64,000 bases of DNA from the NCBI RefSeq assembly GCF_019649055.1, contig NW_026570363.1, positions 1 through 64,000 on the forward strand, given 5' to 3'. The stretch comes from Paramacrobiotus metropolitanus. Taxonomy: Eukaryota > Tardigrada > Eutardigrada > Parachela > Macrobiotidae. The notes below the pieces were generated by a model. That model had not been told where the DNA came from, ran no database searches, and saw only the letters and a program-made list of their open reading frames with translations. The position numbers and the translations under genes are program-made. Positions within the stretch are counted from its first letter, which is position 1. Every line of letters starts with the position of its first letter. This document shows positions 1-64,000 of the stretch, in pieces.

Positions 1-594
1 ATTAAATTAGCACAACATTCGATTGCGGAATACGATGTTACTAATTTCGGATTTCGATGTTACTAAACAAGCAATTCTCAGCGACGCCGGCCCAGGTGTG
101 CATCTGGCCGTAAAGGGTTTTAGGATCCAGTGGATCGCCTTTAATTAAATAATAAGTGCGAGTAATTCAGTTTATTATTCAGTTTAGCTCTTGATTCAAC
201 AGCTAAATTCATCAAGTACGTGGTTTATTTATTTACGTATTTATTTTAATAATCTGTATCAAATTCAGCAAACTGAAGACCTTACCGTTTCTTATTAAAT
301 ACTACACGTATAACTCCAAAATTGTATCAAATAACCGATGCCATTTATAACTGACCTTAAATAAAAGCAAAAAATGGAAAAAATGGAAAATAACCAAAAA
401 GCAATCGTCAGTTATTTTTTTAAAAAATTATCACCGTCAGAAGTATTTCCAAATAACCCCAAAAATACATTTTAACATGAATAAATAAATACAGAAGATA
501 ACAAATAAATAAAGTACTTAATTAGAAAACAGTCCCCAGATATTTGATGGCTGCTTGGGTTAATTACGAATAAAATACAGTAACTGGCACTTAC

Positions 595-672
595 CGGGGA
601 GAGATCATCAGCGCGCATCTGGGCAACCTTCTCGGCGTAATCTATCACATTTCCCATGAGCACCGTCACTTT
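595..672 (-). CDS. possible internal exon of an unidentified minus-strand gene
   Basis: On the minus strand a 78-base block (26 codons, phase 0 at both ends) lies between a consensus acceptor (TTCGTCTTCAG, just above 672) and a consensus donor (GTAAG, just below 595). The peptide contains VTLMG-like then DYAEKVAQMRADD and has no stop. Codon use looks coding (many GCC, GTG and GAG codons). A downstream exon may lie near 75-143, where one minus frame reads DPLDPKTLYGQMHTWAG, but its acceptor is weak and the phase does not match, so the gene cannot be joined. I do not recognise the product. The rest of the gene would lie to the left of the window or in other short exons. Confidence 0.35.
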
Positions 673-1148
673 CTGAAGACGAAATACAGAAAATATTATA
701 TTCACTTGGACGACACATCAACGATTGTGTGCTGACTAATAACTCTTAATTAAATTCTCTTTAACAGGATTTACTTTTCATATTTATTTAGTATTTTTTA
801 GGCACTAGCTTCATGATTTATTAACATCAAATTTGAAACACCCAGAAAAACCACTGGCAACATTTTTTTGGAAATTGTTTCAAATAATTCAATATAATTT
901 TAAGCCATTGTTTCTAATTAAAATTAAATGCAGTAATCTGCCGGAAAACGTTGTTATCTTCAGGGCCTTTTTCCAAAAAACAAAGGGCAACTTATTCGTT
1001 AGACGTGCAAGCACCGTCAGCACGTGACGTGCTGAACTCTACTGCACGTCTCACGAGTCTACGAGAAATTACCATAGAGGCTGTGCAGCACGTAACGTGC
1101 TGCATTTCTCCTAATATCACCCGCTACCATACTACCACTCCGCGAAAC

Positions 1149-1348
1149 GGTACCACCGCTCTGCCGTGGCACCGTAACAAGCGTGCCTATATGCAGCCGG
1201 GCTTATTAGCGCCAGCACTGGTAGCGGCTGATATATGCACACTTGTACGGTACCACGGCTCTGCCGTGGCACCGTAACAAGCGTGCCTATATGCAGCCGG
1301 GCTTATTAGCGCCAGCACTGGTAGCGGCTGATATATGCACTTTTGTAC
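1149..1348. repeat. tandem duplication, two 100 bp units
   Basis: Two head-to-tail copies with exact 100 bp period: CTGCCGTGGCACCGTAACAA starts at 1161 and again at 1261. Units are nearly identical over the whole length, with small differences at the joins. Confidence 0.9.
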
Positions 1349-1526
1349 GAAAGGCTCTGCAGCACGTGACTTGCTACTCGGAACTACAGTAGACGTCTAA
1401 CGCCTGCGATTACACCTTGGACACTGACAACTTAATTGCCAACGACTAGTCACATTAGTCGTTATTGCACCAGTGGTACTTCTGCTCGTTCTGATCCATG
1501 TGAATAATGCAACTGACCAAAAGGTT

Positions 1527-1555
1527 TTTACAGCTAATGTGACATTAGCTGTAAA
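1527..1555. repeat. perfect 14 bp inverted repeat with 1 bp spacer
   Basis: TTTACAGCTAATGT, one G, then its exact reverse complement. A weaker stem of the same flavour (AACGACTA ... TAGTCGTT) lies about 70 bp upstream. Could be a cruciform or a dimeric factor site; function unknown. Confidence 0.85.
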
Positions 1556-2793
1556 GACGTACGGCATCTAGCTGTTCGTTTTGGCCGGTTACGAACATAC
1601 GGTCAGTGCCAATACACTTCACTTCAAGGGTAGTCTTTTCTGCAAAGTTTGCAAATCGAAACTGTTAACCGAACGCAACGCTCATCTGTCCCGGAAGCTG
1701 CTTATTTAACTCAGAGAGGTAGTTTTTTGCTGAATGGTAGTGGAATTAGTTGTCTCGTGTTATTAAATTCAGACAATTTTCTGATGGTGGTTCACATACT
1801 CGTTTGAAACTCCGCCAAGCAAAAGCGCTGTATTTGATTAGCTTGAATCACGGGGAGTCGTCGTCAGACCTGAAAACTCCAACAATCTTTTATTCGCATC
1901 AAATATGTGAATTTAATCATCGACATGCATATACGAGTACGTACTTTTGCGCGCTGCCGTGGGCATATGAGAATAAAGGACAACCACTGCATACAACCGC
2001 TCGCCCTTTGTCACCAGTTCACAACACTGAAGGCTCACCGCGGCAGAAAAAATACACCCGGTGAGTCGGTGACCATGGGGAGCATAACAAAGCACGAAAG
2101 CGCTTTACTCTGAAGTCGTCAATGAAATTGTCGTCACCGGTGGCAGTGACTATTGATTCAAATCTGTACGACTGACTTCAGCGGCACGGTACAACGACAC
2201 CGCTCATGACGCATGGTTGACATCACCGTAATTAGTGGCACAGAGATCAAACCAGTCACGATTAAGGAGCGGTGGAGGACCACCCTGATTCGGAAGAGGA
2301 AGATTATAGAGCGGATCGATTTGTTAATTATGTGTTTGTGTATATTATTTCCAGATTGTGGCTTATATTATCACTTACGGCGATGCCATCGCCGCGATGT
2401 ATAGATGAGTTTCCCTAAGGGATCTCTCCGCATTCACCGTTTTGCTTTTCCTATATCATTCATCACCATTGAATACCATTGTATTGATTGGTTTTCCCAT
2501 GCACAGTTGCACACCTTCATTGACCACCCAATACAATGTATCCAGGACTAAAAATGTATGCATTTCGTTTTATAACAAATACAGCGTAAACAAGCGAATT
2601 ATTACGTTTGTTATATTTGTTCGAACCCTGTTCTCGACATCTCGAATATTTGTTTCTGTGCAATGGATACGTCCTGTTGCACAGTGTGCACAAAAATACA
2701 GTAGTTTAATTTCCGTTAGTAAAGTACTGAACCGCTGACCTACTGGCGTCGTTACACTGCTTAGTCCTATATTGCACGAAAACACCACCGCAA

Positions 2794-3891
2794 ATGGATT
2801 CGAATGGGACAGCTGCTCAAAATCTATCATCAGTTCTCGGGATGCTCCACGTCAACACCACGCTATCGCTCCCACCACCGTATAACTCATCGATTGGTCG
2901 TTCGGTATCAGCCGGTCTCATTAGCACCGGGATACTGGCCGTGACATTCAATACCCTAGCACTACTCTTGACTCTGTTGAAGAAATCGTTGCGAACACCG
3001 TTTAACATGTATGTTGTTGCTTTAATGTGCAGCAATGTGGCGTTTGTGTGTGTGGACCGTTCTATGCTCACTTTGGCGGATGTATACGGACCATCCTGGC
3101 TGGGTAATTCCTTATGCACGGTTCGCCTGTATTCCTTATACGTACTGGCCCCTCTGATCTACCATTATCACCTGATGATCACACTGAATCGCGCCTGGGC
3201 ACTATTCGGACCGCTGTCCTACCGCGCCCGGCATAATCACACAACCGCCGGTATTTTGTGCGGTGCGGTGGTCGTTTACGTGCATCTCTTCATGCTGCCA
3301 CAAGTGGTACGGGATCACCTGTACTATCGTCTACCGGTGGAGAAAGGCTGCCGACTCAATCCCGCCAGCCAGTATACGCTGACGGAATTCACATATGTCT
3401 GGATTTACGATGTCCCGACGGTGGCTATCATTATCGCGTATCCATTTCTACTATGGAAGATGTTGTCCCGACGACGGTGGCGACGGGCTAGACCAATTTC
3501 CGGTAATATACCTGAACCTCGTCGATACGATACTAAACAGGAAGCGTTCCATCGTCCGTTCATCCTGCTGACGCTGTACACGTGCAGTACCATGGTGTGT
3601 TGGCTGCCTAGTATGTACTATTACACTGTTCTTGGCAATTTCCCCACTATCCCATTAAGCCCGGCCCTTTACCAAGTCACGTCCAGTCTGTACAACGTGC
3701 AGTCCATCCTGGATCCACTGTTCTTCTGTCTCACCGTCAGTAATGTACGGAGTTATGCGCGCCGACTTTGCAAAGGTACCAGCGATAATCGAGTTGGTAG
3801 TTCCAGCGATGGAGCTGAGCTACGAACCGCTCCAACGGGAAGCAAGGAGGATACGAACGCTGTGGCTATGATGTCTTCGTACGTGAGATGA
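2794..3891 (+). CDS. class A (rhodopsin-like) G protein-coupled receptor, intronless
   Basis: A 365-residue uninterrupted frame with seven hydrophobic segments, beginning at the first ATG. The N-terminus (about 45 residues) has several NxS/T glycosylation sites. TM1 starts near residue 38 and TM2 near 70, and a Cys before TM3 (LGNSLCTVRLY) and one in loop 2 (EKGCRL) can form the usual disulfide. TM3 ends in LNRAWALFGP in place of D/E-R-Y, a change common in divergent invertebrate receptors. Loop 3 is basic (RRRWRRARP). TM6 has the CWLP-type motif (MVCWLPSMYY) and TM7 has SILDPLFFCL, so the NPxxY motif is reduced to DPLFF. The tail is about 45 residues and Ser-rich. Ligand unknown; a divergent orphan (peptide or chemosensory) receptor is likely. 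It would signal at the plasma membrane through G proteins. Single-exon structure suggests origin by retroposition or intron loss. Confidence 0.85.
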   Translation: MDSNGTAAQNLSSVLGMLHVNTTLSLPPPYNSSIGRSVSAGLISTGILAVTFNTLALLLTLLKKSLRTPFNMYVVALMCSNVAFVCVDRSMLTLADVYGPSWLGNSLCTVRLYSLYVLAPLIYHYHLMITLNRAWALFGPLSYRARHNHTTAGILCGAVVVYVHLFMLPQVVRDHLYYRLPVEKGCRLNPASQYTLTEFTYVWIYDVPTVAIIIAYPFLLWKMLSRRRWRRARPISGNIPEPRRYDTKQEAFHRPFILLTLYTCSTMVCWLPSMYYYTVLGNFPTIPLSPALYQVTSSLYNVQSILDPLFFCLTVSNVRSYARRLCKGTSDNRVGSSSDGAELRTAPTGSKEDTNAVAMMSSYVR

Positions 3892-4260
3892 TGCATGTTC
3901 TAGCGCAGCGAGCCCACCAGGCCGCCACTTTTGCATTTTTGTTCCGCGCATGAATCGTCAGTTTTTGTTACGGCATCTGTTTTGCTGTGCTCGTTTTAGA
4001 TGTTAGCCGCACCTCACTAGTGCTGCTGCTCTAACCGGTCACATTACTTTACCCTGCATTTAAAATAGTAAAAGGTTTGCAGAAATAATTTTAAAACGTT
4101 CTTCTCTATAGACTGTACGTACACACTATATTTACGTAGCTTCGGTGAATTCTACGTATTCCAATCGGTAAAACAGCAGAATCTTCACTCCTCATTACTT
4201 TGTTAAAATAATCTGCATTCATCCATGCCACATTTCTATTTCAGATTTTTAATTAAACGA

Positions 4261-6052
4261 CTAACACAAGCAAGATAATGAGCCGATATTGTTGTACCAA
4301 GGAGCAGAAAATAATTGAAGATCGGATGTCAATACCGCACATGAACCTCCAAAATTGGCTGCAGTACAAACACGCATCGTGCAACCAGATTCTACTTGAG
4401 CCGATTTTATACTTAAGCCTATATCTGCGGAAAGATTGGGCAAATAATGACCGTTGACAAAAGTCCACCATGATCCGTGTAAAGAAGTCCCGGAATAACC
4501 CCTTCCACAATACGGATACATGGCCTTCAGTTTTCGCACCTCATTAGGGGTGAATTCAGTAAATAACCTAATACAACAACAAAAAACCGGGCTCTGCGAA
4601 TCCAGGCAGCGGACTATTCTTGGCCGATTTTCGCGCATGATCTTACGTATTATGGCTACCAAAATTTTCCAGCACCCAGTTAGTGCCCTTCGGCCGAATG
4701 GTCCAGACTTCACGGTTAATGGCGAAATAATACCGCCCGTAATGCATCACCGAATAAATGTCATAGGGCAAGCCAAAGGTGGTGGTGCTTATCTTATCAA
4801 AAGCGTAGTAATATTCTGCAGTGATACCACAAAGTAAGAAGTTAAGAACAACAAATAACACACATCGGCTCTTGTACCGCAAAACTTTTTAGTGTCTGTG
4901 CTCGTACTTGGTTGAATGTTTGGTCTGTTTGTTTCCACGTAAGTATCCCGGTCTTCGCGACTCTGCTCGTGATAAAAACCTAAACAGGGATTTCCAGAGT
5001 TTATAATTTTGTTGTCGCAAAATTTATTCGTATTTTTCTTACCAACTGTGTGCATCAGTTCATGCAACACTGTTTTAAACCGTAAACAATCTGCAAAAAA
5101 CAGTCTATTATTTAACAAAAGGTCCGTGTTCGTTATAGGCTTAGGAAATACTTTACTTCCACAGTTCCACTTACAGCCAGTCGAGGAGACCTCGAGGTTT
5201 ATTGTCTGGTTCTTGCCAAGTTTTCCAACATAAGAGTTGCACCCACAGTCAGTAACCTTTCTGCATTCGGCCATTTAAAAAAAAAGATGATGTCTTTTGA
5301 TAACTACCCCACTCCTGATCCACCTTTACGGATGTCCACATAATCAACATCTCCTGATTTCCATGGCAGGAATACCATATGCGCTACCTTAAGGAACTCA
5401 TTCATTGCTGCCAAAATAATGTCTTTTTCGGAATCCGCTAATAAAGGAAGTCATAGGAAGACAACATCAGAATTTGTATTACCGCAGCGTTTGACCATAC
5501 TCACAAAAGGAGCTGTCAATTTTGTATGGAATAAACACTGGCCACCGGTAATTCGCGCCAATAATCCCACTTCGACTTAGCTGACCATTCTGTAATTTAG
5601 TGTGCTGTGAACGGCCTACTGTTTAACTGTTTAATACGACATCGGCGCATAGTTTGGGTTGAGGCCCAATACGAGGCAGCAAATACGTCATAAAAATATC
5701 AGAGAGAGCATCAAGTATCAAACGTTCAACATGATCTGAAGCATTTGCATTGCAAGTACTCCCAATCTGACTTGGGTATATAATAATAACTATATATGTA
5801 GATATTAGCGGTTTTTTTAAACACCCTACGTACCTCGTATTTAATACCCCAAATATCTCCGTCGAACAGGTTTTCGTTCTCAGCGGCGAATGGAGCGGGG
5901 GGCTTGTCTCCGTAATCGGTCGTCACATTCTCGACATGAAAAAGGTACTGCAACTGAGGCTCAGTTATAACTAGCGGAGGAGCAACCGCACACTGCGCCA
6001 GGACACAAAGTCCTAGAAAAAAAGGTAGTGAATGTAAAACCAGGAAAACCAT
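4261..6052 (-). CDS. astacin-family (M12A) secreted zinc metalloprotease, eight exons
   Basis: Exons (minus, 5'->3'): 6052-5834, 5589-5505, 5437-5308, 5260-5157, 5090-5043, 4979-4908, 4815-4647, 4567-4261. All seven introns (47-244 bp) are GT-AG and the phases match, giving 377 codons plus stop. Residues 1-24 are a signal peptide (MVFLVLHSLPFFLGLCVLAQ). The propeptide has FDGDIWG near residue 63, the aspartate-switch motif that holds the zinc. The mature domain starts near RWPVFIPYKI. The zinc site is HELMHTVGFYHEQSR (His189, Glu190, His193, His199), with intron 5 cutting it between V and GF. The Met-turn is SVMHY at 241-245, with the family tyrosine. After FTPNEVRKLKAMYPYC comes an 80-residue tail ending GCTMRVCTAANFGGSC...ISSL-like, resembling a beta/gamma-crystallin or peptidase-inhibitor I36 fold; astacins often carry extra C-terminal domains, but this type is unusual. 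Expected role: extracellular proteolysis. An upstream in-frame ATG at 6106 is less likely because it precedes the signal peptide. Confidence 0.88.
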
Positions 6053-7393
6053 CCTCACTGGGACACGAGACTGCAGTGGGGAAGTTTCATTTTGTAACCT
6101 GCGCATTTATACTTCGTCTTAAGTTATCAGAAGCTTCTTCAGGCGCACAGTATAACAGCTGCCCGTATCGCAGTTTTTCGGATAACACTAATCGGAAATA
6201 TGTTTTTACGGCGTCAGTGGTGACGTTTTGTTGTTCGGCAGGATTCGGTTTATGTGACAAAATGCGTATTATGTGATAAGGGCTTATTAAGTGAACACAA
6301 GATTGTCACTTTCTTAATCCAGGTCTTAATTCCGTAATAAAATCGTAGTGATAAAAACTGATCAAACAATCCTTGCTTCCTGTTTCCTGTTTTCTTCGTT
6401 TTGCGGTTGTATGTATTATGCGATTACTCTTAGGCAACGAAAGCTATAAACCTGAATTTAAAAAAATACGAACCGCAGAAATAGTTTTGGTTGTCGCACT
6501 GTTAGATGCAGTGGACTGATTTGCATAAATTTTATGAAAACCACTTTTAATCGCAACGTACGGTTGGTGAGTTATGCAGATGGAACTGGACAAGTTGATG
6601 TATTTTACTGATTTAAGTTTAAGATTAAGACATTCAAACTATATTGCGAACGGTTTAAAGCTCTGCTACAAGATTCACCGGAATCTGTATTTGCTGCGTA
6701 ATTACCGGTGAGGCCAAATAGTGGAGAAAGGGACAGTTTAAAGTCTGTCGTTACAATTGTTTGCTTGTTAGTTGTTGCTAAGACTATGTTGTTACTACTA
6801 AAGGCACCAGATACAGTGGTCTGAGAGAAATCTCAAATCGGTGACTAGTGCCACCATCAGAATAATTAATTCAGAGTCGGCAGCGCGTGACGCTCACAAT
6901 GATATGCCGGGACCAATATCCAGACTCGAATTAGATATTTGTAGCATTCTTGTTATACCATTGCACGAATTTGACTGGCATCTGTGATTAAATTTTTTGA
7001 TTTCATTGGAAGATAACATACAGGTACAGCACATTGACAAAGTCGTTTACATGCAAAATGTAATGATAAATTCTTTTGGATAGCGTTAAACAAATCCAAA
7101 GCTTCCATGCGCCACTGCACGTTTCTTTTCCATAGCAGCGCTTGAGGTTGGAAAGCGTCTCATTTACTTGGAAACAAACTGAGCGCAAATTGAGCGGATG
7201 AGAACTTTCACTCGCTTCCGGTAGTCACGTGACATTATCAAGAAAACCATCTGAAAGCCATCAGACACATTCTCATCTTGCATAATTTAGTTTACAGGGA
7301 CAAGGCAATGATAATAATTTACGCAGATAGCTGAAATCATATTGCACCTAATGCTCTTTCGAGACTCTGTAACACGCAGATACGATACATTTA
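6053..7393. other. intergenic, nothing recognised
   Basis: The upstream region of the astacin gene (minus) and the downstream region of GPCR 2. A missing last exon of GPCR 2 may lie in 7000-7390 (possible acceptors CTTTCAG and TTACAG on minus), but no continuation of TM7 could be chosen. Confidence 0.5.
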
Positions 7394-8308
7394 TTACAGG
7401 TTTACCGGCGTTCCGGCAATCCCGCAAAAATACACGGTCCGCATCCAGAACTGCACAACGGGATGCTTAACAAACAGCACAGGATACTGCGATGAAATCC
7501 ACGTGTGGGGAGTATAACAAGCCAAATACCAAATCGACGATACAAACAGCATCTGCGCCAGGCGCAGCCGCTTCAAACGAGCGGACACCGGCAACGGCAG
7601 TCCCGTAGGACTTAATGGCTCTACAGTGCCCGGCGTCGGTGTAGTCCAACCGATAACGTTTCTGTGACGCGCTAAGGCCATTCCCGTCAATATCGCAATG
7701 TAGCACAAAAAGGTCACAGCCAGAGGAATATGTACACGAAGAATATACAACGCCGTAATTCCCCATGTTGACTTGTCCGGTGTCGAAGGCGCAGTGGCGC
7801 ATGCCGTCCACATCATATTGACGCGAGCGTACTGTCCGCCCGCGTTTAGTGTCAAGCATAAATCGATGCTGCACGGGATGACCCAGCTGAAGGCGATAAA
7901 AATCCTAGTGAGGCGATGACTGACGTCTTCCCGATAGAAAACCGGCGTCAGCACCGCCATCACACGATGTACAGCCAGAAAGCACACCGACCAGTTCTCG
8001 GCGCCCCACGCCAAAACGTAGAAAAACAAGAAGACGCGACAGTCCGTTGGGTGCATTAGGTAATTTGACAGAATGCCGGAAAGATTTAGGACGGTCTGCA
8101 ATGGACCGCAGACCAAGAGATCGATGCAGAGGAGGTGGATAAGTTGTTTGCTGGACGATGATAGTTTCCCGGTCCTGATGACAGATATCAGCAAAATGCT
8201 CAGAAAGCATGAAGCGGCTTGTATGATTACGTTAAAAGCGAAGCAGAGAATACCGGAAATTTTGCCATCCACAAACGCATGCACAGTAAAATTCGCTGTG
8301 GTATTCAT
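7394..8308 (-). CDS. class A GPCR, probably lacking its last exon in this model
   Basis: A frame of 304 residues from ATG at 8308. NTTANFT is a glycosylated N-terminus. TM1 begins near residue 18, TM2 has LLCIDLLVCGP, TM3 ends in LAVHRVMAVLTP (HRV for the D/E-R-Y position), and TM4 contains SWVIPC. Loop 3 is Pro-rich and basic (ARLKRLRLAQM), TM6 has WYLACYTPHTW, and TM7 is cut after GIAGTP. The stop follows at once, but the codons after TP read GTAAAC, a plausible donor at 7405, so a further exon supplying the end of TM7 and the tail is likely. It has little direct similarity to the receptor at 2794 beyond the fold; the two lie either side of the astacin gene. Ligand unknown. Confidence 0.75.
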   Translation of the reverse strand: MNTTANFTVHAFVDGKISGILCFAFNVIIQAASCFLSILLISVIRTGKLSSSSKQLIHLLCIDLLVCGPLQTVLNLSGILSNYLMHPTDCRVFLFFYVLAWGAENWSVCFLAVHRVMAVLTPVFYREDVSHRLTRIFIAFSWVIPCSIDLCLTLNAGGQYARVNMMWTACATAPSTPDKSTWGITALYILRVHIPLAVTFLCYIAILTGMALARHRNVIGWTTPTPGTVEPLSPTGLPLPVSARLKRLRLAQMLFVSSIWYLACYTPHTWISSQYPVLFVKHPVVQFWMRTVYFCGIAGTPVNL

Positions 8309-8757
8309 ATTTGCAATTTTCTGCTAACGTATAACGAAGCCCTATAAACTATAAATCAGTGTCTTTTGTCATACAGCTGGAAACAGAGCTGTAGATTTGT
8401 TTTATTCTTGATGTCTGGGGTTAACGATGAATGCAAAGAAATTTAATGCCAATAGGAAATTAAGATGTCGCATGATTACAGCTATTTACGGGATGACGAG
8501 AATGAAATTCGAGCACGGGAAATGCCGAGGACGAAGGAATGCATTACTTAGAGACTATTACATAGCAGACAAACTGTTTCGTCCTTCGTTTTGAACATCA
8601 CGTCGTGGCTAGTGGCTAATGGAGTTAGTTACCTTGCTTTCTTGCTTCGAAAAACACGTTTTGCAAAAGCATTACGTAAAAGCATGATTAACCGAGAAGT
8701 TTATCGAATGCTCCGTTTTCTCGTTAATAAGGGAATTAATGCCTATCGGAAGAATAT
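8309..8757. other. GPCR 2 upstream region, nothing else recognised
   Basis: Contains a short plus-strand frame (8591-8800) without family resemblance that runs into the fold-back arm, so it is unlikely to be a gene. Confidence 0.5.
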
Positions 8758-9023
8758 TCGACCGAAGCGAAGCGAAGGTCCTCTATGTTCAAGAGAATAG
8801 AAAATTTTGTCCGTCGGTCACGCACGTCGGTCACACCCTAAGTTGTCGGTCACACTCTAAGCTGTCGGTCACAAACTATGCCCATATATACGTATTACGT
8901 AACACTAATCTTTAGAAATTCAATAGCGCTAAAGCACTAATTTAACAGCGCTTTGTGTGCGGGAAAGAGCACCAAAGCATAGTGTTAAGCTAATATGTTG
9001 CCCAGTGCCCGTTATTCCCCTAA

Positions 9024-9784
9024 CCAGGCTAGCGTCACAGGCCCCCCTCTCAGAAAAACTTCATTTTTTGCAGGATTGCAGAGTAACACTAGGGTATGCT
9101 TAAAAAAATAATTTCATCTGCCATGGTCAGCAGGGCGTGGCCAAACAGAATTTAGAAGTTACAAACTTGCTATGTTATAGCCTATGGCCAATGCATTGCT
9201 TCGTACTTTAAACCATTTACGAATTAATACGAACCACTTGAATGCGCTATCGTACGAGGCCTATGTGTGTCCAATATTCCCCGTTAACCGTTTTTGTTTC
9301 TGAAGCGGCCTGTACGTGGTACTTAACAATATTTTGTAAGAGCTAGATTAGCAGGTGTAATTGTGTAAATACTTCCATTTCCATTCGCGCTATCAGTTTT
9401 TATCACATACCGCTAGCACGAAAACCGAGGTAATGAGGACCTACAGATTATCTCTAAACTTGAAAATAATTAACTGTCATCTACTAGCCCGTTTCAGAAA
9501 CGGGAAGCCGAGAATATTTAGCGCACATAAGCCTCGTACGATACCACGTGAAGTGGTTTGTATTAAATCGTAAATGTGCTTAAAGTACATTAAATCGTAA
9601 ATGTGTGAAGCAATGCATTGGCCATAGGCTATAACATAGCAAATTTTAAACTTTTAAATTTTGTTTCGCCACGCTCTACAGACCATGGCAGAAGGAACTA
9701 TTTTTTAAGCATACCCTAGTGTTACTCTGCAACCCTGCAAAAAATGAAATTTTTCTGAGAGGGGGGCCGGTGACGCTGCCCTGG
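9024..9784. repeat. nested inverted repeat (MITE-like) inside left arm
   Basis: 9024-9267 (from CCAGGCTAGCGTCAC) is matched in reverse by about 9524-9784 (ending GTGACGCTGCCCTGG). It includes the shared pieces TGCTATGTTATAGCC and CATAGGCCTCGTACGA. The arms are more diverged from each other than the two big arms are, so this inverted repeat is older. Its mirror copy lies at about 12871-13614. Confidence 0.75.
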
Positions 9785-10228
9785 TAAGTGTCTTCATGGT
9801 GTACTAGCCCTGTGCCCTATTCCTTACGTAGTACTTAATGATACCCAATAATGCCTTGAGTATCTAAAAATTTCAAGTAACTGCGCAGTTTAATAGGTAT
9901 AGCAATAATGTACGAAGGTGCTGACTTGTATTGTCTTAGGAAGGCACTAAAATTTGGTAGTTTATTCGGCATTTACATCGAAATCGAAATACAAGATACC
10001 AGGACGATCGCTAATGTGCTTGATATCTTCGTCTTCGTAGCTTTCGGGCAAAAAAGATACACCGATAGCGTAGCACCCCTGAATAGTACTTAAGCAACTG
10101 CAGTGTGGGTGGTAAGGCACTGCGAATAAACTTTCTAATTTAGCGAACTAAAATTTCTAATTTAGCGGGCTAATTCGCGGGCCGAGTCAACCAGTGTTTG
10201 AATAATCACGGTGGAATAACATTATTCA

Positions 10229-10280
10229 ATGTTATTTCATTAAAGAACAATGTTTTCAACGTTATTCAATGAAATAACAT
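10229..10280. repeat. 14 bp hairpin inside left arm
   Basis: AATGTTATTTCATT at 10229-10242 is the exact reverse complement of AATGAAATAACATT at 10267-10280. It is mirrored in the right arm. Confidence 0.7.
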
Positions 10281-11571
10281 TTTACCGTACCTATCCGTCG
10301 TTAACGTTTTACTACTAACCACTCCGTAATAAACCTCTCTCTCATAACCTGATTGAATAATAAAGCATCTCCCCGAAATTACCGCCCGGGGTGCGTTAAT
10401 AAATATCAAGCGCCCCAAAATAATAAGTACTCTATATACCACCAACTGCTTCATAACAATTACTGTGATTTAATGGGTAACAGTACATGAACTTAAAGGT
10501 AAAGTGATGTTCGTTGGCTAACCGTTTTAGGTGTATGTTCCAGCCTTCCAGGATGCTGCTTGCAAGGCTGAGCAATTACTGTACCGGTAATTTCTGCGCT
10601 CAGTTTTATAGAACAGGATGAGCAGTTGTTTGAATATAGCCGTCCCCTCCGAAATATGCTTTCTTTATTTCGTAAGAATAAAACCGGTACATCACATATG
10701 ACTTAACATAGAAATATGTGACCCACTCCTGTTAACCGTTAGCAGAGCCAGAAGCAAGCTATCATGCTTTGTCAACTGCTATTCCGAAATATCATTCTGA
10801 CACCATTAATTTTGACTTGCATTTCCCAACAGTCTCGATGATAATTTACTAAGCAATGCAAGCGGTTCATCTGCATACAGCCTGCGGAAGCTAGCGTTTA
10901 TACCAAAAAGACTTGCAAAAAAAGATGTTAGCGCCCTACTGGGTCACCTTCACAGTTATCTGCATATTTCTGTCCTTCGTATTGAAAAAATGGCATACCA
11001 TTCTGTTGTTTAAATGAACATTACCGTATAAACTACTCTTAGGCTTCGCTTCGGTCTTATAGTGCTAGCCTAAAGCGGTGCACTTTCCTAGTTTAGTATA
11101 TCACATACATATGATATCTGCGACACACTGAAGCAGTTATTTTGGCTTTGTCGATAAATTTGGATTTCGGTAATATCAGTAACCCCACGCCGGTTAGCGC
11201 CCACGTTTTCAGTAAAAAATCCGAAAAATATCTTATATCTTCTGGGTGGTGAGCCGGGATTTGTTCTGCTTTCTAAATAACTGCCAAGAGTTATAACGTC
11301 ATACTTTGTACGTAAATTATTTATCGCTCCATCACAATTAAGCAAATCACATGAAAATCTGCGTAATCAGAGGCCTGAAAAAACGTATATTTAAGATTTC
11401 GGACGTCTACCGTAATGTTTACGCTTTCGTCTTGGCCGATAAATACAGGACCTCAAGGTCTGCGAGACAGCTATGGATTCTTTCGCTTTAAGTGGGCAAT
11501 AAAAACGGTTTGTACAGTATCTGGTATTGTGCATGCACATTATCGGTTAGAAACTACAACTAACTAGGAAA

Positions 11572-13880
11572 GTGCACCGCTTTAGGCTAGCACTATAAGA
11601 CCGAAGCGAAGCCTAAGAGTAGTTTATACGGTAATGTTCATTTAAACAACAGAATGGTATGCCATTTTTTCAATACGAAGGACAGAAATATGCAGATAAC
11701 TGTGAAGGTGACCCAGTAGGGCGCTAACATCTTTTTTTGCAAGTCTTTTTGGTATAAACGCTAGCTTCCGCAGGCTGTATGCAGATGAACCGCTTGCATT
11801 GCTTAGTAAATTATCATCGAGACTGTTGGGAAATGCAAGTCAAAATTAATGGTGTCAGAATGATATTTCGGAATAGCAGTTGACAAAGCATGATAGCTTG
11901 CTTCTGGCTCTGCTAACGGTTAACAGGAGTGGGTCACATATTTCTATGTTAAGTCATATGTGATGTACCGGTTTTATTCTTACGAAATAAAGAAAGCATA
12001 TTTCGGAGGGGACGGCTATATTCAAACAACTGCTCATCCTGTTCTATAAAACTGAGCGCAGAAATTACCGGTACAGTAATTGCTCAGCCTTGCAAGCAGC
12101 ATCCTGGAAGGCTGGAACATACACCTAAAACGGTTAGCCAACGAACATCACTTTACCTTTAAGTTCATGTACTGTTACCCATTAAATCACAGTAATTGTT
12201 ATGAAGCAGTTGGTGGTATATAGAGTACTTATTATTTTGGGGCGCTTGATATTTATTAACGCACCCCGGGCGGTAATTTCGGGGAGATGCTTTATTATTC
12301 AATCAGGTTATGAGAGAGAGGTTTATTACGGAGTGGTTAGTAGTAAAACGTTAACGACGGATAGGTACGGTAAAATGTTATTTCATTGAATAACGTTGAA
12401 AACATTGTTCTTTAATGAAATAACATTGAATAATGTTATTCCACCGTGATTATTCAAACACTGGTTGACTCGGCCCGCGAATTAGCCCGCTAAATTAGAA
12501 ATTTTAGTTCGCTAAATTAGAAAGTTTATTCGCAGTGCCTTACCACCCACACTGCAGTTGCTTAAGTACTATTCAGGGGTGCTACGCTATCGGTGTATCT
12601 TTTTTGCCCGAAAGCTACGAAGACGAAGATATCAAGCACATTAGCGATCGTCCTGGTATCTTGTATTTCGATTTCGATGTAAATGCCGAATAAACTACCA
12701 AATTTTAGTGCCTTCCTAAGACAATACAAGTCAGCACCTTCGTACATTATTGCTATACGTATTAAACTGCGCAGTTACTTGAAATTTTTAGATACTCAAG
12801 GCATTATTGGGTATCATTAAGTACTACGTAAGGAATAGGGCACAGGGCTAGTACACCATGAAGACACTTACCAGGGCAGCGTCACCGGCCCCCCTCTCAG
12901 AAAAATTTCATTTTTTGCAGGGTTGCAGAGTAACACTAGGGTATGCTTAAAAAAATAGTTTCATCTGCCATGGTCAGTAGGGCGTGGCCAAACAGAATTT
13001 AGAAGTTTAAAATTTGCTATGTTATAGCCTATGGCCAATGCATTGCTTCGTACTTTAAGCACATTTACGATTTAATACAAACCACTTCACGTGGTATCGT
13101 ACGAGGCTTATGTGCGCTAAATATTCTCGGCTTCCCGTTTCTGAAACGGGCTAGTAGATGACAGTTAATTATTTTCAAGTTTAGAGATAATCTGTAGGTC
13201 CTCATTACCTCGGTTTTCGTGCTAGCGGTATGTGATAAAAACTGATAGCGCGAATGGAAATGGAAGTATTTACACAATTACACCTGCTAATCTAGCTCTT
13301 ACAAAATATTGTTAAGTACCACGTACAGGCCGCTTCAGAAACAAAACGGTTAACGGGGAATATTGGACACACATAGGCCTCGTACGATAGCGCATTCAAG
13401 TGGTTCGTATTAATTCGTAAATGTGCTTAAAGTACGAAGCAATGCATTGGCCATAGGCTATAACATAGCAAGTTTGTAACTTCTAAATTCTGTTTGGCCA
13501 CGCCCTGCTGACCATGGCAGATGAAATTATTTTTTTAAGCATACCCTAGTGTTACTCTGCAATCCTGCAAAAAATGAAGTTTTTCTGAGAGGGGGGCCTG
13601 TGACGCTAGCCTGGTTAGGGGAATAACGGGCACTGGGCAACATATTAGCTTAACACTATGCTTTGGTGCTCTTTCCCGCACACAAAGCGCTGTTAAATTA
13701 GTGCTTTAGCGCTATTGAATTTCTAAAGATTAGTGTTACGTAATACGTATATATGGGCATAGTTTGTGACCGACAGCTTAGAGTGTGACCGACAACTTAG
13801 GGTGTGACCGACGTGCGTGACCGACGGACAAAATTTTCTATTCTCTTGAACATAGAGGACCTTCGCTTCGCTTCGGTCGA
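11572..13880 (-). repeat. right arm of fold-back
   Basis: Reverse complement of 8758-11093 with at least 27 bp net length difference. Coordinates of matching outer bases sum to 22638, and of inner bases to 22655-22665. Confidence 0.85.
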
Positions 13881-15270
13881 TGAAACTTTACTGTTCGAAT
13901 TGCCTAAAACGGTCGTTTTTTATGTTAAGGTGTTTGCTAACCTTTAGTCAGCGCATGTGCTAACAATAAGCTGCGGTCTTTTATAGAACATTTCACCGGA
14001 TGTTTTTGCTATTTGCGAAATGGGTTTTACCCAGGGAACTTAACTGCGAAGTTAGAGTAACAATGAAGAACGTATACACTCTGCCCACTGATAACATTAC
14101 TGGGAAATTCGCATTTACATACTGCGTCAGCGGCGGCATACCGTTGTTCAGCAGAATATGATATTATGTTAACACCTATCTATACGTTACTACGTAAGTA
14201 CTTCTTGAGTCTTGATGTTCTTATATGGTAAGAACTGAATACTACCTGCAGTTTGTACGGTGTACAACAATATCACCTCCTGCATTTCCATAAACAAACG
14301 GTTGTAGCTATATCAAAACTTCGATCGACAAACTTCGTCGCAAATTTTCTTCACATTTTAAGTTTCTGCTCTTATTTCACCTTGTTTGGCTTTGAAGATG
14401 TGTTAAGAGAACCACAAGCGTCAGAAGTGGGAATAGCCCAATTCCACCGCTTGCGTTACATTTACATATGCATTTCATAGCTAAACCAAAATGTTCAACT
14501 GGCCTGATTATATTGGGTTAAGTCAAGTACGTGCACTGAAAAAGAAATATAAAATGAGACCTTTCATCGGTACGCCATTAACAAAGTGTACGAGTAATCA
14601 ACAAGCGCTGTTCAACAGAAAAAAACGACATACGCGCATAAATCGCCAGCACTGATCGCAAACAGAGAAGCGTTTTGCCATTTCCAGTATTAAGGAGCTC
14701 CTAGAATCTGCACTCGGTTAAGAGAAATGATCAAGTGCGGGATGGCAGTTTGTGATTTTATGGCTAAAAGTATTGAGAATATTGCTTTCGCACATTTCTG
14801 AACACTTTCTCAGTTCTCGTTCTGTTGCATTTTAGAAAAGCTCATGTAAAAACAGCTTGTGCGTTTAACATTCGGTTACTGAGGAATGTAAATTACAACG
14901 GAACAATGCTTGTAATATGTACGCCTATGAATTTATTTACAGCAAAAGTTAATATTTCAAAGCTTTGCTTCAGGACGAAATGCCAGTAACTGACTGAACC
15001 AACGTATGCAGCAGGTTTTTGAAATTTATATAATTATTATTATTATTCTCATGTACAAAGTAGTAATGTACATACTGCATTGTTACTTCGATCAACGGGA
15101 AAAGAGTGTAATGAACTGCGTTCATTTCATGATCATCTGCACGGCAGCCTGATGAATTAAAAAGTTGCCGGGAATGAACGCAAAAGAAGAAAGGTACAGA
15201 AGACTACAGCTTTTTCATGGAAGGAAACTCTGTTTGTCAGTGTTTTCAACACTGCAATTTGTTTACGGAA
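13881..15270. other. intergenic, nothing recognised
   Basis: AT-rich, with a short ATT microsatellite near 15035. A 75-codon frame at 14253-14480 shows no family features. Confidence 0.5.
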
Positions 15271-15284
15271 CTAGAAACGCGTAG

Positions 15285-16074
15285 AGCCCTGCACGAGCCG
15301 AGCAGCTCGGCTCGGCTCACGAGCGCTCGCTGCTCGCGAGCGCTTCGAGCGAGCACGCGCCGTTTTGCGTTTTTGCGAACGAGCTGAGCATCAGGAAAAA
15401 AATAACGAGCGAGCCGAGCGAGCGGGATAGCCGGATGCGAGCGATCCCGAGCTGACCGCCTTCTGCTGTGCGAACTGAAAACTGTTGTGAGAAACTGCAT
15501 AAAAAAGCTCTTAAGGCCTTTAATCCATCGTCAGCGTCGCGCTTCGCGCGACAAAGTTTTCATTGTGTTTTCAGGCTAGCAGCAGCCTGGTAGCTAATAC
15601 ACAAACATAACTTCGCCCTAATGCTTCCTAAACAAGGGTTGGAGATGCTGAGTTTTCGAAAGTGCAGCAAGTAAAAAGTTAAAATATGGAATCTGATTTT
15701 GAATTTAGGAAGTTCTGTTTCCAAAAAACACGAAATTGCCATAAAATAGCGTAACTGTGAGGAGGTGAAGCAGAAAAATCGCAGATCGTCCACAAAAGTG
15801 CTCTTAGCGGCAAAATAAATTCTGTGAAATGCTAGTCGCGCACAAAAAATTTTATTTTCCGTGTATAATTAATTTTTCACTGCCGATCTTGCGAGCGAGC
15901 CGATCTGGGACCATAATAAGCACGAGCGAGTTGAGCGAGCAGGAAAAAAGAAAAGCTGAAAAATGAGCGAGCCGAGCGAGCAAAGGTAGGAGCGCGAGCG
16001 AGCTGAGCGAGCAGGAAATTGTGAAAAGCTCAAACGAGCGAGTCGAGCAGCACTTTTGCTGCTCGTGCAGGGCT
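15285..16074. mobile_element. 790 bp GAGC-rich non-autonomous transposon with 14 bp target duplication
   Basis: Starts AGCCCTGCACGAGC and ends with its reverse complement. It is flanked on both sides by the identical 14-mer CTAGAAACGCGTAG (15271-15284 and 16075-16088). Both subterminal regions are packed with GAGCGAGC/CGAGCC repeats (15290-15440 and 15885-16060); the centre is AT-rich and has no gene. The duplicated cassette at 40.86 kb keeps the unoccupied site (ACGGAACTCGTAACGCGTAGCT, shown here as ACGGAACT then CGTAACGCGTAG at about 40852-40870), confirming insertion after the cassette duplicated. Confidence 0.85.
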
Positions 16075-16099
16075 CTAGAAACGCGTAGGTGATAAGGAA

Positions 16100-16370
16100 G
16101 CGGCATCTCCGTAGACAGAACAATACCAAAGTCTTATCACACACTGAGTACAAGTTATTCTGCAGGACAACAACACGTCGTCGCTGACGCTGAAGGTGGG
16201 AACTTCACATTAATGGCATCATTAGACATACTGTAAAACAAAAATAGTGCATTTTTATTATGATCTATGTTATTGATTCCCCAATAATAAAAACCATTTT
16301 GAAAGCCGCATAAACATCCGGTTAAGGAAAACGATGCCATAATATAAAAACGACAATTTTTAGTCCACAA
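16100..16370 (-). pseudogene. decayed copy of the minus-strand cassette ORF
   Basis: Nucleotide similarity to 40920-41150 is clear (CCGGATGTTTATG, GTGTGTGATAAG). The frame that is open at 41317-40937 is broken here by stops and small indels, so this is probably a relic of the same small gene. Confidence 0.6.
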
Positions 16371-16481
16371 TCTTACAATTCACCTCAACTATCAAATAAA
16401 CAGTTCAAGAGTATTGACTTGGCCTAGGCCCCTCTTCACAGTGTCAAAAGTTCCAAGACAGTTCTTTGCTAACCCTTAAGA

Positions 16482-17059
16482 ATGCGATCAATCAATATAT
16501 TTCTCGTTTTCGTTGGGGTTGCGCTCCTGGTCGCTGCCTGCATGGCTTCCGGTAAGAATTAATTCATCTGTGCTTAAGCGCCTCACATTACCCGCAATCA
16601 ATATAATTTTCTTTTCTTCACTTGGAATAGATATTTGCATTATAACTGCATATTAATCCAAAGTATGCACAACTGCGATGGTCAACCATGACACTTTAGA
16701 AGCTTAGAGTTGCGCCGTAAGGTTAAACATTTGGGGGTCTTATTCTCTTTCGTGGATTTGGGAGTCATTGAATACAGTATTTTGGTCTAAGTTGTCTTCC
16801 TGTCGTACCTGTTGACTTCGTGATCGCAGATGTTGAATTTCTGGACGACAAAGAAGTTGCCGCTGCGGAAGGAGAGGCACGTGGGTCGTGCGGATGTCCG
16901 CTGGGATTTCTCTGCCGACGCAACTGCCGTCGTCGAGGCTACAGCAGCGGAAAGTGCCATCCGGATCCATGGCAGTGCCACTGCCATGGATCCCTGAACT
17001 TCACCTGCGGATGCAACAACGGCCAAGGACCACTGATTTCCATTGCAAATATGTGCTAG
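16482..17059 (+). CDS. two-exon secreted Cys-rich peptide, copy A
   Basis: Exon 1 16482-16551 (23 codons plus 1 base) encodes a signal peptide (MRSINIFLVFVGVALLVAAC). Exon 2 16830-17059 follows a CAG acceptor, and G|AT joins as Asp; the total is 98 residues. The mature part is an acidic stretch (DDKEVAAAEGEA) followed by a basic Cys-rich core (SCGCPLGFLCRRNCRRRGY, then CxCNNGQGPLISIANMC). Acidic pro-region plus basic Cys-rich core is the usual arrangement of secreted defence peptides, but the family is not recognised. Copy B at 41784 is about 90% alike. Copy A has seven extra codons made by a perfect 31-base palindrome (16963-16993), which adds two Cys. Upstream AAGAATGCG context and the first 200 bp are shared with copy B. 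Confidence 0.7.
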
Positions 17060-17364
17060 ACTGATAAAGAAATCGCAGTTTGACTGTTAAAAAAAGTATG
17101 CGGAAATTAGAGCGGAAAGATAAATGGTTTCTGCACATGCAGATATTACATTGTGCCCGCTGTTTTGGACAATAGCGTTGATTCTGCTTGTAAATAGTTG
17201 TCTTCGTCCAATTTTAAAATTTATTGATAAAATCGAATAATAACATGTCACAACGTGCTCGTATTCCATCAGATCAGTCATTGGTGAAAAGCCTGACCTT
17301 GGCAGAAAAGATCGGAATCCCTTTTTATTAGTTTCCAAAGTACCGGTGGATTCTTTGCGGTGAG

Positions 17365-17450
17365 GACAGGTGCTGCTTGCTCTTGCTATCCGTATGGCTT
17401 TCAGAAGTGCCGCTGGTGCGAATTCGGTGATACCCGTGTTCCAATGGGCC
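17365..17450 (+). pseudogene. third Cys-peptide exon, degenerate
   Basis: The frame after an AG at about 17364 reads ACSCYPYGFQKCRWCEFG, resembling the CGCPLGFLCRR core of the neighbouring peptide. The last 45 bp are present at 42389-42436. It is interrupted by the repeat block starting at 17450 and has no signal-peptide exon nearby. Confidence 0.4.
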
Positions 17451-17985
17451 TAGACTCCAACTCTGACTCTGACTCTGATTCTGACCACTCACACTCTGAC
17501 TCTGACTACTCAAAGTCTGACTCTGACCGCTCAAAGTCTGACTCTGACTCTGAAGGTTCTTAGGTTTCTTAGGTTTCTTAGGTTTCTTAGGTCTCTTAGG
17601 TTTCTTAGGTTTCTTAGGTTTCTTAGGTTTCTTAGTTTTCTTAGGTTTCTTAGGTTTCTTAGGTTTCTTAGGTTTCTTAGGTTTCTTAGTTTTCTTAGTT
17701 TTCTTAGGTTTCTTAGGTTTCTTAGGTCTCTTAGGTTTCTTAGGTTTCTTAGGTTTCTTAGGTTTCTTAGTTTTCTTAGGTTTCTTAGGTTTCTTAGGTT
17801 TCTTAGGTTTCTTAGGTTTCTTAGTTTTCTTAGTTTTCTTAGGTTTCTTAGGTTTCTTAAGTTATTCTTAGGTTATCCAGTCAGAGTCAGAGTCAGAGTT
17901 TGGACAGTCCGAGTCAGACTTTGAGTAGTCAGAGTCAGAGTTTGAGCGGTCAGAGTCTGAGTCAGAGCTTGAGCGCGGGCCGTTC
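17450..17985. repeat. inverted TCTGAC arrays flanking a 9-bp satellite
   Basis: Left arm 17450-17555 is (TCTGAC)n with TACTCAAAG spacers. The right arm 17878-17975 is its reverse complement, with the same spacers in reverse. Between them lies (TTAGGTTTC)n. GTTCCAATG occurs on both sides (near 17440 and 17983), and the homologous stretch in copy B (42420-42450) lacks the whole block, so it is an insertion or expansion. The Ser-Asp frame it creates is a by-product. Confidence 0.75.
17561..17857. repeat. TTAGGTTTC satellite, 33 units with a 15-unit higher-order repeat
   Basis: Units of 9 bp read TAGGTTTCT, with variants TAGGTCTCT (units 4 and 19) and TAGTTTTCT (units 9, 15, 16 and 24, 30, 31). 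Each variant recurs exactly 15 units later, so 135 bp was duplicated as a block. It contains TTAGG, but it is not a simple TTAGG telomere. Confidence 0.85.
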
Positions 17986-19192
17986 CAATGTTCCAGCCTG
18001 TCCGCCGCAGTCGCAGTTACTATCTGTACAGTCACAATCAGTACGGGTAGTGTCACTAGACTCACTACTAATATCTGTACATCGCGGTGCAGTTTGTTTA
18101 GGCGTTAGATCTCACTGTAGTCAGTGCCACTAGCGTTACTACCCATTGTGCTGCAGCCGTTTTAGAATTTTTAAACTTTGCTGTCACAGGTTCGTCTTTC
18201 TCAGTGACTTTGCGACCCGGAGCTGTAACCGGACTCTTCTACGCGCTGTTTTGGTTCGTGTCTTCACGTTTCTGTCGGACGTTTCCATTCAGAGCAATTC
18301 CGCTTGAGTCTGGTTTGATGCAGTGTTGGGCTGATAAATAAATAGATAGCCGCCGACTGGCAACAAGAATAGATAGATGTGAGATCCAGAATGGAAAAAA
18401 AATATTTTTTTGTTGATATTTTGTTACGCTCGCTGTTGACAATAGCATTGATTCTGCCTGTACATACATGATACAGATATATAGCCATTTTGTCCAGTTT
18501 CAGTAAATTTCAATAAACTGGATAATAAACTTTTCAATGTCCAATTTCAATAAACCTGACACACCAAAACGCGTTCAAAGGTTTTGTCTAATAAAATTAG
18601 TTGTCTTTTAAAAAACGTGATGTCGGCAGAAATGACCATTTTATTGAGTTACCGTGGTCCAAATCGAATGCTGAACAGGGGCAGCAGTTCCTGCTGCTGT
18701 TAGTTGCAGTGTTGTCGCTGCCGGTGTGAACTGGTGATATTCGTTTTCCACACTTCCAGCGCGCTTGCTTAAGTCACGACCACATTCGTAATCGTTGCAC
18801 AATTCACCATTGCGCTACAATTTGTTTAGATTTCTAGCTCTGCTGTTACAGTTCCGTGTGGCGTCTTTCTCAGTGACGTTGCGACCCGGAATCGTACAGT
18901 AACCCTGTCTGTGTTAAAAATTTAGGTTTTATGCACTATTTTTTGTGAACGGACAGATTACTTGCTATCGTGGTATTCACTCTTGGATTAAGTTTGATAC
19001 AAACGCAATGGTTCGTTGTATTGATCCACCGTTTTTATCTCATCCAAGTCTTAGTGGCAGTATAGTTGTCATTTTACGTGGCCGTATGTATTAGAGTGCA
19101 ATTATCGTACTTTATTATTCCTTCTCCTACGCACGCATCCTCGCAAAATTGTGCACTGTTAACCAGCAAGCAATATTAACGGAGTGTTCTAA
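17986..19192. other. spacer made of cassette-derived duplicated segments
   Basis: Holds pieces matching copy B (GCGACCCGGAGCTGTAACCGG at about 18218, cf. 42657) and internal duplicates: the CTTTCTCAGTGAC..GCGACCCGGA segment at about 18195 recurs near 18868, and a GACAATAGC(G/A)TTGATTCTGC segment at about 17170 recurs at 18437. No gene seen. Confidence 0.5.
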
Positions 19193-19480
19193 ATGTATCG
19201 TCGAGCGCTGCAAACATCATGGTCGGAAGATTGCGCACAAATACTGTCGGCTCTCAAGGACCTCGACACCACCGCTTGCTCCGACAGCGAACTGGAGCAG
19301 TTAGCTACCGCTTGTTTGGCCGCTGCGGAACGGGAGCGTGCCGTACACAAAGTCCTAACAACCACGGCATACTATACGTACGATATCTCCCCCAAACACC
19401 TGGCATTCATTCAACAATCGCAGGATGCCGTCAAAGAGCGGTTCCTGGAATTCTGTCAACGCATTACGGTGAGAACATGA

Positions 19481-19815
19481 TATAAGCGTGGACCTGATGA
19501 AGGTTCACGCGTAGGAACAGAATTAACGGAATTCTGCCTACCAAACAGATCTGGCAATGCTATACAGCGCCTACGCTATGGAAAGCGAGAAATGGCGTGA
19601 TTGCTAGAACTTTATGACAACACTAAATTCGTAAGAATTTCCATGTGGACAACTCCGCATTGCTGACTGCAGCAAGCGTGAAAAATGCGCACGTAGCCGC
19701 CACATGATGCGGGTGCGCGCAGAACACCATGCTTTCGCCACGCGTAAGGCGGGCGCGCTATGAACACGCAACAGACTGCCAAGCGAGGGTGTACGCATGT
19801 ACGCCTGCGCTCACA
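19481..19815 (-). repeat. 3' LTR (left copy)
   Basis: 335 bp, matching 37716-38050 with one visible mismatch. Begins TATAAGCGTGG and ends CGCTCACA on the plus strand. Confidence 0.92.
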
Positions 19816-21139
19816 TGCCTCTGGGAGGGAGGCTGAGCTCCGTCGAAGCAGAATCCACGTCCAATTCCTTGGGATCCTTGACGGCTCGTCTGTGCGATTA
19901 ATAAAACATCGAGATTTAATCTCCCTTTAACATCACAAATTCCAATTACATGTGTGAATAAAGAGATCTCGGAACAAAAGTAAAAACAGTAAAAAAATAT
20001 CAACAGAATTCATTATCAAAACGACTAGGATCCTCCGACTCCTAAAGGTCACTGGGTCCTGTCAACCGTAATCCGCTTTGGTCCATTCCGCTTTTTTGAG
20101 CAATCTTTATCATCACAATGAGAGATCCGCTTCTTAGGAATAGGTGCGTATCAAGTACGACTTCCGAATACTGCTGCTTCATCTTTGGATAATTCACGTA
20201 TCAAGTACGACTTCTGGTAAGGTCATTCTCTTTTTCTCGATGACTCTCTTGAGCAGTGAAGTTCTCAAAGGTCATCCCATTCTCTTTGATGTGCGACTCG
20301 TTTGGGCCGTGACGATCCCAAAAGGTCATCCATTTTTCCATAATGAGTTCCGTATTAAAGGTCATGGAGGAACTTAGCCGATTTTTGGCTTCCAAGCAAT
20401 TCTGCTTGCCTCCCTTGCAAAGGTCATCATTCTCTTCAACCACTTTCTTCGGTCGCACATCCTTTTCTTTTCCTTATAGTGCAAATTGACGCGCACTTTT
20501 CTTCTTTCCTTACCAGGTTCGAGGGCCGGTTAACGCCGTAACTCCTCTTTCTTCTGAGGCCGGTTATCGCCGTAACCTCAACATCTGAAAGTTTTACTCC
20601 TATTTTCTTGAACTCTTTCTCTTTTTCACCCTTGTGGCTTCTGTCATTCCGCGAGTGTGCCGACTCAGTAGGCCGCAACTACACTCTAAAGGTGACGTTT
20701 TAAATGTAATGAGGAAGGCCGGTTAGCGCCGTTACTCTTCCTGCTTCGAGGGCCGGATGACCTCCGTAACTCCCCATATTTCGGATCGCCTTGATCCTCT
20801 GCAACAAAACTCTGAAAACAATAGAAACACAAACGATATGACAGTTCAACAAGTTATGTCTCCTTCGCCCTGATACTGTACCTTTATCACCATTCTCGTG
20901 CTGCCGACTGATGGCCGTAACTAGCACATCAGCGATGCCCTAAAGGTCATCACTGATCATTTGAACCATTGTCGCGGTTCCGATCGAAACGTCGTCTTTC
21001 TTTTTCATTACGATCAGACGTTCGATCTCAAGGTTCCCTTTCCCTCTCTTGCAGCTCGTCTCCTTCGCTCCGGCTGCAGGTAGCACTGTGCCGATTTCGG
21101 TCACCTCTGCGCTGAATGCAGATCAAATGTTTTCTTGCG
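19816..21139 (-). other. retrotransposon 3' non-coding region
   Basis: No gene. It carries seven AAGGTCA motifs (20044-20945) and six GCCG..GTAACT hairpins (20521-20927). The polypurine tract expected just before the 3' LTR is weak on the minus strand. Confidence 0.6.
20521..20927. repeat. six hairpins with GCCG...GCCGTAACT loop
   Basis: Clear stems at 20555-20580 (TGAGG/CCTCA), 20653-20686 (GAGTGT/ACACTC), 20712-20742 (AGGAAG/CTTCCT) and 20898-20927 (GTGCT/AGCAC). Two further copies (20521-20547 and 20748-20774) have 3 bp stems. Confidence 0.8.
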
Positions 21140-22105
21140 TCAACCATCCTTACTTTTTAAGTCCCGTGACCTTTCTCGTGGATGATTGGATGACCTTTCG
21201 TCTACGCGTGACCTTTCTGATTCTCGTGACCTTTTTCGAGAATGATCGAATGACCTTTCGTAAACGCGTGACCTTCCATTTCTGTCGGCTGACCTTTTTT
21301 TCGAGGATGATTTCGGTCGTTTGAACTCGTCTCTCTTGAAACTGCTAAAGGTCTCCGTCATTTCTTTTTCTTGCGTACAGAACTTGCGCATTTCCTCGAC
21401 TTTGTCTTCGATCACAATTTTGGTGACCTGCGACCATCGGCTCCCTTTCGTCAGGTTGACCTTTTCTTGCAGGAATATCGTATGTTCCTCTTTCGTTAGT
21501 GAGAGTGGATCCTTGAGGATGATATCCAATTGCTGGATAAGTGATTCGCGGATTATCACCTCCTCTACCTCTTGTTTATTCAATATCGCGTCCGAAACGG
21601 GTACTGCAAGTCCCGCATGACCTTTAGCTGCATTGGCTAAACCCTTCTCTGCCGCAGCTTTTTCTCTTTCTTCCAAGCGCTTTTTCTGCATCGTTCTTGC
21701 TGTGTCTTTTTTAAACTTCTTTCTGAACGCATCCGCTTCCGCAGTTCTCGGAGGTTCAAGAGTGACATCCCATCCAGGTCTGCGTCCTACCCACATTCGG
21801 TATTTATCCTCCAAGATCACTCTATCTTCGGGCGATAGTTTTAGCCACGTTTTTCTTCTGACCAGGTGTCGAAATACATCTAAATTGCCTCTTCTTGCTT
21901 CGTGCGGTATTATCAGGAGCTGATTTGGCATCGGCACGGCCACCACGCATTCCCAGCAAGGGAATCGTTCACTTGAAAGAATGTTGTTGCGCTTGCAATC
22001 CGGACAATCCTCGTTGTAATTTGTCAACGGGTCGCCGGTGTCCTTTTTGATCGAAGGTCTTTGTCCCTTCTCTGCCTTCTGATGAGGTTGGCTCCGTTCA
22101 GCCAT
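21140..22105 (-). CDS. accessory 3' ORF of the retrotransposon
   Basis: A 321-codon frame in the position of env, but with no signal peptide or membrane segment. It has CPDCKRNNILSSERFPCWEC (CX2C...CX2C, possibly zinc-binding). The middle is helical and charged, and the tail is Arg-Ser rich (SRKRSRESERSR), RS-like or nuclear. A DNA- or RNA-binding accessory protein is conceivable. The RS tail coincides with a dense row of AAAGGTCA copies (21166-21300). Confidence 0.6.
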   Translation of the reverse strand: MAERSQPHQKAEKGQRPSIKKDTGDPLTNYNEDCPDCKRNNILSSERFPCWECVVAVPMPNQLLIIPHEARRGNLDVFRHLVRRKTWLKLSPEDRVILEDKYRMWVGRRPGWDVTLEPPRTAEADAFRKKFKKDTARTMQKKRLEEREKAAAEKGLANAAKGHAGLAVPVSDAILNKQEVEEVIIRESLIQQLDIILKDPLSLTKEEHTIFLQEKVNLTKGSRWSQVTKIVIEDKVEEMRKFCTQEKEMTETFSSFKRDEFKRPKSSSKKRSADRNGRSRVYERSFDHSRKRSRESERSRVDERSSNHPRERSRDLKSKDG

Positions 22106-22934
22106 TCTGACCTTTCAACCTGCAATCTCAACAATTGTAAGTCCCGTGACCTTTTACTGATTTCATTTTCCAACGTCTATCTTTAAGCCTATGATAACAA
22201 GGCTATTCAGTGCTGAGCTGAAACTTTTCGCTGCTCTTTGATGATGACCTTTGTCATCCTTCTTTGACTGAACCATTTTCATCTGTATGGGTGACCTTTC
22301 CCATCTTAGCCCATTCGCTAAGTATTTTAGCCCCTTCGCTAATTTGACTCTTCTTGCAGAGTGTGGTTCGAAAGTAAGTCACGCTCTGCGCTTTCATTCT
22401 CATTTCTGATTCGCGTTAGCTTCATCTTGTGTGGTGGACCTTCCTCCCACACTTTGCTTCTTGCTGATGTATGGTGACCTTTCTCTGCTTCATCAGCACC
22501 ATGACATTTCGGTCCTCTTTTGCTTCTGAATGAGTGCTACGTCTTTTTCCATCAAAGTCTTTCAAAATAGGCGCTTCTTCTTCTTGCTTGAGCACGGGTG
22601 ACCTTCCCCCCGCTGCAATTTCTGCTGACCTTTAGCTGCCAGCTTTCCGGATAAAATCTAATGACCTTTTTCTTCCAACGTTTTGGCTAAAGTCTGATGA
22701 CCTTTCTGCCTCGATCGCTTTTTAAACCTTTTCTCCTTAACTGCTCAGTACCATTCTCTCATGAGCAACTTTCAGCGAAGTCAATAATTCCTTCCTCTGT
22801 ATCCTTTAGCTCGGGTGACCTTCTGCCCCGGCTGAGCTTCCCGCTGAATTCTGATGACCTTTAAGTGTTTCACTCGCTCTTTGATCCTTCCGTTCCCTTT
22901 CGTCTTGCGCCAATCGTTCATGAGCGATTTTCAT
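22106..22934 (-). other. non-coding stretch between integrase and accessory ORF
   Basis: No protein frame. About a dozen TGACCTT motifs, plus CTTAGC/GCTAAG and TTAGC/GCTAA hairpins at 22305-22342 and the TGGTTCGAAAGT hairpin at 22356-22389. Confidence 0.6.
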
Positions 22935-25406
22935 TCAACGGCGTGATCGGAAATGACTTCGATTAGCGGGTTTATTTCTGATGACCTTTATGCCGTCCCA
23001 ACTTCCAGTCTTAATATCATAAACTCCTATAAGCCTGATTTTCGGGTTTATTTGTTTTCGTCCTTTAGTTATCCGATCAAGTAATGCTTTGTCGGCTTCG
23101 TCTTCGTCTTGGACTTCTCCTCTCAGAATCTGTTCTGGAGTCGGCTTCGGAGTTTTCTTCATTTTCTTGACCTTTCGCTTCTCAATTTCGTTCGCGATCC
23201 GTTGGCCAAGTTGGTCGGCTTTTTCTTTGACGGCTTTTATTTGTTCCGCTCTTGAGAGGTCATCTTTGACGCTGGTAGCAGAACATGGTTCGAAAGTATC
23301 TTGAGGTTTACGCTCTGCTACTCTGCGAGCAGGCTCAACCATTTTCGCTCTTGAAAGGTCATCCCTAATGTTAGTAGCGGAGCGTGGTTCGAAAGTAGGC
23401 TCCACTTGAGATCCATGCTCTGTGCTTTCTTTATCCTCATTTCGGTGTGACCTTTCATTTTGCTCAATCGTGGTCAAGTTCCCCGCTTCTTGATTAAGCT
23501 TCATCGTGACTGGCGTCTCAAAGTCTTTAATCTCTTTCTTCTGTCGTCCTCTCTTTTTCTTAACTGGCTCTTCCGCCTCTTTTGGCTCTTCTGCCTCTTT
23601 TGGCTCTTCTGCCTCTTCTGGCTCTTCTGCCAAATCAGGTACAGAGCGTGGTTCGGAAGTATGCTGACGACTACGCTCTGCTTCATCTTGACCTTTCTCA
23701 ATTATCTCCGAAGCTGCCCTTTCAGCTTGACCTTTCTGAACCGGTAACGGTGGATGCCACGGTTTCAGACGATCCACCGAAACGACTCGTAGGTCCGGTT
23801 CTTTCACCGCATCTTGCTCGATGACCTCGACTTCGTTCGGTCTCGGAAAACTGAGAATTTTCCACACTTTGTCATATTTATTCTTGAAGTCGGATTGGTT
23901 TTCCTTCTTTCCTTGCTTTGTATCTTTCGGGAGTCTAATTAAGACTCGATCTCCGACTTTGAATTGCGGCTCTGACTTCTTCTTGTTGTAGATTTCCGCG
24001 TGCTTTTCGTAAGCATCTTTGATGTTGCACTTCGCCACTTCTTCTGAAAAGGTCAAGTTCCTTTTCATGGTTTCGACCCATTCGTCTGGTGCACCGTAGT
24101 CGTCAGGAACGTTCGTCTTCGTCACTACGTCTTCTGGCATGGTCATTTCTCTCCCGTGAAGCATGTAGTACGCTGAGTACCCCGTCGTTGCATGTACTGC
24201 ACGGTTCATTGCCGATATGACGTAGGGAAGATACTTGTTGAACTTCCTTTCATTTCCCGCTTTCAGGTACTGCGACAATCCATCACTGATGGTCTGCATC
24301 TGCCTTTCCACCTGTCCTTGACCTTCAGGATGGTATGCTGTTCCAAACGTGTGTTTGATTTTGAACACGTTGGTGACCTTTTTCAGTACTTCTGCGGTGA
24401 AATGCCTTCCGCGATCCGTATGGAGAATATGTGGCGCTCCGTGCACCAGAATTACGTGCTTCACAAAGATCTTTGCGAATTCCTTTGCAGTAGCTGTTTT
24501 CATTGGCTCCGCTATGACATACTTCGTCAGCTGGTCGATGAAGACCGCGATGTATTTGTATCCTCTTTTCTTCGTTGGAAGTAGGGGTCCTTTCAGATCC
24601 GCATAGACTCTGAAGAATGGATGTCCGACTTTGATCTCTTGGAGCTTTCCAGGCGGACACTTCCTTGGTGTCTTTATGAACTGACATCCTTGACACGCTG
24701 TAATGTAATTCTTGACATCCGTACTCATACGGTCCCAGTAATACCTGAGCCGGATCGCGGTCAGCGTCTTTTCGAAACCAAGGTGACCTGCTGCTTTTTC
24801 ATCATGCAGTGCATGGATGATTGCCCTTCTCATTTGCAGCGGTACCACATATGTCCTTTCCAGTCTTCCTTTCTGGTCTTTGACGCGATACAGTATGCCG
24901 TTCCATAACTGGTAATGCGTCTCAAACTTTGACCTTTTGTCTGCGTCTTGCAGGTGCTCCAATTCATCGATGATCATTGCCAAGTGCGGATCTTTTAGCT
25001 GCTTATTCCGCAACTGCAAATTCGTATCATCTTCTTCTTCTTCGTCTCCTTGGAGGTTGACGATGCGGACTACTGCCGTGCTGAGTTCGTTCCAATCTTT
25101 GATGACCTTGCATCTCGGAAGAGGCTTGTGACCTTTCTCGATTTTCTTTGAGAATCTCAGCAATCTGATGGGACACTCTTCCGGAATGTATTCGGAGAGA
25201 ATTTCTGCTTCGCGAAGGTCATTCTGGTCTACCATTTTCTGACCGTCTTTCGTGACCTTTCCATCTTTTCGTTCGGAAGCTTCTTTTCTCACTCTGTTGA
25301 CCTTTATCTTGGTAGCGGAGCGGGGTTCGAAAGTAAGACGACGACTACGCTCTGCTTCATTTATGCTCGAGCGCATGTCTCCGCTTTTCTTTTTCTTCCG
25401 ACACAA
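22935..25406 (-). CDS. integrase of the retrotransposon with long repetitive tail
   Basis: An 823-codon frame. HHCC zinc finger: HALHDEKAAGH and CQGCQ. Catalytic DDE core: VYADLKGP, HTDRGRHF and HPEGQGQVER. DNA-binding C-terminal region: FKVGDRVLIRLP and KVWKILSFPRP. Roughly 280 further residues are Glu/Lys-rich and hold EAEEP repeats and four copies of the EPRSA word, each encoded by the GTGGTTCGAAAGT hairpin motif. Long integrase tails exist in some gypsy elements, but this one seems to be built from the motif families that fill the element. Confidence 0.9.
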   Translation of the reverse strand: MCRKKKKSGDMRSSINEAERSRRLTFEPRSATKIKVNRVRKEASERKDGKVTKDGQKMVDQNDLREAEILSEYIPEECPIRLLRFSKKIEKGHKPLPRCKVIKDWNELSTAVVRIVNLQGDEEEEDDTNLQLRNKQLKDPHLAMIIDELEHLQDADKRSKFETHYQLWNGILYRVKDQKGRLERTYVVPLQMRRAIIHALHDEKAAGHLGFEKTLTAIRLRYYWDRMSTDVKNYITACQGCQFIKTPRKCPPGKLQEIKVGHPFFRVYADLKGPLLPTKKRGYKYIAVFIDQLTKYVIAEPMKTATAKEFAKIFVKHVILVHGAPHILHTDRGRHFTAEVLKKVTNVFKIKHTFGTAYHPEGQGQVERQMQTISDGLSQYLKAGNERKFNKYLPYVISAMNRAVHATTGYSAYYMLHGREMTMPEDVVTKTNVPDDYGAPDEWVETMKRNLTFSEEVAKCNIKDAYEKHAEIYNKKKSEPQFKVGDRVLIRLPKDTKQGKKENQSDFKNKYDKVWKILSFPRPNEVEVIEQDAVKEPDLRVVSVDRLKPWHPPLPVQKGQAERAASEIIEKGQDEAERSRQHTSEPRSVPDLAEEPEEAEEPKEAEEPKEAEEPVKKKRGRQKKEIKDFETPVTMKLNQEAGNLTTIEQNERSHRNEDKESTEHGSQVEPTFEPRSATNIRDDLSRAKMVEPARRVAERKPQDTFEPCSATSVKDDLSRAEQIKAVKEKADQLGQRIANEIEKRKVKKMKKTPKPTPEQILRGEVQDEDEADKALLDRITKGRKQINPKIRLIGVYDIKTGSWDGIKVIRNKPANRSHFRSRR

Positions 25407-25720
25407 CCCTTCTCATGTCGGCTTTCAGCCGTTCTTCCCTTTCTTCGGCTAATTGTACGAAAAGTTGCCAAACTTCAATCGGAGGTTCTTCTCTGTTGAG
25501 TTCGTTCTTGTAATCTTCGAAGTTTGGGATTTCATCATACTCTTCTTCGTTGCAAGTAGGACCTTCAATTGGCGCTCTTGAAAGGGCATCTGCGTTGTCG
25601 CAGTATTTGCCCGGCTTGTATTCGATCTTGAATCGGTGACCTTGAAGTGCCAATGCCCATCTTGTCAATCTTGGAAGTTCATACATGATTTGTTCGACTC
25701 CGATCTTAAGAGGTTCGTCA
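25357..25720 (-). CDS. end of RNase H and tether
   Basis: The frame after the change reads LPRLTRWALALQGH and KPGKYCDNADALSRAP, the standard end of gypsy RNase H, then an acidic linker. It ends in a stop at 25357 with another frame change to the integrase frame near 25395. Confidence 0.8.
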
Positions 25721-27648
25721 AAGCTTTGTGATCCGTTCTCACTGTGAATTCGGAGTAGTCGATGTACGACTTGAACTTTCTGACGGCGAAAACTACCGCC
25801 AGGCATTCCCATTCTGTTACTCCGTAATTCTTTTCCGCTCCATGCAAAACGCGGCTTGCGTATGCAATGGGATGTCCATCTTGGGACAAGATCGCACCTA
25901 GCCCTTCCTTTGATGCGTCGCACTCGATCACTGTCGGCTTTGTCGGATCGAACTTCTTCAATACTGGATCCTTGCATAGCGCTTCTTTAAGGTCATTGAA
26001 TTCTTGGTCATGGATTGCTGACCAATCTCTTTTGATGTTCTTGTCATGTCTTAGCAATTCGTAAAGATGCGCCGTCTTTTGCGCGTATCCAAGGATGAAC
26101 TTTCGGTAATAGTTTGCTAATCCGAGGAATGACCTCAACTGCCGTTCAGTTGTCGGTTTCTTTTGGCCATTAACTGCCATGACCTTTTCGGGATCCATTT
26201 TAATACCATTCTCGCTGAGGATATGCCCCAGGAATCCCATTTCGCGCATGCCAAATTCGCATTTCGTCGGCTTAATTGTGAAGCCTGCGTCGACCAAACT
26301 TTGAAGGACATTCCTTAAGTTCTGCATGAAGATCTCCCAGGTCTTTCCTGCGAAGATTACATCGTCGATATAGCCGAAAACGCATCCCATTCTCTTTGCG
26401 TTCGACAAGACTTTATCCATACAAAGTTGAAAGGTCGCAGGTCCATTGCAGACTCCAAAAGGCATTCTTTTGAAACGGAACATTCCGTCCTGCGTGACGA
26501 AAGTTGTCTTATCTTTCGAGGCTGGATCCATTGGGATCTGCCAGAAGCCACTTTGTAAGTCCATCTTGCCGTAGTACTTGTTTCCCGCGCATGCGTCAAG
26601 CAGTTCGTCTGGGTTCGGCAGTGGATAGTTGTTCTTTTTCGTCAGCTTGTTCAGCAAAATGTAATTGACGCAGAATCTTGTTCCCATAGTTCCGTCGCCA
26701 TTCTTCTTTGCGGCGAGTACGACCGGAAAACTCCATTCCGCATCGGATGGTTCAATGACATCTTGCTGTAGCATCTCTTCGATGTGCTTTGTGATGAATT
26801 CACGACCTTTCCAACTTGTTCTTGCTGGATTGCATTTAACCGAGTTTGGCATCGGCTGTGTCAATAGTGTGCGTTACCCCTTTGACATCGCCGTACGGTT
26901 TCTTTGACGTGGGGAGAACTTTCCAAAACTCCCAAAATGCATTTCGCACGTCATTTTTCTGTTCTTCAGTTAGGTCTGGTCCCAACTTTAATCTTTCAAT
27001 GATGTCGTTCAGTTCTTCTTTCGTCTTTGCGTCCACTTCAGGATCTTCAAGTATGTTTTTCACGACGGTAGCCGAGTTGACCTTTACATTCTCTAGGTGT
27101 TCGTAATGTTCTACGTAACCGAGAAATTGGCCCTTCCTTACGGTCTTTCGGCTTTTGCTTCGGTTTTCGATAATAATTTCGAATCGAGTGCCGTTATGGT
27201 CCGTGACTCCCGTTCTCGGTTGGACTTCATTATCCTTTTGAGGAATTGCTGTATACATCAGCTTCTGATTCCGTGGCACATGAACGCCCATCTTGACCTT
27301 TACGCGTGTGCCAAGGTTTGGTCTCAGCTTAACTCGTTGGTCGCTGTAAACCTTGATCGCTCCTTCTGGGATTCTTGCTTTCTGCACTTTAATTCTTCGA
27401 ACAATGATCTCTTTCTCTTGTTGTTCGTTCTTTTCATCGTCTTCGTCGAGGTCCAGCAGATCTTCTTGATCTGAAAGGTCACTCACTCCAGAATCTTCAG
27501 AAGTGGTCGAGTTATCGCTCGTGCTCGAGAATTCCGAGTCGGATTCGCTGCTGTGGTTAGCTTCAAGCTCTTGACCTTTGCTTTTTCTCGATTGGTCGCT
27601 CATCGACGCCTTCGTCTTCACTTTCTGTTGAAAGGTCATCGCTTTCAT
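25665..27648 (-). CDS. reverse transcriptase and RNase H of the retrotransposon
   Basis: Frame 27648-26836 (Ser/Asp-rich, then a pre-RT domain ending HTIDTADAKL) changes to frame 26864-25665 near 26850. The RT is complete: CVNYILLNKL, MDLQSGFWQIPMD, FKRMPFGVCNGPATFQ, catalytic YIDDVIF, GFLGHILSENG, and the connection LRSFLGLANYYRKFI. RNase H has ECDASKEGLGAIL, EWECLAVVFAVRKF and RTDHKAL. The frame changes again after TDHKALTNLL (about 25720). Ty3/gypsy (Metaviridae-type) by motif set. Confidence 0.92.
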
Positions 27649-28790
27649 CCTTGGAAGCGCTAAGTTTTTTCACTTTTCGTTTTTCGGGCAGAGGTTTGTC
27701 CGTTTCCTTGGACTTTCGTCCGTTTCGTGCTGCTATCCTCGGATTTGTTCGTGTTGCACGAATCCTTGCTCGTGACCTATCCCTTTCATCGTCTTCCGAG
27801 CTATCATCTGCTTGAGCGGTATTCTGTGACCTTTTTGCTTTTCCAACTGGCGGTCCTTCCTCGCCAGTTTCAGGTGACCTTTCGTCAACTTTCGAACTGA
27901 CCTTTCTGGCTCCTCTTCCAGCATCGCGTTTAGTGACCTTTCGTTCTTCTCGGTTGGTGGCCCTTCCTCACCGTTACCGAGTGACCTTTGTAGTGAAGCC
28001 ACTAACGACGCTGCTTTCTTCTCTTGCGGCGACATTTGAGCCTTTTTTGCCTCTGTTACCGGGATTCCGTTTTCCTTATCCCGAAACGCCTGGTTCAGTT
28101 CCTTGATCATCTGAGCCAACTCATACGCCGTGTGCGTTGGTTCTCTTCTTCGGCGCCTGTGCTGTTTTCTTGAGCAGCACTTGTGCTGACCTCTTGTTCT
28201 TTTTCTTTGGTTTCTTCGGCGCTTGTGCCGTTATCTTTGTTCTTTTCTTCTTCGGCGCTTGTGCCGTTTTCTTTTTCAGCGCTTGTGCCATGACCTTTCG
28301 GTCTCTTATCGCCGATAAAGACGCAATTTGCCATCAGTTCTTCTGTAGTCCAGTCATTGTTCGGTACCGTCTCATACATGCACCAAGTATCTCCGCCTCT
28401 TTCGGGATACTCCACTCCATCTGGATCTGGTGCAAAGGTCACCTTCTTTTTCTCGGATAGCCAAATAATCCAAGTTCGCGTCTTTTCGCGTGACCTTTAA
28501 TTCTGGAATTTCTCCTGTGAATATCGGTACTTCTTCGAGGATTTTGCCCCATTGTTTATTCCATTCTCGTAAGCTTCCCTTTTGAGGCAGGCCTGGTAAA
28601 GGTCAAATAATTCGTACACTACTGTGCCGAGTCCAATTGGGAAAATGATTGCTCGTCCTTGACCTTTCCATAGATAATTAACTCTGAATTCCCAAAATAA
28701 GTCAACTCTCGCTTGCTCCCATATTTCGTTCTCTTCCATTGCTCGTCGCCTTTCCTGTCGAGCTTTGTAATCGGGTTTGTATACCACGGG
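27540..28790 (-). CDS. retrotransposon linker region, broken frames
   Basis: Several overlapping frames between protease and RT. One around 28780-28660 reads PWYTNPITKLDRKGDEQW. Another, 28787-28497, has LFWEFRVNYLWKGQG. A TAA at 28499-28497 lies in the same frame as the next ORF (28442-28107), which contains repeated NGTSAEEE words. The frame then changes at about 28119 and twice at 27730-27560. No domain recognised; low-complexity acidic and basic. Confidence 0.5.
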
Positions 28791-31700
28791 TCGCTTTTAT
28801 CCGCCTTTTCGGGAATGAAGTTGTCCGCTTCTTGCTGCCAATGATGGAGCCACTTCCTCTGGAGATGATGTAGTTCTTAACTACCGATAACCATTCTCGA
28901 TAACATTGCCAAAGGTAAGTTGCTTTTGACAGTTCCGGCATGGGAAGTGTTCTCATAATCGACTTGACCTCTATTTCTTCTTGTCTTTTATGACGCGCAA
29001 TTGCTGCATTGCATTTCGGCCATTCCGAAAGGTCATCTTGTGTCATTTCTTGCATGCATTTTGCACATCTTTCTTGAGGTCGCGCTATCGAAAGGTCATC
29101 GCTGTCGTGCCAATCGTGATGGCAAGAGGTTGCTCTCTTCCGCAGTCCATTCTCTTGGTTTGCGGAAATGACGCGATTGTTCCCTTCCGGCATCCGTTGT
29201 CTCGGTTCAGGACGGACGATAACTCGCTTATCCGCTTCTCCGGAATCGGTATCTGTCCATTCGTCATCTTTTTCGATTTCGATTACGCTGTTATCTGATG
29301 ATATTTCGATGACTTCGATTTCTTCATCTGCAGAGCGTGGTTCGGAAGTAAGACGACGACTACGCTCTGCTGCATCGTTGCGCGCTCGCGTGTCTCGGCC
29401 TTTCACCCGCCCTCTTGCTTTATCACGTGGTTCGAAAGTGTGCTGAGCACCATGCTCTGTTTTCCTTGCATCCAGTTGCTTTCTGGCTTGATCTCGTATT
29501 TCTGAGAATAATGCTCTTTCGTCGCTGTTCATCAGTCCTGGCTCTGTCCTGGGCCCAACCATTTTCGTGCCCAGTGCCTCTGGTACTGGGAGTAGCCTTG
29601 ACCACTCCATTCCTGGCACTAGCGACTGTTTCTTTGCAATCAGTGCTTCTGCTTGCATTATCTTGATTTGTTCCATCGTTGGTGACCTTTGCTTTCCTTT
29701 AGACTTCGGTGACCTTCTTGCTTCTTTCAGTATTTTCAATCCCTGTGCCTCTGGTACTGGGATTAGATTTTCACCATTCTCATTTTGTTCCTTATCATTC
29801 GATCCCTGTGCCTCTGGTACTGGGATAGCCGTTTGCCCCGAATTATTTCTTTGTTGAAGTTCGGTGACCTTTCCTGCATTGACTTTTGCAGAGGATTTCG
29901 GCTCGTCATCTTCGGCTTCAGTTTCTCGTTCTTCCTCGTCGTCCCCGTCTATCAGGATGAATTTCTTTGCGAGGAAGTCGAATCCCAGTAGGACTTGGAC
30001 ATCGTCTGACGCTGGTCTGACGTAGAACGAGTGTTGACTCGTTTTCCTTCTTAAGGTCACTGAGTTACGCAGTAGTGCGTTACTTCGAAGCCTGACGTTC
30101 CGCTGATCCCTTTGATCATCACCTTCTTTTTCGGTGGTAGTCTTACAGTCTGGAGGCCATTCCTTTCACAGAACTGTTGACAAATCAAAGACGTCTCTGC
30201 GCCAGTGTCAAGCATCGCCATGACCTTTTTATTTCCAATTTTGACTTCATGTGTATAAGCTTCGATCCGTTTCGGTAAGTTTCCATCTTCGAGTTTCAAG
30301 ACTCTTATTCGACACTTGACTGGGATTGGTGCAGCATGCTTGCTCTCTATCAGACCTTTTGAGCTCCAACGATCTATCCGTTTCGGTACGTCGGGTCGCA
30401 CATCTGAGAACCTTTCGATCCTTTTTGACTTCGGTAAGATATTCGCTTGCTCCTTCGCAGCGTTTTCTTTACCCGTGACCTTTGCCACTTCGCACGTCAA
30501 ACCCTTCTCTTGTGCGTTCTCGTGACCTTTTATCACTTGCGCAATAACTTCGTATTGTGACTTTTCATTGCGCACGTCTTTAGACGGCTTATCTTGCAAC
30601 TTTGCCATTATCTCTTGCGTAATTTCATCCGCAAAGGTCATCTCGTCATCTTCGCTCTTTTTTTCTGGTGACCTTTCGTACACAATCATCTTATGGTCGT
30701 TTTCTTTCATCCAATCGGTAATTTTCTTCGCAATTTCGTTATTCGTGCGAGTTGGATCGATTTGAGATGACAATCCGTCAGTTCTTGGCGGTGACCTTTC
30801 GTTGTCATTCCGGATTGCTTCTGTCATGTCATACGACTTCTCCTTCTGCGGAGTTTGCGCTAAGTCCGGTGACCTTTCCGGTCTTGACATGAAAAATCCA
30901 CCATTTAGTGATCTTTGTAAAGGTACTTTCTCACCATACTGAGGCGGTAATTCACCCTTCTCAATCCGCTCTCGAAACTGACGGTTATTTTCGTCACATT
31001 GGTTCTTCTCTTTCCAGTACTCTTGAACTTTCGGTTGTGAAGCTTTTACCATTTCTTCGAGATGCTTTCTCATCCGCCAGTCTTGTTTCTCTCTTTCTTC
31101 CCAGTAAGCTTCTCTGGGAATTCTCACATCTTGCGGTGACCTTTGTGGCGGAGGAACTGGTTTCCACATACCATGTCGTCCATTTGGTCTGTAAGCCACT
31201 TTTTGCCACTCCATCTTTTGTTGTAGAGTGTTTGCCTCATCGAGAGAGTCATCTGAGACTTGCTGTGCCCCTTCGCTCTGTTTCACTGTTTGCTGCGCCA
31301 TTCGCAGAGTCAAGTTACTTTCTTGACCTTTCGGTTCATCGGCGACTTCACCGTGACCTTTCTCTTTCAGTGACTCTTGAGTCTGCTGCACTGGCAATCT
31401 CTCGTGACCTTTCACTTCTTCAACTCTCGCTTGAGGTGACCTTTCGGTCTCTTGCGCTCCTTGCGCAGTCACGGCCCTTCTGTGATCTTCCTCGGCAGCT
31501 CTTGCTTGAAATACTTTTGCCATCTGCTCAAGGAATTTCGGTCTATCTGGACCGCCTTCGTGCGTTCGTTGCACGGTTACGGTCATTCCGTCAACTTCAA
31601 ACGTATTTTCGACGAACTTTCGGAATCTCGCGTGATGTGTTTCATCATCCTCTCCGCTTGAGATTTCCGCTTGCGTCTTTCGCAGAGTAGCTTCACTCTT

Positions 31701-32140
31701 CCTCGCGGTTGCTTTCCGCGGTGACCTTTGGGTCTGCTGTCCTTGCAGCGTCACGTTACTTTCGTGACCTTTGCTCGCAGTTACTTTCTGCGGTGACCTT
31801 TGGGTCTGCTGTCCTTGCACCGCCACGTTACTTTCGTGACTTTCTTGATTTGCAGTTACTTTCTGCTGTCCCGGATGCAGAGTTGAGGCCCTTCCGTCAA
31901 CCCTGTTCCCCGCAGTTACTTTCTGCGGTGACCTTTCGGTCGGCCCCGGCTGAGTCAAGTTACTTTCTTGACTCCCCGCAGTTACTTTCTGCGGTGACCT
32001 TTCGGTCAAATTCTTCCGTCCTTGCGGCAATCTTTTAACACCCTTCTCTTGACCTTTACGAGCCCCTTCGCTCGATTTCGAGTTACTTTCTCGAATCCTC
32101 GGATTTCTTTTCCGGGTCATTGCGTTACTTTCGCAGCATC
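28702..32140 (-). CDS. retrotransposon protease region, frames d and e
   Basis: Frame d (about 32240-30057) is a 687-plus codon frame, low-complexity in its first half with repeated ERSPQKVTA and ESN words created by DNA motifs. It ends with the aspartic protease active site MLDTGAETSLI. The protease C-terminal motif LLGFDFL lies in frame e (30060-28702), one base back; the switch is at 30060, inside the protease fold. Frame e continues with acidic, repeated PVPEAQG units and EPRSA units. An intact protease therefore needs a -1 shift here, or this copy carries an indel. Confidence 0.75.
29569..29826. repeat. three hairpins with GTGCCTCTGGTACT loop
   Basis: 29569-29589 (CCCAGT/ACTGGG), 29738-29764 (AATCCC/GGGATT) and 29802-29826 (ATCCC/GGGAT). 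They encode the repeated PVPEAQG peptide. Confidence 0.8.
31309..32135. repeat. array of eleven hairpins with constant TTACTTT loop
   Basis: Positions: 31309-31327, 31704-31720 (loop TTGCTTT), 31750-31768, 31776-31792, 31824-31838, 31852-31866, 31910-31928, 31952-31974, 31976-31994, 32077-32095, 32121-32135. Stems of 4-8 bp are all perfect but different (GTCAAG, GTCACG, CGCAG, GAGTCAAG, TTCGAG, TGCG and others). They lie within the protease-side coding frame. Confidence 0.92.
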
Positions 32141-32233
32141 CCTTTCTCGCTGCGGTCCTTGCCTGCAGCGGAGCACCTTGCTCCTCTATATCCGGTGGTT
32201 TCGGTTCCGGACGATCAGTAGGCTCACCGGCGC

Positions 32234-34822
32234 CTACTGACCTTGAACGTTTCCCTGGGCCATTCCCTGAACCGGCGCACCTTGCGCCTGACCGGCACCA
32301 TTCGCCGGGGCGAAATTAAAGCCTCCGCCTTGCTGACCGAAACCGTTCTGGTTCCCACCGACGAAGCCGCCTTGCTGCCCGCCGAAGTCGCCCTGGCCAC
32401 CTTGACCGGCGAAATTGCCCTGGCCACCTTGACCGGCAAAATTCTGGCCACCTTGACCACCATTATTCCACTGGCCTCCTTGACCAGCACCGTTCCATTG
32501 GCCACCTTGACCACCACCATTCCATTGGCCACCGCCGTAATTTCCGCGATTGCCGCCGCGGCCTCTGCCTCTACCTCGGAAGCCGCCTCTAACCGGGCCA
32601 TATCCGCCGTTTCCTCCGCCTTGGCCACCTTGACCGGCGAAGTTGCCTTGGCCTCCGAAGTTATCCTGGCCGCCTTGACCTCCGTTGTTCCACTGGCCAC
32701 CTTGACCAGCGAAATTCCCTTGGCCGCCAAAATTGCCCTGGCCTCCTTGATTGTTGTAGTTGGCCTGGCCACCTTGACCGGCGAAGTTCCCTTGGCCACC
32801 CTGACCAGCATACCGTCCGCCTTGGCGTGATTGTGGCACGTAACCATTTGCCATTGCGTTGCGCCATCCGCCATGGTTGTTACGCAGCATCAACCATTCT
32901 TCATACACGACCCGGTTGGGGTTCTGATTCCACGGTGTTCCCGCGAACGAACACGCTTGTGTGTAGTGGTTGCCGTACATGCAGTTCTGGCATGTCAGTG
33001 CGTTATTGGCCACCCATCCGTCGATCATGGTGAACAGGCGCTCTACTCGCGACCCGTATCGTGGTCCTTGATTTCCTTGTCCACGGTTCGGTCGGAAGTT
33101 TCCTTGATTTCCTCCGCCACCGTTGAATCCCTGGCCAGAAAAGCCCGGGTTCGTCTGAGCCATTCCTTGACCACCGAGCCCTCCATTCAGGGCATTTCTC
33201 TGCACGTTTCCTTGTGGATTCTGTTTCGGCCTTGCTGCCTGCTGAGCTGATGCTTGGATCGCCGCGATCGCAGGCTTGGTTACTTCTTGGACGGCCGTTT
33301 GGATCGCCGCGATCGTCGCGTACGATACCTGACCTTCATTTCGACCGTTACCAAAGGTCATCTCTTGAGTGCCTAACGGCGGGAATTCCGTATTGTATCC
33401 TGACGCCTGCGCCGAGCACGACTGGTTCTGTCGCCCATTCGCGACTTCTTCGATCTGGCCCGATCGGATGATCACGCAATCATCTTGGACTCGATTGCCT
33501 CTCGTGACCTTATACTTTTCTTCGCCAGTCGACCAGGTGCGGAAGAATTCCTTGATATCCATTGGGTTATGGAATTTCTGTGCTCGGAGTGCCTTATAAA
33601 GGTCACTGTCATTCTTACACCCTTGAATCAGGAATCCGATAGCCTGCTTCTCAGTTATGATCCGTTTCGACTTGAAGCGCATGATCGCCTGATAGAACTG
33701 GTCAAGCGTTTCTTTACCAGCCTCGAACTTTCTCGTCATCGCTTCTCTTAAGGCGTTGACCCCTTCGTCACGATCGCCAAAATGTTCTTTGAACTTTGTC
33801 ATCCATTCATCGACGGTTAACTCTTCCGCCTCTTCTTCGTCATCGATTTCTCTTTCCGCGTCAAACCATGCCTTCGCGTCCCCTTTGACTGCGTTGGCGA
33901 CTTCCAGCATCATTGCTGCATCCGAAAGGTCATACGTCTTCTGAGTCTCCTTGACCTGACGGATCCAACCAAGTAGAGCTTCTCGGTTGCCGTTGTAGTC
34001 GATCAACGCGGATTTCCGGGCCATGGCTCTCATGTAACCTCTGAATTCCCGTTCTTTGCGACGGAGTCGCTGTGCCTCAGCATGGTATTCCGCGCGGTAT
34101 TCTCTTTCTCGCCTCTCCTCTTCACGAGCTACCCTTTCCTGCTCGTTTTGGCGAACTCGTGGATCTTCATGATTATCTGGTTAATGGTCAGATTTGTAGA
34201 CGATTGTTTCCCTCGGTCCTGTTTCTTGTTGCCGAGGATTGACCCCACCGGTCGGTCCTGAGTGCCCCTTCGCCAACTCAGTATCGTCGGTGACCTTTTC
34301 AGCTTTGACCTTATCTTTATCATGGCCGTCGCCTCGACCAGTCCCCGTCTTTAAGGGAGCTTGGAAATGAAAGCTACCTTCGACGGTGTGGACTTCACCG
34401 TATCCAGGGGGCGGAGATTCGATTCGTTCTGGCTGTTGGATCTCAGTTTCCTTCTGTTTTGCCGAGCGTTTGAGAGTCTTGATTTCTTCGTCTCTTTGTT
34501 TAATTGTTTCTTGTAGCTGTCTCACGGTTTCATTTGCGTCCTTCCGCAGTTTCTCGTAATCGTTGTTTGCTTCGGTGACCTTTCTCATTTGCTCGAGGAT
34601 TGTACTGGCCCTGTTATCAAGGGTCTTATCGAGATCCATTTTCGCTGCTTTTAGGATCTCAGCTTCTGCTTCCAATCGTGTAATACGATCCGCTCTGTCT
34701 GCGAGGGTCCTTCCTCTCGCTTGGCACTCTTCCTCAACTGCTTTCAGTTGGACTTTTAGTTCCGTAATTTTATCATCCTTTTCCATTACGGAAGTAGCCA
34801 ATCCGACTGATTCATCGCTCAA
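32234..34822 (-). CDS. retrotransposon gag-like ORF (b+c) with an in-frame TAA
   Basis: Frame b (34822-34181, 213 codons, coiled coil) ends in TAA at 34183-34181. The same frame is then open to 32234. The part from about 34100 contains a retrotransposon gag core (ALLGWIRQV, AKAWFDAER, WMTKFKEHFGDRD, LDQFYQAIMRF). It is followed by a zinc knuckle CQNCMYGNHYTQAC (CX2CX4HX4C) and a long Gly-Gln-Asn-rich tail of GGQGN repeats (about 32830-32270). Capsid-like particle formation and RNA binding are the expected roles. One stop codon separates the coiled coil from the capsid core: a mutation in this copy or a readthrough arrangement. Confidence 0.75.
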
Positions 34823-36432
34823 TTTGGCGATCTCTTCTTTTGTTTTTCATTTTCTGTCTTTCCTTCTTTATTCACGACTTCTAGCACAGTGACCCGTTCG
34901 TCACACCGTTGTGCTTCCTTCAACCACTTCTTTGCTTCTTTCTTTTGGTTGTCGATTTCGTCATTGAGTCGCTTGATTTCAGTTTTTGTTATTTCAGCCA
35001 GTTCAAGCAGTTCCTTTGCTGCTTGATCTCTCTGGCTTTCCGCTTCGTTGTGTTTCCTTTTCATCTCTTTTAATTCTGTTTGTAACGTGTTGACAAGGTC
35101 TTCGCGTAATTTAAGGTCATCCTTCAGTTTCGAGATGTCAGCCGTCAAGCTGGTGACCTTTCCGGTGAACTTCGTCGCATTTGCTAGAGATTCGTCCCGT
35201 TTTTTCTCGGCCTCCTTGACCTTTGACTGTAAAAGGTCATGCTCCTTTTTCAATTCTGCTATTTCCTGTGACCTTTCAGCTGCTTCCTCGGACAGACCGT
35301 AGTTTTCTGCGGTGAGTATACCTTCCGCGTCTCGATCTTCTACCATTTTCCTCAGATCCTCTGCAGCTTTTTTCTGACCTTCAAATCTGACTTTCCATTG
35401 TTGCGCTTCATCTTCGAACGTGACCTTTTCTTGTTCCATCACGCTCAATCTGGCTTCGACTTCAAAGGTTTTGTTGCGTTGGTCCCGTATCGCAGCGAAA
35501 GCTTGCGCTTCCTTTTCGTCGAGGAGTTGTTCTAGTTCCTTGACGCGCTGCTTTAATCCGTTCAATACAGACGTTTTTGGTGATGATGACCTTTGTTCCC
35601 GGTCGTCGGCTCTTCCTGACGCCGTTCCTTCAAAGGTCTCTTCTAACTTGTCCTGGAGGGTCGTTTCAAACATCCCTTTCGTTAAGTTGGCCTCCTTCAT
35701 TGCCGTATGGAAAGACGTCCGTATCGTCGTTTCGTCCTCATCGTCAGTGCAAAACTTGTCACTTGACGTGGGGCTGGTACCATTCTCTTCCAGCTGTTCT
35801 TGTAAGAACAGTGAGTTTCCCGAAAGGTCATCCTGTTTGACCTTTCCCTCGTCGATCAGCTCGTTGCTGCTGACGGCGCCACCACCTTCGGTGACCTTTT
35901 GGCTGACTTCGGTATTTCCCTTCTCAGTTTGATCCGCGTTTTCCTCCTTGACCTTTTCGGCCGACCGTGCCATTCCTCCGGTCTCGGCCTTCTTGTCATC
36001 TTTGTTCTGTCCATCTGAAGCCGTTCTCTCTTCGGTGACCTTTGCTTGGTCTACCGTGTTATCTCCGACATGTCGCTCGGAGCTTTTTCCATTTCCGTCA
36101 CTCGAGCTTTCGTTTTGAGTTTCCCTCAGGGCCGTTTGATATGTGGCCTCTGAGCCTCTGGTGTCCTTCCTCCCAAAGGTCTTTTGAGCTCGAGTTGCTC
36201 TTTCATGTTCCACGGGCCGTGTGTACGGCTTTAGTTTCCGTTCGTAAGGGTTTTCTAACCCCTGAGACCGTTCTCTCTGACTGCTTGATGAGACTGGTTC
36301 ATTACCGTCTGTGTCTTGGTCCATATCTTTGGCTTCCGTTGATGATCGGATAACTTGGACGATGCTAATAATGTTTCTGACACGTGTGTTAGTTTTAGCT
36401 ACGTAAGCCCCTTTACACGTAAACAGAAACAA
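34819..36432 (-). CDS. retrotransposon ORF a: long coiled-coil protein
   Basis: A 537-codon frame, highly charged, rich in Lys, Glu and Gln with heptad-like runs (e.g. LKEMKRKHNEAESQRDQ), so mainly coiled coil over its C-terminal half. The N-terminal half is Ser/Thr/Asp-rich. The start is uncertain; the first residues resemble a signal or random sequence. It ends in TGA at 34821-34819, overlapping the next frame by one base (-1). It lies where gag or a pre-gag ORF sits. No enzyme motif. Confidence 0.6.
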   Translation of the reverse strand: MFLFTCKGAYVAKTNTRVRNIISIVQVIRSSTEAKDMDQDTDGNEPVSSSSQRERSQGLENPYERKLKPYTRPVEHERATRAQKTFGRKDTRGSEATYQTALRETQNESSSDGNGKSSERHVGDNTVDQAKVTEERTASDGQNKDDKKAETGGMARSAEKVKEENADQTEKGNTEVSQKVTEGGGAVSSNELIDEGKVKQDDLSGNSLFLQEQLEENGTSPTSSDKFCTDDEDETTIRTSFHTAMKEANLTKGMFETTLQDKLEETFEGTASGRADDREQRSSSPKTSVLNGLKQRVKELEQLLDEKEAQAFAAIRDQRNKTFEVEARLSVMEQEKVTFEDEAQQWKVRFEGQKKAAEDLRKMVEDRDAEGILTAENYGLSEEAAERSQEIAELKKEHDLLQSKVKEAEKKRDESLANATKFTGKVTSLTADISKLKDDLKLREDLVNTLQTELKEMKRKHNEAESQRDQAAKELLELAEITKTEIKRLNDEIDNQKKEAKKWLKEAQRCDERVTVLEVVNKEGKTENEKQKKRSPN

Positions 36433-37715
36433 GTGCTGTCCTAAAGGTCACCTTCCCTTCTGTATCAGCTCAACTTTATTAAAGGTCACTCTGCCTCCAA
36501 AAGAGCTGAGTCTTTTCTAAAGGTCACTCCCCTTAATAAGATTAAACTTATTTTCCGCTGTTTCAGCCTAATAGCTTACTCCGTCACGTTAAAGGTCACT
36601 TTCTCTTCAGAACTTATTCCATTTAAAGGTCACGATCGATTTTGGTCAAAAACGTTCAACCTGAGAAAATTTTTGGATTTTACTGAGAAATCAACTCAGA
36701 TTTCCTCAAAATAAACGTTATTTATTCAGCTTTCAACTTTTAATAAAGGTCATCATTCTCGTCGAAAATTTTTTTAGTAAAGGTCAACTTCTCGTCAGTC
36801 AGTTGAGAAAATTTTCTTAGCTAGCTACGTCACGATCTTGAGCGTCGTGCGCAAGAACTCCGCCTCCTTACAAAATCTGAGCTTTTAATTGGCTGATTTC
36901 CTAGCTAACTTTAGCTACGCTGCTGCGCCAATCGCAGTGCGAATAACCGACCAATCAGAAGCGTTGTTATTCTGTTTATAAGGCAGAGTGACGTCACGAC
37001 CAAAACCGAAAATTTTTGCTAGCGCGCCGTGCGCAAAAGTACCGCCTACTTCTCTGCTCAGCTCAGAACCGACGAATGAAAATTGGAGATTTTACCTATC
37101 GACCAATGGTAAAATTAATAACCGAAATTCTGACCTGTTCGTCTCCCAAGTCTAGAAATCGATCCTGCGTCCTTCCGCGAATCCTCCTGATGCTCCTCCA
37201 GCGATTTAGCTGACTTCTCCTGGGCCAGCCGACACCCCTTCTGCTTCGTATCAGCAGGACGCAGCGGTGCGTCGACCAAAAGACTTGCTGGCTGCGGGTC
37301 TTCTGTCGCGCCTTGACGTTGGCAACGACAGGGGCGCTCGATCACCCTTTTGGGTGAGCGCGTATTATGTGTGCTCTCTACTGCAGTAGAGTAGCACCTG
37401 AAACTCCACACCCGCAGTCCAAAGTGGCTTGCCCACTCGTGCCCCCCTTCGGGCTTCTGCCTCTTCTGGCGATCTTTCTCGGCGCTTGTGCCCCTCCAGT
37501 CAAAGCTACGACAGTAGCCCTGACCGCGTCAGACTGATACAGTACACTCTACGCAGTAGAGATGCACCGTTTTCAAGTCTGCTGAGTGGATCCAAACGCT
37601 CCCTTCGCCACCAAACCGTACGCGAGCCCTTTCTCGCGGGAAAAATCCTCCACTCCTCGTCAGATGGACGGGAAAAACTCAGGGATTATCCTGGAGAACA
37701 CGACTCTTGCTACCA
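36433..37715 (-). other. retrotransposon 5' leader, about 1.3 kb
   Basis: No gene. It has seven AAAGGTCA copies at 36440-36790 and perfect small hairpins: CGCGAG/CTCGCG around CCCTTT (37621-37638), GCCC/GGGC around CCCTTC (37441-37454), TCACCC/GGGTGA around TTTT (37342-37357), and the palindrome CTACTGCAGTAG near 37380. The cluster nearest the primer site might be packaging or priming structure. Confidence 0.6.
37697..37715 (-). promoter_or_regulatory. putative tRNA primer-binding site
   Basis: Minus strand reads TGGTAGCAAGAGTCG immediately after the 5' LTR. TGG at the first position and placement are typical; the tRNA is not identified. Confidence 0.6.
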
Positions 37716-38050
37716 TATAAGCGTGGACCTGATGAAGGTTCACGCGTAGGAACAGAATTAACGGAATTCTGCCTACCAAACAGATCTGGCAATCCTATAC
37801 AGCGCCTACGCTATGGAAAGCGAGAAATGGCGTGATTGCTAGAACTTTATGACAACACTAAATTCGTAAGAATTTCCATGTGGACAACTCCGCATTGCTG
37901 ACTGCAGCAAGCGTGAAAAATGCGCACGTAGCCGCCACATGATGCGGGTGCGCGCAGAACACCATGCTTTCGCCACGCGTAAGGCGGGCGCGCTATGAAC
38001 ACGCAACAGACTGCCAAGCGAGGGTGTACGCATGTACGCCTGCGCTCACA
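37716..38050 (-). repeat. 5' LTR (right copy)
   Basis: Upstream LTR for the minus-strand coding region. The TSD ATGA follows at 38051-38054. Confidence 0.92.
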
Positions 38051-39439
38051 ATGAGAAATCCGAGTGGTATATTGGTTTCAAGCATAACCTTCTGGTTGCT
38101 TGCAATAATTTTTCTCGGCAAATTCTCACCTCTAGGAAATTTTCGGTGAGCAGATGGTCGAAACTGAATCGTGATCCGAGAAAATGACAGTATTTCGCAT
38201 GGTGGAACAGTTGAAGTCTGGGCTATGCGACATCGAAGCGGGAAAACAAGGTGAAGGGGCATAAAGTCATACAGCTGACTCCATTTTTTATTACAGTAAT
38301 AATACTCGTACTGAAATATGTGTACGGTCACTACGGTCACTACGGTGCCTGTCTGACATTGTCATTGGTTGTCAGTATTTCCAGAAATTTTTCATGAACA
38401 GTAAAATATGATTTGACAATTGCTAATTCTGGAAAATATTGCATGTAAATCTTTTAATTTCGCAGTGACCTCCGTTTCCAGTGCAGTTCCTCAGCTGCTT
38501 AAAGACCTCGAAGCGGCGACTAAGGTGGTCAACTTGAAGTTGGTGCCTTGGAGTCTGCCGATCACATTGGGCAAGGCCGAGAACTACCTTCCGCAAGAAT
38601 TCGACGATGTGGTCGATGAAAGTTATCAAGAGTCAGGACGGATCTTCGTTCATTACGGTATGGTGTTCGCTCGCCGTCACGGCACGATTGTACACGCCCA
38701 TACCAGCGGATGTCTCGCAATGGATCTTGTTTCCAGTATGAACAAAAACGAAGAGAACGTCGGAATGATATCGTCCATGTCCTACACGTACCCGAACCGT
38801 CTGGACGGCGGCGCCCTCACCAACGTCAAGTCCAGTGGCGGAGTGTACAACATCCAGAACATGCTATCTCACGAGGATCGCCGTGTGGAAGACATTGCTA
38901 CATTCGGAATCTCCTACGACAACGAGAGTCTGCTGTTGTTTCTGGTGGAAGCCGCGGTGCATCTTGGCCCGACCACGGATCAGCAGTATTTTATTGGCGC
39001 CCGTATTATGGAGCAGCGCCGGTTCCGCTTGAAAATTTTTATCCTGGGAAAACCTGCTTGTCCGAAATCCGCGCAGGATTTTGGTGCTGCCGTGCCAGTC
39101 GATCCACGCATGGCCAGTTGTACAGTGACCGGGAAATTGGTCAACGATCGGGATCTGGAAAATTACAGTGATGTGGAGTTGAGTGAGCTGTTTGACGTTA
39201 TGGTTGTGCGGATCCTGGAAGCGGATGAGGAGAACTACAAAGAACGCGAGCGTTTTGTGGTGGATTTGCCGGTGAAGTTGTCGGCATCGTCGAGCAAGGT
39301 GTTTTCGATTGACTTCAGTCGCACTGTACAAAACGCTCATGCGGTATGGTTGAGCCACAGCAGCCAGCCGCAAAAGGATCAAGCATTCGATAATGGAGGA
39401 GTCGTGGAGGGCCATCCTGATTCGGCAGAAGAAAACTGA

Positions 39440-40936
39440 TGAGGGTGTTGCTTTGCTATTAGTAGAGAATTTAGTATGTTGCTGCGTTAAGGGATTACTA
39501 TAGTGGCTGTGCTAGTGCTGCTGAAAATTCGTGTTTCTATGCCATATTTAGCATATTTTGAATTTCTCGTGAGCTGGGAATCACCGCTCTAGTTTCATGC
39601 TCTAGTTTCGTTTCCGTGACACGAACTGATGACTTTGAATTTTGCTGGTGTATTAATGCGACAGTGCTTTGTTGCTTAACATTGGCAAAAGTAGATAAAA
39701 CTCAGTTTTATATATAAAACTGTATAGTAAATGATCACAATAAAACTCGCATAACAAAAGCTTTCGTTTTATAACTAGAGACTATTTACTTAACAGAGGG
39801 CGCGGACTGCGCGATAGCGGTCGTATTCGTTACAGATATCGATTACAAGTTTAACGTGCGTAAATATGTACACCTTTTCCGGTTGCGTATCGGTCAGCAG
39901 CGTAATGAACCAAATACGTAACCACACGCATTACTATAAAAATTGTAATTGCGGAATCAAGTCGGAAACAAGTCGTGCACATAACTGCTGTAATCCGAGC
40001 ATGCCCAGTTCTTGCAACTGCAATATCCGGTCTCTAAGATATCGCAAAACGTGAATACAACGGGGTAAAACATCTTGCGCATTAAGAAAATTAATAAGAG
40101 CAGTAGAACTGTAGAAAAAAAGACTAGTGGTTACAGCGCTTCCTTTGCTTCGGATGTACAGTACAAGCGCAAGTACAGTAGACTAGTGGTTACAGCGCTT
40201 CCGTTTGCTTCGGATGTATTTCAGCTAGTAAAACAAATTATTTTCCTGTCCTAGTTGGGGCTGGATTAAGCATTTTGAAGACAAGAAAAGCGAAAACCGG
40301 TTATTCGGTCGAATAACTAGCGGTATAATTTTAATAGCTGCTCTAATTTTATTTCAAGTATTATTATCAGTACTGTGCGCTGTAATTGTGATGTGCGGCA
40401 ACCTTTATACCCTACTAGATTTTTTTTAGTGAGCAATTTTTAATTTCAACCTTGTACAAGCAAATGCCATTTACAATTAAATCTCATATACCGAATAGCT
40501 AGAACAAATAAAACAGCTCTTCTAGCTCTTTTGAACAACCAACAGTTCCCAGAACAGAAGCGGCTAGATCGGTACTAGATCAGTAATTTGGTGTCAGTAT
40601 GGTAACGATTGCAATATTATGGCCAGTCGTCCGGCAGTGAGCTGAGGCCTCGAATGACCTCGTATGCCACAGCATTATTATTGCACACGCACAGTCACCT
40701 GGAAAACGGGCGCAGATGCATTTACCTTAACGCCCGCCCGGTGAATTTAAAGTTACGGGAAATAAGCTAAAAGAGGAGAAATGTCAAGGGTGCCTGCCGC
40801 TTGTTGAAGGAGGAAACGCTGCATATCAGTTGTCAACGGTGCGATTTGATTACGGAACTCGTAACGCGTAGCTGATAAGGAAGCGGCATCCTAGTAGACA
40901 GTACAATGCGAAACTCTTATCACACACGGCGTATAC
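39440..40936. other. intergenic between cassette copies
   Basis: Family X copy A downstream region, then the start of cassette B homology near 40840. It holds a 59 bp period duplication at 40121-40219. No gene recognised. Confidence 0.5.
40121..40219. repeat. short tandem duplication, 59 bp period
   Basis: AGACTAGTGGTTACAGCGCT occurs at 40121 and again at 40180, with the following TTTGCTTCGGATGTA shared. Confidence 0.8.
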
Positions 40937-41317
40937 CTAACTCATTCTGCGGAACAGCAACACGCTGTTGCTGACGTTGTAGATGGGTGCTTTCCAATTT
41001 CCATCGGTGATATCATTAGCCATAGCGCGTAAATGGTGCTTTGTTATTCCAATCTGTGTAATTGACGTTTTACAAAAGTAAAAAGCCGTCTTGCAAACCC
41101 CATAAACATCCGGCTGAGTGAGCTGGTACCATGATATACCCGGTTCGCCAGGTAGCACTTTTTTGACGTGTGTTGTGCAGACCCGAGACGTGACGGCGAC
41201 AGTAGTGTAACGAGTAGGGGTGTGGCCCTCTAGATTGTCATATGTGATTGGCTCTCTTAGTGGTTCATGTTCGTTCATGCGTTCAGCTCGACGCTGCACA
41301 GCAGCGGTCCGATGCAT
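40937..41317 (-). CDS. small unidentified ORF of cassette B
   Basis: A 126-codon frame with ISWYQLTQPDVYGVC and a C-terminal half that still has nucleotide similarity to 16100-16370. No signal peptide from the listed start; an upstream exon may exist. Its upstream half has no counterpart that I can place. Unknown function; the decay of the paralogue argues for either weak constraint or recent loss in copy A. Confidence 0.35.
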   Translation of the reverse strand: MHRTAAVQRRAERMNEHEPLREPITYDNLEGHTPTRYTTVAVTSRVCTTHVKKVLPGEPGISWYQLTQPDVYGVCKTAFYFCKTSITQIGITKHHLRAMANDITDGNWKAPIYNVSNSVLLFRRMS

Positions 41318-41783
41318 GCATGCGGCTTCGCCGCTGTAAGTTCTCTAGATTTCTCTGCTTGGGCCTTGCTCAGATCTTGGAATAAAGGATCTTTGTTCCC
41401 GGGATCGAGGCTCTGGGCAGTTTCCCCATTATTTTAGGGTCACATTCAGGATTGCTTGTGACAGTATGTTTAAGTAGAGTTATCGCGCAATGTTTGACGT
41501 TAATTGGTACGTCTGGAGTACGTAGACTACGTACAATTACAACGAAATTGTTACAATTAAAACGCATCCGTCCTGGCTCCGTATTTTGACGGTGCTCGGC
41601 ACATCTAATCCATGAATGCCTTTTTACGAAATCGAACCGGGATATAAAGGATAACTTTTAGCCGACAAACAATTTACTCTGACTATCAAAATAATAATTC
41701 AATCATTTTGATTGGGTATCAAGGTCATTTCATAATTTTTACGGGTCAAAAGTTTCAGAACAGCTCTTTGCTAATCCTTAAGA

Positions 41784-42316
41784 ATGCGCTCAAACAATGT
41801 ACTTCTCGTTTTCGTTGGGGTTACGCTCCTGGTCACTGCGTGCATGGCTTCCGGTAAGAACTGATTCCTCAATGCAAAAGCCATCTTACGTTATGTACTC
41901 GCAACCAGTATAAGTTTTGTTCTACTTCCAAAAAGCAAGTGTATGGAAAATACACACTCGTGTTTGTACAGCTTATATGGCCGATCTCGATATTTTAGGC
42001 ATTACTGTTAAGGTCAGAATTAGTCAGTTTACTGTAGTTCTCTTTCATGAGAGCGGTAATACTCGCCTAGTATCCTTATCTTCCTGTAGTACCTGTTAAT
42101 TTTATGCATACAGACGTTGAAGTGTTGGACGACAACGAAGTTGCCGCTGCGGAAGGAGAGGCACGTGGGTCGTGCGGATGTCCGCTGGGATTTCTCTGCC
42201 GACGCAGCTGTCGCCGTCGAGGCTACAGCAGCGGAAAGTGCCATGGATCCCTGAACTTCACCTGCGGATGCAACAACGGCCAAGGACCACTGATTTCCAT
42301 TGCAAATATGTGTTAG
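41784..42316 (+). CDS. two-exon secreted Cys-rich peptide, copy B
   Basis: Exon 1 41784-41853 (signal peptide MRSNNVLLVFVGVTLLVTAC). Exon 2 42114-42316 starts after CAG, and G|AC joins as Asp. The total is 90 residues with six Cys in the core (CGCPLGFLC, SCRRRGYSSGKC, CGCNNGQ). It differs from copy A by a handful of substitutions in the mature part and lacks A's seven-codon palindrome insert. The intron is 260 bp versus 278 bp in A. Probably a secreted peptide; defence role is inference. Confidence 0.72.
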
Positions 42317-42952
42317 ACTGATAAATAAATCGCAGTTTAACTGTTAAACAAAGTATTCGGAAATTAGAAGGGAAAGATAAATGATTTCTGAGTTTAAAAA
42401 GTGCCCCTGGTGCGAATTCGGTGATACCCGCGTCCGAGCCTGTTCGCCGCAGTCGCAGTTACGTACTATTAATTTTGCACAATCGTAATCAGTAGTGTCA
42501 CTACTTGAAGTATTAATACTATGATGCAATTTGTTTGACGTTAGATCTTTCATCGTAAATTCGTAATCAGTGCCACTAGCGCTACTACTCATTGCATTGC
42601 AGCTTTTTTAGAATTTCTGAACTTTTTTATCACAGTTTCGTCTTTCTAAGCGACTTTGCGACCCGGAGCTGTAACCGGAATCTTCGGACGTTTCCATTCA
42701 GATTCAGAGCAATTTCGCTTGAGTCTAGTTTGATGCAAATGCAAAAGAGTGTTCTGGTTATCAAGAAGAGTGGCTTATCCTGAGTTTAACTTCAGTTTAG
42801 GTATGCTGTATGCTTTACTTTTGCAAATCAACAACGGTGTATTTTTAGAAGCACTGCATTGTACGGATATATTTTTTCAACCACAGTGCATTTTATCTTT
42901 GGAGCTATATATCCTCATAAAATTGTATATGCTGATCAAGCGACGCTGTAGA

Positions 42953-44855
42953 ATGTATCGTCGGGTGGTGGAAGCAGCGTGGTCGGAAGACTCCGCCCAA
43001 ATACTATCGGCTCTCAAGGACCTCGACACGACTGCTTGCTCCGAAAGCGAACTGGAGAAGTTGGCCTCAGTTTGTTTGGCCGCAGCGGACCAGGAGCATG
43101 CCGTATACAAAATTCTAACAGCCACGGCAACCTACACGTACAATATCTCCCCCAGACACTTGACGTTCATTAACCAGTCGCGTGATAAAGTGAAAGAACG
43201 GTGCTTCGAACTCCGCCAACGTATTTCGGTGAGAGACCAGCTGTAATGGGTCGACCATTGCCGATTTTTACTCGGTCACTCAGTTTTTGACGTAAATTAA
43301 GTTTTTGTGAACGTCTAAGTAAGTACTTTATTTCCATGGCAATTTCTCTGCTCTAGGATATTTTCGGCGAGCAGGTGGTTGAAACAGGATTAGGACCTGA
43401 GAAAATGAATGTATTTTGTTTGATGGAGAAGCTAGAGTCGGAACTGAGTGGCATGGAAGCTGGAAAGCTAGGTAACGGAGCAGAGCATATTGTAGAAGAA
43501 ATTTAATATACGGTATGCATCAGCCTTGGCGTCTAATGGGGCTGGGGCAGGGTGGGGCAGGGCATCTGATTTTTAACGTCGCACTGAAACAACACCTTTC
43601 ACTTTCGGATATACTTGATAACGACATTTTTCGCGCAAAGCGCGAGGCTAGCGAATTATTTTGTCTTCTAGCGTTCGAGACATCTTAATTTTGCAAGGTC
43701 CTTTGTGGTACTCGTTCGGCGTCCGTTAGATTTGAAGGATTTTTTAGCGGGAACCGCAACAAGTTACTGAAACCTAATTACATTTCCCGTGACTAAGTCT
43801 TTTTGCCGCTGTAAAGTTTTGTGGTGTAAAGTTATATTGTAACCACATATAATATTATGTGGTGTAATATTTCTTATGTTGCAGAAGCCTCCGTTCCCAA
43901 TGCGTCTCCCCATCTGCTCAAAGACTTAGAAGCGGCTGCTAAAGTGATCGATCTGAAGTTGGTGCCCTGGAGTCTGCCCGTCATACTGGGCAAGGTCGAA
44001 AACTACCATCCGAAAGAGTTCGACGAGGTCGTCGATGAAAGTCAGGGCCAATCTAGACGAATCTTCGTCCATTACGGAATGGTGTTCGCTCGTCGTCTCG
44101 GCACTGATGTTGATAGCTGCACCATCGGAAGTCTTGTGCATGACGTTATGGACGGTATGAACAACAACGGGAAGGAATGTGGCCTCACGTTTGCCGTGTC
44201 GTACACGTACCCGAACCGCCTGGGCGGCGGCGCTCTCATCCACGTCGTATCCAGCGGTGGAGTGTACAGTATCCGTGAGCGGCTGCCTGATAAGAGTGGC
44301 CGGTTAGCAAACGTTGTAATATTCGGGATGTCCTATGACAACGAGAGTTTGCTGCTGTTTCTGGCGGAAGCTGCGGTATTTCTCGGAGCGGATACGGGCC
44401 ATCAGTATTTTATTGGCATCCGCATTATGGGTCAGCACCGGTTTCACATGAAAATTTTCGTTTTGGGAAAAACCGCCGCCCCGAAATCTGCGGAAGATTT
44501 CGCTCTGACTGCGCCCGTGGATCCCCATATGGCCAGCTCGATGGTGGCTGGGAAACTGGTTAATCAGCAAGCTCTGGAAAACTACAGCGACGCAGAGTTG
44601 GGCGAGCTGTTTGACGTTGTCGTTGTGCGTACTATGGAAGCTGCTGAGACGAATTACAAAGAAAGCGATCGATTTGTAATGGATTTGTCGTTGAAATTGT
44701 CGGCAACGGTTACGAAGATGTGTAAGCTTGACTTGAGCGACACGGTGGAATGCGCTTATCATGTTTGGTTGCATGATCGCAATCAGTCGCAAAACAATCA
44801 ATCGAATCGCAAGGGCGGAGATGTAGAGGATGAGAGCCATGAAGAGGAAGAATGA
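42953..44855 (+). CDS. family X gene, copy B (intact, three exons)
   Basis: Exons 42953-43228, 43357-43471 and 43885-44855 with GT-AG introns of 128 and 413 bp join in phase to 453 residues. Exon 1 is a helical, acidic domain (SEDSAQILSALKDLDTTAC), exon 2 is helical (DIFGEQVVETG), and exon 3 is a compact alpha/beta-like domain (VHYGMVFARRLG, SYTYPNRLGGGA, YDNESLLLFL, HQYFIGIRIMG) with an acidic, low-complexity end (DVEDESHEEEE). No signal peptide or membrane segment, so probably intracellular. Family not recognised. Copy A and the relic at 51955 show it is a local multigene family. Confidence 0.75.
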
Positions 44856-46429
44856 AGAGTGGATTGCTTTGATGCTTGTCGTTTTACAATTACCCACATG
44901 AACAGCTCCGTTTTGTAAATACATACCAGGCCTGCATGTCACCAAAAAAACAGTAGAATGCGCTCTCACGCGTCAATATACCATCAAACGCCAAGAAGTG
45001 TGATTATTTTAACTAAAATAATTAAACGGCATTAGTACGTAATTAAATTGTGCGAAAAGAGTATTAGTTAATTTATTTACTTAATTACACTAATTTAACT
45101 CGTAGATGCCATGGCAGCTAACAACGACAAACGTCAAAAATGAACTGACACCTAGGGTAGAAATTTACCTGCGTAATTAATAAAGATGGCGCATTTAAGT
45201 ATACTTCGTACTCTTAAAAAAAATTCGGCTCTAACTCCTCTAAGAAAAGTTAAATGAGATAGTACGATCAAGAAAGTTAATTAAGATCACACTTCTACTG
45301 CGACAGATACTTGACGGTTCAAATTCGCATTATCCAGTTTCCATACAAGAACAATAATAGCGGAAGCACAAAGACAACTCGAACGGAATTATCAATAAAA
45401 TTGTCGATGACAAAGGCGAAAAACTTCTGCTGAAAGAGATTTCAGCACATTATAGAAAGCAATACAACGCAATGTTTTGATCTCCGCGCTAACTGCTTTC
45501 TTCTTCTTATACGTGCATGTTAGCAACTATTGCGCAGGAAAAATATCAGATTTGTGTGTACAGCTGAATTTTTGAAATACCAGTTATTGCTGCTATTTCT
45601 TTTCTTTCTTCCCTTCGCTGCTTTCCGGTGCCGCTCATGCAAATCGTCTCGCCATCTCGGTAAATGTACGAGTGTTGTACCGGCGATACGTGACTAGTAC
45701 GTAAGTGTAGCATTAAAACATCGCATGCATATTTCTATCTGTACTTCTATGTGTTGTTATTGGTTATTGCTTATCTCTTTGGAATTCGAACCAAAAAAAT
45801 TGTTAAAGCAGTACCAGGCTGGGAACGATAAAGCTGGACATGCTTGAGGTCTGCTATTGTTGGGTAATACTGACTTTTCTCCTTTCAGGGATTCATCATC
45901 CTACGCGAGTGATTTGTCCGTAACTGTTAAACGAGCCCTTGTTTTCATGTTGCATTACTTCTGTCCTCCAAGCAGAAACAAATGTTGTGTACAGATATGA
46001 AGTGTCTCAGCCTTTATTGTCCTGTGGTTGGTACAATTTCAGATCGTCAGTACATGTAGTTGACAATTTCACGAAAACAATCAAACAAAGTGCTACGTAA
46101 CTGACAACAAGGCAACATTTTGGCGCCGCAAAAAGGCAAGCCGACCTGCACATCACAAAGGGGCCTAAAAAAGAATGAAGTAGCAAAAGCTGACTGGACA
46201 ACTGCGCCCACTCCAAATGCCGATGGCGAATGGCAATTGCACAGTCTTTGATGGAATATTTTGTTGTTCATCAAGGACAGGCAATTCTATGCGATTACGA
46301 CCATCGATAAAATATGCAGAAATCCCATAAAACGTCTGTATAAGTAGTAAATTCATATAAATACTGCGGGGATCTATGTACACATAACTGGATTGGACAT
46401 AAAAGTGAAGCATACTGTACTTACTGTTA
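44856..46429. other. intergenic, nothing recognised
   Basis: AT-rich, no frame with family features. Confidence 0.5.
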
Positions 46430-46760
46430 TGACATCGATTAGCATTAAATCGTCTGCGATATAGCGAATCTCTTTCAAATTTGCCGGGAAGCTCAATAAG
46501 TCACCAACTTGCAGAAAATCATGTGATCTGACATTGACAGTGGACTGACATTGATTTCGCTGAGGAAGAGATTCTTTACACAGTCAATATGGAAAAAAGG
46601 CTGGACATAACATCATTCGCTTTAATAATTATTATCATCTGAAATCTAGTTTCCGATTACGAATATCTCTCACTCTACGCTGTGCTGGAAATCGAATACG
46701 GATACCCTTGAAGAAAATTTCGAAGCCAGGCAGATGAGCAGTCATTACAAAAACGTCAAG
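46430..46760 (-). pseudogene. relic 1 of the LRR-like secreted gene
   Basis: Minus strand reads FHIDCVKNLFLSEINV and HLPGFEIFFKGI, matching the FYVDCAKNL and FAWFRNFLQ parts of the intact gene at 60918, but with stops and gaps. Confidence 0.6.
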
Positions 46761-46956
46761 GTGTGAAATACTCATATTCACGATAAAGGTGCGCAGTAGC
46801 AGAAGTTTTCCATTTGCAGATTCTGCGCAGGTTTTGCAGTTTGCAGATTCTGCGGGGTTCTGTTATGCTTTTTATTTAAAAAAATGGATAGCTAAGTGCA
46901 TAATTGAACTATATCCTATGCACGGTTTAATTTTACACAAAACTGCCAATGCGTTG

Positions 46957-47455
46957 TTAACTGCAAGTGCAAGTTTGTCCACGAGGGCACCATGTGCTCT
47001 GGTCGTAGTTCGGCTGGTTGAGGCACCGTCCACCGCGTGGTCTGTTCAGCGAGCGGATGCAGTAGGAGTTGCAGTCGGTGGCACCGTAACGAAGACGATG
47101 ATAAGTCTGCCAAATCCAGCGTTCCCCCTGCCCGTCGCAGCCGTAACCAAGGTTCTCCTTTAGCCATCTACAAGCCGCCGCAACGCTTCCGTAAAAAGTG
47201 TCGGCTTTGGAATCTTGGATGCGAGTAACCAGTACCAACGCCAGGAGCATACAGACCACTATCATCTTTGCCATTTCTAAAAAAGACAGAAGTATGTCGA
47301 TAAGCTGGGAAATTTTGCGATAATCAGTAAATTCGTAAACACCGGGCCCGTTTTAGCAAAACGGAGACTACGCACAGGCTATTGTTCTTGAAACAAAATT
47401 TAAAGTTTTCGTACCGGATGGGTAGAGTAGGGAATGCTAGCGATTACAGTCTTAC
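46957..47455 (-). CDS. secreted Cys-rich peptide, macin-like, copy 1
   Basis: CDS 47274-46957, 105 residues. Signal peptide MAKMIVVCMLLALVLVTRIQ, mature from about DTFYGS. It has ten Cys (ACRWL, YGCDG, TDCNSYC, GGRCLNQP, WCPRGQTCTCS). The DCNxxC...GxC...C...CxC order resembles the macin antimicrobial peptides of annelids, molluscs and Hydra, but the N-terminal block (RWIWQTYHRLRYG) is longer. A 5' UTR intron (47277-47455) has donor GTAAG and acceptor TTTTTAG. An immune role is inference. Confidence 0.65.
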
Positions 47456-49026
47456 CTTCATCCGGAAAGTTTCGTCCACACTTGTACCGTTGTACCTTGT
47501 ACCGTTCGGATCAGGAACAATTTCGAGTTAAATAAAAAAATTTAATATTGGATTGCAACGCTGCAAGAACATCAACAGTATCTGCTTTATATAGTACGAG
47601 TATAAAGGCAAAATCAGACAGTTTGTTTACCGGAAGTTTGATAATTGTCGTTCTTAAACAGTGCTGAGCAAAACCCGGATATCAAACATGGAAAATGGCA
47701 ATTCCCCCATTCGGAAAGATAAAAATACGTCATATGCCACCATAAGCTATAATTTATTCGTTTAATTCTCCACTTCACAATGGTCGTTGTTTATTTGAAC
47801 AGATGACGCTGTCGGAGTGATAGCGGTTGCATTTGATAGACAGGAAACGATAACGACGATTACTTGTAAGTAAATACTTTCTGCTTCCAACATTCCGCCT
47901 CCTTAAAGAAATCACAGTTGTTGTCACCATGCATACATTCGATTCATTCAAACTGAATTCGTGAGCGCATGGGGCAGGCAGGGAGTAAAAAACAGAGCAC
48001 AAGTAATTTATTTTGTTTGTTTGAATAACAGAAAGAAATTGCCCTGTTGCATCCTGTTTATAATAATAAACACGATGCAACAGTAGTTTATCGAATTTGC
48101 TTATTTTGTCGTTAACTACGTTTTATTGCAGTTAAACACGACAGTCTCGGGACCAACTCGCCCGCGTCAATCCAACAGCCATCCATAGTTCGTTCGAGCA
48201 GGGTATGGCACTACATACTACAGTCTGTACGGTCGAGATTTGTGCAGATTGTCTATTAATTTTTATAGCTACTACTTGCTATCAGTATCATCATAAAAAG
48301 CAAAAGCCATGTATAAATATTGCGATCAATAACCAGGCCTTAAAAAACTGCAATAATGGCGCAAGGGAAGGCAAAGGGCTGGTAACGTGGACTCCAGTGA
48401 GAATGCTTCCTTCCTAACATACACTTTAGCTAAAACAAAGTACTACTCGTACCAATGGGTGCCATCTTGCCGTTTTGCGCTGATTTGCGTCAAAAACTTT
48501 CAATAGCATCTCCAAGTTTACAGCATAGGGCAAAACAGAGAAAACCGAAGTGCGTTACAGGCTCTAGTCACGCTCTAAGACAAATACAGGACAATTGTTT
48601 GCATGACACTTCCAGCTCACACTGCAGAAAGTAACGGAGCAGCTCAATCGCAAAATCTTGATCAGACTGGCATAAGAGTGATTTTTTGACATCATTATAA
48701 ATGTGCGTCAAAAAGCACATCCAAGAAAATGTCCCTCCGGGAGCAGATTCAAGAGATATCAAGAATTATTCCGAAGGGTAAAAGGTCTTCCGATGGAACA
48801 TGTACTGTGATAGTTGATACTGCATACTGTTATATCAATTTTTATAAAGGATGCTTATAGGTTTGACGGCATATTATTTTGCATCTGCATGTGCTAATAC
48901 ATAGATCCAGCAATCAGAGATAGTTTTTCTACAACTAATTGTAAGTATTGAACAGGCATGTTTGTCTTCAGCTCAGTATTAAACAGACCTCCACGTGTTT
49001 CGTGATCTGTATTGGTAAACAAAAGC
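47456..49026. other. upstream region of macin-like copy 1
   Basis: Up to 47760 this shares segments with 53159-53440 (e.g. GGAAAATGGCAATTC), so the duplication includes promoter DNA. The rest has no recognisable gene. Confidence 0.5.
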
Positions 49027-51839
49027 CTAGCACTTGTTCTGGAAACACTGTGTGTTATACGCGAACAGTGGACCGACATTGATATTGCTGGTGTACAGAT
49101 TCTTTGCACAGTCAACATGGAACATAGGCTGGACATTTACATTATCGGACCTAACACTAGGCGAAATGTAATTTCCGATGACAAACATCTCACTGTACGT
49201 TCCGTTGGCAATAGGAAATTTCGAAGCCAAGCGAACGAACAGTCGCAATGCAGTCGTCCAATACTTTGATTTTCTTTATCGGTCATGCGGACTAATTCAG
49301 AACCTTCCATTTTATCTCTGGATTCTGTTCGCGAGTACTAGTACCAGTCGCCTTCTAATCCAAGATTTTGTAGGTGTACAAGATCGGTGATTGTGTACGG
49401 CTCCATGGTGCCGATTGTCGTTTTGTATATATCAATCATCCGTAACTGCGGGAGATTCTGGAAATCGTTCTTCTTGACGATCAACATTGTGCCGAATCTT
49501 ATAGTGAGTCGGACGACGTAGGGCAGAGGCCCCACTGCACAGATCTTGGACGCTATGTTGTTGGTGAGTGCACAGTCAATTGTCAATGCAATGAGTTGCT
49601 GACGAAGTGGTTCAAGTTGACCAGAGCCTAAAATCTTCAAAATTTACGTGATCACATTTAATTTTTCTAAGGGGAGGGTATTGACTATCTTTTATCTTTG
49701 CACCATGTAAGTGAACTGAAGCGTTCAGAGAACTTGTAACAAAATGCAGCGCAAGTACATTTCTCGCGCGAAGCTGAAGCAGACAATATTTCCTAAAGAA
49801 GGCCAAACGAAATAAACATTTAGGATCCAACTAGGTGGGGGGGACTTCACGCGAAGCTCGAAGCTAACGTACTGTATCCTGCAAGAACTGCAAGAAACTC
49901 GTAGAAAAATAGCCAATTTAAATTTAAATTTTCTTTGTGGCTGTTTTTTAAGCTTTGTTTGGCGTTCAAGTATTGTGATTTCTCCGTACCATGTCTGTTT
50001 TACCTTGCTCTCTAACTGCCGTCAGCATATTTTTCGAAATTTAGGAAACCGGTTGGTTTTCTATAATATGGTTTTCAATAAATGGTTGTGTTAACTGTCA
50101 ACTCGGTAATTAAGTAGGAAGTTGGAACACTGTTACCGCAAATGAAAAAAATAAACACAACCTAACATGTCCGAGTTACCAGCAGGAAATGCAATGGCAT
50201 ATCAGAATGCTAGGTTGTATATTTTTGCTTAGATCTTCTTTGCATTTTTTGGCTGCCTGCTTTTGTTTTGGTACCCCGTTCACGACCTTTTAAAACCCCT
50301 CATTTCACAACTTTTTGCTCAACCATTCACTCCGTCCATTACTTTTTGGCACTACCTTGTTCACTTCGCAACCTCTTCCGGCGGTGCGCTTAAATCATTT
50401 AAGTGATTTAAGTGATTTAACCGTCTGTACGACAACGGCGAATCAGACTGATATCCACCGATTATTTCACTCAACCCAGCTGTTCATAACTACTTCAATT
50501 CAAATTGCACTGATACCTCGTTAATGCTGTACGTCTCCTGTTTGAAACGTATCAGTGCGTGGGGAGGGTGGGGATAATGGAAAGCTGCTGACCGGAAGCG
50601 CAAGGAAGGGGTGTGAACGCGAATGAGTTGGCCACCTCCGATCGTTCAAGCCGCATGTGCAACCCCTTTGTTTTGGTTGTACAAGCAAAATATTCCTTTA
50701 CACTTTCCAAAATTGTGGTGTAAGAAATCAAATATTGCAAAATTCTCGTTAGTTTTTTCTAATGGGAGAACGTGAAACGCGAAAGGGAAAGAAAGGCAGT
50801 GAGCAGAATAAAAGGTGGTGTCGAAGGTTGTGAACCGAGTAAGAGGTTGTGTACGGAGTTGTCACCTTTTGTTTTTCTTGGGTTAATTATTTCCCATGGT
50901 TCAAAACGATGCTTTCTTCCGGCCTGCTACCATTTTGAACTCAGCCAGCTGCAGCTTTAAGGCCTCCGCTTCGATATAATCCGCAGGTTTGCTTCGCAGC
51001 TGGACAATTATTGCAAGTCAAATCAACTTGGCGATAGAAATTAGATTTTACCGTCTGTGAGCATGGTAATTTGTGAAGCGTTAGTCAGCATGAGGTCAGC
51101 ATCGCTGCCGGTCCATTGTGTCAAACTTTCAAACTCTGAAAGCCGACAGATCGTGAAACGGATTTGCCAACCCATTAAACAATAGCTAACTGGCCACGAC
51201 TACAGTAGTTTACATGCTGATCTGAGCTATGTTAAAATATTCGCTTTTGCCAAGTTATGTTGCTTTGCAGTTGGTCAGAGATGGGGAGCACTACGTTTCT
51301 CTGATAAAATAAAATAACATCTAAAAGTTGGAAAATCACAACAAAGAGGGGAGTATTGGCAGTTTTTAAGCACACGTCCTCATCTAGGTGAGCACATACA
51401 CCTTTACGTCAGCACACTTTGTGCTACGTGGGCACAAGTTTTTAGGCCCTGGGTTCATCTACGTCAGCATGAACGGGATCTTCGGAGGGGGAGGTGAGGT
51501 CCTTCAGTGTGATGGTCATAGCGCGTTTAGGTTTGATAGTGCCCACTAGCTTTGTTACACTGGTCAACAGGTCCCGCCGAACCCACGGGCAGTCCACCTC
51601 AAGGAAAGTGCGTGAAATGGGGACAATTAAAAATTCATCGTTTTGCATTCTGTCGCAGTCTTGCCGAGAACGAACCGGGCTACAACTAGAATGGGTTGCT
51701 GCTGGAACTGCAGATAACTGTATGCACTCGACGCTCGTTAGCTTATCAGAGCGGAAGGAAAACGTTGGTTCGGGAGAAACTGCAGCTTTGGTTGAGCTTT
51801 CTGGCCGTTTATTGTAATCAGTCTCCATTTGGCCGCTTA
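49027..51839 (-). pseudogene. relic 2 of the LRR-like gene, interrupted by a hAT-like insertion
   Basis: 5' half 51839-51448 (after acceptor TATAG) matches the intact gene (SFRSDKLTSVEC, SRTFLEVDC, PKRAMTITL). 3' half 49616-49027 resumes with EPLRQQLIALTI and ends CFQNKC. Between them is a 1.83 kb insertion. After LEGDWY there is a TAG, and near 49250 a frame change, so the copy is dead independently of the insertion. Confidence 0.8.
49622..51451. mobile_element. 1.83 kb hAT-like insertion
   Basis: Ends CAGAGCCTAAAA (49622) and, inverted, CAGGGCCTAAAA (ending 51451). CAGRG ends are typical of hAT elements. Flanks GGTTCAAG (49609-49616) and GGTTCATC (51452-51459) could be a diverged 8 bp target duplication, although five bases separate the left one from the terminus. 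No transposase frame; probably non-autonomous and old. Confidence 0.5.
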
Positions 51840-51954
51840 CTATAAATCGCGAAAGCAAATCTCGGAATGCGTCTTGACGAAACAAAGTACAAGTTTATTA
51901 AGGTCCCAACGCAACTTACCCGATATTAACTAGCGCAATGTGGCGACCATCACA

Positions 51955-52255
51955 TACAACAAAAAAAAGGGCTTTCCCAAATTCGCGCTGGATTTTATTG
52001 CAGCTGATTCAGTGATGTAATTGGATCTGTCACCTGTGTGTGGCCGGTTCGACGATGGCCGGAACGTTATCTGAACTGCGGCTACAGCAAATTCGGATTT
52101 GGCGAACTGTTGGACATTGCGTCTGTGCGGATCAGGCAGCATATGGGGAAAACAGCAAAAAACGTTTTGTGGTGGATTTGCGGGTAACTGGATATGGTGT
52201 ATGCGATTGACTTGGGCTGCACGGTAACAGGCGTTCATTATTATTTTGTGCCTAG
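51955..52255 (+). pseudogene. relic of family X exon 3
   Basis: AAATTCGCGCTGGATTTTATTG and, further on, CGTTTTGTGGTGGATTTGC match 39065-39330 of copy A in order, with deletions and frame loss. It lies between the LRR relic and macin-like copy 2. Confidence 0.75.
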
Positions 52256-52653
52256 TTAAACGATCGCAGTAGCGTCCAAAGAAGTGGTTCAATACGAGTA
52301 CAGCTACTAGTATTACTAGTACGAGTACATTCTTACTTTTATTCGGCAACAGTCGAACAGTGCACAGAGCGATACGCCTGCACAAGCTTACATTGATTAA
52401 AACTAAATTCTAATATTCAAAAAACATGAAAAAGAGAACATAATTAATAAATAACAACATAATCAACAAATAATAATTAATAACGAATCATAATAAATGA
52501 TCACAATAAAGTGGTACAGCAGTAAAAGCTATTATACTCGTATTTTGGGTTTTGCGCAGTTTCGTTTTTATGCAGTTTTTATTTATCATAGTTTTAAGGA
52601 ATATGTACTGTACACGCCCACCATACAACTTCCCACGAACTCCTATTTCTGTA

Positions 52654-53158
52654 TCAACTGCAAGTGCATGTTTGTCCAGGAGGGCACCACGTGCTCTGGT
52701 CGTAATTCGGCTGTCGGAGGCACCGTCCACCGCGTGGTCTGTTCAGCGAGCGGATGCAATAGGAGTTGCAGTCGGTGGCACCATAACGAAGACGATGATA
52801 AGTCTGCCAAATCCAGCGTTCCGCCTGCCCGTCGCAGCCGTAGCCAAAGTTATCCTTCAGCCATCTACACGCCGCCGCAACGCTTCCGTAGAAAGTGTCC
52901 GCTTTGGTATCCTGAATGCGAGCAACCAGCACCAACGCCAGGAGCAGACAGGCCATTATCATCTTTGCCATTCCTACAAAAAACAGACGTATATCTACAA
53001 ACTAGGAATCTGCGATAATGCTGTCTTACATAATTCGAAGATTAATAGATATCTGGCCACCTTCTACAGACTACAAGTACAGCGGCGACTGTGTATAACT
53101 TCAGACTATTGTTCTGGAAGCGAAATTTACTAAGGTACCGGAGTAATTTAGATCCTAC
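52654..53158 (-). CDS. secreted Cys-rich peptide, macin-like, copy 2
   Basis: CDS 52971-52654, 105 residues, over 90% alike to copy 1, with all Cys retained. A 5' UTR intron 52974-53158 is at the same place as in copy 1. Signal peptide MAKMIMACLLLALVLVARIQ. Differences are mostly conservative (ENLGYG/DNFGYG, PRG/PPG), which suggests both copies are under protein-level constraint. Confidence 0.65.
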
Positions 53159-54037
53159 CTTCGTCTGGAAAATGCCGTCCCCACTTGAATTCTTTAACCG
53201 TCAGGAAACAGCAACAGTGTTTGAGCCAAATAAAACTGAAAAATGGGATTGCGATGGTACAATAGCATTTATCTGCTTTATATATTATGAAAGTAAATTC
53301 AGGTAGTTGTTTACCGGAAGTGGAAACTGGCGTTCATAAACGGTGTTCCGCGCAACCCGGATATTAAGTATGGAAAATGGTAATTCTCCCATTCGGAAAG
53401 ATTCATATACTGCCATGATAATTCGTCTTCATATCAGGCGTTGTCAAACAGGAAATATGTGATAGCCGCGTTTGCAGGTGACCCCTTCTTTAACGCAAAG
53501 CATCGTAATCATTACTGACCACCATGCATTTGATTAACTCAGTTCAGTAATGTTTTTAAGCGAACTACAATTATTCAACCACGCGCACCAGCTGAAATCA
53601 GGAAAGAGTTCGAATGACGTTAAAATAATTGTTGCAGTAATCAAGTTGTCAAAGAGCAGACTACTTTGTGTTGTAATTCGATTTTGAATGTGCGCAGAAT
53701 ATGTAATAACATGATGAAGTTCAACAAAATATGTATTCGGTCGCTGAATTACAGCACTGATCTATATGTACACATATCCGGACACGCTTTTAGTTAAAGG
53801 AAAGCCCATAAAATGCAAAAACAACAAATAATAGATTGATCTGGATTCGGATGCGGTGTAGCAGTAGAAGTATATATGTGATTGTGCTGCTTTCCCAATT
53901 AACCAGGAAGATCAATTTCCGAAGAAATCGCGGAAATCACTGTCACTGTTACTAGCTTAGTTGAGTTCTGCTCCAGGGCGTTTTAATACATTTGTGGTAC
54001 ACTCCGAAGGAAGTCTTTTCCAAGGAGTTTTGAATTT
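53159..54037. other. macin-like copy 2 upstream region
   Basis: Holds the duplicated promoter segment shared with 47456-47760; nothing else recognised. Confidence 0.5.
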
Positions 54038-54625
54038 TTAAGTACAAATTGGTGCAGTCTCTACACGCGTTATTGGAGGACAACGCTCATTTTGTGGCCG
54101 TGTTTTATATTCCCGACATACCATCCAGCGCATGCATACAGTATTATCCAGTGCAAAAATCTTAGACATTAACATGTTGGTGACATTTGTTGACCAACGG
54201 TCAGTTCGATGGATTGCGAACCGGGTCGGTGACGTCAGCATGCATGGGAAGGTATCGTCGTTCAGTCCAAGAGCAACGGTGCGATTATGCCTGCCATTGC
54301 TCTCCCTTGCATTACGCCGACTAACTGCGCCTGGGAGTCTACTTCACGAAAAGTGCGTGTCGTCGGTTACCCGACATTGGACTACATGACATTCAGTCGG
54401 TCTCGTGATTGTTTGTATAGATCGACCGTATTGGAGCTGAAAGCATCGGTTACGGAAGAATATATCATACACTCATCCCACGGAAGCGGGAAGGTTATCA
54501 TTCGAAACGGAAATGTTGTTCGTAATGTTCCCCTGAATCCTGATGATTCTGACGCATCTTGTACCTTTTGCGTGTTATCTGAGCTCGAGCTGCAGTCAGT
54601 CTCCGTTTCGTCGCTTACAAAAGAA
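54038..54625 (-). pseudogene. relic 4 of the LRR-like gene, most decayed
   Basis: Minus strand WDECMIYSSVTDA and, about 300 bp on, a stretch matching DVVEPVRQQ..IMSKVYALG at DNA level (GACCCGGTTCGCAATCC). Many stops. Confidence 0.6.
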
Positions 54626-55352
54626 ACCCGGGAAATAGCCTTTTACACACCTACAGCCCTTCACACGTGTACAATGTAAGCAAGTGTTCAGTAATATTAA
54701 TCACAGTACGGTAGGATGTTACAGTCTACGAGACGCGCCGGTGCCTAGAAGGGCGTACAGTGTAAAGCCTGCTTACTGCTCGCAGATGTTCAATCTCACA
54801 GTTCTACCTCACAGGTTCTCACTGTACCCGTTTACTGCATGATTATTTTCCTTCTAGACCATAGGTGATACAGACAGAGACTGTCAGGTAGTGTACAAGT
54901 TGCACGAAACGCTAGCCAAACCGGAAACTTCGTCATCTTTATGGTATGACGAGAAAAGCCGCCAGAATTAATAGCACTGAAATAATTATGAATGGAAACG
55001 AACAATGCTGAGTGATTCATTTACACGATTTTGCTCGGCTTCTGTTTAGGTTCTTTCCCGGTATAACGTATAATTATGCGAACTAGCTGGAGGATATCTC
55101 TGCCATACGTCAGGCGTAGTTCATTAATTAAACTGCTTTTGTCGCCGGTTCCACAAAAGTGCACGTGATGGCGCTACTGCAAACGGAAGCATCAATCTGA
55201 GGCATCGATCATCGGTACCGGTAGTGGCAAAGCAAGCGGACACCGGTACTGACTCCGCGCAATGGTCGCTCGATTGCGGAAAACATTGTGACTACAGATA
55301 TTTAACCAAGGCTTTTTTAGTTCGATGCTCTTCCCATCCTGAATGTTACGTT
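54626..55352. other. spacer before kinase gene 1
   Basis: No gene. The final part is GC-richer and would be the promoter and 5' UTR of the kinase. Confidence 0.5.
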
Positions 55353-57213
55353 ATGGCTTCCCGAACATCTATAACCTCGCACGCTCCTAACAGCACCATC
55401 AGCGCATTGGCCCAACTGTCAACCGGGATAATTCAGCAGGTTGATTCATCGATAGCCACCGCAGTCACCACACCAGTGGACGACCGGTCCACTCATGGAT
55501 CAACTGATAAATCGTCGAACAGTCTGACTGGACATTGGGATATCGAAAAATTTCGGCCCCAGTTCACGTACAACTTTGATCGCGAGAAGAGCCTTGGCAC
55601 GGGTGGACAAAGCCACGGTGTATACGCGGCGACACCCAGTGCCGCAAATGTACAACCTGGGAAATTTGCTGTGAAGTGTATTAACCCACGGGATTCTAAC
55701 CTGTCAACGAATGAAGCTATCAAGCAAATAATCAAGGAGTTCAAGACGATCATCGGGCTCGATTCGCCTAACAATCATCTGGTCAAGTACCATTATTTGG
55801 ACTGGGGAATGTACAGTGACGCACAGGAGTTGCGGATTTTGATGGAGTACTGTGAAGGTAATGTGCATAAGACATTAATTTACGTTTGTTAACGTATTAT
55901 TATATTTTTATTTTATTATTGTTTGTTTTTGTTTGGATTATTTTATTAATTACTAACTCTTATTTTATTTTCCCGCTGATAATGCCACCAAACAAGTACT
56001 CGTACTGCAGTTCAACATACACTGTAATACGAGTATATTAGAGTTTAGACAAACGGTTTTGTGCAGGCGGGTCGCTTTCGGAGAAGAATGAGAAACTGGA
56101 GAAAGCCGGCCAGCGATACAGTCAATCGGAAATCGTACGCGACTTTACGGGAATTCTCAACGGTCTCGCCTTTCTGCACGATAAACGGATTGTGCATCGT
56201 GATCTGAAGGGACAAAATATTCTCTTTACGGCCGACGGAACCGCCAAGATTGCTGATTTTGGCATATCGGTGCAGCTTGCCGGTATGACAACGGGTTCGG
56301 GGGATGCTGTCGGCGCCGCGGGAACGTACCCTTACATGGCACCAGAGAATTTCAACAAGGATTTCGGCAAAACCGGTCGGAAGAGCGACATCTGGTCGTT
56401 GGGCTGTGTCCTGCTGGAGATGCTGCAGGGTCACGCTCCGAGGTATTACCGCTTCGAATCCGGCGACAAAAAAGTGGAACTGCGTGGAACGGATATTGCT
56501 AAAGCCTTATCGGCGCAAGAGAAACCTTTCCGCTATCCGCAGTTTAACCGGGAGAACTGTGGCGATACAGAAAAGTTTGTGCGGGATGCCGAGAAATTTC
56601 TTGATCTCTGCTTGAAAGCGGATGCATCCGAACGACCGACAGCAAGAGATTTATTGAATCATAAACTTATTACGGTAACCGAGCAAACTGCACAATTTTG
56701 TAGAAAGACAAATGACCGCATAGCCACTTTCCACAATCGAAGAAATTACAAGTTTGAGAACAACAAAAATTATATTTTCAGGGCGCTGTGAAAGGCAAGG
56801 CAATGTTCCAAAAGCTTAAATCGGAAGTAATGGAACACACGAAGGGCGTCAGAAACGGACTATTCCGTCAAATTAAAAAGGATCCACTGGGCGCGCTGCA
56901 GAAGGTGGTGCAAACTGGATCGACTTTGGTCAATACTCTACTGCAGCTGGCCGATTTAGTTTCGGATAATAATGATACGGAAGTGCGACAGTCTAATCAT
57001 GTGCATCAGCATCTGCACTTCCACAATGATGGCTCTGACGCCGATTCTTCGGAAGATGATCAAAACGATGACGATGATGATGATGATGATGGCGATGCGA
57101 ATTATCACACCAGTAGTGCTGGGTATGGCTATGATGACGGTGATGATGATTACGAGGATACCGATGAGCAGGATGAATCTAACTCTAATGGCTCAGACTC
57201 GGATTCTGACTGA
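55353..57213 (+). CDS. divergent Ser/Thr protein kinase, gene 1, three exons
   Basis: Exons 55353-55857, 56067-56674 and 56782-57213 with phase-correct GT-AG introns; 514 residues. The first 70 residues are Ser/Thr-rich linker. Glycine loop LGTGGQSHGVYAAT, lysine FAVKCI, helix-C glutamate IKEFKTI, hinge LMEYCEGGSL, catalytic HRDLKGQNIL, metal-binding ADFGISVQL, and APENF with WSLGCVLLEML following. All key residues are present, so an active kinase is expected; closest in style to STE/MAP3K-like kinases. Exon 3 adds a C-terminal region (KDPLGALQKVVQTGSTLVNTL, then an Asp-rich run of D8 and a Ser-Asp tail). The ORF extends upstream to 55224 only with a GTG start, so ATG 55353 is preferred. Confidence 0.8.
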
Positions 57214-58335
57214 GAGGCAACTGTATTTTACCTCAACAATCACACAAGCGTTTTCTACAAACTCTTACTTCGATTTTACGAATCATTCCTAGAATATTAA
57301 AGCGCTGTGCGTGGATAACTTACGTATGTGTTGTGACGTACTTGTTGTTTGTTCCGTTATGACTGTATGACTTGTTGTCATTTTCTAATGCAATAGCTTA
57401 ACTAATTAGTCTGAACATTATAACTTCAACTAATTCTGTGGGCTTGCTTCTAGCTGAAAAGTCGAATTAAGGTTTGTAGCAGAATTTCTATGTTAGCTCT
57501 AGGCTAAAAGGAAGTTCATTTCCTTCCGTTTTGTTCTGTTTGCGTTGTTCGTTTAGTTGGGTGGTTAAACATTTGGGAAGTTCCTGAATGTTTCGGTCTC
57601 GTTGACTTTCGGTAGGCACGGCATTCCGCTTGTACCTAGCGGATGTAGGTAGCTCTGTATACGGAGTCCAGAGCAAACTCTCACTTTATACGATTGAGTG
57701 GATTTGAGTGGATTTGGTCATCTGTGCGGTTGTTGCTGTGCGACTTCCGCATAGCATGTCAGTATGGTAATGTTAATTGCAATGAGCTACCATTGGTCAA
57801 ATGACAAGCTAACGTATTTGTCGTTTGAAAACAGGTTATAGTAGCTTTTTGTTTTAAAAGTACGGTACGTGGTCGTTTTTGGGACAGTGTCACGGAAAAT
57901 CGGGATTTTTTTCGTATAAGTTATTTCCTGGTAACACGGGTGGGTAACAAGAATTAGGACAAATGGGTCAGGCTCGGCACGGATATCCTTGTCACGTGTC
58001 CTGTACGTCAATAATTATTAATTATCTTTTTGGCAAGCTACGATTTTTATGTTCGCTGAAGGTAGAAATGAAAGTCAGATGACAGACCCTGCAGGCGCGG
58101 ATTTCATATCGTGCCATTGTTCGTTTGATTGAAATCTACGTAATCACGCGTTATGCCGCCTTGAAATTCTGACAGCCGTACCCTTCGCGCAGCTAATGAC
58201 TCACTTGTCGAATACTGTCACCGGATTATGATGTACTGTGGATTATTGGATACCGGCCATCTTATTTGCTAGAAGGTGCATTTTTAATTATTCCAACACC
58301 CCACTGACAATCAGTATTTTAAAACGACTACCAAT
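57214..58335. other. spacer between convergent kinase genes
   Basis: AT-rich, 3' UTRs of both kinases; no gene recognised. Confidence 0.5.
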
Positions 58336-59647
58336 TCAGGGAGCAACATAATTGAAAAACTCATAATCTCGTACAGAATTCATATAAGGTCGTTGGTCCT
58401 TATGCGGTACGAGACATTTCTTCAAAACAGCTTTCGCCGAGTTCAAAAAACGCGTCTCGACGCCATAACGTGGTCTGCGACCGAAATCCCCGTCCATTAA
58501 AGGCACTACGCCCTGTGAAAGAGCCGTCCGCACTTCGTCTGGCGACACGGCGCTGATTACTTTCCGACCGGCATTGTAACGAAAAATGGGCGGTGTCCCT
58601 TGCAACATTAAAACCAGAATACACCCTAGACTCCACACATCACTACGTCGTCCAGCTTGCCCGAATTTCACCGCATCCACCAGTTCCGGCGCTTTGAAGG
58701 TCCATGGCGGACCAGCCCCGCCAGCCACTTCGTTGGTCATCGTCACGCTCTCCTGCAGTTTGACTACAGTACTGTAGTCAGTGACCTTCAGAGTTTGCTT
58801 GGTGGTCTCCGCGAAGATTAAGTTCTCTGGACGCAGGTCCCGGTGGACGATGCGCTGTTCGTGTAGATAGTGCAGACCCAGTGCGACGCTGGTAAAGTGC
58901 CGGCGAATTTCTGCTTCAGCGTATCCGGTGCTGCGGCGGGCGTAATGCTTCCGCAGATCGGCATCTAATGTCGGGCCTGAAAAGTAATACAGTCAGTTCT
59001 TCGTTGAGTAGAAGTAATTATTCGAAGTTTCTCGCATTACAACTGTTTCGATGTATGGCTTCGCAAAGGAGATACCTCCTTTAAAAATATTAACACAATT
59101 ACTCGCGAAAAACTTTTTTTGCAACTGCATGGTAAATTTTAGATTATGTACTAGTGAGATAAGCTATTCTTAAGAAAAGTACAAAAATGTACGATAAAAA
59201 TTAGCACAGGGAAAATTATGATGGTAGAATAAAACGTGTTTGAAATACAGTTGCTGACATTTTTTGCTCCTCACCATAACAACGCTCCATAACAACACAC
59301 AAATGGTGTTCTTGTGGTTTCCGGTCAAATAATACGTACACCCACAAATATTTGACCAGGTTCAAGTGTCGGAAGTCGCGAATATTCTTAAATTCCTGTA
59401 TGGAATTGACGACGGTGTTGTACGAGAGCATTTCGCCTTTTTCAGCGGCTGCTAGAAATTCCCGACGGAAACGGAATTTTTTCACGGCATATTTCTGTCC
59501 GTTGCTTTTGGCTTTAGCTTTGAAGACACCGATGCCGGTGGTTCCTTGTCCAATTAAAGAATAGGCGTCCATAGCGCTGGGAGGTCGAAAATCAGCGATT
59601 CCCAGGAGGACTTCCAAACGGGAGCATCTATTCTGCTGGTCGTCCAT
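58336..59647 (-). pseudogene. divergent protein kinase, gene 2, with one-base frameshift
   Basis: Exon 1 59647-59275 (MDDQQNRC..., loop IGQGTTGIGVFKAK, lysine YAVKKF, helix C IQEFKNI). The donor GTGAGG matches acceptor TTTTCAG at 58978 in phase; the intron is 297 bp. Exon 2 begins GPTLDADLRKHYARRSTGY and then meets TGA unless one G is skipped at about 58920 (AGCCGTATCC on the plus strand). One frame away it continues EAEIRRHF, HRDLRPENL, TDYSTVV (DFG is DYS), APELVDAVKFG, WSLGCILVLML and ends YEFFNYVAP. HRD and the metal Asp are kept. Either a fresh pseudogene or an assembly indel. Confidence 0.7.
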
Positions 59648-60917
59648 CGTGTGCGACTGTGAAGAGAACCAACAAGTTTATTTAACCAGGACGGCCAACG
59701 TAACGGGCGACTATGAAACATGCCCGTAAACTGAAAACATCACATGAGACAATAGGTTTGTGGTATTTTCCTAATAGGGATAGCGTTACGTCGCATTTAC
59801 AAAGATACCTAATCTGTTTATGGAAGGCGCTCCGAAAAAGCCGACCTGAATGTCGTAAGCGTTAGAAGTCCGTGCAAGGACGAAAATGTCGTTACCCAAA
59901 CAAAAAGCAGCAGACACTCACTGTTTAAAAAATAAAACATAAACATAATTATGACAGAAGCACGGTTTAAATGATGGAATGTTAGGATTTCCGGAAGGCG
60001 AAGTACGAGTTACAAAACGCGATGCTAGGCTGGCCATCTGTCGTTCTGGAAGCAAAATTACTCTGCTTCTAACTTTGCCATACACCAAAACTGGTTCAGT
60101 TACTAGTAGTAGTTGTTTTTGATTGTGTATCGGCATCAGCTTATTCACTTTAAGCACATATGCTGCACTACGAGTACGTACTAGTGCATATGTTGAAATA
60201 CGTGCCTCAACCGCAACAACGGGTGTTCAGTGTGCACGTACTGTAGAAGCATCGTTCTGTAGTTTATCTTGTCCGAGCTGCCTATGTATAACCCTGCACG
60301 CTGCAGCACTAACATTATTAAATATTAACCAAAAGACTTTTGTTTTATTAAGTTGCGTTTCATACGGCAACCATTCATTGGACATGGCTTTGATGTGAAA
60401 CTGTGAATACAGCACAAACTGCATTACGGTATCCAGGACCGGGAGGAGCTTCTGTTTCTAAGTAAATAAATACATACAACTGTTGTATGTCGATCATCAA
60501 ATTAAAGGAACTGCTGTATGATTCAAAAGTTGTATATTTTACTCTTGAATTACGAGCTGTATTTGAGCTTCTTTACGGTACACGGCGTTTAGAAATTCCG
60601 CTATGACAGTATTTATTGCAAAGTTTTAGTATTGCGACCCAAGGTCGAACATAGTAATGCTGTATGTAATTTGAGCACAGCTGAGTATAATCGCCGGCAA
60701 GAAAGGTAGTTCTAGTGTGTCTTTTCGAAATACTTGTTTTTCCTATTACGTTATACTGTAAGAATAGCAATCAAACGGAGCGAAAAAAGGAAGATGTGAA
60801 AAGCACCAGAAAAGAATTGTTGTGGCATCATAGCAGCTGCATCCTGGCCACATGAAACTACTGCACATATTACAGAATGACATTCAACCCTCAAACACTG
60901 CAGCAAGATGAAAAAAG
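59648..60917. other. spacer, nothing recognised
   Basis: Upstream of kinase 2 and downstream of the LRR-like gene; short frames only. Confidence 0.5.
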
Positions 60918-61897
60918 CTAACACTTTTTCTTGATACACTGTGTGTTATAGGAAAACAGGGGACCGGCATTTATGTTATTGATGGACAAATTCTTTGCAC
61001 AGTCAACATAAAACATAGACTGGGTCCCATCGGCGTTGTTGGCGAAAACGTAATCCGACATGTAATTTCCAATACTGAATATCTCGCCGCGCGTTCTGCT
61101 GGCAAGCAGATATGGCTTCTCCTGGAGGAAATTTCGAAACCAGGCGAACAAGCAGTCACAATGCAATCGGCGAATGTCCTGGCTTTCTTCGTCGGTCATA
61201 CGGAAAAACGGAGAACCCCCGTCTTCGTCTCGATTTTTCATTCGCAAGTACAAACCGGATTCTAGTGCGAGATTTTGCAGATGCACAAGATCAGTGAAGG
61301 TGTATGGTTCCATGGCGCCGATCGTTGACTGGAACAAATAAAAGACGCGCAACTGCTGGACATTCTGGAAATCCTTCTTCTTGACGATCATATTCTTGCA
61401 TAATGCTATACTGAGTCGAACGACATACGGCAGCTGACCCAGTGCATACACCTTGGACATTATCGTTCTAGTGGCACAGTAACCAATATTTAGTTCGATT
61501 AGTTGCTGGCGAACCGGCTCAACGACGTCAGGATGCACGGGATCCAAGAGGGTGTCGTTGCGCTCGTTCAGGTTGATAGTAATGGCGCGGTTAGGACTAA
61601 CTGTGCTCACTTTCTTCGTTACACTGGCCAACAGCGGTCGAGTGCTCTGCCCGCATTCCACTGCAAGGAAGGTGCGTGACATGGGATACAAGGAAAATTC
61701 ATCCGGTACTGTTCGATTGCAGAACTGTTGCAGACCGGCCGGGTTGCAGCGGGAACCATCGGTCACATTAGAATACGCCATACACTCATCCCATGTTAAT
61801 TTATCGGTGCGGAAAGGAAACGTCGGTTGCGAAAAAACTGCAGCTTTGGGAAAACTTCCTGGACGAGTATTGCAATCGGTCTCCATTTCGCCATTTA
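60918..61897 (-). CDS. LRR-like secreted protein, apparently intact copy (last exon)
   Basis: An open frame from an acceptor TGTGTATAG|TA at 61897 to the stop at 60918, about 326 residues (first internal ATG at 61886). The middle holds two or three leucine-rich-like repeats (LPYVVRLSIALCKNMIV, DFQNVQQLRVFYLFQSTIG, FTDLVHLQNLALESG). They are followed by an LRR C-terminal cap pattern (CDCLFAWFRNFLQ) and several Cys toward the end (DCAKNL, NTQCIKKKC). The N-terminal part has Cys-rich TDGSRCNPAGLQQFC. The signal peptide must lie in an upstream exon that I cannot identify. Likely extracellular binding protein. Three relics (46.4, 49-51.8 and 54 kb) show the family turned over locally. Confidence 0.65.
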
Positions 61898-62010
61898 CTA
61901 TACACAAAAAACATTTTAAACAACAAATGACGAAACTAAGTACATTTCATGTACAGGGTTTTGCGGTTAACCGTTCACACTATTTTTCCTCATGGCAACC
62001 CTTTGTTCGT

Positions 62011-62092
62011 TTTGAAAACCACGTTTATGTTGAAAATGTTCATGTTGAAAACCATGTTCATGTTGAAAATATTGTCCCTTATTCGTGTTGAA
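62011..62092. repeat. minisatellite, alternating 15 and 18 bp units
   Basis: Four to five TTGAAAA-initiated units (TTGAAAACCACGTTTATG, TTGAAAATGTTCATG, TTGAAAACCATGTTCATG ...). Confidence 0.75.
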
Positions 62093-62133
62093 AATTGTTT
62101 CATCTACATACTTACTTAAGTTACTTTGCTTTA

Positions 62134-63069
62134 CAGAGGGTGAGCCACCCAAATTGGCACACTTTTGGTAGGAAATTATTTGTGAGTTCTAGACTCAAGT
62201 TCTTTTAAATCCGCTGATGCAGTTTTTTCCCATAGCGTTCTGTGAACGGAAAACAACTAATTTTCCATGAAGATATTACGCGCACGTGACATAAAGTGAC
62301 CACAAGTGTCCGCGACCGGCGAAAAAAACGCAGACAAAACGTTTCACTTCGTATTTTTGTTTTTCAATGATTATTAAATGAAGCAAGAATTTTTTTGGTC
62401 ACATTCAGTTTCTAATTTTAGAAGATTTTAAGGGCTATATGAAAAAGTATAAAGTTGTGTGAAATCCCTTTTCAGGATCCCGAGGGAAAAAAACAGAAGT
62501 ATTAAAAAATTGGGGATTTACACTTTCAATTAAGCGGCTGCCTTTTGCAGTGGGAAACTCGTGGCAAAAAAACCGCCGATGCCGATTTTGCTTTGATATA
62601 AACAAATATTTATTTAGACAGGCTTGTAGAAGATATTCTATGAAATTCAGGACGAATGGACAATTAGTTAGAGAATGGCAGATGTTTTCTGGACTTCCGG
62701 TCAGTTTTGGGAGCCGACGTCCAGAAAAACTCAACCATGGCTTTGATCAAAACCGAATTACACTTGTCTTAAAGAGCATTGATTCTTTAACATTTTAATG
62801 CATTTCGTATGTAATGATCGGTAAAGGGGGATTTTCAGGAATTTGTTTTGCGAAAGGCATTCCAGTTTTGAAACGCACTGTTTTTCTACCCCGCTCCAGG
62901 TTTTTCTTCCTGGATTTTGAAAGACATCTTTTACTAAGCTCAGATATATTTATCAAGTACAAAATACCCCAGGCTATCGGATAATGTTTTTGAAAAAATT
63001 GTTGAAGACGAAAGGAAGTTTTAAAAAATCAGTTTGTGCAGTGTGCCAATGTGGGTGGCTCACCCTCTG
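62134..63069. mobile_element. 936 bp Tc1/mariner-type MITE
   Basis: Terminal inverted repeats of about 30 bp starting CAGAGGGTGAGCCACCCA (one mismatch between ends). It is flanked by TA on both sides (62132-62133 and 63070-63071). No intact transposase; an 82-codon frame (62550-62798) is not recognisable. Confidence 0.85.
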
Positions 63070-63282
63070 TATATATGTACTCGTATGTATGTATGATGAA
63101 GACCTCTAAGAGCATTGCTGCGAATTCCAGTAAATGAGGTAATGAGACTTCCGGTGTTTGAAACAATTGCAACCGCTCGGTGAGGCAGCTAAGAGCGAGT
63201 TTTATCCGGAAACTTTTTGAAATTGTCCATTCTCTTTTTTCGTCAGAAAAAGTGACTCTCTGCACTATGTACGGCGTATATA

Positions 63283-64000
63283 CAGGGTGCACACGCCAAG
63301 TTGTCACCAAAACTTTGATAATTTATTAAACATTCCCGATAAGCTTCAGAATTTTTATTGAAGTTTGAGATGATTACAGTTTCTCTCCTGCATCATTTGA
63401 ACCTAAGACTGCCAATAAGTAAGCGATTTTTGAAAAGTTAGATCAGAAAACTCGAACGCCACCTGCTTCAGAACACGGCCCGACCCGTCTACCATCGTCA
63501 CCAACCGTTCGCCGTAAATTTGATTAAAAATCGAGGTCATCCCTTAGCTAATCGGTGACAAGTCAGAATTATTCAACCTACAATACTGTCTCGGGACGTA
63601 TATCATGTGGTTCTCTTCGAACCGCTGGGAGGTCACAACTGCGACTCGGAAAGTGGCAGTGTCAAAATGGGGGTGGACCCCCTTTCAAGCGATCCCCACA
63701 CAAACGAGGAATGTCACCCCTAATCATTTTTAACATAATATGTTTAGGGACACATGTAGCTTCAGTTTAGCGTTTGCTATCGACCAGGTGAACGCGGCTC
63801 ATTCCGTTCCAGCCAATCCCCATCGGGCATATAATTTTTTTGGCGAACGCTTTCTTGATTCTTCCTTCCACGCGTCGGTGTTCCACAGTAAATCAGGAAT
63901 GTGATGTATTTCCCTGTTTACTTTGGAATCGTTTAGAATGATCCCCTCCGCATATTTTTCAACTATCATTCGAACACCCAAAGGTTCCAGATAATTATGA
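63283..64000 (-). pseudogene. degenerate Tc1/mariner-like transposase, runs off window end
   Basis: Minus frames give ICPMGIGWNGMSRVHLVD (around 63830-63780, the region of the second catalytic Asp in mariner), KVNREIHHIPD upstream of it, and near 63540-63420 IYGERLVTMVDGSGRVLKQ, similar to the C-terminal end of the family. Several frame changes. The terminus may be TACAGGGTGCACACGCC at 63283. The 5' part lies beyond 64000. Confidence 0.5.

Follow-up and report, generated by a model that had tools for sequence, protein, structure and literature searches.

A Ty3/gypsy-type LTR retrotransposon of 18.6 kb, on the minus strand of the 64-kb stretch of Paramacrobiotus metropolitanus DNA analysed here (the window), carries 96 copies of the octamer AAAGGTCA, and these octamers are under selection at the nucleotide level, coding sequence included. 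We read them as a dispersed array of about 100 putative binding sites, kept by selection, for which the likeliest binder would be a host monomeric nuclear receptor, NR4A first of all. Judged from sequence, this reading has, in our view, close to an even chance of being right.

Structure of the element

The earlier identification as a retrotransposon is borne out by an LTR pair differing at 1 of 335 positions, by ATGA flanking both ends (a short target-site duplication), and by Pfam matches in the sense order protease, reverse transcriptase (RT), RNase H and integrase, the protease matches lying near or just under the cut-offs (Table 1). Similarity hits suggest the Ty3/gypsy placement of the RT. 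A candidate tRNA primer-binding sequence starting with TGG runs from 37715, with TGGTAGC directly after the 5' LTR. Pfam searches gave weak matches, all below cut-off, for the pre-gag ORF and no match for the gag-like ORF, in which a CCHC-like knuckle can be seen by eye. Repeats encoding RSPQKVTA surround AAAGGTCA in the protease ORF. An Rfam scan of the whole window at the gathering threshold returned no match. GPCR matches had pointed to a nematode host, and an SL1 search found nothing, its controls being silent too; protein matches to P. metropolitanus ruled the nematode out. The interval 20044..36790, given in the first-pass annotation as the element, holds as the first-to-last span of the motif; the element itself extends from 19481 to 38050.

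Table 1. Parts of the retrotransposon in window coordinates
Feature	Position	Strand	Basis
Entire LTR retrotransposon (Ty3/gypsy type)	19481..38050	-	LTR pair, ATGA at both flanks, RT/RNaseH/INT/protease
5' LTR, 335 bp, without AAAGGTCA	37716..38050	-	LTR comparison
5' UTR; 7 AAAGGTCA, all antisense, 36443-36786, 34-120 bp apart	36433..37715	-	
Pre-gag ORF, coiled-coil-like, sense sites numerous	34819..36432	-	ORF list and sequence
Gag-like ORF, GQGG-rich tail; 3 sites, 3/3 antisense	32234..34033	-	
ORF ending in aspartyl protease; 17 sense sites and 1 antisense	30057..32120	-	Pfam, E 1.6e-5
Reverse transcriptase and RNase H	25665..26864	-	Pfam
Integrase ORF (H2C2, rve)	22935..25406	-	Pfam
3' accessory gene	20953..22105	-	Match to L069 915-aa protein
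3' UTR; 6 AAAGGTCA at 20044, 20267, 20321, 20357, 20419, 20942, all antisense	19816..20952	-	
3' LTR, 335 bp, without AAAGGTCA	19481..19815	-	LTR comparison; first octamer of the window element at 20044
First-to-last extent of 96 AAAGGTCA octamers	20044..36786	both (69 sense, 27 antisense)	

Number and arrangement of the octamers

An exact count gives 96 AAAGGTCA starting within 20044-36790, 27 on the plus and 69 on the minus strand, and 17 more AAGGTCA that are not part of a full octamer (113 together), in close agreement with the earlier figures of about 95 and about 18. Density in the element is one AAAGGTCA per 193 bp, and the other ~45 kb of the window hold a single one, at 7709. The enrichment over chance stands, although the expected number is not 0.5, as had been stated, but 1.08 under a first-order and 2.8 under a second-order Markov model. 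Single-mismatch variants of AAAGGTCA are about as frequent as expected, position 1 excepted, which gives the word a protein-like sharpness.

Both orientations are present, as previously noted, but they are not simply mixed: UTR octamers in the window are antisense throughout (13/13, 7 in the 5' and 6 in the 3' UTR), in part because of tandem duplication, and coding sites are mostly sense, in line with the codon composition. The listed ORFs hold 69 of the 96 octamers, 57 sense and 12 antisense. Sense sites are spread 13/25/19 over the reading frames; antisense sites use two frames (8 and 4), the third being empty because an octamer there would give a TGA stop. The three frames reported within one ORF were recovered in the protease ORF, which starts at 32120, as KV(T) at 30476-30483, KGH at 30523-30530 and (E)RS at 30669-30676. 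Among 93 distances between octamers there is no 10-11 bp signal of helical phasing; a 3-bp and a weaker 12-bp signal fit coding sequence and repeats.

Selection on nucleotides

The first-pass annotation held that selection acts on the DNA and not on the peptide, and left room for codon-shuffled sequences to reach a similar count. In 2000 protein-preserving codon shuffles, the mean was 8.5 and the maximum 19 octamers, against 69 real ones in the listed ORFs. At conserved amino acids, the third codon base is identical in 31 of 33 cases inside the octamer versus 450 of 927 elsewhere, and seven additional third-codon-base comparisons agree in direction. This match at synonymous positions within the octamer shows that selection acts on nucleotides, as had been proposed; codon or peptide bias as the cause is ruled out by the shuffles together with synonymous-site conservation. 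At 72% DNA identity, 11 of 17 octamers remain unchanged, versus 8.5% of background octamers; a second comparison gave 18 of 23 versus 12.9%. The conserved footprint is about 8 bp, and flanking bases are not kept. Conservation extends to both orientations (antisense 10/12, sense 8/11), which points to a double-stranded-DNA-binding protein as the binder.

Copies and clusters elsewhere in the genome

Copies lacking the motif, a possibility raised earlier, did not turn up: all 30 sampled RT loci of the family, down to 72% DNA identity, carry 13-19 AAAGGTCA each in ~4.2 kb, and six comparison loci from other gypsy families carry 0-3. Two of these six hold 3 sites each, above expectation, and this counts against our main reading. 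In three other copies, the 5' UTR octamers are likewise antisense (39/39), and the 3' stretches of copy L054 that have no long open frames contain 7 sense and 5 antisense octamers. We left the 3' part of L050 out of the counts, as orientation reveals an adjoining inverted second element. The idea that the octamer is a spreading mini-unit applies to the 5' UTR, which in copies L051 and L053 (72%-identity group) consists of tandem 29-bp units that each contain one octamer, but not to the coding sites, which lie in unrelated sequence contexts where aligned copies differ mainly by substitutions.

The genome as a whole contains 42,562 AAAGGTCA sites. Five AAAGGTCA clusters were sampled on contig C1, and three are element DNA (L055-L057). 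The other two are unlike any element piece, L058 being low-copy (4 places) and L059 a minisatellite-like stretch; some AAAGGTCA clusters are therefore unexplained by this retrotransposon family, and we count these two against the main reading as well.

Identity of the binder

The proposed NR4A half-site identity is upheld, as AAAGGTCA is the exact NR4A monomer site (NBRE) in the available parts of two sources (PMC9022205, PMC9295971); the site for NR5A/FTZ-F1 is given in the available part of the first as (T/C)CAAGGTCA (PMC9022205). The element holds CAAGGTCA 3 times versus AAAGGTCA 96 times, so its word favours NR4A over NR5A/FTZ-F1. In the host, exons of an NR4A gene lie on contig C45 with CEGCKG and RTDSLKGRRGRLPTKPK, the expected P-box and A-box, which match the DNA-contact residues of NR4A. 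Among solved structures, one of these exons comes closest to NGFI-B, NR4A1 and NR4A2.

We propose that a host receptor, first of all the NR4A ortholog, would occupy sites along the body and in the 5' UTR array and, once bound, would keep the inserted element accessible and transcribed, through enhancer or anti-silencing activity, at the times and places at which that receptor is active. In the 5' UTR, sites would multiply through short tandem duplication, and coding sites would originate by point changes and then be held by selection. No octamer was found in the LTRs or in the first 0.9 kb downstream of the 5' LTR, which counts against the main reading, as a promoter-proximal enhancer would be expected to have its sites exactly there; so does the uniform antisense orientation of the window's UTR sites and of the 5' UTR sites in the three other copies, for which a symmetric enhancer has no need. 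More tentatively, and with distinctly less than even confidence, we suggest that the whole body, coding sequence included, might be a docking platform of about 100 NR4A-type sites held by purifying selection at synonymous positions; through a host receptor, possibly one induced by stress, the element would open, cluster or protect the chromatin it lies in.

Alternative readers of the word

The element could instead supply its own binder, a protein that binds AAAGGTCA across the element's copies and protects or marks them; the best candidate would be its ~915-aa 3' protein. The window copy retains a remnant of that ORF: against the 915-aa protein of L069, ORF 21140-22105 aligns with residues 4-307 and, in a different frame, 20953-21156 aligns with residues 848-915, the middle of the gene being missing. 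The ORF was recovered at at least 129 places in the genome, all 11 matches of the protein are in P. metropolitanus, and its CPDC..C..C start (two CxxC pairs) and basic, RS-rich middle are features that favour such a role, as does the 5' UTR array, which resembles the dense same-orientation tandem motif bound by VANC as described in the available part of its source (PMC5735166). Nevertheless, we consider a self-encoded binder, although the main rival, rather unlikely: the octamer has stayed the same even though divergence has brought the 3' proteins of the window group and the other group down to 34-40%, the word exactly equals a known host-receptor site, and nothing in the accessory protein exceeds the Pfam cut-off, known DNA-binding domains included. 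Less probable again is another host reader, be it ERR, NR5A, a receptor of the RXR/COUP type or a zinc finger unrelated to these; it might, for instance, silence the element or help to organise the nucleus. The host genome yields 63 zf-C4 exon matches, presumably including ERR-, NR5A-, RXR- and COUP-like DBDs, and the presence of ERR and NR5A, which we take to have similar half-sites, speaks against NR4A as the sole candidate. Against these readers stand the rarity of the CAAGGTCA word favoured by NR5A and the difficulty of explaining why silencer sites would be kept in a recently spread element.

A role in RNA, with AAAGGUCA in the genomic RNA or sense-antisense pairing serving packaging, dimerisation or export, seems very unlikely. 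The coding sites, mostly sense, could pair with the antisense UTR sites, but the element has no variants of the kind that G:U wobble would tolerate, AAAGGTTA among them (0 and 0), which makes RNA-RNA pairing improbable, and a single-stranded RNA motif is improbable because antisense sites are as well conserved as sense sites; codon shuffles, moreover, already produce more sense than antisense sites with no need for a role in RNA. That the octamers are a functionless by-product of repeat slippage or of codon or peptide bias is scarcely credible to us. The KGH, ERS and KV peptides do recur and the 5' UTR has its tandem array, but the codon shuffles, the use of three frames, synonymous-position conservation and the low counts in the six other gypsy loci all speak against it.

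Comparison with known systems

Drosophila gypsy carries about a dozen degenerate Su(Hw) insulator sites, confined to its 5' UTR. It, too, belongs to the Ty3/gypsy elements and has its sites for a host protein, there a zinc-finger protein, lined up downstream of the 5' LTR, whereas the present element has ~100 sharp sites across 16.7 kb, coding sequence included, and probably a different type of binder. Bacterial DNA uptake sequences also consist of one short word, dense, in both orientations and in several frames within genes. Unlike the octamers, they span whole bacterial genomes and serve DNA import, with no transposon or receptor involved.

The available part of PMC5735166 describes VANDAL DNA transposons of Arabidopsis, in which a short motif is read by the TE-encoded anti-silencing protein VANC. 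On that account, both systems have one TE family densely supplied with a short exact motif that is rare in other families, arranged partly as same-orientation tandem repeats and subject to turnover between copies (PMC5735166). VANDALs are plant DNA transposons, however, and ours is an animal LTR retrotransposon; their motif is mainly non-coding, whereas here 69 of 96 lie in listed ORFs in all three frames; and their word is read by a TE protein (PMC5735166), whereas the word here is a host nuclear-receptor site. Half-sites of the AGGTCA type are found in other retroelements, as in Alu DR2 elements, where nuclear-receptor sites were spread by a retroelement (PMC1785376), and in the HIV LTR, which carries AAAGGTCA bound by Nurr1/NR4A2 (PMC9295971). 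As the available parts of these sources describe them, each Alu or HIV copy has a single site or a few, placed in the promoter or the body (PMC1785376, PMC9295971), and they do not match the tardigrade element in site density or synonymous-position conservation.

Significance

If the docking-platform reading is right, the unusual size of the element and its low-complexity linker ORFs may partly be a scaffold for sites. Transposon binding sites are usually described as few and as located in LTRs or UTRs. Here, measurable selection maintains an exact 8-bp site for every 193 bp of the element, genes included, so that the same bases are selected for the protein that they encode and, presumably, for DNA binding. 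The family thus presents a natural experiment in transposon recruitment or evasion of host regulators, set in an animal phylum that tolerates stress.

Octamer abundance in the element and its relatives

The Ty3/gypsy-type retrotransposon of the window contains 96 exact occurrences of AAAGGTCA, an extended nuclear-receptor half-site (69 sense and 27 antisense relative to the element), against 1.08 expected from a first-order and 2.8 from a second-order Markov model, and the rest of the 64-kb window holds 1. It is the top octamer of the element by a wide margin, and the runners-up overlap it. The first-pass annotation had named two outcomes that would refute the enrichment as a property of the element, absence of the motif from other copies and a similar count in protein-preserving shuffles, and neither is seen. 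The listed ORFs carry 69 sites, whereas 2000 codon shuffles average 8.5 and never exceed 19. Per ~4.2 kb, 13 to 19 sites were present in 30 of 30 fetched reverse transcriptase (RT) loci (the best 30 of at least 104 matches, window copy included), which are between 98.7% and 71.9% identical in DNA to the window copy. Sense sites in the ORFs are spread over all three frames (13, 25, and 19); antisense sites (8 and 4) occupy the two frames without TGA. The sample comes from one genome and comprises pieces of the 30 RT loci, three additional 5' ends, and a small number of 3' fragments.

Other gypsy families differ clearly in site number, with 3, 3, 1, 0, 1, and 0 in six loci cut with the same flanks, hand-picked from 74 places and mostly having long open frames; their sum of 8 is above the Markov expectation of ~0.87. 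The two of these loci with 3 AAAGGTCA each (L070 and L071, another gypsy group with 51% protein identity) compare with ~0.15 expected, a surplus that could be a milder version of the same phenomenon or chance. On contig C1 of the assembly, two further clusters (L058:429-581 and L059:59-1078) show no similarity to the examined element pieces, the first being low-copy (4 places) and the second containing repeats around AAAGGTCATCCACCTTTCT. Genome-wide, AAAGGTCA occurs 42,562 times and its control, the octamer reversed but not complemented, 15,522 times; if the control represents background, the surplus of ~27,000 would correspond to about 280 complete elements.

Structure and surroundings of the element

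The two LTRs of the window copy, 335 bp each, have a single difference between them, and a TGG-starting, primer-site-like sequence (no tRNA compared) directly follows the 5' LTR. Protease, RT, RNase H, and integrase stand in Ty3/gypsy order, with additional ORFs upstream of gag, between protease and RT, and downstream of integrase. Here the pol region is split across several frames and the 3' accessory gene is without its middle portion; some other copies have a single open frame spanning RT, of up to 3,124 aa. The RT matches have 83-100% protein identity, and their count is a lower bound, 104 having been scored among 1701 first-look candidates. In copies of the 72%-identity group, L051, L052 (contig C162), and L068 (contig C103), two extra long ORFs (985 and 673 aa) lie between integrase and the 915-aa 3' ORF, and RT is ~8 kb away from that ORF, compared with 3.6 kb in the window copy; elements longer than 20 kb must therefore exist.

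Features of the window
Feature	Position	Strand	Remarks
LTR retrotransposon	19481-38050	minus	LTR pair, ATGA at both flanks, Pfam domains
Accessory ORF	21140-22105		part of the ~915-aa 3' protein
GCAGAGCGTGGTTCGAAAGTAAG-centred units (repeat groups D7, D11)	22356, 23272, 23635, 25309, 29324, 29414		second recurrent motif family of the element; 44-53-nt unit, 22356-29466
Degenerate 27-bp repeat	32349-32816		end of gag-like ORF; low-complexity, GQGGQ/N-rich peptide
Region with a 9-bp tandem array (about TTCTTAGGT)	17460-17973		array lies between the inverted arms
Inverted arms, TCTGAC-type repeats	17467-17553 and 17881-17967		87 nt each; 90% complementary
Mutually matching segments	16075-19474 and 40858-43234		left and right of the retrotransposon; 72-95%

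The left and right segments match as though the retrotransposon had inserted into one copy of a tandemly duplicated gene or repeat; the stretch 19192-19474 of the left segment stops at the insertion site.

Selection acts on the nucleotides of the octamer

Copies L009 and L022, with 72% identity, retain 11 of 17 octamers intact, compared to 8.5% of background octamers. Base identity is 0.84 within the motif, 0.52 across the 16 bases flanking it, and 0.68 elsewhere; the other seven copies compared with L009 show the same trend. A comparison of the 5' regions of the window copy and L049 gives 18 of 23 intact octamers, against 12.9% of background. Where copies L016 and L035 encode the same amino acid, the third codon base is identical at 31 of 33 positions inside the motif, with 16 expected from the same codons elsewhere, and at 450 of 927 outside it. 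Seven more such comparisons agree (from 16/19 versus 396/823 to 45/45 versus 752/1087); these have copies in common and do not count as independent. At 29 shared sites in two comparisons, flanking identity drops to 0.52-0.87, indicating a footprint of approximately the octamer itself.

Certain sites are confined to one subfamily; alignment column 3752 reads AAAGGACA in the window group and AAAGGTCA in 17 of 17 copies of the other group. Sites in the 5' UTR are gained in another way: in L051 (13 sites) and L053 (18 sites), a 29-bp unit containing a single octamer is repeated in tandem. Across four copies 46 of 46 5' UTR sites are antisense (window 7, L049 8, L051 13, L053 18), as are 6 of 6 in the window 3' UTR. 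Tandem duplication explains uniform orientation within an array but leaves over the shared orientation of both window UTRs. The antisense rule for UTRs is not universal, since L054 has 7 sense and 5 antisense sites in those 3' stretches that lack long open frames, part of which are perhaps decayed coding DNA.

Both orientations are conserved, with 8 of 11 sense and 10 of 12 antisense sites kept in the 5' region and 9 of 15 and 2 of 2 between L009 and L022. The sense bias of coding sites arises in codon shuffles as well (7.8 sense versus 0.7 antisense), and G:U-tolerated octamer variants are not enriched in the element. Together these observations fit a protein reading double-stranded DNA.

Candidate binding protein

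The monomer site of NR4A receptors is given as AAAGGTCA in PMC9022205 and PMC9295971, and that of NR5A as (T/C)CAAGGTCA in the former. As the element has 96 AAAGGTCA compared to 8 GAAGGTCA, 6 TAAGGTCA, and 3 CAAGGTCA, NR4A is the best-fitting predicted binder of the array. Among the 63 zf-C4 exon matches in the host genome are some that belong to an NR4A gene and carry CEGCKG and RTDSLKGRRGRLPTKPK; one of these exons has NGFI-B, NR4A1, and NR4A2 as its best solved relatives. Others encode ERR-, NR5A-, RXR-, and COUP-like domains. Alternatively, the element's own protein may read AAAGGTCA. The accessory 3' protein recurs at a minimum of 129 genome places, starts with two CxxC pairs, has no Pfam match above the cut-off, and is confined to P. 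metropolitanus in 11 of 11 protein matches (best 8000 candidates scored). Divergence between the two groups has brought it to 34-40%, with the octamer unchanged, which makes a private protein-motif pair less likely.

By title and abstract start, with most subscription papers and bioRxiv outside the scope, the literature gave no comparable description for AAAGGTCA, NBRE, or half-sites in retrotransposons or transposable elements (TEs), nor for NR4A in tardigrades, tardigrade LTR retrotransposons, or Paramacrobiotus retrotransposons; in the searchable text of a tardigrade TE paper (PMC11071193), Paramacrobiotus occurs 0 times and gypsy once. The nearest system known to us is VANDAL/VANC of Arabidopsis, in which a protein encoded by the TE recognizes a dense motif that includes tandem arrays (PMC5735166). 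The tardigrade element differs in being a retrotransposon, in having a majority of its sites in coding DNA, and in that its word is a host-receptor site. We infer that the receptor, predicted to be NR4A, would be bound throughout the element body as well as at its 5' UTR array, where it may keep an inserted copy open and transcribed or shield it from silencing.
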